Source of the DNA: Diprion similis
Taxonomy: Eukaryota > Arthropoda > Insecta > Hymenoptera > Diprionidae
Direction of reading: 5' to 3'
NCBI RefSeq assembly: GCF_021155765.1
Contig: NC_060111.1
Coordinates: 3,996,481 to 4,060,480 of the forward strand
DNA length: 64,000 nucleotides
In this document: piece after piece, positions 1-64,000 of the stretch
Layout: each line of letters starts with the position of its first letter
Position numbering within the stretch: the first letter of the stretch is position 1
The notes under the pieces: generated by a model
What the model was told of the DNA's origin: nothing
Database searches by the model: none
What the model saw: only the letters and a program-made list of their open reading frames with translations
Program-made: the position numbers and the translations under genes

Positions 1-1800
1 ATTTCCCTTCTCAATAATTTTTCTTTTCAAAAACTCTTTCGCTTGGCTGACAAGTCGTATCAGTTTCAGATTTTTCCTTTCCCTCTTCACAGCGATGAAA
101 TTTCTGGTGAAAAAAAAAATTGTTTTTCCATCTTGTTTTTTTTTTTTTTTTTTTGTTTTTCTATTTCTGCCGTTTTGAGATTTAAATTAAATTAAATTCC
201 GCGTTTCCCAGACAAAGATAGGATTAAGGTATCGTGGCCTGCTGCACGTTAGGACGAACCATTGTATCTACGAGAGGGATTAAAGGAACAGGATGGACAA
301 AGCAAGCATGTCGTCGGAAATTACCGTCGAGAAAGTTTGCAAGAGAATATATAGCGAGAGACAGCCGGAAATTATCGTCTGTAACGTTTATAATCTACCA
401 CCGCAATGAAGTCGATAATATATGAATCATACATTTTCTGGATCCATTACGATTAAGAAATAACTCGAGATTTGAGTTTGAAAATAATTTTTTTAATTAA
501 AAAAAAAAAAAATTTCTTTTTATTAATTCATGTAATTCAATAAAATTTTATTTCTATTTCATAACAATTAAATTTCTTCGATTATAAATCCCTTCAAATT
601 AAACTTAAATCATTTCAATTCATTAATTTCAATTTTCTTTCTCGTCAAAATCATCGAATTTGACGAAATTAAACGGATGTACACATAAAATCTATATAGC
701 AAATTACGATTTAATTATGGCAGATTGATTAATCAACTTACTCGATACCGATGCAACGGGAATCATTCATCATCAATTCGAATTTCTATCACGCGCTTAC
801 ATAAGTGCAGAAGCAGATTTTTCTTTCTAACTCACCTGAAACACACCAAAAGAAAAACGGATCAATTAATAACTTTCAGGATAAATAAAAAATAGAAGAC
901 AAATTATAATACAGCTGTAAATTATAAAACTGGCGGTATTAAAACAGTGTATTATCGATCGTTTTGTACAATTCCACAGGAATAAAAAAAAAAAAAAAAA
1001 AACTCCAGTGGTTAAAAAGAAGAAAAAAAAAATGAAAGAAATGAAAATTCAATTCAAATCAATGTTTAGATTTAAATTCAAATCAAATTAATATAAACAA
1101 TCAAGAACAAATAATTAAATATACACAATACACGAATTATAAAATACGAGAAACAGTTCGAAGAGAAACATTGACAAAAAGATGATGAGAAAAAAAAAAC
1201 AAAGAAAAAGATAAAGTGCAAAATGAGAAACGAAATGTACTGCAGTTGGTATATATATATATATATCTATATATATAGTGTATAATTATGATATACCCGA
1301 CGATCAGGATAATTGTGCCGCTTTGAAATTCTGCCGGCGCAGCAGACGTTACATATATATATATATATATATAGTATGCATGTGCATACACAGATGTATG
1401 TACACATATATTTCCCGGAACGCACGCAAGCACTCTTTTATCTGCATTACGCGCTGACCGGATGTCGGAGAAACTCTACCTCGTAGCATATTTTGCATCA
1501 TGCATGTTACACGTATGTATGTATGTATGTATATATATAGAGATGCACGTATTTCATACCCAAGTATATATGTATTAAAATAGGAAAATGCAAAAGTACA
1601 CCACCTAAGCTTTTATTTGAATGAATTGAAAATAGGTTTGACAGAGATGGAAATATAATAATAAATAAAAAGTATGAAAAAATGAAAAATAAGTTGGATG
1701 AATAGTTTTTTCATACCCGTTATTTGATTGCAATTTCACTGCTTTGATCTTTATTTGTATTGGATTTACGATATTTTTACTCTCGTAATCCTGGTACATA

Positions 1801-2256
1801 ATTCTGATCTCAACGCCGGGATAGTTCGCTTTGTGATCGAAATTTCTTATGGAAATAAGATGGGAAAAACTTGTTTCCTCGGTAAATATTTTCTTGCAAG
1901 TGTAATAATATTTTTTAAAAATCTGTAACCGCGAGGTTTTAGTGGGCATCAGTGATACTATCTGTAAAAAAAAATTTACATCACGATACCAGCAAATCTA
2001 GACGAATCGCACTTCCTCTGAATGCAAAAAAAGTCAGATTTCGAGGGTCTGCGATTCGTCGTGATTGGGTGATATGATTATGTGAATTTTTTCCCAGACA
2101 TTAGCACTAATGCCGACTAAAACCTCACGGTTACAAATTTTTTTTCAACATCATTACTTTTACAATAAAATATATAGTGAGAAAAAAAAATTTTCCCATG
2201 TTAATTCCATAAGAAACTTCGACCACAAATCGGACTATCTTAGAGTTGAGGTAAGA
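1801..2256. repeat. Full-length imperfect palindrome (hairpin MITE-like element), about 455 bp
   Basis: The left arm (about 1,801-2,010) and the right arm (about 2,051-2,256) are inverted copies along almost their whole length, with a loop of only about 40 bases. Recognisable paired blocks are TTTCTTATGGAA on the left with its complement near 2,207-2,218, GAGGTTTTAGT near 1,933 with its complement near 2,116, and GACGAATCGCA near 2,001 with TGCGATTCGTC near 2,050. No coding frame is present. This is the form of a foldback or MITE-type non-autonomous element; a transcript crossing it would form a roughly 200-bp duplex. The family was not identified. Confidence 0.7.
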
Positions 2257-2804
2257 ATCTGAAAAATTGATTAATTGTTTTCTAATTATTTGCAGTTGAT
2301 TTCGAGAGTGGGGCGGCAAAAATTCGTCAACATCCTGAATAAGGGGCACCCTAATGTATATCATGTATATGTATATGTATATAACCATCGCGCATAAACG
2401 CGTGCATTGCGGCATGAATAATTCCATAAAAAAAACACCGGGTATAAAGTAGTACTCGCGTAGAGGGGTTATAAACCCATTTTTATCTCCCACCTACTAC
2501 GTGTCATATCGTCCTTGTATCTATAATATTATACGATCCTTGCAGCGGTATCATGTATCATCATGTTTACACCTATACAAAGTATGCACAACGTACGACA
2601 TACGCGTTACCATTGTTATTATACATTATTATACAAATGCATCAAATATTATTACGTGTGCATATATTTTTCAATGAAGACAAAATTCAAAGTTTATTAT
2701 ATACATATATATATATATATATATCAAAAAAATTGTTTCAGGGTTTTTGGAAGAAGATCAATAACATAAAAATAAGAATCAAAAAAATTTTTAATTGCGG
2801 TTGA

Positions 2805-2850
2805 GATCACGGGCTCGATGAGTTGGCATGGAATGCCCCATATATATGTA
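2805..2850. repeat. Isolated terminus of a dispersed element family
   Basis: This block (TGAGTTGGCATGGAATGCCCC) is the complement of a motif close to GGGGTATTCCACGCCAACTCG, which also occurs at 5,539-5,565 and, inverted, at 6,625-6,652. It is flanked by TA-rich sequence. It is likely a fragment of the same family. Confidence 0.4.
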
Positions 2851-3052
2851 TATGTACACAACGAACAGGTTAGAAACAAAAACTTCGTTGCTCAATAATT
2901 CGCGTTACACATTCTACCCAAGAAATGAGGTTGGATAATTTTAATATCGCCGTTTATTTTACACCTGTAGTATTATCACACATAATATACGAATTTGTAC
3001 ATACATATAAATATATATTCATATTTATGTATAAGTATAGTTGTAATTCAGC

Positions 3053-3055
<3 letters not shown>

Positions 3056-3090
<35 letters not shown>
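3056..3090. repeat. (TG)n microsatellite
   Basis: An uninterrupted TG dinucleotide run of about 17 units, embedded in TA-rich sequence. Confidence 0.9.
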
Positions 3091-3096
<6 letters not shown>

Positions 3097-3413
3097 GCAC
3101 GCGGCGTCGTGTAAGAAAGAACAATGGGAATGGAACTAGATCTTATCGCAAATTGCACCGCGTGCCAAGTATATAATTCATATAACGAAAGGGGAATATA
3201 AGTGGAATGCCTTATACTGAAGCAATACTCATAATGCGTTTATACATATTATGTATACATACAGTGTGTATATACACTGTATACACCGTGGTAGAAATTT
3301 CATTTATATATATATATATTTTGTCATAAATAGCTACTGCAGAAAATTATGCTCAATTTTGTATGTATATAGCACAGCGATTTAAAATTATATATATATA
3401 TGTATACATCAAG

Positions 3414-3451
<38 letters not shown>

Positions 3452-3473
3452 GGTCGCGCAAATTTTTTTTTTT

Positions 3474-3868
3474 GAGTCTTGTGTGACAAAATGTTAGTTT
3501 TTGATGTTTTAAGAGCCAACTCCAAAGGACAGTTCAAAATTTGAATTTTGAAAGGTCGGGTAGCTCATAATTTTTTTTCAATTTTTTGGTGCATTTCTTT
3601 AGATCTTTTCGTGCGACCTTTTAATATGCATATTAAAATTTCATAAATTTCTTTTCTTTAATTTAGTAAGAAGGAATCGATAACAATACACCACGACATG
3701 AATTAAAAATCAAACAAAATACTGAAAATATAATTTTTTTAATTTAATTTCTTGACGATTTTTGACATTTTTTAAAATTTGGAGCGACCTCTTAAAATTT
3801 TTTGTTTCAGCTGTCCTTTGGAGTGGGCTCTTAAAACACCAAAAACTAACATTTTGTCACACGAGACT
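3474..3868. repeat. MITE-like element with about 59-bp terminal inverted repeats
   Basis: The left arm at 3,474-3,532 begins GAGTCTTGTGTGACAAAATG and ends in TCCAAAGGACAG. The right arm at 3,811-3,868 is its inverted copy, beginning CTGTCCTTTGGA and ending in CATTTTGTCACACGAGACT. Weaker inverted similarity continues inward around GGTCG near 3,555 and CGACC near 3,785. The left side is preceded by TTAGGGTCGCGC and poly(T), the right side is followed by poly(A). No coding frame was seen. I interpret it as a non-autonomous DNA transposon; no autonomous partner was identified. Confidence 0.7.
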
Positions 3869-5122
3869 AAAAAAAAAAAAAAAAAAAAAGTAAACGGAGT
3901 GGGATGGAAAAATAGATAGATGAGCGGAAGAAGAGGGTGCAGATGGTGAAGTGGGGGAAAACGAAGGACCCTTCATTTATCTTCACGTATATTAGAGTCC
4001 CCTCAAGGCGCACGGTATGCTTGAGGATGCAATTTCGTCCCCCCTTCACTTCTTTTTTTGTCCGGTCTCATGCTGATCCGAATGAAAAATAAAAATAAAC
4101 AACAAAAAAAGAAAAATAAATAAAACACCCGCGACTCGTTTGTAATACCTACTCAATTTTTCAAACGGCCGAAAAATTAATAAAAATTATTTAGTTTAAA
4201 ATTAAAAGTTTTTCAAATGTTTTTTAAATAGTAAAAAATGCCTTCAATAAAAATTACAGAGCATTATTTTGAATTTTCAAAATGTTTTTTTTTTATCTTC
4301 CCTTCGCATCTGAAAGTCATGTTTATTTTTTTTTTTTTTTTTTGGTTACAGTAAAAAAAAAAAAAGATTCAGCTCATTCGAATCCGCGAAAACTGAGTGT
4401 TTCCTTGAGTACTCCGTTTTGCCTTCCACCCCCCTCCGCTATACTATATATAATAATAATAACAATAATAATGGAGGGCGTAGATAATTTGATTTTAACT
4501 ATTATTATGTACCTGCGACAGTATACATATATATATATATATATATTTCAAGACAGGCGAGAAAAACGCGACATTGATCGCTAAAGGGAAGAATATTATA
4601 AAGAGGGTGGAGGGGGGCGGATGGGTTGGGATTTGCCTATCGATGAATTTTCCCCTCCAGGGAAATTTCTCTCATGCTTACGTAAAAATGCTTCGCAGGC
4701 CGTTTATGCTGGCTGACTGGCTGTATTGGTATAGGAGATAAGGAGGAGGAGGACGAAGGAGTTTCGAATTACGACGAAAACTTGCTCAATTTAAACCATT
4801 CGTACATCATTTAGCTTCTTTCTATTTCCTCTCCAAGAAGCTTCCAAGGCACGTATAAATTATATCATCATATTATACTATCTATCAAATATTATATTAC
4901 ACTCTAATGACGAAAATTATAAACTTATTTTTTCATCCCCCTGATTCCACTTCATTTTTTTTTTTTTTTTTTTTTTTCTTCTTCTTTGTATTCCACTTCC
5001 CCCATCCCCTCCCCCTTCCGCCATTTTATTATACATTATATTATTAACGTTGCCGAATCTATTCTGTGTTTTTTTTTTTCGTTTTCATATTTCATTTCAC
5101 ATTTCTTGTTGTTGTAGTTGTA

Positions 5123-5123
<1 letters not shown>

Positions 5124-5187
<64 letters not shown>
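5124..5187. repeat. (TTA)n trinucleotide microsatellite
   Basis: About 21 uninterrupted TTA units. It generates the artefactual poly-Ile and poly-Asn frames on the two strands. Confidence 0.95.
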
Positions 5188-5188
<1 letters not shown>

Positions 5189-5538
5189 CAAGGCAGCTTG
5201 TCGAATGTCCGGATAAAATTTGAAGAAGAAGGAAATCAGGTAAAGCGTATTATAGGTGGAATAGGTGGAGAGCGAGAGCGAGCGAAAGCTGATCCGATCT
5301 AATTGGGCGGACAAGTAATCGTACTTAATGATGGATTAGCTAATCTCTCTGTAATCCCGGCGAATGCGTAGCGAGATTAAGGTCTGGTTCGACGTTCCTT
5401 GACGAGGATTCACTCTCCTCGTGTCCTATCCTATCCTATCCTATCCTCATCGCAAAAACTAAAGAACTCGAGAAATAATATCAGCTCTTACGCCGCAGAA
5501 TTCAATAATTATCATGTAGATGATTTCATCGATTTCAA

Positions 5539-5842
5539 TATGGGGTATTCCACGCCAACTCGACCGGTGTTAAGCCCCGATTATCTCAAAATCATTTCAT
5601 GTTTTTTTTCTGACATTTTATTCGGTAAAAAACGCGACCTGAATTATTTTCCAAATTTTTTTATTCAACAGGTTTTTTTTTTTAATTTTTGTTTACAAAT
5701 ATTTAAAGCCGATTGCAAATTTCCATTCTTAAAAATCTAAGAAAATTCTCAAAAATCCATTGAATTACGCGAAACGCTCCCCCCCCCCCTCCCCCCCCCA
5801 TTTTACTAAGAATCGTTGCTGAAAATTTTTGTCAAAGTTTTC

Positions 5843-5876
<34 letters not shown>

Positions 5877-6652
5877 CAAGTCGTAAAATGGTTCGGAAAA
5901 ATAAAAAAAAATAAAAAATTTCAAAAATCCGGTATGACGTATGAATTACATGTTTTTTTTTTTTGTTTTTTTTTATACAATTACTGATCAATATTCTATT
6001 CGGCGGCTTGAGGAGACCGTCTGCAGTGCCATTTGTAGGATACCGTAAGCCAGCTAATGGCGTTGAACTGGTGGTGAAGGTGGGCGAATTGGCGTTGGGT
6101 TAAGTAAGGTTAGGGGTAGGTTATAGACCTGAGAAGCTCGGATTTTGTAGAAAGCGAGTGAAACTTCACAGCGTTGAATGGAAAATCGTGTACAGCTGAG
6201 ACGCATTCAGAAATGGCGAAGGTAGAGGGAGGGAGGAGAAGATTTTATATACGTGTACCTTGTATACACATGTATATACATATACATGTATATACACATA
6301 TATGTATAGTACACTGTATAAAAAAATTTCCCCTTCTTTTTTTTCCCTCAAAATTTAAGTCAAAAATATTGTTTCAATAATAAAACGAAAAAAGAATGCT
6401 GTCAAATTTTGCTTATAATTTTGATATCTGACGCAGGATTTTTCAGCATTTTTTCAAACATTTCAATTTTCTTCGGTCCATAAAATCGTTTCTAAAAATT
6501 GTAGAAAATTCAAAAAAAAAAAAAAAAAAAAAAAATAAATAAAATCGAGTACCTTACAAAGTGAGAAAAATCATAGAAAAATTCGCGCGCCGCAAATCTT
6601 ATAGAGGTCGAGGGTAAAACCCAGGTCGAATTGGCGTGGAATTCACCATATA
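5539..6652. repeat. Putative dispersed element bounded by inverted GGTATTCCACGCCAA-type termini
   Basis: The left end (5,539-5,565) reads TATGGGGTATTCCACGCCAA. An inverted equivalent lies at 6,625-6,652 (TTGGCGTGGAATTCACCATA). The interior holds long poly(T), poly(A) and poly(C) tracts and no coding frame. A third terminus-like block lies at 2,805-2,850. The two ends may bound one element of about 1.1 kb or be two independent fragments; the sequence alone does not decide. Confidence 0.4.
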
Positions 6653-8904
6653 TGTATAACGGGGGTAGACGCAAAGGGTTGTAGACACTGTTTTAAGTGT
6701 GTATATATATATGTATACGTATAAGGATGGATATACAGGTATAATACATATGTCATCTACCTATATATAGTACAAGACATATCGTGTAGGTACAGAGTTG
6801 AAGGACCGAAGTTTAATTATTCAAACGACACGCAACGATCGTTTCGCGGACCCCTGTAATACACACAGGCATGACATATATATATATATATATATATATG
6901 CTGCATACCTATATACAGGGTGGCCATTTTCAAACAATACATTCTGCTGAGCGGATATCATCATCTCTAATTTTGAAAAATCACAGAGATGATCTATAAA
7001 TAAAGAAAAGCTAGGTCATAAAGAATGATGAAAAGGTAAAGAAAATTAAAGAAAATTGCAATATCTAAGAAATTTTAGACGATAATGAATCATAACATTT
7101 AAAAAACATAGTAAAATGATGAAATGAATTTGTTAAATTATAATAATATACGATCTTAATATATGCATATATATATATATATATATATATACGCGTGTGT
7201 CATATTTCTTCTTATCGCGAATTTTAGGTTATTTAAACACATCGCGACGTGCTGCTTGCGCAAATATAATTTTACCTACAGCTAATTAAATATTATACCG
7301 CAGTTTTGCAAAAAAAAAAGAAAAGAAAGGAAAAAAAAACTGGAAAATTTTCCCTCGCAACGTCAGATCTGATAATATTGATCATTCGTACGGTATATGT
7401 ATAATGTATATACATACATATATATATATATATATACAACAATAAATAATGACCATACCTAAATATTGCGAAGTCAAATTCCACGCCTAGTAGATATCTT
7501 ATAAAATTTATAAAATTTTTCCTTATACTTCCAGTACCATACCGAATAGAAAAAAAAAAAAAAAAACGTATTTCGTTTTTCCGCGGTATTCTTTTCATTT
7601 TCCTATCGAGAATCAATTATTTACAAACTGAGGCTCGCAGGGAAAACAAAAAAAAAAAAAAAAAAAGACAATAGAAGAAACAACAACAACAACAACAACA
7701 ACAACGACACGTACACCAACTCGCAGGTAAGTCATCATGCATGTATTCGGTTTGACGTAGTTTTCGCTTTTCATTCTCTATACGGCGCGGCGGTCCGGTG
7801 TCAAGTAATTAGCGGGCTTAATTGGGCGAATGAAAACAAATTGATCGATTCAAGGGGCAGGACAGGGGTCAGTATAATAAAGAAACAAGGGCTTGGTTAG
7901 CTCTCCTTCGTTTCGTTCACGCGGTTAGTTCACTCACTCATTCACTCACTCACTCACTCACTCCACGATCCATTACCTTCATATTACTTGGCCTATGGCA
8001 GAGTTACAAAACCAGCCAAGAAACGAAAAATGAAAAATGGAACGCGAAAAACGAAAAACGGAAAACGGTTAGGATGACAGGAAAAAGAGCCAAAAAAATC
8101 GGTGCAATATTTTTGATTGTTGAAAAATTTTTAATAAATTTAAAAAAAAATAAAATAAAATAAAAATAACAAATTCACCCCCGAAGAGTATAAAAATATG
8201 GTTTGATAAAAATTGAATCTCATCTTTATTGTCACTGTTCGTGAAGATGAAAAAGAGGAAGAAAAAAAATCGCAACGGAATTTATTGTTTCACAAAGCAT
8301 CCGTCAATTTTTACATTCCATATTTTCAAAAAACGATACCACAGAGCATAAAAGTATAACGCATGATGTATAATATTAAACTATATTTGTGTTTTGTTTT
8401 GTTTTTTTTAGATAGTAAAAAATTTTCAAACAACGATTACATTTTTTTTTTTCTCATTCCTATTCTTACACTCAGAATCAGATTGAGAATCGAAATTCGG
8501 TGTGAAATGTGGTTTTGAAAAAAAAGGATGAAAAAAAAAACAACAGAAAAACAACACAGAAATAGAAATAAAAATGAAAATAAACACCGGGAATGAGAAG
8601 AAGAAAAAAAAAAAAAAAAAAAAAAAGGTCTTCCCTATACGATGCGTCTATGTACCGCAAACTTGCCGATATCGCCATACCGATACTATATATATATATC
8701 TCAACCCCTTTAGCGGGGGGTCAAAGAGGCGTCAGGATCGAATCGGACATAGCTACGTTGGTACGCGGTAGTGATGGTGGCTTATTCCAGTAGGGTAGCT
8801 ACCTAAAGCAAATTTACAATGCCCAGGCGACTTCGCGGTGGTCGTGAGAAGAGAATGCAGAGAGAGCGAGAGAGTGAGAGAGTGAAAGACGAGCACCACG
8901 TGCA

Positions 8905-8931
8905 CAGCAGCAGCAGCAGCAGCAGCAGCAG
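8905..8931. repeat. (CAG)n microsatellite
   Basis: About nine CAG units, flanked by GA-rich tracts at 8,863-8,885 and a CT-rich tract at 9,018-9,042. It creates poly-Ser, poly-Ala or poly-Leu frames that I do not regard as genes. Confidence 0.9.
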
Positions 8932-10492
8932 CGGCAGCAGAGCAACGGTATCCAATTCCATTCCTCTCGAACGATTCCGAAAAGCCAAAGAGGGAATCCT
9001 CTGCTTCGAGCTTTCTCTCTCTCGCTCTCTCTCTCTCTCTCGATTCGTCTCGATAATTTTCAATTTTTAACACATTTGTTGATCATATATAAGAAAAGTG
9101 TTGGTTTCAACGGCGAAAATTACTTTTTAGAATTTCACCGAATCTTCAGATTTTCGATCATCTATTAGGTATAATCCGAAGAACAGATTTGAAAAGGGGG
9201 GGGGTGGGAAAAAAAAAAAACGTAGGTATGTCCAAGAAACTCTCCCGCAATGACCTGAGCAACGGGTGGATGTATTAATTTGAAACTCGCAAGATTTAAC
9301 AATAACGAAATGATGGGAATGTGAAAATTTTCCAATTTCATCGTTTTTACCTCGGCTTTTACCGATATCCAATTTTCCTTGTTTCGTTTTTTTTTTTTTT
9401 TTTTTTTTTTTTTTTCCAACCGCAGCCGAGAAACAGTGAGAAAAAAGAATTACTTGGCGATTAGAGCAAAAAAAATAAATAAATAAAAAAAAATAAATAA
9501 ATAAATAATTCGATCGCACTATTTTACGTTTAATAATCAGGTTTTACTTTTTCCGCTTCTTTCCGGAAGGAGAGCACATTTCACCCAGAAAAACCAAATT
9601 CTATATACTAGCCTCGTTAGCTTTGAAAAAGAATTAAAGGGAAAAAAAAAAAAAAAAAAAACAAATCCTGAAATCCTCCAGCCCTCGGTAGTATTTTTTT
9701 TTTTTTTTTTTTCTCAAATTCAAAACAACACATAAAACACTGGAAACGCTGTATAATTATACGTAATAATGATTAAATGTACAGCAACGTCATCGCGATA
9801 TAAAATAAATCCACCGGGTTAAAAAAACACTATTAATGAAAAAGGAAGAAGGAAAGAAAAGAAAAATTGTCACAAATACATATTTCGCGTCACCATGGCA
9901 CTACACCATAATGGCATTATGCCATATATATATATATATAAATATATAAATGTGTGTGCATTAAATTACATGCGCGTAATTCTATTCTATAACGTTTGCA
10001 AAGAATTTCCAAAAACTTTTTCAATATCTCCCTAAACACGTGATAATATACCTACATATATATATGATATATACATATATGTAGTATAGTATATATATAT
10101 ATATAGTATTTATAACGCGCTGCTTGACAGACAGGCAGATAATATTATTATACGTATATAGATTCATCTGCAGGTTCTACTAAATTCACCGAGGCAAAGG
10201 GAAAGAAAAAACTGACAAACTGAGGAAGGGTGGGGGGTGGAGGTTGGGGGATACGTGTTGCTGCGGAATATAATTTTATTTCGTCAGGCTTTCGGCAATA
10301 AAGAGAGTGAAAGGAAGAAAAAGAGAAAGGAGGAAATAGAGAGAGAGAGAGAACAAAAAAAACGATATTCTGTACACGTGATATTTTATATCGAAAAACA
10401 CGACGCAGGGGAGGCGAAGAGAAATGGAAAAATTCGTTGAAATTATTAACTTTTGTGCGGAAAGAGAGAAAGAAAAGAGAGAGCGAGCGAGA

Positions 10493-10502
<10 letters not shown>

Positions 10503-10532
<30 letters not shown>
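10503..10532. repeat. (GA)n microsatellite
   Basis: About 15 GA units within a longer purine-rich stretch beginning near 10,290. Confidence 0.9.
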
Positions 10533-10535
<3 letters not shown>

Positions 10536-10812
10536 AGTGCTTATATATATACCCTGTCTCATATGACAATAATAATAAGAACAATAATTCAAACGGATAT
10601 TCATTTTGTACAAATTTTGTACGTTTTTTTTAATCTCATCACGAACAGGATGTGGAAATGTGTCAGACGACCGAGAGATAAGAGTAGGATAAAAAATTAT
10701 TACTATTATTATTATTATCATTATGTCGAAATAATTACTTATCACTTTTATAATATTTATACGCACATTTGCGTGGTTTTTCATAAGGCTGAAATTTGTA
10801 ACGATAATTGTA

Positions 10813-10845
<33 letters not shown>
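10813..10845. repeat. (ATG)n microsatellite
   Basis: About 11 ATG/GAT units, uninterrupted. Confidence 0.9.
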
Positions 10846-11479
10846 TATCTTTAGAAAAACTCGTTATTTCGCTAATTTAAAATTATCTATGTGAAATTTA
10901 TCAAATTGTTAATAAAAAAGCATTATATATATAACAAAGCCCCTTTTCCCCTTCATTTTATTAAATTCCTTCTAATCGCTGATACACAAACCGTTTCGAA
11001 CGAACGATTCGTCATTGACATTCCGATACACAAATTTGTTCATTAATAAACAATCATCGCCATAAGTAAACGGGATACGATAAAAAAAAAATAAAATAAA
11101 ATAAAAACTCAACAGTCAAACAACGTTACATACAGATCGAAATAAATGATATATACGTTTTAATATTATACAATAATATTGCAAAATTATTCGCATATGA
11201 TTTAATATTTTATTTTTGACTTTCAATATTAATTTATTAATTCTGTTGTTTCTCTTTTTCTCTACAAATCTTTACGCGGCCGATTCAATAAAATAACAAA
11301 TTAATACTTTATTTTAAATGAATATTATTGCTTATAAATATCTCTCGCCACTTCCGTTCCAATTCACGTTACGTTACTATACACATACATACATATATAT
11401 ATATATATAATATATATATATATAAACTTCAACACGATGATATATTACGCGGTGGTTCCTGAGCTATTTCGTGTACATG

Positions 11480-11513
<34 letters not shown>

Positions 11514-11633
11514 CCAGAGAGAAGGGTAGGTAGGTACATTTGCCCTGACGGTGACTAGGGTTCTCAAATCTCGGCCCTTCGAGAAGGGTTAGACCGTGGA
11601 CGTGAATACTGATTAGGCGGGTAGATAATACAA

Positions 11634-11674
11634 GGTATAAGGACTATAAGGACTATAAGGACTATAAGGTATAA
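11634..11674. repeat. Short minisatellite, unit about GGACTATAA
   Basis: Three to four tandem copies of a 9-10-base unit (GGACTATAAG) followed by a partial unit. Confidence 0.75.
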
Positions 11675-11866
11675 GCGGCAGGTAGAGAGAAAGAGAGAAA
11701 GAGAGAGAGAATTAAACGCGATATGCCTCCTTATACTTGGAGAGATTTGAGAATACCCCCCCCCCCCTCACCCTCCCAACACACACTTACTTTAACCTCT
11801 TATTTTCCTCTCTGTTAAAATCTCGCAGATGTGAGAAGAGAAATTAATTTTTTCATCCCTCTCTTC

Positions 11867-11898
<32 letters not shown>

Positions 11899-12147
11899 GT
11901 TTTTACAATTAACAATAGGTATACAACCTACAAAATAATCCATTCGGAGGTAAAAGTCTGTGTATAAAAGCGATCGACTTGATATGTTTCTTGATTTTCA
12001 AAATTGTTGAAGCTTAAAAATTGAATGAAAAAATAAAAATCTCATAGCGATACGTTGTATATTTTTATTTTCTCTCTTCGTTTTAACGAAGTTAGTAAGT
12101 TATTTTACGCTATATTATATGTTTTGCAGAACGATGCGATAATAATC

Positions 12148-12171
12148 GGGGGGGGGGGGGGGGGGGGGGGG
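12148..12171. repeat. Poly(G) tract of 24
   Basis: An uninterrupted run of 24 G. This is unusual next to the prevailing A/T homopolymers, and it could be a sequencing or assembly length artefact. Confidence 0.85.
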
Positions 12172-12688
12172 ACAAGAATTAACTTTAATACTTTGGGATT
12201 GCAACTGCAGATTCGGGAAACCGTAAAATAAATAAAGCAAATCACGTAAGCAGGTATTCGCGAAATTTCGTAAAAATTCAAATTCTTTCGAGTACATTCC
12301 TTTCTTCATTCTTTCTTCTCGTATTTAGTAATTTTCATATTTCGCTACGCGTCGTCATTTAGTAATATATATATATATATATAAAATAACGTCGTTTAAA
12401 AAGATTACGAGGTCGTCGATAATTTTTCTTCGTAACGATTAGATTATATTTATATATATATATATACATATATACATGTGCTACAATATAATACTAATTA
12501 ATCAGTTTCGAAGAAATTCAGCAGCGATATGGTTGCTTATTTTTTATAAACATAAACTTCCCTACAGTGAGACATACATATGTATTACAGTTCGAGTCTC
12601 TTTTATCTTAATTGCGGCGACGATATGACGAGATGCTTCGTCCCTTCTCTCTCTTCCTGTTCATATATTAGGTACGCATATACATATG

Positions 12689-12691
<3 letters not shown>

Positions 12692-12721
<30 letters not shown>
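12692..12721. repeat. (CA)n microsatellite
   Basis: About 15 CA units. Confidence 0.9.
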
Positions 12722-12723
<2 letters not shown>

Positions 12724-14436
12724 TATGTATGGATAATGTGTGGTAGCTAAAATTTGAAATAAGTTACTGCATACATACGGTAGAGATAAATTCTAACAAA
12801 ATGAGGCGTAATTTTTTATATATATATATATATCACAAATTTAACACGATCTGAAAATTTATTGATCATATTTTATATACGTGTATAATAATAATAACAA
12901 CAATAATAATGTATCACAATTTGTTACATAGTGATAATAACAATCATTTTTCACCAACGACATTAGATATATTTTCCTGAAGGTATTAAGTATGATTTAA
13001 TGAATTGAAAAAAAAAAATTCTAAATTTGCAAAATAACCATTCTTCTTAACGATAACATCGCGTTACTTTAATTTCTACTTTACAGATTAATCGCCTCTG
13101 CGGTAAGAGTTGCGTGCCTTGCGATGTAAATTATATATATACTATATATATATATATTTGCAAGAGTATATATAATGTGTACATAAAAAGGTGTGCAACA
13201 ATTATACGTCCAAACTGAGCAAATAATTAATGTATAAATATAACCTGGCTTAGCTTTACAGCGTGTGTGAAAGAAATATTGTTTAATATCGACCTGAAAT
13301 TTTAAAAATCGATAAAAGATTCAAGCTTGATCGAGAGAAAACTCAACACAATTTTTACTCACACCGATCGAATATTCTGATGACGAAAGGAAGTAAGAAT
13401 AAAAAAAAAAAAAAAAATAATTATTATTATTCAGTCGTAGAAGCTATAAAATTATTTTTATATAAATTTATTTATTCATTCAAATCAAATATCAGCAGAG
13501 CAGCAAAAACAATTTTTTACAAGTTTTCGATCCCTCAAAACGATCGATAAATTATATTATTATACAATAACGACGATATCGATTAGTTGACAGCGTATTA
13601 GAAATATGTATTATTGTTTATTTATTCTCTTTCGTTTATTTAATTATTATACATCGGGATTGTAATTAGCTTTAGTGCATTAAAAAAAACGAAAGTAAAA
13701 AGATTTGCGTAATAATATCTCTTTCTTTGTTAATTTTATTTATTTATAATTTGTTTGTTTATTTGATTTTTTTTTTTTTTCATTTTTAATTCGTCTCACC
13801 TCACCGCGACAAAAGTCATTGACGTTGAAATGAATTCGCGACACATAATATCATGTTACTGGTTTACGATTTGATAATATTCTATATATATATATATATC
13901 GGAACAAAGCAGCGCACGTGTAAGAAATTGTGTGTTACACGTATGTATAGGGCATTCAAAGGAATGTCATTGTCGTTCTTGGTGTAATAATTCAAGGTTT
14001 TACACGCACGCGTTCCCGTTGATCGAAGCAAATTTTAAAGGCCATTCTTCTACTTCTCTATCTCTATCTCTATATCTCTCTCTCTCTCTCCTTCTCCTTC
14101 TCCTTCTCCTTCTCCTTCTCGGATTTTAATCAACAAGCTCGGCGTTACGTACGTCTATATTCTATAATACAGCATGAGAGAAACGTGCCGTTTGACGATT
14201 GTAAAAGTAAAACATTGACGAATGAAATTTCACGCAGTCAGAAAAGAAAAACCGAAAGAGACGAGAAAAGAGCTACGACGATAAAAGTGAGAAGGATATC
14301 AAAAAAAAAAAAACAAAAGAGAAAGAAAATAAAGAATAGATGAAAGGACAACTCGTGAAATTAATTTATTGTTTAGAGAACGAAAGAACTATTTTATACA
14401 AGAATTTCAATATGTATAATAAAGTTGATATATATA

Positions 14437-14528
14437 ATACAGGGTGTCTAGTTATTTGTGTGGAAACGTAATTCCCTGAAAATTCTCTGATTTCATAATT
14501 TTTCCATGAATACTCGACACCCTGTATA
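14437..14528. repeat. Short MITE with ACAGGGTGTC termini, about 92 bp
   Basis: ACAGGGTGTCTAGT at 14,439-14,452 is mirrored by ACTCGACACCCTGTA at 14,512-14,526. The flanks are TA-rich, compatible with a TA target site as in Tc1/mariner-related MITEs. The interior carries two TTCCCTGA/TTCTCTGA-like words. No coding capacity. The superfamily assignment is inference. Confidence 0.65.
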
Positions 14529-14876
14529 TATATTATCTGTTTAACCCTTTGAGTCACACACATTATTTTTCTGAGTCATCTTTTATAAAAAGATAGTACT
14601 TCATAGTTTTCGGGATAGCTGATTCGAATATAAAATTATAGATTCTGAAAATTCAAGATGTTGGATGAAAATTTCAAATTTCATCGAAAATGCAGTTAAA
14701 AAAATCTGTGCAGAGGGTTTCGAGTTCGCTGATTGGATTCGTCATACCGAATTCTCAAAATCCGATTTCATATTGATTCGTAATCAGCGAGCCCAAAAGC
14801 TTATAATTTATACAAAATATGTAATTTCAGAAATTTCCGAAATTAGTAACGTTAACGCAACGACGCATCAGGGAAG

Positions 14877-14909
<33 letters not shown>

Positions 14910-15433
14910 CGTTATAGCGCAATTATTTTAGAATGACTCTCAGGTAGTCAGATTTAAAAAATAAGAGTAAATTTTTTTTTCATCAGTTTTACCTGAATTT
15001 CAGATATTCTTATAAGGGTGCGAAGTAACGATTTTTCATCCTTATTTTCTGTCACCGTTTAATTTATTCATTGTACCTGTTTAATAATTTCCCAATCATT
15101 TCTCTAGATATTTCAACGAACCCCGTGTTATTTTTTATATTCCGTAAGACAAAGATTGTTAAAAAATATATTTTCCTCGCTCTTCGATTTTCGTTCGTTT
15201 CTTCCCCCCTCTCTGAGAGAGTCGAATAAAATTTCATAACATTCTACTACCCACCAGAGTTTTTCCTCTTTTTCCTCGCGATATATGCTACATGCCCATG
15301 TTTTTAAGCGTTGCGCCCTTCAAATGGTAATCCTGGGGATCATCCGGTCTTGGGTAGCGTTAATTAATGCCTCCCCGCTTCTCTTCCCCTTCCTCCCTCC
15401 CTCCATCCATCCATCCACCCCCTTTTCCCCCTT

Positions 15434-15470
15434 ACTCACTCACTCACTCACTCACTCACTCACTCACTCA
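15434..15470. repeat. (ACTC)n tetranucleotide microsatellite
   Basis: About nine ACTC units. A similar, slightly interrupted CACT tract lies at about 7,930-7,964. Confidence 0.9.
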
Positions 15471-16432
15471 GTAACTCATGCGCTTGTGTAAATACATTCT
15501 AGAGAGTTTTAGGGTCGGGTTAAACGCATTCAAAGCCTCTTTGCTGCTAGTGCCTCTGCACAGAATTACGGTGAAGCAGCATAAAAATTATTTTCAAAAG
15601 AGAGTTTGTTAATACGCGTCGAGCAGTAAAAAAAAATCACACCGGTAAACAAAAATTATCAAGAAATTAAGGAATATCGGATAAAAATTATGAAAAACCT
15701 TCTTTCACACTCACGTTAAATTTATTTTTATCGTAAAGATGTGACTGTCGATTAATTATAATCGTTTTATGGTTAATAAAATTTGTTTTTTTTTGTACAA
15801 TCAAAATCTTGGCGAATTGACTAAGAAATTACATCAACGTAAAATGTTTATCCAAATTTTTTTCATACACACGGTCTACTGATCCGGATTGTAAAATCGA
15901 TATAATAACTTTTCATTTAGTTTATTATTAAATACTTGAATTTATTTTCTCGGTATATATATATATAAATACGTACATACGTACGTACTTGTTACATTAT
16001 TCTTTCATCTCTATTTGGTTGTTGCATTTAAGAATTTTTCTTCGACAACTACTATTTCATCGTAAGAATGAAAGAGGCCAAAAAAAAAAAAAGAGTTTTT
16101 TGCCAATATTTTCTACATCTGGATGTACAAAAATGTTTAGTACAGCGTTACACATATACTGCAAGTGCGTAATAACGTGGCGATGGTGTAATTTATGGTA
16201 GAAGATTATAGGTGGATAGAGAGACGTAATACGTTAGTTTCTAGATCGTAGATAAATAGAACGCGTTGTTGAGGAGAAGACACACGATATTATATACACA
16301 CTCGCCGTCTGTATTCCATATTCGTTGAAATTCATGAGAAGAATGATGAAGAAAAAAAGTGGTAAGAGGTGGAATGATAAATTGGATGTATCCATCCAAC
16401 AAGAATGTATAAAAAAAAAAAAAAACAAGCAT

Positions 16433-16455
16433 CAGCAGCAGCAGCAGCAGCAGCA
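16433..16455. repeat. (CAG)n microsatellite
   Basis: About eight CAG units preceded by poly(A). Confidence 0.9.
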
Positions 16456-17164
16456 ACAGAACACAGAAAAATGATGCATATGCGATTCGGCTTCTACGTA
16501 TCTACATAATACGTATACAATATATATACACCCGTTGTTCAAACGGAGTTTAAATTCCTAGTCTAACACACGTATATATATATACATATATATATATAAG
16601 TATAGTGGCAACATGGTTGGCCTGAAAACTTAGGGTGAAGGGTAAGTAAAAGTGGTGAGCAAAACAAAGCGAAGAGCAGCAGCTGGGGGTCCATTTTTAA
16701 ATCTCTAAGCGAGTGTGTGCGTGTGGTTGATGTTTTTTATTTTATTTTATTTTTTTTTGTTATTTCTTGCTTTCCCCTCGTAAAGAATAACGCGAGGTTT
16801 TTTGTACATCTTGGAGGTGGAAGTTGGTTACCGTTAATGCAGCGAAGAATTTTTAGGAAAGAGATTATCAGGCTGAAGTTTGTAATATTATTGCAACGAT
16901 GCGTATTTGGAAAAAAACAACGTTATTTTGCAAGTTTAAGATTCCTACTTGACATTTATTAAATTATTGATACAGCGCATCAACAAATACTCATATTTTG
17001 TAAATTCAAAATTCTTCCGGTATTCTAAAGGTTTTAAATAGTCATTTTTTTTGTTTCAAAGTGAAAATCGGAATTATTTTTTCCGATTTGATGAGAGACT
17101 ATAAAAAATAATAAGATTACATTCTTAAAATTTAACACATCCGGTGTTATTCTTAAGATATAAA

Positions 17165-17167
<3 letters not shown>

Positions 17168-17201
<34 letters not shown>
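17168..17201. repeat. (TA)n microsatellite
   Basis: About 17 TA units. Comparable TA runs occur repeatedly between 1.2 and 17.2 kb, for example near 3,418-3,448, 6,878, 7,165, 11,485 and 13,880. Confidence 0.9.
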
Positions 17202-17208
<7 letters not shown>

Positions 17209-17724
17209 TATTACTATTAACATCATCGTTGACGAATCATAAACAATCTTCCTAAATAATTCCGAGTAGGTATTTTCATCACTTTAATCAAGGTCCGTAT
17301 CAATGCCGCGACGATGACTAGGTATACAGACGAATCGAGAGTGAACTAGAATATTCAACGAGAGAAACATAAGCTAAACCTAAAAGAACTAGAAAAGCAG
17401 AAGAAGAGAAGAGGTAAACAAAAGAGGGAGGAGACGCGGCGCTTCTTAGATTACGGGGGCAAATTTTTCTCTCTCATTCTCATGGAAAATTATATGGGAA
17501 ATGGGAAACGGCGAGGCGGATGACGGATGGCTGTCACGATCGAATCAAATCGTCGGACGCGGCGCTGGCTGACAACTCGCAGCAGCCTTTTGCCTGGGCG
17601 TAAAAGTTTGACCGCTAGAAGCGGTGATTCACACGGTCAGTCAGGACTAGAAGTACTAGAACTAGACTCACTCAGAGCGGAGGTTCGGAGCGGCGGGTAA
17701 AAGGAAAAAGGTTGGTATACTCAC

Positions 17725-17794
17725 CGCTTTCGATGTAGGGGACGAGTAGCAGCAGGAAGATGACGTATCCGCACTCACTGAACATCGTAACCAT
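17725..17794 (-). CDS. First coding exon (signal peptide) of an unidentified minus-strand gene
   Basis: Reading leftwards from the ATG at 17,794, the exon encodes 23 complete codons and ends in phase 1 at a strong donor (GTGAGTATAC). The peptide begins M-V-T-M-F-S-E-C-G-Y and continues with a hydrophobic core (VIFLLLLVPYI), the form of a secretory signal peptide. A second in-frame ATG at 17,785 would give a tighter signal peptide. CpG-rich sequence with promoter-like motifs lies upstream (18.2-18.6 kb). No downstream exon is recognisable in the 17.7 kb to the left, so the gene must have a very long first intron, or this call is wrong. Long first introns after a signal-peptide exon are common in insect cell-surface receptor and adhesion genes, but I cannot name the family. 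Confidence 0.5.
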
Positions 17795-18292
17795 CGCTCG
17801 TCTTATTATTATCACAGAGAACGAATTCGCGTTATCGTCCACCACTATCACTCGTTTATTTTTTTATTTATTTATTTTTTTATTATTATTATTAACACAC
17901 GAACCCTCCGCCTTTTTCTTCTTCTTCTTCTTCTTCTGCTCCCTTTTGAACACAGCACTCACTCGTCGTGTTGTTGTTGTGGCTGTCGCTGTCGTGACGA
18001 ACTTGAGATATTCCCGTTTGTTCACTGAAAACTTATAACAACCACCACCGTTTTCACCACGGAATTATTTTCCACCGAACACCGCACGCCTAAGCCATGA
18101 TCACCAGCTTTAATTAGTACACGGTTTACAGCTGACCGACCGACCGACCCAACCAACGAACCCACCTACGTATCCTCAACACATCGCTACCCGTCGATTC
18201 TGATACTGACGGCAACCTTTGTCTCGCGTTCAACGCTCTCCGCGCAGGCGTCAACGCCATCTTTAATCAAAATGGCCGACGAGGTATTGCCG

Positions 18293-18300
18293 TGACGTCA
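18293..18300. promoter_or_regulatory. Palindromic CRE-type site TGACGTCA
   Basis: The exact 8-base CRE/ATF palindrome lies in a CpG-rich block about 500 bases upstream of the minus-strand signal-peptide exon. An AAAATGGCCGAC word (18,269-18,280) resembling a YY1-type site is adjacent. The regulatory role is inferred from position and motif only. Confidence 0.35.
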
Positions 18301-18519
18301 TACGGCTGAAACGTCAACAAGCCGCGTCTTCGACCGGCGACCGAATAGAATGATACGTTTGCATACACTCGGAGCACCTCCGAGAACTTTCGTCATGTTG
18401 AAGTTAGTAACGTTATTGCGAATATTCAAGCTAAGGAAAAACTGTTCTGTAATTTTCGGCGAAATAGCGAAAGAAAGAGATATGTGCTGGTTATAATTTG
18501 TCTCTTTCACTCTACATCT

Positions 18520-18550
18520 GATTGGCCGATACGCTACCTCTCAGCCAATC
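18520..18550. promoter_or_regulatory. Inverted pair of CCAAT-box motifs
   Basis: GATTGGC at 18,520-18,526 and GCCAATC at 18,544-18,550 form an inverted pair in the divergent intergenic region, a common arrangement for NF-Y-type sites in bidirectional promoters. Functional assignment is inference. Confidence 0.35.
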
Positions 18551-19603
18551 AAATGCGGAGTGAGAGAGACGGAGATACCGTAATATTTCTCCCTCTCTCT
18601 TTCTCGCAGTCTTTCTCGTCATTTCGGCTACATTTTTTTCGATGTCGATGGGACGGGTAGCCTCTTCCAGTAGTATATGATTTAAGGCAATCTTTTGACC
18701 AGTCACAATAGTAGGGCGCAAAAAACACGATCAGTCTGGGGTGCGTTCCGAAATTATGTGGTCATGCTAAAAACTCCCTAGGACAGAAGCAGACCCGATG
18801 AAAGAGATAAAATATTGTTGACAGCACTGGCAGCTAACATCGCAACGCATCCCTGATTTATAACAACTGACAGTTGTCGTTTATTTCGACTGAACTCTGC
18901 TTACATTTGAATTCAGTGTTCATTTCCCGTCGCACCTTGTTGTACTACATACTTTTGATCACCGACTGATAGAATAACCCGAAGAAACGTTCTAAAGTCC
19001 CCACCTAGTACCGCTGGCTCCCGTCAGGGTGTGTTCTGTTTCCGAAACAATCGGCGATCGAGACCAAAAACAAATGAAAGCAGCTTCAATAATTTAAAAA
19101 ATCTCATGTATTTTCCATATTTTATGATGTCTACACTCACTGCATGTCTTTCATAACCTATTGTAGAAATGCTGGAGCGCCCTTTGACCAGATGCAAATT
19201 TTTGTTTCTTCGAACGTCTTCGTACAAAAATACCTTTTGGCTCGGCCGCAGTCGTCTAAAAACATCTGAAAGGGAGGCAAATTGTGTAAAGTTGAGCGAT
19301 GCGTGGCTATTTTTAATTCGAGGGGCAGGACCCGGAGTATTTTGAAGCTCGATTCAGAGACGAGGCGAGACTGAGAGGCGCGCACGGCGGTCGCCGAGGG
19401 TATCAACACTCTGTCGCGTGCAGAATAACCTGGAGCTGCGGACCGGACAGCCGGGTTCAGCGTTCTGCAGCGCGGCCGAACGTCTCAGGCGTTAATTATT
19501 TTTAATAAGCGTTAATTGGCCTCGTTGACTCGAGCAACCTCGATGTATTCTTGTTAGAAACGAATTACAAGTCATCCGTATCTCTGTCTCCCTCTCCTCC
19601 GAC

Positions 19604-21913
<2,310 letters not shown>

Positions 21914-22120
21914 AGAAAAATTTCTGGCAGGCCTAGATATATTAGCGCTCAAAGACCGATCGACAAAAGACGAAGTGAAATTAAATATCACTTGACAATT
22001 TCAACTACTCGTTTTCATTCATCATAATTTATATACCACTGTTCACCGTCCGGTGAAAATCATTGTACAAAAGTCGAGACACATTACTATAAGTGACCTA
22101 TGTATAAATATACGATGTAT

Positions 22121-22126
22121 AATAAA
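22121..22126 (+). terminator. TMEM161 polyadenylation signal candidate
   Basis: AATAAA about 210 bases past the stop, followed by a second AATAAA at 22,172-22,177. Confidence 0.5.
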
Positions 22127-22910
22127 CAACGAACATAATATTTATATCGATAGTTTTGAAGAAATGTAAAAAATAAATTGAAACTGCAAATAGTATTTAT
22201 ATTATTATTACTGTAAATTTTTATTTTATTTTGTAAAATCTTATCAACGCGCAAATATTTGTATTAATCAGCTGCTTGTCAGCACCTTTTCGTCTCAGCG
22301 AAATATTCGTAATTAGCGCTTCTGGTTGCCTGCGGGAAAAATGCTTCATATTATCACAACCGGATAGGTTGACCTAACGAACGGGTTGCATAGAGTATAG
22401 GCGTAAGATTCAAATATCCATCACTAAACCAGAATATTTTATATCTTTTTTTTAGCACTCTCTACCAATTGTGTATTAAACTATGTTTTATTTTTCATTA
22501 TCAAGATCTTCAGAGCATCCGTTTCACTACAAACATTCCTACATAAATTGTACTGTTTTAATTTTTGATGACTGGTCAGGTTGCGCCTAATGATAGACTA
22601 TTCCGTTCGCACAGGTCAATAATCGATTTTTAAAATCATCATCAAGGACAGAATTCGTGACTTGAAAATATTTCCAAACACATGCGATACCAAAAACCAC
22701 ATGAAATACATTTTGAAGTTTAATTAAATGACATGGTTTGAAACGGAGAATCGATTGCGAGAGAACCCAAGCTTGAAATACCAAAGGTTTTGACATTACA
22801 GCTTACAAAGTAAAAATAAAACTAGTCGTGTTTCCTTTTACTTTCCAAACGCAATTCGTCAGTTTCTCATAAATCCTCTCAGGTTTAAATTTTTGCAAAA
22901 AATACAACTT

Positions 22911-22916
22911 TTTATT
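22911..22916 (-). terminator. Gustatory receptor polyadenylation signal candidate
   Basis: TTTATT on the plus strand (AATAAA on the gene strand), about 20 bases past the stop codon. Confidence 0.4.
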
Positions 22917-22935
22917 CTATTTCATTCGTTTTTAT

Positions 22936-25548
22936 CTAACTATCCGCAGCCGTTGAGTTATAGATGTCAAATGGTTCAGTTGTATTAGACATGCTGGCGG
23001 TGAGGCCCAAGTTTGTCGACTTTCGGTCCGGTTGGTAAAACTGAATCAAGATAATCAGGTACGTCGTGATGACCCCAACGAACTGCAAAGCAAAAAAAAG
23101 ACTATAAACACTCACAGTTAATATTTCGAAGATGTAACAAATTCAAATTACTTTTTTGTGTTTTTCCAATAAATTTTACTCGGATCAAATATTTCCATTG
23201 TATATTTACGACAAATAGTCATTTACGTTATCCTAAATCATTTTACAAGAGTGTAGAGAAAATTTTAGGATCCAGACTTACGCCTTGCAGAAGCGCGTTG
23301 TTGAGTTCAAAAAAATGGCAGGCACTGAAAGACACGCGATTTTGTTGCAGCTGTGAGGAAAAATGAGCGATTTCGTTCTGCACGCAGGATCCTTCGTAGG
23401 TTTTTGCTTCCGGTTGGTAGCTCAGTGACCGTCTGTTATTATGCACCCCGGTGTTATTGTACAGACGTTTGTTCGTTAGCTGATTGTTCTTAAGCCCGAC
23501 CTCATGGATCAGGATTCCCGTCGATGTTGCCTCGCGGCAGGTGAAAGTGCACACGAAACAATTCAGAGCAAACTGAGTCGCATAAACGATCCAAATCACG
23601 TTGTTTATCATTATAAATCCAAAATTCAATTCCACAACCCCTATGTAGATTCTGAACAGCGTAGCCAAGACCATCATGAACGAGTTTGCAGAGCTCAAAA
23701 GCAAGTGCGTACCGTGAACTTTGTTCACTATGCTGACCAGTCCACAGATTTCTGAGGAATTAACGGTTTGCATAATTGTCAATTTCAAGATTATTGTTTT
23801 CTGGTAATACTCAGGAGCATTTAAGGGATTTTAGGCATTTTTCTAAGTGAGATAAAAAAGAAATAAAGAAAAACATTTTTATCATCCATTTTTCACGAGA
23901 CCTTTATTGATGTTCCAAGAATAGGAAAAATATTCGTCAAAAAATAAAAATCAAAAATACAAAAAGTTACAGGGTGATAAAGTGGGGGCTACAAAAAAAA
24001 ATTTTTAATATTGAAATTATGCGTATGAATAAAAGATATTGATATTTCACTTTCAAATTTCTTGGCGAACGATGGAAAATCTAGCAGATTTATACGTTTA
24101 TGACGACAAATTTCATTCAGAAAGATATATTTCACAAATTATACACCAAAACAGAATTGAGTGCCTTTCAGTAGGCAATTCATTATTGCAATTTGCTGAT
24201 AAATATCGACATCAGGGTGATTTTGTAAAATTGAATACTGAACTGTGCCAACATGATAAGAAAAAGTGTCTCAGTAGGACCGTAGTAAACAATATTCTGC
24301 AGATAATGAACAACCGTAGACTAAAATCGAACAACTATCTACTAGATTTTTCAGCATCTCCGGATGATTTAAAGTGAAGCATTGATATCCACGTTTTAGT
24401 TTATGGTTTCGGTATTTTCTGTTCTCTGTGTTTCGGAAAAAAAAAACTTAGCAAATTTCGAATTCATTAATTTGATCAATATATCAACTTAGTATGGTTA
24501 TCTGTTAAAAAATCGACCGACTACCCTAAAAAAAAAAAAGAAAATCATTTCCAGATTAATAGTCCAGTCAAAATAAGTCTGAATTAAAAATATTCGGAAG
24601 ACGGCTGCATTTTTGTGTATCGGAATTTTATCAAGTAGTTTTTGATCTTCATAGTCAGCGTTTCGAGAGAACACGCAAATTTGCCGTTTTTTTTAGTTTC
24701 CCTCAAAAACTGCAATCTATAGATGAGAAATATATAACGAGGTTCAGCCATATTCCGAATACTTTTAACTCACATCTATTTTGACTATACTATAAACATC
24801 TCGTTCAAAATATTGAAAAACAAAAAAAATAAGAAACATTCAAAAGGTCAAAAAAGAACGAACCATGATGCAGCTCCCTGAGTCGTTGGATCTTGAGGAC
24901 GATCCAGGGCGCGGCGTACGAGTCTCCGATCTGCTTAATGAGTTTATTGACAATTTTAAACCTCTGGTGAACCGTGGAGACAACGACGTCGAACCAAAAG
25001 TTTGAGATGAGTGACTGAGCTATCGTGTAATAGACGAGTAGATCCGAGGTGAATATCTGCGTGGGATCGGTCAGCTTGTAGTACAAGATATGAGAGACGG
25101 CTGAAATGGGACCCATAAGTATGGTGAGGCCTAGGGCAAAGCTCTGCTTGACTTTGGTGGAGCGATCGTCGAAGGACGTTTCCCTCCGTATCTTCCTGTC
25201 AAGGTGATCGATCCTCTCGATGAATTTCTCCCAACTTTTCTTATGGATCACGCCGAGAAATACGTAATAATAGGACGTGACGTAGGTGACAGCCTTGTTC
25301 ATGTAGTACATTATCTTGAACATCTCGCTCGGCAGGATGTTCCCGATGGTGAAGAAGTCGATTATCCCGTAGGCTATTACCACCGAGCACACCGTGAAGT
25401 GGAAGAGCCTTATCAGGATCGAGCACTTCTTCCAGCCTCCGATTCTACCGGCTCCAGCTCCCATCAGCCAGCAGAACCAATTGAGCGGCTTCAGCATCTG
25501 TTTGAACGTCTTTGGTTCCTTGAAGACGACGTCTATGTCTTCCGTCAT
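22936..25548 (-). CDS. Gustatory receptor, insect 7-transmembrane chemoreceptor family
   Basis: Three exons in gene order (25548-24864, 23751-23282, 23082-22936) join in phases 1 and 0 to give 433 aa, typical for insect gustatory receptors (about 350-450). Exon 1 encodes 228 residues with several hydrophobic segments. Exon 2 begins EICGLVSIVNKVHG, continues with two further hydrophobic stretches, then a long polar loop and FSACHFFELNN. Exon 3 begins FVGVITTYLIILIQFYQ, containing the diagnostic TYhhhhhQF motif of transmembrane helix 7 (residues 392-400), followed by a tail of about 33 residues with N-glycosylation-like NTT and NST sites. Such proteins are ligand-gated cation channels with intracellular N-termini in taste neurons. 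The ligand class cannot be told from sequence. Intron 1 (1.1 kb) carries an inverted-repeat element and a small plus-strand frame. Confidence 0.93.
24072..24377 (+). CDS. Hypothetical 101-residue ORF inside gustatory receptor intron 1, opposite strand
   Basis: The frame opens at ATG 24,072 (MENLADLYVYDDKF) and closes at TGA 24,377. Its composition is mixed and non-repetitive, with four cysteine or histidine clusters and a basic patch (HDKKKC), unlike most random frames here. No signal peptide, membrane segment or family motif is visible, and no splice partner was found. It could be a nested gene, a fragment of a mobile element or chance. I do not recognise it. Confidence 0.2.
   Translation: MENLADLYVYDDKFHSERYISQIIHQNRIECLSVGNSLLQFADKYRHQGDFVKLNTELCQHDKKKCLSRTVVNNILQIMNNRRLKSNNYLLDFSASPDDLK
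24559..24793. repeat. MITE-like inverted repeat in gustatory receptor intron 1
   Basis: ATAGTCCAGTCAAAATAAGT at 24,559 onward (arm to about 24,600) is mirrored by an arm at 24,750-24,793 ending CTATTTTGACTATACTAT. The arms are about 43 bases with scattered mismatches, and the internal 150 bases are non-coding. A related single arm (CTATTTTGACTGAACTA) occurs near 41,890-41,910. Confidence 0.6.
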
Positions 25549-26486
25549 TTTTAAGGGTAGTGTGTTCGGAGCCGTCAGAGCTTAGCATTTCACTGAAACT
25601 TTGGCGAACATTTAGCCAGCTGCACGAGTTCGTTCGCAGTTATGCGCAATTCTTGTTCGCACGAAAGCTTATCCTTGCCGCTGATCTGCAGTCCAACGGT
25701 TAGGCACATGTAACATGAATCTTTTATCCCCCACATTATGGGGATTAAATTTTTTTTCCATGCGACCTATTACTCCTTCAGAATAAAGCCTCGAAAATTG
25801 TTTCATTTTTGAAGGATACTTGATAGTTTGGAATTCGGTTTCTCCAGATTTGTTTGTTACTTTTACAATTGAAAATGGTATTTTAACCGCGATAGCTTTG
25901 ACTTTCTTTTGCTTTTTTTTTTTATTTATTTTTTTTTTTTTTTATCAGGATACGACAATTTTTACACCATGACAACGCAGTAATCAGGCTAATTACTTGA
26001 GACGAGTTATAATAAGTACTCGTGAATAATTAAGTAACCAGGTAACCAGATTATTTTTAAAGGGGGCAAACAGTGCGGAATTCGACTAATTGTTTCGTAG
26101 AAATAATTAGGGATACACGTATTGTTGTTGTTTTTTCTTGTGTGTTTTTTTTCCAATCTACTTTCATTTCGCGAATCGTTCATCGTCGTTTATAACGCGA
26201 ATATTACATATACAGCAATGGTTTAATATAAAACGAGCTTTATTTGCCCAACGACTATATTACAATTTATCATACAATAAACATTTAAAATAGGGGTTAA
26301 AACGATAACAGCTCATGTATAGGTATAATAATTATTTGATAAACGTCACAAGGTATATATACTGTATATATATATATACACACACACATATGTAATTTTT
26401 TATACATATGTATGTGTATTTATGTAGCTGAAATGATATGATTACGAACATTGCTTACGGCCATTGCGATATACGATATACATAAT

Positions 26487-26490
<4 letters not shown>

Positions 26491-26538
<48 letters not shown>
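26491..26538. repeat. (AT)n microsatellite, 24 units
   Basis: An uninterrupted 48-base AT run, the longest dinucleotide tract noticed in the window. Confidence 0.95.
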
Positions 26539-26541
<3 letters not shown>

Positions 26542-26931
26542 ATGTATATAGTTATTATATATCCAACAGTCTCGATACGCAGCACGAATTATATATCAAA
26601 GTGATTCGGTTGTTGCTCGAATTTGTTGCAATAATCTTTTCCCCCCATTTGTTGTTTTATTAATATAATTTTTTTTTTTTTAAATCTTTTTCTCGAAAAA
26701 GGCAGCACAAGTTACTCGAACGATATATTATTATGAATAATCGGTTAATAATTACTCTGTGGATACGCAATACATATCATTATACATATAAATGCTGTTG
26801 TATAATTCGACCTCGTACTATAAAACGATTTACTTATTTTATCATGCATTTCGAGTCCAGCGATCGAGGAGATTCAGTGCCCTTTTTTTAATTTCTTCAA
26901 ATTTCTCCCGATTGCTGATATTTTGCGGCTT

Positions 26932-26933
<2 letters not shown>

Positions 26934-26973
<40 letters not shown>
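26934..26973. repeat. Poly(T) tract of 40
   Basis: An uninterrupted T run, far longer than the neighbouring tracts. Confidence 0.9.
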
Positions 26974-28783
26974 CGGTAGTAGCATTAATTTGAACTACGA
27001 TTGGTTAATTAAATAATTGCACAATTATGAAAAGGATCGTCATTCTTTGTTTTTAAATTTCTGCCACGTACGGAAGAAGTAAATAAATTTTAGCTATAAA
27101 CGAAGAGATATTTTGGCGAAAAGAATTTACGCAAAATATCACCGGAATTTGTTTCAACAATTAAATCCTATATATTCTAAAAAAAAAAAATCCAGGCACA
27201 GGTTGTGTTGATAAAAAAATGTGCTTTGAACGGTGATCTAGGATTAAGATTTACGATTAGCACGTCTTTCCTCTTTATCACTAGACGCGCAATAATTTCG
27301 TTCGTTAAAATCAACTCTGTGAACATTAAATATATCAGGTCGAGGACGTTAAACGGGGATATTCTTAAGCTCAAAAATGTTTAAGTCTGATTATTACAAA
27401 TACTCAGGCTTTGAAATACACTATAAATATAGTATGTATGTATATAATATAATTACGTAAGTCTTTGACACCACGTGAATGGGGTTTTCAACAATGCAAT
27501 AATTTATATATATCCTGTACCGTTCTCAAAGAAATAGAAAGAAAAAAAAAAAAATTTCTGCGACTGCGTTTTCCAACATTTAAAAAAGGGAAACGTAGAG
27601 AAAAGTTTGTTGGTTTGTTTGTTTTTTTTTTAAGCTTCTTTTTCATTCAGTAAATATTACTCCACACCGAATGTATAATTTAAACATCAAATTTTTTGGT
27701 TTTTTTTTTCGTTTTCTTTTTTGTTTTTTTTTGTTTTTGTTTTTCTCGCAGCATAATCCATACAAATTCTCGCATTTCACGGTACATCTCGGTATTTATT
27801 AATTTCTACGTCAAATTAATGAATAATTTGATTTTACGGATATTGTTGAAAAATTTCTTTGCAATATTATTATACCTTGTATATAATTCGACGTAAAATT
27901 GTTAATCATAATATAAGTAAAATCAAAACAGGTTAAAATCAAAGCAAATAATATGTTATACAATATGTATATATATATATATTATATATACGCGGGTATA
28001 ATAAAGTATATCTATAGAAATACTTTTAGAGTATTATACAATATAATTGGACTTACGTATATAATGTTTAATATTTTATATTTATGCATTTTTATATCGT
28101 GTGCTTTTTTCATGCGCAGAAAAAGCTACCGAGTCGGACTTGCAAAAAAATCATCAACGGAAACCCGAGCAAGTCATCCGTAGTAATCTTCTTCTGTACA
28201 TAATAAAGCACATTTATTTATTTGATTTTTGATCATTTAAACCGACGCCGCAACTTACGTAACGATATTTCGAAAAATTTTAAATATCCGCCTTTCTTTT
28301 CGAGTCAAATATCTAACTACAAGCTTATATTTTTATTACTGCTTTTATTCCGTTACCCGAAGATTATCGAGACAATCAAGAGTTTCCCGGATTTTTTTTT
28401 AATGTAACAGATAATTTAATTTTCATATAATTAGTTGTTATCGGGAAGTTCGTGAGATTTTGATCGAATTTGATTTCTCCGGAGAATGTATAAAACAGCT
28501 CAATCTCGTTTGTTATTTATTTCTATTCTTGCTTTTCTTTCTCCTTCTATTTTTCACAAATATTACAATATATTTTATTATTACTATTATTATTGTTATT
28601 ATTATTATTATTATTCTTTCTTCGAGTGCATATTTTTTCAGTGCCTCGAAACATTCGCGCTCGGAATTATAGTGAAAAATTCTCTCTCTGTGTATGTGTG
28701 TGAGTGTATATATATGTATAGTAGTCCTATTAAATTATCAGTTATTTACACGAACCCCAACTATCGCAGCTTATCGTCTTCAG

Positions 28784-31700
28784 CTATACTTGAAAACTGT
28801 CGGCTGATGTACAAGGCCCGTTGTAGGTGGATATTGCATTCGCTTCTTTAGCCAACGGTGGTGTTGTGGTCGTTGTCCCTGACGTACCCGACGTTGTTGG
28901 CACTTGCTGAAATTCCAAGAGAAATTCGAATTCACGTTGATTTCGATTTTTTAGTAATTACAAAAAGGCGGTGGAACGTCTTTAAGGGTACTTTGAGTCA
29001 ACGTTTTGCGTTTGATTTTGAATTATTATTTAACAATTATCAAGTTTTTGCATGCATTGTACAATTTTAAAACTGAAATATACTGGCTTTATATTTAAGT
29101 TGAGTTTTGACGTTTGAGCTTCCTTAAAGTTTCCCCAAATTGTGGTGATTGGGCCGATAAAAAATTGTGACCATCCAAAAGAAAAATAACGAAAATTGGC
29201 AAAATATGAAATTACATTAAATTGAATCAAATTGTATGAAATCGGATTTCAAATGTGATATTTTTTTGACGCGTTATCATTTCTGGTAGCGATTATTCGA
29301 GTGGAAAAAAAAAAAAAATTAATCAAACACGACTCGATCGGATCGATAAAAATGAATCGATTAATCGATTATTGAATCACATAAATCGATAAAAAATTTC
29401 GTCAATCTCGGGAGTAAAAACCAAAAACCGATTGTGATGAAAAATAATCTTTTTTACTCGATTAATCCAGAAAAAATAAGTGATTTAATCGAAAATCCAT
29501 TATTTTTGGTGAATTTTGAATTTCTGACGCGTTCAGTCCCGTGGCATAAAAATTTGGCAAAAGCGGAATCCTCACCTCGGCAACCTCGTCCACCGACGGA
29601 AGTAGTTCGTCAGTTGAATGCGGTGTCCTGGGGCTGGGAGTCGGCGCAGACTGTTGCTGTTCCCGTTGACGTTGCAGCCTGAGTTCCTGGAGGGCGAGTC
29701 GATGTTCCTTCTCGTTTCTCTCGCGTTCAAGTCTCCGGGCGCTGTAGCTACGCGCGGAAGATGTCGAGCTGTGAATCGAGGCTAAGCTAGGTCGACGAGA
29801 ACCTGGTGGACGAACAAGATGAATTTTTCGATTAGGGTTCGAATGGATCTGAGAGGATCTGTCGGTTCGTCTTTTTCCCTCCAACGAAGTGGTTCGAAAG
29901 AGAAAAAGAAGAGACGAAAACGGTTGCGTGCAACGTTCGTTTCACCGAGAGAAAATTTCCAGTCATGGTTATAGGGTCTGTTCATTTTTTCATCATCATT
30001 GAATTATTTTAAACAGAGTTTTTTTTTTTTTTTAGTGGAATCTAAAAATTTTATAGCTAACGTTTTACTGGCGCTATATATTCTTTTTCATTATTATCAC
30101 TAGTGAAATTGGATGTTGCTGCAAGAATAAATTTTTCAATGGAAAAATTGAGTCCACCAAGAAAATAAGTCGGATTTTTCGATACATAGAAAATCTAGTA
30201 CTGACAATTATAATTTATTATATTAACTAGTTACTAATTGTACCGAACTTTATTACAATTTAAATAATGTTGAGATCGATTTTATTAAAATTTTCCGATA
30301 ACCATAAGGAATAAAAATTTTCTCACGGTGAGCTTGCGTGCTTTAGTGCTAAAGCGCATGGATGATCAGGATCTGAGCTTAAAGCCGTAAAACTACGAGG
30401 ATATAAAACGATGCTCTATTTTTACCGATTACTCATGCAAATTCGATACCATTTTTAACGACATGTAATATATTGTATTCGATTATAGTTTATTTTTCTT
30501 CAGGTGAGCTTAAATTTTCTCTATCGGGTTAAAACGGATGCCCGGCAAAAGGGCTTATTATTATAATGGCCTCTGGCATTCGGCCAGACTTGGAATAAAA
30601 CTAGATTGTACACATTGCAGATTTCCAACCGATAAACCCCCGCAAAATTTAGCAATTTAAAAAAGTATTCCTGCAGGAAAATAAATTCTCTGCACAATAT
30701 GGGTCGAAATACAAAAAGAAAAAAGCTTCTGCAGATATTTGCAGAAACAGATCGCGAGAAGATGAGTCAATAAAATTTGATAAATTGAAACTGGATTTTG
30801 CAATCCGGATCTGTAGGTACTGGAAGATCTATCGTAAAATGATCGATAACCACATTCACATTTGAGAAAAATAAATCGCGGCATGCAATGCGTCGTTCAT
30901 GCAAATGACAAAATAATATTGGGCAAGTAGCTACAAAGTTTGAAGCTATAGTATGAAAAGAGGAGATCGTGCGATGAATGAATGCAGTATTTTATCATGA
31001 ACAGTGTGACTGATGTAAGTGTGTGTATGTAATTATTGCGTATTTATACAAGTCACTTAATTAGTTAATTTTAATTTTGATTTTAAGGAGCAACGAATGC
31101 GTCAAATTTTATCTTACTTTTATTCTATACTGCGTTAGCCAAAGTAATAAAAAACTAAATAGAATGCGGTTTGAAATTTAAAGCTGTTGGATAAAAAAAG
31201 TAAATCATTCAACGCTCGAAGCAATTAATGTGCTCAAATACGTAAATCGATTTGTCTAACCCTGGACAGGAACAAAAATAGTATTTTTTTCATTTATTGT
31301 GTATCCAAAAAACATTTGGGTAGTAAAATAAAAATTTTCATCTAGCTTCGATGACATTTTTTCAAATGAGCTTAATTCCGCCTCTTGAGAGTCTCGATTT
31401 AATTTTGAAAAAGCTACAAGTTCAGCCCCGCCAGAGTCTAGATCCTCGATCAAACCGCACTCTGCATCATATTCGACATTTCTGTCAGTTCTTTGGACGA
31501 ATTGGCGCTAATAAATAAGTGTGCCGTGTTTTAGTGACTCAAGTGTAAAAACGTACATATTATAAAAAATCTGAAATGTCGGTTGTTTTCTTCTTTAAGG
31601 AGTAAGACAAGAAATCTCGGAACTGATCAGAACTGATTTAACGAAGGCAAAAGCTGTTGAGTCGAATGATATATAAGGTATGATATATAACTATATATAT

Positions 31701-34700
31701 TATTTTATCATAAATTAAAAATTGTTAATTAGACTGTGGCTAATTTTTCATGCGAGGCTATCATATATATATCTATATATATACCTATATTCAATATATG
31801 TAATGTATTACTACAAGTGTGTGTGTGTATGTTTATGCGTTATTAGATATGTATAAATTGCGAAAAATTAGTATATTATGTATAATAAATATATATATAT
31901 ATGTAAGTATGCGTTATAAGGTGCAGCTTAGTCTATCTAGTGCGAAATCGCATTTCTTCAGCTATACTATATGTATGTTGCATTTCTTACCAAAACGAGT
32001 GATAATTTTCTTTCATTTCATTTTTTTTTTCTTTTTACTTGTCTATTTTTCGTGTGATTTTCGTACTATTGTTATTTTTCTTTATTTCGTGCGTTTAAAG
32101 AAAATAATGGCCGCTGCCATCTTGCCCTCTCGTTACGCACTCGAACGCGTTTTCAAATTCTCTCCTACATATGCAGGTGCGTGCGTACGTGTGAGTGAGT
32201 GAGTGAGTGTGTGTGTGTGTGTGTGTGTGTTTCGTAATGCGGGAATTGGTTTTTTCCTGACTGAATAATTTATCGTGCCTCTCCGTGTCGATATAATTTG
32301 TTGTTTGTTTTTTTTTTTCTCTTGCTGTAGAAGAGAAAAAAATCGAACAAAAAGAAAAGAGATACCAAAATTCGATTTGAGAAACGCGCAGGAAGAAATG
32401 AAAAAGAAAATAGGACGAATCGTATGAGAAACGTTGCTCGGAGGAAGGGATTCGTTTTTTAAATCATATAATTTAAACGAAAGATTCGTATAAATATTAT
32501 ACAATTGTTGTGTTCTTGTTGGCGAATGAGGTGATCCAATTGGTGTGAGTATACAATAATGTATGGAGTTCTTTAAACGACAGGGAACAACGCAAGCACA
32601 ATAATTTATAATTTAAGGTACACGAATCTGCATGTATGAAGTATAATTGGTGTAACGATGTGTGAAAGGTAAAGTGAACGGAAGAATAACGAATCAAACA
32701 GCGAGAAGACGAGGCACCACATTACTGATAATGAATGAAAAAGAAAAAAAGAAAAAAGAAAAAAAAGCTGACGAACATCAAAGTGTGTTTCATAACCGGG
32801 ACAAGCGATTTTGATTTCCGTAGTTTTTCTCCGTTGTTTTTTTTTTTTTTTTTTAATTGTCAAACAACGAATGTATAGTTTCAGTGATTTATAAGGCACA
32901 CGTATGATGCACGGTGGACAGATAAGAGGACACATTATAAGTGACAGAGAGCGTGGGGGGTGAGAGAAGAGAATTATCATATGGATCGAAGGAAGTTTAC
33001 GGGATCGAGGACATGTATTTTTATGACCGCAGAACGATCTGCGGCCAAGAAATTATTATATGCGGAACAGAACCGGTGCGTCGATCGTTGTAAAAAATCC
33101 CTTTCGTTACTATAGAAAAAAAATTCAGCTATATCTATCTATATATATTTTTATTTATTTGCAATCTCGCCAGAAGATGATCACCAAATGAAGAGATTAA
33201 AGCACTTTTTTCTTACCAACGAGAGTGAATTTATATATATAACATTGGTGGACGGGTGAGATTTGAGTGAATAAATTTTTATGACTCGACAAAGAATTAT
33301 TCAATTCGATTCGGGTTTGATTTATTCATAATTTAGCAGATCGATTTTTATCTGAATCTTTTTTTTTTCATAAGAAACGAATTAAATTTTTCATGAGAAA
33401 GTTGTTTTTTTTTTTTTTTTTTCTTTTGGTAACAAGATAAACTTAATCTGTCAGTTACGATCAGATCTGAAAAATATAAATGAAAATGAAAGGGTGCTAC
33501 TGCAGTGGCTTTTGTGACTGAAAGGGTTAACAATTTTGTATCACAACGACTAGAAGAATTAACGAAAATTTTCGAAAAATTTCTACAATATTTTGTCTCG
33601 TCAACTTGTGAATTGAGGAATTTAATTTGATTTTTTATATAATTTTAAGGGTACTACGAAGCCTTGGAGAGGGTCATCGCCGTAACGAAGGGAAACTTTT
33701 TCCGATCGACGCATCCTGGTCTGGCCGATTTAATTTTCGTGTCGATAGTTGGAGGGTGTGAAGCGAGCTACGAGGTTCTACCGAGGCCGTCTGAGGATCC
33801 CTCAGCAACGTCGCTAAGGGTCCGTCGATGCCTGTTTCCACCGTTTCCACCACCTTTCGTTGTCGCTTGGAGGTGGCACGATATAAGCAAGATGGCGGCG
33901 GCCCGGGCCGCACCTGCTCGCGAAGCGGGCACCAGGGGCCCGCGACTTCCGCCGCTGCTCGGCCTCCTGGAGAACGCAGAGGCCAGGGCGCTTCCGCTTC
34001 GTTGGCTAGATCGCGAGGACGGCCGACCTCCGTGGAGTGTCAATGGTATACCTGCAAGTCGATTATGGTATTCGATTTTTCTCTACCTGCTGCTATCCTT
34101 CGCTTCCTGCGCGAAGCCTAAAACGAATCCGCTTTCTTTCTTTCTTTTTTATTTTATATATTTTATTTTTTCTATCTATCTGGTTAAAAGTTCAATCCGT
34201 CGAAGCTTTCCGAAGCTTGGAGAAATAATGCAGATATTATTTTCAACGGGCTCTTTTACTCACCCTTCGTTATTGTATGTATAAAGTATTTTTTTTAAAA
34301 CAAAATATTTAATGAAAATAAATCCGGTTTTTCATGATTATTGGAAAAATTTTCACCTGTTATTCAAATATTAAAGATCATTTGTGAACATTGCTATTGA
34401 ATTCTCCGCTTCGTTGTACGGACAAGTAATAATTTGTTCAGAGATGTGAATCTGTTGTTTGATTTGTGTTTAATAGTAGGAAAAAAAATCACGGTTAATC
34501 GTGATGAGGGAATTTTTTATACTCTAGTTAACATGAAAATCGTGTATATTATTGTAATATGTCTAAATTGTAAATATCTATATATATTAGGGTGGGCCGT
34601 GAAAATATCGTTCAAGATAATAAAAAACAAATTCTGTGTAAGTTTGAGACCTTAATATTAATATCAAGAGCTTAAACTTTCACAGAATTTGTTTATCATC

Positions 34701-37700
34701 ATCCTTTACGATATTTTCATGGTAAAAATCGAAAAAAAAATTCCTTGTGTTCTTTGGCCTACCCTAATAGATATATAGAATCAACCCTAACCCTGGGATG
34801 CATGTCATGTCAATGTATAATAATTCTATATCTATTCTGTGAACCGAAAGGGTTTTTCTTTAAAATAATAAAAATAATCAACGCAAATAAAACGTAGAAA
34901 AAGAATAACTTCGGGTGAAATTGTGTTGTTCTATCTGTAATATCAAATATTAAATCAATTCGCGTAGAAATATTTGGAAAAAATCTAAACGGCTAGTAAT
35001 ATTTCCCCGATGGTTAATACAAAAACTATATAATATAACATATACAGATGTATAAATAAATGTATATAATACATGTATACGTATATATATATTATATACA
35101 TATACAGTATATGTATAACGACGTCGACAAACGCAATATGCAAACGACACGACACGCAAAACAGTTTGAAATCTCTTCTAATACAACTTGTTTAAATAAA
35201 AGGTTATTTTACTCACCCGTATCGCTTGAGAATAGCATGGGTGGTGCGTGATTTGCGTTGGCATAGTGTCTTGGTCTTGTATATCTCGCCCGGCTGAATA
35301 GTTTCAGAACGAAGCAGATTAGAGCCGTAAAGATCGCTAGGCCTGAAGCGACGCCCAGCAGCGTTGGTACGTCTGTTGTTATCAGCACCAGATCTGCGAG
35401 GGGAATCAGGATATAAATACTGAGTGTGGAATGATAGAGTAGCCTTGTAAGCCAAGACGAAGGCAGACTTTAAGAAACATTTTTCTCTGGACTTTTATCG
35501 CAGGTGCATGATCTACGATTGCGTGTCAACCTAACACAATTTGATGTCAAACTATGAGATTGAATGATTTTGTATCTGACACTGTCTGGTGTCAAGATGA
35601 TTTTTTCTGATGTCAATCTAAAATTTTCGTATATCAATATAATACTACTTACCTGATGTCAATGTAACATTATCTGACGTGAATATCACATTAACTGTTT
35701 TACGTCAATTTAACATCATATGATGTCATTGTAACATATCTGATGTCAATCTAACATTATCTGATGCCAATACCACACTAGTTGTTTGATATCAATTTAG
35801 CATCATATGATGTCATTGTTACATATCCGATGTCAATATAAAATTATCTGATGTCAATATCACACTGACTGTTCTATGTAAATTTAGAATCATATGATGT
35901 CAATCTAACATTATCTAATGTCAATATCACACTAGTTGTTTGATGTCAATTTAGCATCACCTGATGTAAATTTAACACTTTCTGCTGCCAATGTCAGACT
36001 GGTTGATGCCAATCTAAGATTATCCGATATAAATCCTACGCTATTATCTGATGTGAATTCAAGACTGTCTGATGTCAGTCAAACCTAATCTTTTTTCAAT
36101 CTAACCCTGCAATATCTGATACTTAATCCTTAATCACGGTCATTTCTACATGTAATGCAAGAACTCACCCTCGGCGCAGAAGACTTTTTTGCTGGGCCGT
36201 GATAGCGCGACTCTATGGTATCCCGTTTTGCACTCGCAAATAGCGTTGTGCTGAACCTGGGTGCAGGTCGCATGCTGATCGGCAAATGTGCAAGTTGCTC
36301 GATAAAAGCACTGCTCACCAAGTTTTTTTGCTGTGAACATCACACGTGAAGGATTAGATTGAAATTGCGACTTAGGCGCCATTGAAAACAATTGGCACAT
36401 TTTTTACACATTGATAAAAAGTTGACATACGTTTGGCACATCCCTTGGCAGGACCCAGCTTAACTGGGAAGAATTTTTCACACTCGCAATGAGCAGTAAT
36501 TGGATCGCAGAATACATGCTGAAGATCCGGATTGCAGGTGAGGTCGCACGGTGAACCAAGGTATAATCCCTTTTCTGAAATCAGGAAATTGCCACGTTAT
36601 TTACACGCCATATTGGTGTCTCGGCGATCGGTTGAACCTGGAAAACCTTCCCGTGAATTCGTGACACCATAACTATTGTGGAATAAATTTTTGAAAAGAT
36701 AAGGAACGGCTTCTCCGCACGCGTTGGACCGTACATCGGCCATTGTTCATGTGCTATCAAAGATAGCACGATAGCTATGAATACCTCGTCGAAAGACAAT
36801 GGAATTTAATTTTAAAGCACATCCTTGCGTTTTGTCTATCGATGACAGATCTCAAGATGGGGGAGCGATAAACACAGGCTTCTGTATTCAACATATTCGC
36901 CTCGAGGTGCGGAGAGGAATTTTAACCAAAGGCACGAGGTACCTTCGCACTTCTTCACGGTTGAGCTGTGTCTATTATCACTTAGGACACTCGATTCTAC
37001 GACTTCTAACCGACTTGAAACTGTGCCAGAGTTTTCTCTGAGTTTCAAGATTCAAGAGGCGGATCAACCGCGGGAAAATTCTTCCTGGCACAAGACTCTC
37101 CGGACTTTGGAGAGTAAAACGATTCCTGTATATGTGAACTCTAGTCTTTGGCACCGATTCTGGACGCTCTTTTATCACTGGAAAAAGTTCTTGGAATTAT
37201 CTGACTTGACCTGGTAATAAAATAACGACTTTGGTACCAGTTGGGCAATTATTAAGTCGCGTTATTGAAGAAGAAGGTTTGCCAAAATCTGGTGCTTTTT
37301 AGCCATTTCTTCAGGAGATAGTCGTGCATTTACTATTAATCTTACTATTATATTCAAATTTCGATTAAAAATAGAAACAGCAGAAATAAATTGGAGCTGT
37401 AAACAAATGCTTATTGTTAGATATATGAATGCTTCTTCCGAAGTTACTCCAAATTGTTTAAAAATTCATTGCCTAGATTTCTTCGAGTTTAATCTATAAT
37501 AATATAATTTTATTCGGAATATCATTTTCTACAATAGAAGGCTGAAGTTCATTTCGTTTCTTTTTTATAAGTCCACTGAATGTAACTATTTGTTTATAAT
37601 AATATAGTGATAACAGTTTTAAATATGGAAAAAAAATGTCAATCAGTAAATTTATAAAAAATATTTTGCTAAATAAAATTAGCCAATGTTGAGTGAAATC

Positions 37701-40700
37701 AAAGAAATCTAGAATTGCTTTGAAATTAAAGCTCGCTATCTACAATCTTTTCGTTCATAATTTGAGTATGTATCTTGTATAAATTTGTGTATTTTCAAAG
37801 GGCTCTTCGCTGCTTCCGAACACAATAATATAATAAAAATACAACGTACGAATATCTTTTAATAAAAATGATAAGGAATATGGAATTTCCAAAGACAAAT
37901 TTGGCCATTAATTCGCACTGCCCTGCATTCCATACCGAATAATAAATAGTTGTACCTACAAACTGCGGTGCCGGGTTCAAGTGGCTCTTCGAAGCTCGTG
38001 CATTGCAGTATTTTCGTGATTTTTATTTTTTCTTCTATTTTCCCGCAGCAATTAAATTGAGCTACGCCCCAGTAGCAGCAAGGAGGCGAACTCCACTTTT
38101 TCAGTTTTTCTCTCCTCTGCTTTTTCCCGCTTTTCGTCGTTCCGGGCGTCATTAAAAATTACAATTCAGCCGTTTGGAGACTTGAAAATTACGATTAAAC
38201 GTGTCTCCGATATTCTTAGAACAGTTTTTTCCCTCGGAATTTGCAATTCCTCAATTTCAAACCCCGGAAACGATATGAACAGTCGACGTGGGTTTTCGGC
38301 CTACACTTACGGCCGAACGAGCGAAACAGTCACGCTTATTGAACACAATTTCTCGCTCGGCAAATTTATTAGCCAACCCTAAAAGCTCGCTCGGTGCCGT
38401 TGCTTTTCTCTTGAAATTTAGCTCCGCGTCAATATATCGAGCTATAATTGCATCGTGCAAAATCGATTTTCGCAGCCTCGGCATTGACCTACACTTTGAT
38501 ATACAGAATCTGAAACTAATTGAAGTTCACCGCAAAAACAATTCCGCGGTTAAACTAGAGCGCAGAAATTTCTCGTCTCAGGAAAAATTCAAGTTGACGT
38601 AATTTCCTGAAATTAAGTGTACTTAAAAATTCAACATCACGTTAGCTTGGAATAAGACGCGTTAAACAATCGTCTGAGTCAAACGATTCGGATATTATCA
38701 ACGTCTGCGGTATTAGTCGTGTAAACGTAAATTGGCCGTCACGTCCGGTCCGGTTTGCGTGATAAATTGTCGTTCTTAACATTCTCGAGTTGTGTCGAGT
38801 GTAGGCGTTCGTCCGAGCTCAGAATCAGCGGAATAATCGCTAGACAAAAATCACCTGCAGCTGTGTATTGGGGATGTGAAAATGCAGTAAACAAACCGTC
38901 GGAATCGATTTCCCGAGGGTGTATTTGAGCCTCGGAAAATTCCCTTGGACTTGGAGAGGACACGAGAAGGGGGGAAAGACGAAGTATAATGAAAAAGAAT
39001 GAAAAAAATTCCCGCAGGATATGCCTGTCATATCCAACTAGGGGTATATTCTACTCTCGAGGAGTCGCGAGCTTGCGCGAAGATGAGTAGGAATCGATCA
39101 ACTTCTCCTACGTAAAAAAGACGCGAACATTGCAGTTGCATTAAAAGAAAAGCTCGAAAGATTGGACTGAACCAATCCCTGATAAGCTCGATTTTTTTTC
39201 GCTGATGATAAAAAATTATTTACGCAAAATCATTTGAAATTTTTAATCAACGTAAATTCGTCTCTAATTATTTAACGTAAGACGTTGGAAAATTTGCATA
39301 GAAAAAAAAATCAAAGACTCCCTTAAGAGTGAATTGAAAAAGCTTTGCAGAATATTTAAACAACTTGTTTTCATCTTGAGTTCTTCAAAGCGGCTATGAT
39401 AGACTAATTTGCATAATTGACTACTTCCAGTCAGCGTCTCTGTGTTTTGCAGCATAAAACACAACCAGGAAATATTAATATACGTATAATGAACGGCTAA
39501 TTTTATCCGCCCACTGCTAATTTGCGATAAACAAATGAAAAAAAAATAGAATGAATAAAAAAATTCATCCGAAATATTCAAATTAATCCTAAAAAGGCTT
39601 GAAAACTAAAGTTGCGAATTAATTGATATGTGAGGGAAGATTTGCGACGGAATTTAATTGCAGGACCTCGATTATAGCTGATTATTCAAGGAGCGCAATC
39701 TTGGCGTTGAGATTACATAATCAAGAGCCTCGACCATGCAGTTTCGATTTTAACCTCGTGGAAGCACTCGGAAATAAACCGCGAATCGATCCGCAAATTT
39801 CTCGCTGCACGGTTTTATAGACTGCACCAATCGATGCTCGTGTTTCTATTAACTAGGTCCTAAAATCGGCTGGAATTCGGTTAAACTTTATCAACATTCA
39901 TGTGCAAGCTAATTAACGTTAAAAGTTTGTCCCAATCCCTGGTGTGCTACAAACTAGATTAAATCCGCGGGAAATATTGATTTCGAAAATTGAGCTTTAA
40001 AGCTCAAAGCCGAAATAAGCGATATCGGTACAATCCGAAAACCGTCAACACGTGATGGTTCAGCGGAAAAAGTTGTGATTTATTCGTACATCGATATATT
40101 CCTTCGAATGAAATAATTCATTCAAAATAATTCAAGGGGCAGAGATGAGGATCATGTGCTTGCATAAGTCGAATTAACACGTTGATGGCACGTTTGGCAT
40201 GCACGATAGGCTGCATACGTTATACTACGTTTTAGTACTTGCCGCGAGAGCGCCGAGCTTGCAGCATCCATTAAAATCAATACACAGTGAGTGCGCCTGT
40301 AGGGCGAGCGCAAGAGCGCAAAGTTTCACTTGAACCGTGTGCCAAAAAACGATATGCAAACCGAAAAACGATTTTCTGAACTCGTTTTTACTTCGACTTC
40401 ACGGGGATCGTATAATTTTTCACTAGAAATCTCATCCACTTAATCGCTGCAAGCTCGTTGAAGATCTTATAGTGATGATCTAAGATTTTATTTGATTCGG
40501 GATAGAGATGGAGGTTGGAAATATCATATGCTTTTCTATATTTTTTGAGAATTTAATTACGATTCTAAGATTCTAATTTCCAGATCCTAAAGCACAGAGA
40601 TGATGATCTGCTTTTACGTGGCTACGTGCTGTTGCGGTGCTAAGAATTTACGCAACGGTACAGCGCAGCATCAGATCAATTTCAGAATTTACCCCAAAAG

Positions 40701-41190
40701 AGAAAGACATAGAGAGAAAGAGATAGAGAGAAGAAAGAAAGGGTAAAGAAGACATAGAATTTTCAGAACAGCTTTCCTAATTAAGAAAAAACGAAATCGT
40801 GCTTTTCGGAGCTTTTCGGAGCTTTTAGGGGTAGTAGATTGGCTCGGGCGGTATTATTCAAGGAATCCATGCACAGCCAGAACTCTGTTAATCAGGATCT
40901 CTTTTTAAGGGCAGATTAAAAAAGCTCGGAGTATGAGGCATTAGGCACCCTGAAGCACCGAGCTGCCGAAACGAATGAGGAGCAACGAGAGGATCAGTTT
41001 TACCTGTTGTGTTTGCGTCGATGAAGTCCTCGTCGCTGTCCTCGGGTGACAAGGGTGGCTCCTCGTCGTAGACCGCATCGTCCGGTGAATGTCGAAGGTC
41101 ATCCCCAGGCTGAGGAGAGGTCGGAACGATGAGGAGAACGAGGCAGGATAGCCAGCAGGTAAGTCTCAGGGCGCCGAGAATAACACTCAT
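28784..41190 (-). CDS. Single-pass membrane protein with EB/EGF-like cysteine-rich ectodomain
   Basis: Seven coding exons in gene order (41190-41004, 36574-36431, 36330-36169, 35393-35217, 34051-33914, 29802-29576, 28906-28784) splice consistently: phase 1 at five junctions, then phase 0. They give 385 aa. Residues 1-27 form a signal peptide (SCLVLLIVPTS). An acidic linker (28-62) is followed by two cysteine-rich modules (about 63-164) with CECEKFFP and CECKTGYHR cores, resembling EB or EGF-like modules. A membrane helix (about 173-194, VPTLLGVASGLAIFTALICF) precedes a Ser/Arg-rich cytoplasmic tail with a charged helix (RLERERNEKEHRLALQEL). The tail ends S-A-D-S-F-Q-V, a possible class II PDZ ligand. 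Exon 5 (46 residues) has phase 1 on both sides and could be skipped without a frameshift. Function unknown; the call rests on architecture and splice fit. Confidence 0.75.
30000..33660. other. Intron between exons 5 and 6 of the membrane-protein gene
   Basis: AT-rich sequence with a GAGT/GT microsatellite at about 32,192-32,231 and poly(T) tracts. I see no exon or RNA gene in it. Confidence 0.5.
34586..34768. repeat. Palindromic MITE with ATTAGGGTGGGCC termini, 183 bp
   Basis: ATTAGGGTGGGCC (34,586-34,598) is mirrored by GGCCTACCCTAAT (34,756-34,768). Internal blocks are also inverted: GAAAATATCGTT with ACGATATTTTC, and ACAAATTCTGTG with CACAGAATTTGT. The element is therefore palindromic over nearly its full length. 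The flanks are TA-rich. Its first seven bases resemble the TTAGGGT preceding the element at 3,474. Confidence 0.7.
35510..36110. repeat. Degenerate minisatellite, unit about CTGATGTCAATNTAACATTAT
   Basis: At least 20 diverged copies of a roughly 20-23-base unit lie head to tail in the intron between exons 3 and 4 of the membrane-protein gene. TGATGTCAAT recurs with variants such as TGATGCCAAT and TGATGTAAAT, followed by TAACATTATC or CACACTAGTT. Longer repeats of about 100 bases seem superimposed (the ATCATATGATGTCA word recurs). Not coding. Confidence 0.85.
36580..41000. other. Intron 1 of the membrane-protein gene
   Basis: The 4.4-kb interval between the signal-peptide exon and the first cysteine-rich exon. 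Short frames at 36.6-38.6 kb have no recognisable motif or fitting splice phase. I see no RNA gene. Confidence 0.5.
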
Positions 41191-41420
41191 CGCCCCCGCG
41201 GCGCGAGACAGCCCCAGGATCCGGACACCGGCGCATCGGCATCTTCGTGGTCCGCCCGCCCCCTCTCCAATGCGCCCGGAGCGACGGCAGCGCCGCGACG
41301 CGTCCCGACGACGACGACGAGCAAAGCTCCGTCGCTCCCGTCAACCATCTCTCGGCGGGCCTTCCCAAGTTGGAGCGACGCCGAGACGCCACTTTGCAGA
41401 TTTCTGTAAGTCCGGGATAG
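41191..41420. promoter_or_regulatory. GC- and CpG-rich 5' flank of the membrane-protein gene
   Basis: Immediately upstream of the start codon the sequence becomes strongly GC- and CpG-rich (CGACGACGACGAGC), unlike the surrounding AT-rich DNA, as expected for a 5' UTR and core promoter. No TATA box is evident. Inference from composition. Confidence 0.4.
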
Positions 41421-42179
41421 TCCAGGAAAAGTAGGTCTAGATTTGGGGATATTTCCGGATAAGCAGGAACTGAAATTTGGGTAATTTTTTTGAGGGAAGA
41501 GAGAAATTTTGGAGCTTTTTTTTTTTTTTTTTTTTTTTTTTTGAGGTTTTTTGGAAAACTGCTAGCGATTGATTAAAAATTACTTGACCGTTGGGTGGGG
41601 CGGAAAATTTTACACCGAATTGTGTTCTTGTATGTTGGAAACGGAACTCGGTTAACGAATTGAGAAAAAAGCTCTTCTTACTTATCGACGGCATCTGGGG
41701 AATTTTTTGGGGATATAATTTCTTTTTTATTTATTTTTTAATACGAATCTGATTCTGAAATATGAGGAAATGAATTTGAACGTAGAATTTTCCGCTTTAG
41801 GTACATGATGGGCGAGTCGGTTTTCAACTACCGATAACAGTTTTTTAAGTAAACACAAAAAACTTCGACTTTTATTCTTAATTTAGACCTATTTTGACTG
41901 AACTAAAGTTCCGTTGGTGCTTCTCGGAAAAGCTGCGTGATCTTCAGACGGTCAATGTGACGAGCTTTCGGATTATTCGTGTCGGCAAATCAGAGCGGTG
42001 ACCGACGCCCGGTGCTCGAGAGGAATCGAGCTTTCGTGTTGCACTTGCGTTGCGAAGATATACCAGAATTGGAAAACAAACTTAATCGATTAGCTTCGAT
42101 AGTGAGGATAAATTAGTGCTAACGTTTCTGTAGTATCAGGAAACTCATTCGAGAGGAAATTGAATTAAAAATTCGTCAT

Positions 42180-42612
42180 ACTTCAGCGGTAAGAGCTTTT
42201 TTTTTTTTAATATTTATAAAATTCAAAGTGAGCTTTCTTAATTAATTTCTGGGACTTTAACGTGATATTGTACTAATTTTACTTGATATTTTTATTTTCA
42301 ATAGTATCTACAGCTAGTACCATCGTTTCAAAGTACTCGATCGTTGGCTTGACGTTACGAGTATAGAAATCTGCACGTTTTGGTGAAAGTATCGTTCGAT
42401 GCGATAGGGAATGAAATATTTAGCACCATCGTATGGATTATAGATTGGGATCACCTTGTTTACCGCGTCAGATCCTTTCGGTGGTTGTCGTGAGACTGAA
42501 TGACCACCAACCACTATCGATGGGCTCAGTTTTCGGCTCTCCGACAGAGGGCGTGAAAATCATCCCTACTCGCGCCAAATTAACATACGTAACGTGGAAC
42601 TTTGGCCCACGT
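42180..42612. repeat. Copy 1 of a long dispersed repeat, 3' of Nimrod-like gene A
   Basis: From the GCGGTAAGAGC word to the AACGTGGAACTTTG word, this segment matches 54,384-55,003 and 58,643-59,262. The last 190 bases (from ATGGATTATAGATTGGGATC) are nearly identical among the copies. Copies 2 and 3 carry about 190 extra internal bases. No convincing protein is encoded. It may be an old mobile element or a duplicated 3' flank. Confidence 0.65.
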
Positions 42613-42725
42613 TTAGGGGAAGATCGGATTGATGAAAGATGATTTATATGGATAATAAATTTACTAAATATATTGCTATGTGAATACAAATATTATCACC
42701 ATTTGTCAGTACAAAAAGTTGTCGT

Positions 42726-42731
42726 TTTATT
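42726..42731 (-). terminator. Gene A polyadenylation signal candidate
   Basis: AATAAA on the gene strand, about 100 bases past the stop codon. Confidence 0.45.
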
Positions 42732-42827
42732 GCGTTATTATTTGTAGAATTCTGAGATATTTTAACTACTAATTAGATTTAAACCAAGTTTCCGGTGACT
42801 TGATGCGAATGCGTCATATAGAGATGA

Positions 42828-45574
42828 TCAAAAGAACGTACAGTATTTTCGTTGCAATGGCTCGTCGTACAAATGAACTGCTCCAGCGTCATCGTAAAGA
42901 GGTACATCTAGATATAGATAAATTGAGTGAGTAAATAGATACGGGTTAAATAACACAATACTTTTCACAAAAATTAGAACTGTGTGAAAAAAAATGATCA
43001 AATTTAATACGCAAGCTTTAAGGCATACCTTCCTTGAATCGTCCATTTCTTTGTCTCCAGAGCATAAAAGTAACAACGCCGAAGATCGTCGCGAACAATA
43101 TAATAGATGTTATTATTAATAGTATTATGATTGTTGATTTTTGTGATGGATTCTTATCGTTAGGTTCCATTTTGTTGCACGCAGAAGCTGAAATCACACA
43201 GGATCAATGGTTCACAATAGTGATTCGCACTTTTAAACACAGTTGTTTTATAACAACTGTCTGATATAGTTTCAGAATATAATGGGCAAACAGAAAAAGT
43301 GCGATTTGGCTTTATGAATTGTCGCATTAAAAAATTCAAACGAATCGTTTGACAAATTGTTTAAATTAGATTTTCGTCTGTGCAACTTTACTCACTGATC
43401 GGAATGAAATAGTAAATCATATTCGAGGTAGTTAGGCTGAAGTTAGCGATGTTTCTGATCTTGAGTTCGTTGAAGCATTTGTCGTGGCAGGCTTGAAGCT
43501 CGGTGTCAACGTGAAAATTCGTCGTCACATCGTCGGTGCTATAGGATTCCGAAAGCTCTCTGGAACTGATGTGAAGACGTAATGGATTTTCATTAACTTC
43601 TAATGAAATATACGGCAATTCGTTACATTCCCGATTGGTTTTTTCTGCCAGAAGCAGGTTTCGCACAAATTTGACGTCGCACTCTGTGCTCTGATTGGTT
43701 GAATCGGTTTCTACCTTTTGAACTTTATCTGGAATATTATTATCATTACTGTTATCATTATTAATGAACCCACCTTGTCCACTTGTCGGAGTTGTCAGGA
43801 ATGTGGAGTGTTATAACGCACATGGTCAGCTTCTCGCACGATTCTCCTGTCCAGCCAGGAGAGCAATCGCATCTGTTATTAGAGCACGTGCCATGCTCAC
43901 ACTTCGACTTGCATGCAACGCAGGTTCCTTTATCACTTTTGGGATTGCCGAATCCATGATTGCAGCGGCAAGTTTCAGGGCCGACGCAGGTACCCTTGCC
44001 GCATCTTTTACAGACCGGATTGCAGGTTGGCGCATTCTCAAAGACTATCTCGTACCCCGGAAGACACTTTCAGTAATTGGGACCGGTACATGTTGCAAAT
44101 TTGCACTCTGGTTTGCACGTTGGACGAGTGCACTGGCCATTTTTATTTTTCGTGTAGCCGTCGTCGCACTTGCAGGTATCAGGTACAACGCATGTGCCAA
44201 ATCCACAGTTTTTCGTGCAATTTAAAACGAAACACTGACCATATTCATTCTTACGGTAACCGTCGAAGCATTTGCACGTATTAGGACCAACGCATTCGCC
44301 AAATTCACACTTCGCATTACAAAACTGACCGTATGTAACGCTGTTTTTAGTTAGATCCTCTTTGCAGGTTTCCGGATAGATGCAAACTTTTCCATTACAT
44401 CGTTTCTCATTACATATCGGTTCGCAAGTTCGTTGGTTCGAACTCAATCTGTAACCTTCGTCGCAGGTACAGAGTTGCGACTCATTGCATTCCCCAGACT
44501 GGCAGGGACTGCACTTTGGATGGCAGATGAAGCTATTGGTTTGGGACTTGATGTACCCGTCGTTACACCTGCATTCGGTGAGACCCTCGCACTTTCCGTT
44601 AATGCAGTTGTCCAGTGAACAGGGTATTAAACAATTTTTGTGTATGCTGTCTCTCGTAAAGAATGAAGGGCAATCACCGTCTTCCGAACGTTTCGTCAAA
44701 CTTCTTATCTTCGAATTGTCTCTGTAGGTATCATAGAAAAATGATTCCTCACCACCACGCCGTGTTTTCTCTGGGTAAGTCACATGCTGGGAAAGGTTAT
44801 AAAATCCTTTCGTACTAAAAAATAAAATATACGAAAGAAATTATTCAAAATGTATTTCGGCTGTGCTGTGAAAATGAGTGGTGAGTTCTCGGCATTTACT
44901 GCAAGTACCGATTATTAATTTTCGAAGTACATTTCACCTCTTACAATGAATGAGTCACGAGGCGCCCCGGAAAATTATTGCCCGATTGACTACTTGACTT
45001 TGCATTAAAAATACGGCTAACGAGATTACGATTCCAGAGCTGAGTTCAGTCGCTATTTCGTCATCATCCTTTCTACATTACCCGCCGCGGTAACTCGGTC
45101 TTAAAACAATGCGAATTGAGGTCGGAAATCCTGCTACGAACCTTATCTTCTCCGCTTCCGATTTGCAGTAACAAAAAATCCCCACGGCCGATGAGTCATG
45201 TAGCGATCAACGTGAAATTGAAATTTCAAACTCTGCATAATGTAAAAAATACTACCGTAATTACTCACATGGTTCAAATCATTGCCCTTGTCGAAAAATT
45301 TTTGAAATATTCGGAGACTAGCTCGCATTTTGGGAAGAAATTTCCATTTCGTATGTATGGAAATAAAATACTTGTAATGATAAAAAAAAAAAAAAAAACA
45401 ACAACAACAACAATAATTATGTTCCAATAATGTTGTAAATACGGGAAATTAGTTATACGTATACCTTTCATTCTTGGGGCGCGACGGAGGGTAGAAGCTC
45501 CGCGGACTATTTGAATTTGCTGCAGAGAACGCTGCAAACACCACTACGACGCTGACAGTAACTATGTCTGTCAT
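42828..45574 (-). CDS. Nimrod-like receptor A: NIM repeats, membrane helix, tyrosine tail; interrupted by an in-frame TGA
   Basis: Five exons in gene order (45574-45465, 44814-43774, 43559-43396, 43187-43029, 42907-42828) fit phases 2-2-1-1, giving 517 codons. There is a signal peptide (MTDIVTVSVVVVFAAFSAANS) and a polar segment. From residue 98 come about seven NIM-like repeats with the C-x-P-x-C..C..G-x-C..P..C-x-C..GY pattern, one of them degenerate, then an EGF-like repeat (SNNRCDCSPGWTGESC). The family juxtamembrane module follows, then a membrane helix (457-481) and a tail containing VPLYDDAGAVHLYDEP. There is no EMI exon. Codon 285 (plus 44,070-44,072) is TGA at the position of a conserved cysteine (P-N-T-C-K-C in other repeats), one base from a Cys codon. 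Termination there would give a secreted 284-residue fragment. Nimrod proteins act in pathogen binding and phagocytosis. This may be a recent null allele, a readthrough gene or a base error. Confidence 0.8.
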
Positions 45575-46760
45575 TTCTATCTTCCTTTACAGCGATCGTC
45601 TACAAAATGATAAGTCAGTGGTTGAGGCGTTACATTATACCCTCCTCCGTCGCTCTTTACCCCTCTTTCAGCTAGTACTGGACAGTAGAATTATCAAAAC
45701 CACATTTTTCCAAGAAACCGCGATTCCAAGCTTTACTGCGGTTTTTAAACTTACATTGTAGCTGTCACTCAAATGAGGTCCAATTGGTGTTTGCCGTAGT
45801 ATTTTGTACCTGTAGGTACTGAGAGAAGAAAATTCGATCCGTCATCTTGGCGAAAGATTTCACGTTTCCAAAAACCGCGATTTGTGAGGCGACCAAGCCT
45901 AACGTGTCTGACGGCAACATATATGACTCGTTCAGTCACTTGGTATTACTTGATGCGATAAAACCAAGAATATTGCATGAAATCCGTTACTTAAGCGGTT
46001 TTCCTTCAACGTAATGTAAGCCTGCAGGCTAAGAAATAAAATCATATCAAAATTATGCATAATATGTTCGTCAATTTGTTCTTAGCCAGTGCGAATATCC
46101 TTTCTGGAGTTTCCTTTGCGTTTGTGACTCAGCGAATTGACGGTTGTTCAGAAATCAACCTTTAATGGAATGTAAAAAACACAACGTCCGTACATTAACA
46201 ATTCGAATCTTAAAAGACTTCATCGCACCTTTTGTGATATTCCATAAATCCATAATATATGCGATTTCTTGATATATGATAGAGTAGAAGTCTTGAGGAT
46301 TGATATCTAATTAATTATAAGGATTTCGTAGTCGTCGCTTGGCTACAGGTCCGATGAAAAACTTGTTGGATCGTGTTGTTGATGGTGTTATCGGTGGCAA
46401 TTATCATTAGTCACGTATATTTTATAAAACTTATTTACAAGATAAGAGATCAGTAAATTGAAGTTTTATTACTCAATCAAAAAATAATACAGTCTATAAC
46501 GTTATGAAATATATCTCCAGATTATCATCTCGCGGAAATATTTGACGGAATATTATCGATCCAATACAAATTATTCCCAGATTTGTGCATCGTTAGAATT
46601 GTATTTTGGATTCCGTATCAATTGTTAAATATTTTATGGATTGATTCGAGGTCCCATTTCGCAATTGGCGGTGAAGTGTTGCACCGAGTCGTTGAATCAC
46701 AAGTTTCAAAATTTGACAGGACGATTTCGTCAACAGCGATAGTCGGATTCGTCCAACAAT
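45575..46760. other. Intergenic spacer between receptors A and B
   Basis: It contains the gene A 5' flank and the gene B 3' UTR, with a candidate AATAAA (minus strand) at 46,465-46,470. I see no coding frame. Confidence 0.5.
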
Positions 46761-48591
46761 TCATTCGTATATGGGACTAGAGTGTGCGTTGGACTTTGTA
46801 ACTTCATCGGACAGGGAAAAGAAGAATTTTGGCTTCGGTGTTTCGAATTGCGACTTTCCAAGATCGTTGGATTCCGGAACCGACGCATCTACGGATGAAG
46901 AGAACAAATTGAATACCCTGGATGCAATTTTTTAGAATACATCGTTTAGGTGCCCTAAATGTTCTCAGGCTTCTGACATTTGAATCCTTTCACGCACGCC
47001 ACACGTCAACGTTAAATTTTCAATCTATGAAATAAGTATCTAAGCTGAAGTTACCCTTGATTTTGTATTTTTGTCTGGTCGTTCTACATGCGATAATGAC
47101 CAAGATGGCGACGATCAGGTCAATCAATACCGCCCCGATGAATATTCCCAACACTTTGTTGCCGGTACTGTTTGAAAAGCTGAGTTCAGCGGCTTCCGTC
47201 TCGTCACATTGCAAGTCTGCAGGAATCATTGAGAATAAATGATCTATTCACACACTATCCGAAGTACACGTGATCAGATATGATTCATTACCCGTGAGTG
47301 GGTGCAAAGGATTACCGAAAAAGGACAGGATTCGAATTGAAAATCCTGTACGCAGTAACGCTTATCACTCAACTCACCGATGGGGATCAAATAGTAAACG
47401 ATGTTCGTGAGAGCTTGAGACGAATTGACAGCCTTTCTCCGGAGTTCGATGGGGCATTTTTGATCACAGGCTGGAAATTTCCACTCATCGTCAGGATCCT
47501 CATTTTTAGCTTCGGCACTACGTGGTGCTGAAGTCACACTGATGAAGTCAAAATAATGGTTAGAAGAATGTTTTATCAAGAGTCTTGTAGTATCCCAATT
47601 CCAATACCTTACAAATTGCAATGACACGTTCTGTAGTGAGAATGACTTGAAACTTCGACTCACTACTGACGGTTTACCATGAAATTACACAATCAGACTT
47701 ACCTGCTGTCGCAGGCAACCTCTTCTCCGTCGAGTTCAGCGATTACACACAGAAGTGGTTCATCGCATAAATCGCCCCCCCAACCATAGTTGCATCTGCA
47801 CTCATTGGCTGACGTTTGTTCTCCATGAACACAGGCTCTGGATATTGGCAAACATTCGGAACCGTTTTTCCAGTAGCCATCAAAGCACGTGCAGTCTCTG
47901 AAGGGACGCTTGCACCATCCATTCGTACAGTAAGCGGTACACCGAGGAACGCATTTCTGATTTGATTCAACGTGCTTATGTCCCCACGGACACATGATCC
48001 AAATTCCAGAGATCGCTTTTTTCTCACTGCAAAGACCCTGACATTCCCCCTGAGCGTTGCCGCAGTCGCAGATCAGCGAGTCGACGCAAACTGCCAAGCT
48101 GCAATTGTAACTATTCAAATCTAGTTGAGACGTTTCGTTCTTGGTCTCATCATTGGGACAGCTTGTCTCTTGAATCTTGAAAGTCGTGTAGAGCTGCGGT
48201 AGAAAATTTAATTAAACGAAGTTTGAACCAAGCAACGAACGTGAATTCCATCCAGATTCACGATCACAGTGTAAAGCTGTTCTCACCTCAGTGATGTAAT
48301 TGGTGCGAAATCCTTCGCAGGTGAAGATCAACCAGCATCTTTCGGTGTACAATTCTTCATAAGGGATGTCGCGTAATTCCTGATAACTGTGGAGTAAATT
48401 TCAATGTAACGCTGATGAATACGGCGACGCGTTGCTTTTGGCTTCCGTTCGATTGATCGAATAGATATGCACGTTTGTGACACACCTTACCTCACTGTTT
48501 CGTAGCACACGTTATCTTCGGGGAGATCCGAACGCACCAAATATCCGATAAATGATAGAATCATCGTCCACCAAACGATCTTAGTCGTCAT
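46761..48591 (-). CDS. Nimrod-like receptor B: EMI-like, NIM and EGF repeats, single membrane helix
   Basis: Six exons in gene order (48591-48491, 48386-48287, 48193-47703, 47538-47378, 47216-47055, 46888-46761) fit phases 2-0-2-1-1 and give 380 aa. A hydrophobic signal peptide (WWTMILSFIGYLV) is followed by an EMI-like domain across exons 1-3 (VCYET, PYEELYTERCW, TCEGFRTNYITE). Next comes MCPWGH (134-139), in the position of the Nimrod CCxGY motif, then one NIM repeat (148-174, CVPRCTAYCTNGWC to FDGY) and an EGF-like repeat ending GWGGDLCDEP. The juxtamembrane module (FPACDQKCPIELRRKAVNSS, YYLIPIG) and a Cys precede a membrane helix (306-328). The tail is Ser- and Lys-rich and ends SSPIYE, with one C-terminal tyrosine, unlike the paired tyrosines of A, C, D and E. 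Likely a plasma-membrane pattern-recognition or phagocytic receptor; function is inferred from the family. Confidence 0.85.
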
Positions 48592-49572
48592 TATCCTCGT
48601 TTTCACAGTTACTCTACCTGCAGTTGACTGTGTCGACGAGGGTAAACGGCAAACAGAATTTTCAAGTTCCTGGTTTATGCCTTTTTATCTTTCCCACCAG
48701 CAACGATCGAATGTCACTTGACGTATGTGACAACCGCATGAGCAAAACTACTCACCTTGAAGCGATGATATGTTCCGCGCATATCTCGCTCTTGTATTTT
48801 AAATGTATAAGTTAGAATTGTTCGTCGAATATAAAGGGCTTTTAATCAAATTGACATAATATTAACACACGTAGATATATATTCGATGCTTCATTGACTG
48901 AGTAAGTGATTGAACAATGGCCGCATATGGACGTGTCGAAGCGTCTTGAGTAGCTTATAGTCATTGTCACCCGGTACAAATACACGAACATTGTGTTCAT
49001 TTAACAGAAATATTTCTGCCATTCAATTATTCGTAGCCTAAACAATTTTTTTCGACGTTCCATGTCTGATTGCAAATATCATAAATATCCTCTACCCCCT
49101 ACCCCTCCCACGACCACGCCCGCGGTGTCATGGAATAAAAACATTCTTCGAATGCGAACAATTAGACCCCAAACCCGTAGATTTGATAACACGATTTTGT
49201 AGAATAATATTTCAAAAACAGATAGACTGGAAGTTAGATTTATGAAATTAAAGATCGTCAAATTTTACTCCTTTAAGTATTATTATTCATGGATGGAAAT
49301 TTTTTCAATTCTATCATAAAGTCACAAATCATCAAAAACACGGTTGATTCAGATTTGCGTACTTTGAAATTATCAAATTCGACCTACGTTGATACTATTC
49401 GTTGAAAGCAATCTACATTAGTAATTAAACTTCATTATTTTTCAATCCGATTTTTTTTCACAAAATTCACAGTTAAGCATCACATTTTGTGATCTGAAGC
49501 GTTCCTCAACCACCAGATTTTGCACAATAAGAAGGGTTGACCCTTTAATCAACGAACTATTTTCTATCAGAA
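48592..49572. other. Upstream flank of receptor B
   Basis: AT-rich intergenic sequence with no repeat or coding frame I can support. Confidence 0.5.
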
Positions 49573-50500
49573 CTAAGGGTTGTAGTAGAATTTCTTACGT
49601 GTGAAGATTCGATTTGGGTAATCGATAATTCGGAAGTCGAAGTGAAATTGACTGATGCAGACGAAATATGAATAAGATATAGATTTTTTCTTTTTGTCAA
49701 AAGCTGAACAATTGGATTTCCATTTTGAATTAACATTGAATATCAAGGTATGAAATACGTAGATGAATTCACCATCGATTTTGGTTCTTTTTCTGGTGAA
49801 CAGCATGAACAAGTCTTGAAATCTGAAATCGTTCGCCAACTTAGAGATGCACATTCAAGCATTACTTCCGTTATCGCGTTGTTGCGTCTTTTGGAAAATC
49901 ACTCCTTCAATTCCGTGTCATTGCAATTTACAACTGAGAATATAAGACAAAGATTAATAATTCGCACACGTGCTGTGATCCATCTGGTAGAGTCTATCAT
50001 CACCGACTTACCCACCAATGGGGATCAAATGGTAGTCACGTTTGGTGCAAAAAGGGTTGCACTTTGGCGAACACTTGATTTCGACATTGTTCAACTGATA
50101 CTTTTTTTCTCGCAATTATTTACTACAAACAAGAAAATTTATTCCAGACGCATTTTTACGTACAGAAATGCATTCCTCTGATTCCCAATACAGTCACAGG
50201 TATACGGTTGTTTGCAATATTGGCAGTATCTGAAATATCGTGGTTCACAATTCTCACATTAATTTTCACATTCTTCACAGCACGTCTTGTTCCATCTAAA
50301 CGACTCGTATTTCTAAGACAAAAAGTATAATTCAAAGCTATGACTTCAATTCTTACGAAGAATCGACTTCACTAAGATTCGACGTCGCTATATACTTACG
50401 AAGCGTCATTCGTACGTGTCCGAACTAAAGTGAAAAACAACCAACATCTTTTGTAGTATGTATCTTTATATGGAACAGAATGCGATACGTCATGACTGCA
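49573..50500 (-). pseudogene. Decayed Nimrod-like receptor copy
   Basis: Fragments in the gene's exon order are recognisable. An exon 2-like piece (about 50,500-50,403) reads VPYKDTYYKRCWLFF, matching the EMI exon of C-E. A shortened juxtamembrane exon ends CTKRDYHLIPI before a GT at about 50,022. A VNCNDTELKE piece near 49,940 ends in a TGA where the membrane exon should continue. A tail-like exon at about 49,640-49,573 has lost its AG acceptor (ATCG where gene F has ATAG). The NIM/EGF exon is absent between 50,170 and 50,400. With a lost exon, a nonsense codon and a broken splice site, this is a relic. The similarity of its tail region to that of gene F (63.7-64.0 kb, including a shared TTCTGGTGAACA intron stretch) suggests a common ancestor with F. 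Confidence 0.6.
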
Positions 50501-51581
50501 AAAAATACACAAGCTCAGCAACAATGAACGTATTTAAGTCCCATTTTTGGATCATAAAAGATAGTTCTGCCTCCTTAGACACTCGTGACAAAATATTTGG
50601 GAAAACCAAAGATGGTTTACTTCGCCACTGACGATGGTAATAAATCTGTCACTCACCACTACTATCATCCAACACCTTCAACTAGCCTCGTAGTTACCTT
50701 TATGGAATGCAACACTGTCACAAGCTAATTTTAATTGAATGAGACCAAGGAAACTGACGAGTTTGTGAAGTGTTGAGCGTTGTTTCCGGATGACAATCAA
50801 TGACGTTACGAATTTTTGACAATTTTATAAAATCACTTGAGTTCAGGCCAAAAATTGGAAAAAAGGATCGAATTCTGTGCGGAAAATTAAAAATCAAATA
50901 CCAGCAACCCAGTCGATCTCAATCACCGATGAATAATTACAAAATTAGGGTGTCATGAATATTTTCAATACCAAAAGTACAAGGAAACTGACAGTGGGTT
51001 TGTGCTAAGTGCGATAAAAAAATATTTTAATGGCTTGCGTTCGTTTATATCGGTCATACAGAAAAAATCAAGCTTGAAATGACGTAGAAAATGTTCCATC
51101 ATGATATGGACAGACTCAAGAAGTTAATTTTATTTCTCAACTGTCAATTTTGTTTACAAGTCAAATTTGTCCATTACAATATATTATTCGATCATATTAA
51201 TGTTATATTTTATTTTTATTATTACGAATTAGAGTACGAATGTAGCGAGAATAATCGTCGTTTCACGAACCAATTATTGTAAAAATAATACGAATCATGT
51301 GCTTGTCACGAGTAATTCGACACTGATTTTAAATTGTTATTAACTACCTATAGGTAAAGTAGATCGCAATCTGACAGTCACTTCTGTCGATATGCGGTAA
51401 GAAAAAACATTCCATGTCGAAGGAATAGCTAATTCCTCAATCACTATAGATCAAATTTTCATATCTCGACTGTCTATTTATTTACCCTCTTATAATTTGT
51501 TTATCGGTAATTGGTATGGTTCAGAATTTCAGAACTGATGACATAATCGACACGCTGCAATTACTTCGTCGGAAATGGAGA
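50501..51581. other. Spacer between the relic copy and receptor C
   Basis: AT-rich. It includes the presumed 3' UTR of C, with an AATAAA candidate on the minus strand at 51,477-51,482. No coding frame supported. Confidence 0.5.
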
Positions 51582-53435
51582 TCACCTACCACTCTGAGTG
51601 GCCATATATAATGTATTTTCCTCGACGTATTCGTCGTCCACAAATCGAGCCGTTGTATCTAAAAGCCACAAAACTTGAGCGTGAGCGGGCGATTGGAATC
51701 AGGAGGCACAAGAATATCCATCAAACGATTACTCAAAGCGAGAAAAGTGAGTTATTCGTATAATTATGCAAATTTTTATTGAACCAAACATAATTTTACC
51801 TCCTTTGTTGATTTTTGTTCCTCTTTTTTTCCGAAGGATACAAGCAGTGCTGATAATTCCGAGCAGAAATGTTATGGTTGCCAAGATTACTGCTGCTGTT
51901 ATGTTACTATGTTGAAAATGAAATGGTTGATCAGTTTCCATAGCGTTGCATTGGGAATCTGAAACGTTAGGTATGCGAAATGAATTCATAAGTCATTTAC
52001 GATTTTATATTATAACTACGTTTAAGATGAAAAGAGGCTGAAGATTTTTGCAATCAATCGATCAGTATGGACTGCAAGAATATGCGAAGAGTATTCTTTG
52101 ATTTGTTTAATCAAGACGATGCGTTGCTAGGCAATGCATAGTTTGAATTATAAGGCTTGTCATATCAAGACTTTACTTACCAGCAGGAATCAAATGATAC
52201 GTTATGTTTGCGAGAATCTGAGTAAAAATCTTAGCCTTTCCTCGTAGATCATCGGGACATTTCTGTTCGCAACCGGGGAACTCTTTCCAATTGATTTTGG
52301 AAGTATTGTTCCTGCTTTAAAACAGAATGAAACGCCACTTTCACACTTTGCACGAAAATACGACTCGTCATGCGAAAACCTTACGAGTTAGAAATTGGGT
52401 ATAGAATAATGACCGCTACTTGACACATCTCGTCCTATTCCAAGCTGGTGTGAATAAACTTGAATGACGTGATGTCACGGCGATTCTAGACATGAGATAC
52501 GCAATCAGACTCACCTGGTTCCTTTGGCAACGTCTTCACCGTCGACTTCGGCGATTACGCACCATTGTGGCTCATCGCAGGAATCACCAGCCCAGCCAGA
52601 GTCGCACTTACACTTAGTGGAAGATACGTGCTCTCCATGTATACAGGCTCTGGAGGCTGGCAAACATTTTGAACCATTTTTCCAGTAGCCCTCAAAGCAC
52701 GTGCAGTCTCCGTAGGGGCGCTTGCACCATCCATTCGTACAGTAAGCGGTACACCAAGGAACGCATTTTCGATTCGATTCAACGAGCGTATGTCCCCACG
52801 GACACATGATCAAAAATCCAGAGATCGCTTCTTTCTCACTGCAAAGACCCTGACATTCCCCCTGAGCGTTGCCGCAGTCGCAGATCAGCGAGTCGACGCA
52901 AACTGCCAAGCTGCAATTGTAACTATTCAACTCTCGTTGAGACGCTTCAATCTTGTTCTGATCACCGATACAGCTTGTCTCTTCAGTGTTAAACGCCGTG
53001 TAGAACTGCCAGTAAAAATTTCAATGAAAGAAATTTGATCGAAATTCACGCTCACAGTCCAAAGCTGTTCTCACCTCAGCGATGTAATTGGTACGAAATC
53101 CTTCGCAGGTGAAGAACAACCAGCATCTCTCGGTGTATGATTCTTGATAAGGGACTCTCCGTAATTTTTGATAACTGTAAATGGATTCTGTATGTATAAG
53201 CAAAGAACAAGGCAATTCGTTGAGTCAGATTTCTTTCCATTCGGTCGAACTCAAGCTTGTGACAAATATTTTTTTCCACATTAACAATAAGAAAACTGAT
53301 TATCCTGTGTGCACTTCACAGTCGACTTTACCTCGTCTTCACGTGGCACAAATGATCCTCCAGGAAGCTTGGACGTGCGAACAATCCTATTGCAAGCAAC
53401 GCAATCCTGGCCCAGCGGACAGTATTGGCGACCAT
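51582..53435 (-). CDS. Nimrod-like receptor C: EMI-like, NIM and EGF repeats with its own membrane and tail exons
   Basis: Six exons in gene order (53435-53332, 53174-53075, 53005-52515, 52311-52181, 51958-51800, 51658-51582) fit phases 2-0-2-1-1 and give 353 aa. The signal peptide (WARIALLAIGLFA), EMI-like exon (VPYQESYTERCWLFFTCEGF) and most of exon 3 are almost identical to receptor D. The NIM repeat reads CVPWCTAYCTNGWC and is followed by an EGF-like repeat ending GWAGDSCDEP. The juxtamembrane module (FPGCEQKCPDDL, YHLIPA), the membrane exon (helix about 295-318) and the short tail (DDEYVEENTLYMATQSG) differ completely from D and E. The tail carries two tyrosines seven residues apart in an acidic context. 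C thus joins a unit-type 5' half to a distinct 3' half, consistent with unequal exchange near exon 3. Family role: cell-surface recognition or phagocytosis (inferred). Confidence 0.85.
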
Positions 53436-55884
53436 TGCAATCCTTCTTTAGAACCGATAAGTTTCAAGTAATAAGTAAGAATACGGACAAGTGAAGGAAG
53501 TTGAAAGACAGTGGTCAACGAGGCTTTATCTCTCCCACCAACATCGGGCGACAATGTTACGTCCTGCATGGTGACCGCGGCGTGGCAGTCAGTGAATTCA
53601 TATCATTTTCCTAGAAAACCAAAAATACGTATTCCTCGTGCAATATTTTTCACAGACACAGAACCAACGAATTTAATTGAATTATGTATTTACAGCGAAA
53701 AAAGTCATCAGCCAAATGATTTTGAAAACTTATTGTAATCCTTGTCTCTTGTTTGGTCTCTTGAACCATCAGCACTGTCGTTAATTTTGAAGTTTCCAGA
53801 AATTTAAAAATTAACTACAATTGGAATTCAAAGAGCCGAATCGCATCAAAAACAGAATACAAATATTTTCATAAGCAATACGTATAGAGATAAAAGTTAT
53901 TAGAAAAATTCTGAATCGTCGCTTGGCGAATGGAAGGTTTTCGGGGAGGGAACGTGAGGCGTGACGGACCCTCGAAGCCGCTAATTATTTTTTGTGGCTT
54001 TTGAGAACCGGGTACAAGTTATTTTGATCTAACTCGAAAAAATTCATCACCATTTTGCTATGATTGAAAAAAAAAATTCGTGAGGCACGATGGACCCCCT
54101 TTAAGAAACGATTAAAAAGAACAAAAACATTACTATGTCGGGGGCAACATTACAGATGTGAAATTATACTTTTTTTCTCTAACAATTTCTCTTCTCTGTC
54201 CAATAAATATTTTTTAATTGAATCGCATGTCGTGTAATTTGTACTTGAGGTTCTCCTCAAAGAATAAAAAATTGGTAATCAGTGTTGCCAGCGTGGCAAA
54301 GTCTACGTACAATAATTCGTATAATGCTTCACTATGAGTGTGCAATTTTGGGGGACTGGGGAGAAAATCTGGGGAAAAACTCGTCATGTCTCAGTGGTAA
54401 AAGATCTGTGTTCGAAAGATTCATGGAATTCAAATTGAGCTTTCTCGTTTTTCAGGACAGTAACTTGATATTGTACTAATTGTACTTGATATTACCATTT
54501 CCGTTACTAGTACAGCACCACTTTTTCAAAGTACTCGGTAGTTGGATTCATGTTACGATTACAGAAATGTTCACTTCTCGGCAGAAGGTAACTTTCAATG
54601 GTATAAAGATTGAAGTTCTCTTTCAAATCAATTCATGCTTCTGTACCTTTTTAGAATCAAATACAAAGCTACCATCGTTAACCGCATTGTTGTTTGAAAA
54701 GAGCGACAGACATTTCTACCAAAATTGTTACGTTGCATTGACACCTTTTAATTGTTTGAAAGTGAAACAATTTATTGTTCGGTATTTACCACCATCGTAC
54801 GGGAATCAGATACGTTGATGATGGATTGTAGATTGGGATCACCTTGTTTACCACGTCAGATCCGTTCGGTGGTTGTCGTGAGACTGAATGACCACCAACC
54901 ACTATCGTTGGGCTCAGTTTCCGGCTCTCCGACAGAGGGCGTGAAAATCATCCCCACTCGCGCTAAATTAACATTCGTAACGTGGAACTTTGTCCCATGT
55001 TCACGGGTACTCCGGTCGATACAGAGGAAAATTGGTAAAAATTGAGAAATTTGTTTCTCGCCGGTTGACTTTCATGTAAACTTTTGGAAAATGTTTGAAA
55101 TAATAATAGGGACAAAGTGCACCCTGATATTTCACGCTGAAATCTCAATTTTACAATATCATAATAATATTTAATACGAATATAATAACTAACAAAGAAA
55201 AAAAAAACACAGCTGAAGTCAGCAGCGGATTCAGCCTTATCTTTCCGGATCGCAATAAATAAGCATGATGAAGTATGTAATATCTAAACCGCAAACAAAT
55301 TTTCCTCAAGGAGTTATCGGTCGACGAATCCACCGTTTGACTCATCCATTTTTTACAGAAGTTGAATGTTGAATTTACGTCTTTTCATATTTCTTGTAAA
55401 AAGTGGATTCCGGCCTTTCTGAAATTCGCAGTGACAGACGAAGCTGGTAAAGAAATTTAAGGATTGCAACAAACATGTAGTTTTCAGATTGTTTACGGAC
55501 TAAAGTTCAGGTGTTTCCAAAAAATCATGTAACGGATTTCTCCCTGGTTCCGGAGAAATTCATTGCTACGTTAAAAATTTGTGAGTCTGTGGTAGAAAGT
55601 ATGAGGACTACTTAATATTATGGTCTGTATTGGGTGAAAACTTGAAATTCAACTGAGTAGAATTATTAAGTCTTTGTCCTCTCAATAAAATTCGATACTT
55701 TAATTCACTACTTATGGAGCCGAACTCACTTGGAGCTATCAAGTAATACACGTTCCACGCGATTATACTTGTCCCATTATTAAGGAAGTTGGATTCTCTG
55801 GATACTGTACGTACATATTGTAAATGATTGGCACACTTTATTGTTATTTCATTAGGATATCAAGTAAAAATCACGATATTGTAA
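53436..55884. other. Spacer between receptors C and D
   Basis: Non-coding spacer belonging to the duplicated unit. It includes copy 2 of the dispersed repeat, and on the minus strand an AATAAA at 55,837-55,842 just past the D stop codon. Short frames here recur in the next unit only because the DNA is duplicated. Confidence 0.6.
54384..55003. repeat. Copy 2 of the long dispersed repeat, 3' of receptor D
   Basis: It matches the segment at 42,180-42,612 but with about 190 extra bases internally (about 54,580-54,780), and is near-identical to the copy at 58,643-59,262. Confidence 0.65.
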
Positions 55885-57694
55885 TCACCGGAAGCAACAC
55901 AGGTGGAGGCGTCGTTTTGGTAAGTCATATACTGGTACCACGACATCGTCGTACTCCGGAACTCGTTGACCTGCAAAAGAACAGATATTATGACGATTCG
56001 ACGAGATGGAATCGGAAGGAGTCTTGTGTTGATCCAATTCGTTTAAAAAGTTAGATAATTCAACAGAGCTTTCACATTTTGAGGCTGAAACTTCATTGTA
56101 TATTGATAACGAGTCAACATCGTCCAACTATGATTTACCGTTCTGTGTCCTTTTGTTCCTTTGTTTCCAATGCACGGTAATTGCAATGAGTGGAATTAAA
56201 ACTAGTAGTATATTTTCTAGGAATATTGCGATCACGATGTTACTCCATTGGTTTGAAGAGTCCGTGACATTAGCTTCTGGTTTATTACACCGAGAGTCTG
56301 GGAATGAAGAGTATTATTTATATACTTACATCAACGTAATGGATCCTGAGATATGGGTTTATAAAAACCTTATTCGCAATATTTCCAGAGATCAGTTCAC
56401 TCACCGATAGGAATCAAATGGTAGATCATGTCCATGAGATATTGGGTAGAATTGACAGCTTTCCCGTATAGTTCTTCAGGACATTTCGGTAAGCATGCGG
56501 GAAATATCTTCCATACCATTTCGGAATTATGAGTCCTGTTGATGGAAAAAGTAACATTTAAATAGGTGGAATCAAAACAGGATAACTTTTTTCCTGTAAC
56601 AGCTACATTCCGGAAAATATGGCTCCTCATGCGACAGCCTTACCAGTTAGAACTTGTGCGTAGAATAATCGCTGATACTTGACACATCTCGCCGAATTTC
56701 AAGCTGGTGTGGATACATTTAAACGACGATATGGCACGCCGAACCTAGATACGAAATACGCAATCAGACTCACCTGGTTCCTTTGGCAACGCCTTCACCG
56801 TCGACTTCGGCGATTACGCACCATTGTGGCTCATCGCAGGAATCACCAGCCCAGCCAGAGTCGCACTTACACTTAGTGGAAGATACGTACTCTCCATGTA
56901 TACAGGCTCTGGAGGCTGGCAAACATTTTGAACCATTTTTCCAGTAGCCCTCAAAGCACGTGCAGTCTCTGAAGGGACGCTTGCACCATCCATTCGTACA
57001 GTAAGCGGTACACCGAGGAACGCATTTTCGATTCGATTCAACGAGCTTATGTCCCCACGGACACATGATCAAAAATCCAGAGATCGCTTTTTTCTCACTG
57101 CAAAGACCCTGACATTCCCCCTGAGCGTTGCCGCAGTCGCAGATCAGCGAGTCGACGCAAACTGCCAAGCTGCAATTGTAACTATTCAACTCTCGTTGAG
57201 ACGCTTCAATCTTGTTCTGATCACCGATACAGCTTATCTCTTCAGTGTTAAACGCCGTGTAGAACTGCCAGTAAAAATTTCAATGAAAGAAATTTGATCG
57301 AAATTCACGCTCACAGTCCAAAGCTGTTCTCACCTCAGCGATGTAATTGGTACGAAATCCCTCGCAGGTGAAGAACAACCAGCATCTCTCGGTGTATGAT
57401 TCTTGATAAGGGACTCTCCGTAATTTTTGATAACTGTGAATGGATTCTGTATGTATAAGCAAAGAACAAGGCAATTCGTTGAGTCAGATTTCTTTCCAAT
57501 CGGTCGAACTCAAGCTTGTGACAAATATTTTTTTCCACATTAACAATAAGAAAACTGATTATCCTGTGTGCACTTCACAGTCGACTTTACCTCGTCTTCA
57601 CGTGGCACAAATGATCCTCCAGGAAGCTTGGACGTGCGAACAATCCTATTGCAAGCAACGCAATCCTGGCCCAGCGGACAGTATTGGCGACCAT
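55885..57694 (-). CDS. Nimrod-like receptor D
   Basis: Six exons in gene order (57694-57591, 57433-57334, 57264-56774, 56535-56405, 56297-56139, 55970-55885) fit phases 2-0-2-1-1 and give 356 aa. Layout: signal peptide, EMI-like domain, MCPWGH in place of CCxGY, one NIM repeat (CVPRCTAYCTNGWC to FEGY), EGF-like repeat (GWAGDSCDEP), juxtamembrane module (FPACLPKCPEELYGKAVNST, YHLIPI), a Cys, then a membrane helix (about 296-317) that unusually contains Glu-Asn. The tail has VPEYDDVVVPVYDLP and ends LHLCCFR. The paired tyrosines, eight residues apart, recall signalling tails but are not a canonical ITAM. In exon 3, D agrees with B rather than C at several codons (KK, PRC, RPFRD), which suggests sequence exchange. 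Role inferred from the Nimrod family. Confidence 0.88.
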
Positions 57695-60143
57695 TGCAAT
57701 CCTTCTTTAGAACCGATAAGTTTCAAGTAATAAGTGAGAATACGGACAAGTGAAGGAAGTTGAAAGACAGTGGTCAACGAGGCTTTATCTCTCCCACCAA
57801 CATCGGGCGACAATGTTACGTCCTGCATGGTGACCGCGGCGTGGCAGTCAGTGAATTCATATCATTTTCCTAGAAAACCAAAAATACGTATTCCTCGTGC
57901 AATATTTTTCACAGACACAGAACCAACGAATTTAATTGAATTATGTATTTACAGCGAAAAAAGTCATCAGCCAAATGATTTTGAAAACTTATTGTAATCC
58001 TTGTCTCTTGTTTGGTCTCTTGAACCATCAGCACTGTCGTTAATTTTGAAGTTTCCAGAAATTTAAAAATTAACTACAATTGGAATTCAAAGAGCCGAAT
58101 CGCATCAAAAACAGAATACAAATATTTTCATAAGCAATACGTATAGAGATAAAAGTTATTAGAAAAATTCTGAATCGTCGCTTGGAGAATGGAAGGTTTT
58201 CGGGGAGGGAACGTGAGGCGTGACGGACCCTCGAAGCCGCTAATTATTTTTTGTGGCTTTTGAGAACCGGGTACAAGTTATTTTGATCTAACTCGAAAAA
58301 ATTCATCACCATTTTGCTATGATTGAAAAAAAAAATTCGTGAGGCACGATGGACCCCCTTTAAGAAACGATTAAAAAGAACAAAAACATTACTATGTCGG
58401 GGGCAACATTACAGATGTGAAATTATACTTTTTTTCTCTAACAATTTCTCTTCTCTGTCCAATAAATATTTTTTAATTGAATCGCATGTCGTGTAATTTG
58501 TACTTGAGGTTCTCCTCAAAGAATAAAAAATTGGTAATCAGTGTTGCCAGCGTGGCAAAGTCTACGTACAATAATTCGTATAATGCTTCACTATGAGTGT
58601 GCAATTTTGGGGGACTGGGGAGAAAATCTGGGGAAAAACTCGTCATGTCTCAGTGGTAAAAGATCTGTGTTCGAAAGATTCATGGAATTCAAATTGAGCT
58701 TTCTCGTTTTTCAGGACAGTAACTTGATATTGTACTAATTGTACTTGATATTACCATTTCCGTTACTAGTACAGCACCACTTTTTCAAAGTACTCGGTAG
58801 TTGGATTCATGTTACGAGTACAGAAATGTTCACTTCTCGGCAGAAGGTAACTTTCAATGGTATAAAGATTGAAGTTCTCTTTCAAATCAATTCATGCTTC
58901 TGTACCTTTTTAGAATCAAATACAAAGCTACCATCGTTAACCGCATTGTTGTTTGAAAAGAGCGACAGACATTTCTACCAAAATTGTTACGTTGCATTGA
59001 CACCTTTTAATTGTTTGAAAGTGAAACAATTTATTGTTCGGTATTTACCACCATCGTACGGGAATCAGATACGTTGATGATGGATTATAGATTGGGGTCA
59101 CCTTGTTTACCACGTCAGATCCGTTCGGTGGTTGTCGTGAGACTGAATGACCACCAACCACTATCGTTGGGCTCAGTTTCCGGCTCTCCGACAGAGGGCG
59201 TGAAAATCATCCCCACTCGCGCTAAATTAACATTCGTAACGTGGAACTTTGTCCCATGTTCACGGGTACTCCGGTCGATACAGAGCAAAATTGGTAAAAA
59301 TTGAGAAACTTGTTTCTCGCCGGTTGACTTTCATGTAAACTTTTGGAAAATGTTTGAAATAATAATAGGGACAAAGTGCACCCTGATATTTCACGCTGAA
59401 ATCTCAATTTTACAATATCATAATAATATTTAATATGAATATAATAACTAACAAAGAAAAAAAAAACACAGCTGAAGTCAGCAGCGGATTCAGCCTTATC
59501 TTTCCGGATCGCAATAAATAAGCATGATGAAGTATGTAATATCTAAACCGCAAACAAATTTTCCTCAAGGAGTTATCGGTCGACGAATCCACCGTTTGAC
59601 TCATCCATTTTTTACAGAAGTTGAATGTTGAATTTACGTCTTTTCATATTTCTTGTAAAAAGTGGATTCCGGCCTTTCTGAAATTCGCAGTGACAGACGA
59701 AGCTGGTAAAGAAATTTAAGGATTGCAACAAACATGTAGTTTTCAGATTGTTTACGGACTAAAGTTCAGGTGTTTCCAAAAAATCATGTAACGGATTTCT
59801 CCCTGGTTCCGGAGAAATTCATTGCTACGTTAAAAATTTGTGAGTCTGTGGTAGAAAGTATGAGGACTACTTAATATTATGGTCTGTATTGGGTGAAAAC
59901 TTGAAATTCAACTGAGTAGAATTATTAAGTCTTTGTCCTCTCAATAAAATTCGATACTTTAATTCACTACTTATGGAGCCGAACTCACTTGGAGCTATCA
60001 AGTAATACACGTTCCACGCGATTATACTTGTCCCATTATTAAGGAAGTTGGATTCTCTGGATACTGTACGTACATATTGTAAATGATTGGCACACTTTAT
60101 TGTTATTTCATTAGGATATCAAGTAAAAATCACGATATTGTAA
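57695..60143. other. Spacer between receptors D and E
   Basis: Near-identical copy of the 53,436-55,884 spacer, including the poly(A) signal candidate at 60,096-60,101. No independent gene. Confidence 0.6.
58643..59262. repeat. Copy 3 of the long dispersed repeat, 3' of receptor E
   Basis: Duplicate of copy 2, carried along in the 4,259-bp unit with few substitutions. Confidence 0.65.
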
Positions 60144-61953
60144 TCACCGGAAGCAACACAGGTGGAGGCGTCGTTTTGGTAAGTCATATACTGGTACCAC
60201 GACATCGTCGTACTCCGGAACTCGTTGACCTGCAAAAGAACAGATATTATGACGATTCGACGAGATGGAATCGGAAGGAGTCTTGTGTTGATCCAATTCG
60301 TTTAAAAAGTTAGATAATTCAACAGAGCTTTCACATTTTGAGGCTGAAACTTCATTGTATATTGATAACGAGTCAACATCGTCCAACTATGATTTACCGT
60401 TCTGTGTCCTTTTGTTCCTTTGTTTCCAATGCACGGTAATTGCAATGAGTGGAATTAAAACTAGTAGTATATTTTCTAGGAATATTGCGATCACGATGTT
60501 ACTCCATTGGTTTGAAGAGTCCGTGACATTAGCTTCTGGTTTATTACACCGAGAGTCTGGGAATGAAGAGTATTATTTATATACTTACATCAACGTAATG
60601 GATCCTGAGATATGGGTTTATAAAAACCTTATTCGCAATATTTCCAGAGATCAGTTCACTCACCGATAGGAATCAAATGGTAGATCATGTCCATGAGATA
60701 TTGGGTAGAATTGACAGCTTTCCCGTATAGTTCTTCAGGACATTTCGGTAAGCATGCGGGAAATATCTTCCATACCATTTCGGAATTATGAGTCCTGTTG
60801 ATGGAAAAAGTAACATTTAAATAGGTGGAATCAAAACAGGATAACTTTTTTCCTGTAACAGCTACATTCCGGAAAATATGGCTCCTCATGCGACAGCCTT
60901 ACCAGTTAGAACTTGTGCGTAGAATAATCGCTGATACTTGACACATCTCGCCGAATTTCAAGCTGGTGTGGATACATTTAAACGACGATATGGCACGCCG
61001 AACCTAGATACGAAATACGCAATCAGACTCACCTGGTTCCTTTGGCAACGCCTTCACCGTCGACTTCGGCGATTACGCACCATTGTGGCTCATCGCAGGA
61101 ATCACCAGCCCAGCCAGAGTCGCACTTACACTTAGTGGAAGATACGTACTCTCCATGTATACAGGCTCTGGAGGCTGGCAAACATTTTGAACCATTTTTC
61201 CAGTAGCCCTCAAAGCACGTGCAGTCTCTGAAGGGACGCTTGCACCATCCATTCGTACAGTAAGCGGTACACCGAGGAACGCATTTTCGATTCGATTCAA
61301 CGAGCTTATGTCCCCACGGACACATGATCAAAAATCCAGAGATCGCTTTTTTCTCACTGCAAAGACCCTGACATTCCCCCTGAGCGTTGCCGCAGTCGCA
61401 GATCAGCGAGTCGACGCAAACTGCCAAGCTGCAATTGTAACTATTCAACTCTCGTTGAGACGCTTCAATCTTGTTCTGATCACCGATACAGCTTATCTCT
61501 TCAGTGTTAAACGCCGTGTAGAACTGCCAGTAAAAATTTCAATGAAAGAAATTTGATCGAAATTCACGCTCACAGTCCAAAGCTGTTCTCACCTCAGCGA
61601 TGTAATTGGTACGAAATCCTTCGCAGGTGAAGAACAACCAGCATCTCTCGGTGTATGATTCTTGATAAGGGACTCTCCGTAATTTTTGATAACTGTAAAT
61701 GGATTCTGTATGTATAAGCAAAGAACAAGGCAATTCGTTGAGTCAGATTTCTTTCCAATCGGTCGAACTCAAGCTTGTGACAAATATTTTTTTCCACATT
61801 AACAATAAGAAAACTGATTATCCTGTGTGCACTTCACAGTCGACTTTACCTCGTCTTCACGTGGCACAGATGATCCTCCGGGAAGCTTGGACGTACGAAA
61901 ACACTTACTGTAAGCAACGCAACCGTGGCCCAGTGGACAGTATTGGTGACCAT
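60144..61953 (-). CDS. Nimrod-like receptor E, recent duplicate of D with a different signal-peptide exon
   Basis: Exons in gene order (61953-61850, 61692-61593, 61523-61033, 60794-60664, 60556-60398, 60229-60144) give 356 aa, with the same phases as D. From exon 2 onward the protein appears identical to D, including the NIM repeat, juxtamembrane module, membrane helix and VPEYDDVVVPVYDLP tail. Exon 1 differs at several residues (MVTNTVHWATVALLTVSVFV against MVANTVRWARIALLAIGLFA), because the high-identity tract ends within this exon near 61,865. The upstream flank, and so probably the promoter, is therefore unique to E. D and E could be expressed differently while producing the same mature receptor. 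Confidence 0.88.
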
Positions 61954-63668
61954 TGCGATCTCCTTTAGAACCGAACACTTTCGAGTGCCAAGTGTTAATA
62001 CAGATGGGTTGGGCTAAACAGAACGTAATGAACCACGGACTTTATCACTCTTACCATCAGCGGACGAGAATCCCACGTCCTGCTTCGTGACCCATCATCG
62101 TTTACCAGTTATAATTTCCGTTAATATTGTCAGAAGTAATGCAAAATATTCATACTTCGTGAAATATTTTTTTCCGCCACAAAGTCTGGAAATTCAATTC
62201 TATAATTTACACGTTAAAATCATCATTTGCGAGCCTGCAGACTGACGTAAATGGCAAGTAGGTTTGTGACGTTTGTGACTGTTGCCGGTAATATTTCTTG
62301 CTCTACTTTACCGTATTACATTGATTTACGGGGCTTTCGCTCCGCGTTTAATATCCAAACATCAGACGTACTGTTTTCAGATACATTCAACGCTGCTTAG
62401 TAAATAAGGAATTTCCATTCAAATTTTGAGTAATTATAATAACAAAAGTTTTTTAAAAATTGATTGGTTCATGGTGATAGCAGTAAACGTGGTTGTGAGC
62501 AAACAAATAATTATATTTAACAAAGAACAAAGCTTGAAATTGTTTATTTCAGTTGGTTTTGGTTACGCACAATGCACTTTGAGTGTTCAAAAATCAGTTA
62601 ATTATCAAAAATCAATTATCTTAATGAATAAGAGATCGACTGAACTTGAAAATCTATTCAGGGTAAATTTTAGCGATGAACTGCTTCTATGTAATTTAAT
62701 GAAGACTGTTTTGCTGCTAGATTTTTTAATAAATGCCGCGATTTCAACCGTGCAATGCTTTTCTTGGAGTTCTTTTTTCAGTCTACAGTTTCTAACGAAC
62801 TTGCCAATTGGCTCTTCCCAATTTTGTGGAATCTGGACCAACGAGAAAAATTTACGTACGAAGAGATAATATTTTCGGCCTTCTTATTCACCCTCTTTAC
62901 TCCTTATTTGCTTTCTCACGAATCGTTTTATTTATCTTTTCTAACTTTAATTAAATAAAAATATACGTATCGAACAGAACATTGATCGCATATATTCGTG
63001 TTTCATTATTTATTTGATCATTGACATCTTCGTATTTACGTAACAATATATAAATTAGATAAGACGCGTGGCGTGAAAGGTCATCACCGGAAAGTAACGT
63101 CACAATACATGAATGACACGTTACTTGACGCTTAACAGTTTTTGCTAAAAATCTCACGAGGCGAATATCTAAGACTATGAAAATCATCGCGAAAATATTT
63201 TGCTCGTTGGCCTCCGATATCAAAGGGACACCATTCGTTGTCTTGTAAGATCCTTCTGGTACTCGCGTGCACGTGAGCTTGTTAGAATATCGTTAAAACT
63301 ATTCAATTTTCAGGTTAGGATAATCAAATCGTTGAATGAGTTTGAAGCGAACATAAAGTTAGACGAAAGTAGAATTACGTATGTAGAGGACGGCCGGGAA
63401 AAATGGGCCCCAAACGTTGAAAATTATTTTTAGCCCAAATCAAAAGAAATGATGATTTTTACATTTTTTGTAGAATGCGTTCCGGTTAAGGGGTTCATTT
63501 TTTCTGGCCCTCTCCTGTACAAAAGTTGACAGTAAAAATAAGAACTATTTATGATAAAATACAAAATCATAGTTATAAAAGTCGTTAATACGTGTAAAAG
63601 GTAGCGTTGAATGATGATCATCCGTAACATGAGGTGATTGGTCTACCTTAGAAGTCGAATTTTAATAT
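61954..63668. other. Upstream flank of receptor E and 3' flank of receptor F
   Basis: Unique AT-rich sequence. A 147-codon plus-strand frame at 62,426-62,869 has no family motif, signal or splice support and overlaps a comparable open frame on the other strand, so I do not call it. No repeat was recognised. Confidence 0.45.
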
Positions 63669-63796
63669 TTATGTAACTTCACAATAAATATGTTCTGAAA
63701 CATCGCGCTCTGTGGTTTGAAGCACAGGCTCCTTAGCTTTGATACTGTATACATTTGGCATAAATCCAACGTCGTCATATGTAGGTTCTGGGTCAT
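63669..63796 (-). CDS. Last exon (cytoplasmic tail) of Nimrod-like receptor F, partial at window edge
   Basis: A phase-1 acceptor (GAATTATAG) precedes a 128-base exon encoding DDPEPTYDDVGFMPNVYSIK and ending EHIYCEVT before TAA. The exon phase, position and paired-tyrosine pattern (YDDV, then a second Tyr ten residues on) match the tails of A and D. The upstream 200 bases to the window end are intron, so the membrane and extracellular exons lie outside. The intron shares a TTCTGGTGAACA-type stretch with the relic copy near 49.79 kb. Membership of the family is inferred from the tail alone. Confidence 0.6.
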
Positions 63797-64000
63797 CTAT
63801 AATTCGAATGCCGAAATGAAATTGAATAATGCAAATGAAATATGAATACGTATGGTGTTGAGAATTTTCATTCATTGCAAGAAGTTAAACAATTGATTTC
63901 CCATTTTGAATCAACGTTGAACATCGATACTTAAAATGAGAAAATGGATTGAACGTTGATTTGGGTTTTTCTTCTGGTGAACACCATGAACAAGTCTCAC

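Follow-up and report, generated by a model that had tools for sequence, protein, structure and literature searches.

A tandem array of compact Nimrod-type receptor genes in the sawfly Diprion similis is a mosaic of shared ectodomains and different tyrosine-motif tails

Nimrod superfamily proteins are recognized by the NIM repeat, with the consensus CxPxCxxxCxNGxCxxPxxCxCxxGY, and by a CCxGY motif before the first NIM (PMC4073527). The order nimA-nimB-nimC is described as well conserved across insects, the beetle excepted (PMC2375007), and the copy number varies, with 17 NIM proteins in Musca and 11 in Drosophila (PMC4195910). NimA consists of an EMI domain, one NIM, and two EGF repeats, and is reported to have no role in phagocytosis in three assays (PMC13076899). 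The Draper receptors are modular, with tail forms that carry ITAM and NPxY motifs and an inhibitory isoform, Draper-II, that binds Corkscrew via an ITIM (PMC8092387). In the vertebrate paired receptors CD300A/C and Siglec-11/16, gene conversion keeps the extracellular parts alike while the signalling differs (PMC12447643, PMC5701461). Among the matches listed in our search, from which the subscription literature was mostly absent, no insect or Nimrod system combined homogenised ectodomains with divergent tails, and priority is uncertain. The accessible parts of the pine sawfly and bee literature describe no such array (PMC10542623, PMC13063555, PMC8702095); in those parts, PMC10542623 does not use the word Nimrod and tabulates NimC1 as absent with one Eater match, and PMC13063555 names Nimrods merely as a gene group.

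The window analysed here is a stretch of 64,000 nucleotides of the 269 Mb D. similis assembly (C7:3996481-4060480; C7 is contig NC_060111.1). Positions below count from its first letter and, right of its edge, continue on the same scale. The region 42828-63796 contains five receptor genes, A-E, together with one relic and the final exon of gene F. A sequence-only reading had placed all of these in one orientation, which our models bear out, as the GT/AG models of A-E, the F exon, and the relic are all on the minus strand. The right edge of the window falls within a NimA-NimB-NimC-type cluster of ∼63 kb, near Ance-like peptidase exons. To the right of the window are F, G, and F2 (minus strand), F3 (plus strand), a paralogue of A termed A', the long NIM genes H and I, a NimB-like gene J, and NimA. 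The cluster runs NimA, NimB-like J, long I and H, A', and the compact genes, all on the minus strand except F3, and thus has the nimA-nimB-nimC order. An Ance-like peptidase is expected beside a cluster of this type, and PF01401 (peptidase M2, Ance-type) exons are found from C7:4114915 to 4163796, with more PF01401 loci on two further contigs, C1 and C8. A genome search, whose counts are lower bounds, found eight compact genes (B, C, D, E, F, G, F2, and F3), four of them wholly inside the window, and a single locus at about 4.04-4.075 Mb of C7. Left of the array, 10 ORFs were picked from 268, and five of these had a Pfam match at E<=0.1. They belong to an EB-module protein, a TMEM161 gene (19.9-20.2 kb, plus a second, weak piece), and a two-piece gustatory receptor (7tm_7); the latter two lie at 19881-25581. 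In a second NIM array, at C7:8150033-8175799, three open frames follow one another in tandem; they are 815, 815, and 818 residues long, and each contains 137 Cys.

The spliced models of A-E have GT/AG junctions throughout. In B-E, exon 1 encodes a putative signal peptide, exons 2 and 3 encode a Cys-rich N-terminal part, the NIM, and the EGF-like repeat, exon 4 the juxtamembrane region, and exon 5 the transmembrane (TM) segment; a sixth exon, encoding the tail, is present in C, D, and E. The phases of the introns after exons 1-4 are 2, 0, 2, and 1 in B-E, with phase 1 after exon 5 in C, D, and E. The claim that all of the genes share intron phases therefore stands for B-E but not for A, which has no exon 2 and in which the phase at the start of the NIM exon is 2 rather than 0. 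Gene A (42828..45574, minus strand) comprises a signal exon (45574-45465), the NIM exon (44814-43774), and juxtamembrane (43559-43396), TM (43187-43029), and class 1 tail (42907-42828) exons. Its NIM exon contains an in-frame TGA at about 44071, inside a NIM repeat, and A' (82.5-83.5 kb) is open at this position. Gene B (47020..48591, minus strand; exons 48591-48491, 48386-48287, 48193-47703, 47538-47378, and 47216-47020) has a model that stops in exon 5; no convincing exon 6 was found for it, hence no clear tail exon. The relic (50132..50622, minus strand) is a decayed F-type gene with stops, 74.5-75.1% identical to F and F2/F3. Gene C (51582..53435, minus strand) has exons 53435-53332, 53174-53075, 53005-52515, 52311-52181, 51958-51800, and 51658-51582, and its tail, DTTARFVDDEYVEENTLYMATQSGR, is of class 2. 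Gene D (55885..57694, minus strand; exons 57694-57591, 57433-57334, 57264-56774, 56535-56405, 56297-56139, and 55970-55885) ends in a class 1 tail, as does gene E (60144..61953, minus strand; exons 61953-61850, 61692-61593, 61523-61033, 60794-60664, 60556-60398, and 60229-60144; tail GQRVPEYDDVVVPVYDLPKRRLHLCCFR). The last exon of F (63669..63796, minus strand) encodes a class 1 tail that starts DDPEPTYDDVGFMPNVYSIK, and the remainder of the gene lies right of the window, up to 65661. After its exon 2 (65289), F has a GC donor in place of GT, and F2 has GT. Given the broken A and the GC donor of F, some of the genes are possibly non-working.

The domain content of these genes is that of Nimrod-type proteins. 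Each of B-E has one NIM repeat, with one extra residue relative to the consensus, followed by one EGF-like repeat. This agrees with the sequence-only reading, and the NIM spacing was matched by 0, 1, 0, and 0 of 300 shuffles for B, C, D, and E, respectively. For A, about seven NIM repeats had been proposed; three have the strict spacing and the others are looser, compared with 13, 9, and 8 strictly spaced repeats in H, I, and J. The Nimrod-type assignment itself is upheld by the NIM spacing, by the EGF matches, and by a cluster that also holds NimA, NimB-like, and long NIM genes. A Pfam check of the spliced proteins, which the same reading had suggested, detected EGF and not EMI. The EGF matches (PEAR1-like in A, B, C, and E) pass the cut-off for A, H, I, and J, while those of B, C, E, and F2 fall below it. 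The EMI domain that had been assigned to B-E has no Pfam support: PF07546 had no match (E<=1) among the proteins scanned in spliced form, namely A, B, C, E, and F2 (D, F, and G were outside this set). An exon-wise genome search, which may miss a domain split across exons, returned NimA (33.5 bits, over the cut-off), a locus on C8 (22.4 bits), and nothing else. We therefore reject EMI as a Pfam domain of the compact genes, and we take the "EMI-like" character of exon 2 to be a matter of resemblance. F2, G, H, I, J, and NimA have the CCxGY motif, which A-E and the NIM exon of A' lack. Because A-E are without this motif, though F2 and G, close relatives, possess it, we term A-E Nimrod-type and not full members on every feature. 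Each of A-E shows a single C-terminal hydrophobic peak, as expected for a single TM segment. At the N-terminus, where hydrophobicity was used in place of a dedicated signal peptide predictor, a 19-residue peak above 1.6 occurs in A only, and the 11-residue maxima are 2.08 for B, 2.15 for C, 2.44 for E, and 2.13 for F. A search for solved-structure relatives of E gave eight weak matches at E<=1, the best at 0.25.

The juxtamembrane exon links the compact genes to the long NIM genes, as exon 4 is common to both groups: 34 of the 36 pairs compared reach p<0.05, the misses being B-A' (0.169) and G-A' (0.058). Together with the cluster order, this shared exon places the compact genes at the NimC position with a NimC-type C-terminal plan, and judged by these two features they are NimC-type. 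With NimC1 and Eater they have in common NIM repeats, one TM segment, their place in the cluster, and the juxtamembrane exon of this genome's long NIM genes; they differ in having one NIM rather than many, in the occurrence of eight compact genes in one array, and in the mosaic described below. Like NimA, they combine a Cys-rich N-terminal part, one NIM, EGF, and a TM segment. The sequence-only reading took the compact plan for a subtype that looks lineage-specific. A plan of EMI, one NIM, and EGF is already described for NimA (PMC13076899), and as NimA is also single-NIM and is reported to lack a phagocytic role, the plan alone is no argument for phagocytosis. The resemblance raises the alternative that the compact genes encode NimA-like adhesion receptors, not receptors for microbes or debris, since NimA mediates adhesion and is reported not to act in phagocytosis (PMC13076899). 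We regard this as unlikely: the cluster has a separate NimA at its far end with a Pfam EMI domain, which the compact genes tested do not match, and the compact genes have one EGF after the NIM, not two, together with the juxtamembrane exon of the long NIM genes.

The tails of the array genes fall into three groups. Class 1 (PxYDD, then a second Y) is found in A, D/E, and F, class 2 (Y-V-x-E-N-x-x-Y or close) in C, F2/F3, and G, and class 3 (CVYxxxM) in A' and I. Eight tails, giving 28 pairs, were compared in shuffle tests; the classes had been drawn by eye beforehand, and for F2, G, A', and I the tail exon was chosen by splice signal and phase and partly by resemblance. Within classes, 6 of 7 pairs reached p<0.05 (E-F, 0.053); of the 21 pairs across classes, none did (lowest p 0.0502, for F-G). 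H, which is outside this test, ends by eye without such a tail motif. A motif scan of 40-144 kb on both strands, with patterns derived from the same tails, found each class at its assigned genes. Alternative last exons within one gene were considered and rejected because in the scan every gene has a single class; in addition there are three orphan tail exons of class 2 (74248, 75073, and 80087), to which no receptor body was assigned. ITAM and ITIM motifs have the forms YxxI/L-x(6-8)-YxxI/L and S/I/V/LxYxxI/V/L, respectively. No canonical ITAM or ITIM was seen by eye in the eight tails tested; the nearest to an ITAM is that of F, YDDV-x6-YSIK, which is spaced like an ITAM yet has V and K as its +3 residues. 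The YDxP in the tails of A and E presumably resembles Crk/Nck SH2 sites. Draper-I and Draper-II provide a precedent within the superfamily for activating and inhibitory tail forms, but those arise from one gene by alternative splicing, whereas the array consists of separate genes whose motifs are, by eye, neither ITAM nor ITIM.

The class assignments put each of three ectodomain types (A, C/E, and F) on two tail classes, and this mosaic of ectodomains and tails is the new element of the locus. The three pairs (A/A', C/D-E, and F/F2) are 93-100% alike across the shared tract. C and E agree at 91/104 positions in exon 1, 156/157 in intron 1, 100/100 in exon 2, 69/69 in intron 2, and 482/491 in exon 3, past which identity falls to 75% in intron 3 and 64, 54, and 63% in exons 4-6. 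The tract of C that matches E (52497..53350, minus strand) thus covers exons 2-3 and introns 1-2 at 98-100% identity, compared with 54-75% from intron 3 on. That introns 1 and 2 are near-identical points to recombination as the cause, not purifying selection. F and F2 are 89% identical in exon 1, 86% in intron 1, 97% in exon 2, 96% in intron 2, 491/491 in exon 3, and 97% in intron 3, followed by 96, 72, and 60% in exons 4, 5, and 6. In A and A', the similar tract is about 1 kb long, corresponds in essence to the NIM exon, and is 93.1% identical. In exon 3 of B and E, dS is 0.10 in codons 1-110 and 0.81 in codons 111-163. For each of four pairs, the best segment was tested against 1000 permutations, none of which attained it. 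Selection on exon 3 of C was also considered: 8 of 9 codon changes relative to E are replacements, yet the excess over exon 2 and introns 1-2 has p=0.058, and we did not retain it.

Gene D is itself a hybrid. It shares with C exon 1 and about 2.4 kb of upstream sequence (8 mismatches), and 155 of 163 exon 3 residues; with E it is identical from exon 3 on, while exon 2 and intron 1 each differ by a single base. D thus joins the exon 1 and upstream region of C to the body (exons 2-6) of E, with the switch between 57499 and 57610, as an unequal crossover of a C-type with an E-type gene would produce. The corresponding tandem unit is 4259 bp, with copy 1 at 53240..57498 and copy 2 at 57499-61757; the phase of the unit is arbitrary, and 13 mismatches between the copies were counted between 53000 and 57600. 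The sequence-only reading had missed the identity of D and E, the mosaic, and the tail classes, as well as the stop in A and the lack of a convincing exon 6 in B. A 187-bp non-coding element, without assigned strand, occurs at 54821..55007, 59080-59266, and 42433-42619. Its copies are 94-99% identical, and the three genome matches found are all within the array. The copies at 54821-55007 and 59080-59266 lie 1.4 kb upstream of the ATG of C and D, respectively, and the element is possibly regulatory. Rfam searches were negative for the window at gathering scores and for 54600-55150 at E<=1, and RNA folding of the element gave z values of -0.32 and -0.66, no unusual fold. Right of the window there is a palindrome (69302-74571/74750-80018), with 5.27-kb arms that are 99.77% identical around a spacer of about 178 bp and that carry F2 and its inverted copy F3. 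The identity of D with E from exon 3 on and the similarity of these arms would also follow if D/E and F2/F3 were false duplications of the assembly. This we consider very improbable, as the 104 kb of sequence read contain no N, D fuses the 5' end of C to the body of E and differs from both at two positions (57361 and 57438), and the tail differences of C/E and F/F2 are clear and independent of D or F3.

We observe, then, gene models, a cluster position, a NIM repeat, a TM segment, three tail groups, and ectodomain-sharing recombination, and the reading we prefer is that the genes probably encode NimC-type single-pass surface receptors, tandem-duplicated at the NimC end of the NimA-NimB-NimC cluster, in which the ectodomain is shared independently of the tail, with ligand binding outside and tyrosine signalling inside. 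By analogy with Draper-type receptors, the outer part (the N-terminal Cys-rich exon, one NIM, and one EGF) would bind ligand, and the tail tyrosines, once phosphorylated, would recruit SH2 adaptors. Recombination would have moved the ligand-binding exon between tails, so that the same ectodomain on different tails may give different outputs to one ligand. The array genes are presumed to be expressed, and co-expression of C and D is predicted from their common exon 1 and about 2.4 kb upstream.

Whether the different tails have a functional meaning is a further question, to which ordinary birth-and-death of a tandem array is a possible answer, with exons homogenised blindly and tails that differ without functional pairing. 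The array is evidently unstable, as seen in the palindrome, the orphan tail exons, the relic, the stop in A, and the hybrid D. The occurrence of a different tail class in all three ectodomain pairs could be chance, nor is it proof of selection, since in D/E and F2/F3 the ectodomain and the tail are both shared. Blind turnover accords less well with tyrosine motifs that are retained in otherwise divergent tails, and with an exon 3 that is more alike between F and F2 than the introns are (0/491 differences versus 12/367 in introns 2 and 3, p=3e-5). Going beyond the reading preferred above, we put forward tentatively, and with some doubt, an insect paired-receptor system in which gene conversion and unequal crossing-over share the ligand-binding exons, and class 1 and class 2 tails read one ligand with different sign. 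The putative pair that shows this most cleanly would be C and D, as exon 1 and the upstream region are alike, exon 3 is nearly so, and the tails differ. CD300A/C and Siglec-11/16 differ from the array genes in belonging to the immunoglobulin superfamily and in having known opposite signalling, and the two groups have no common descent.

In vertebrates, paired receptors balance immune cells, and gene conversion keeps their extracellular parts similar. Should the tails of classes 1 and 2 turn out to differ in signalling, insects would have arrived at this solution too, with a different protein scaffold, and the array supplies matched natural pairs with which paired signalling can be tested.
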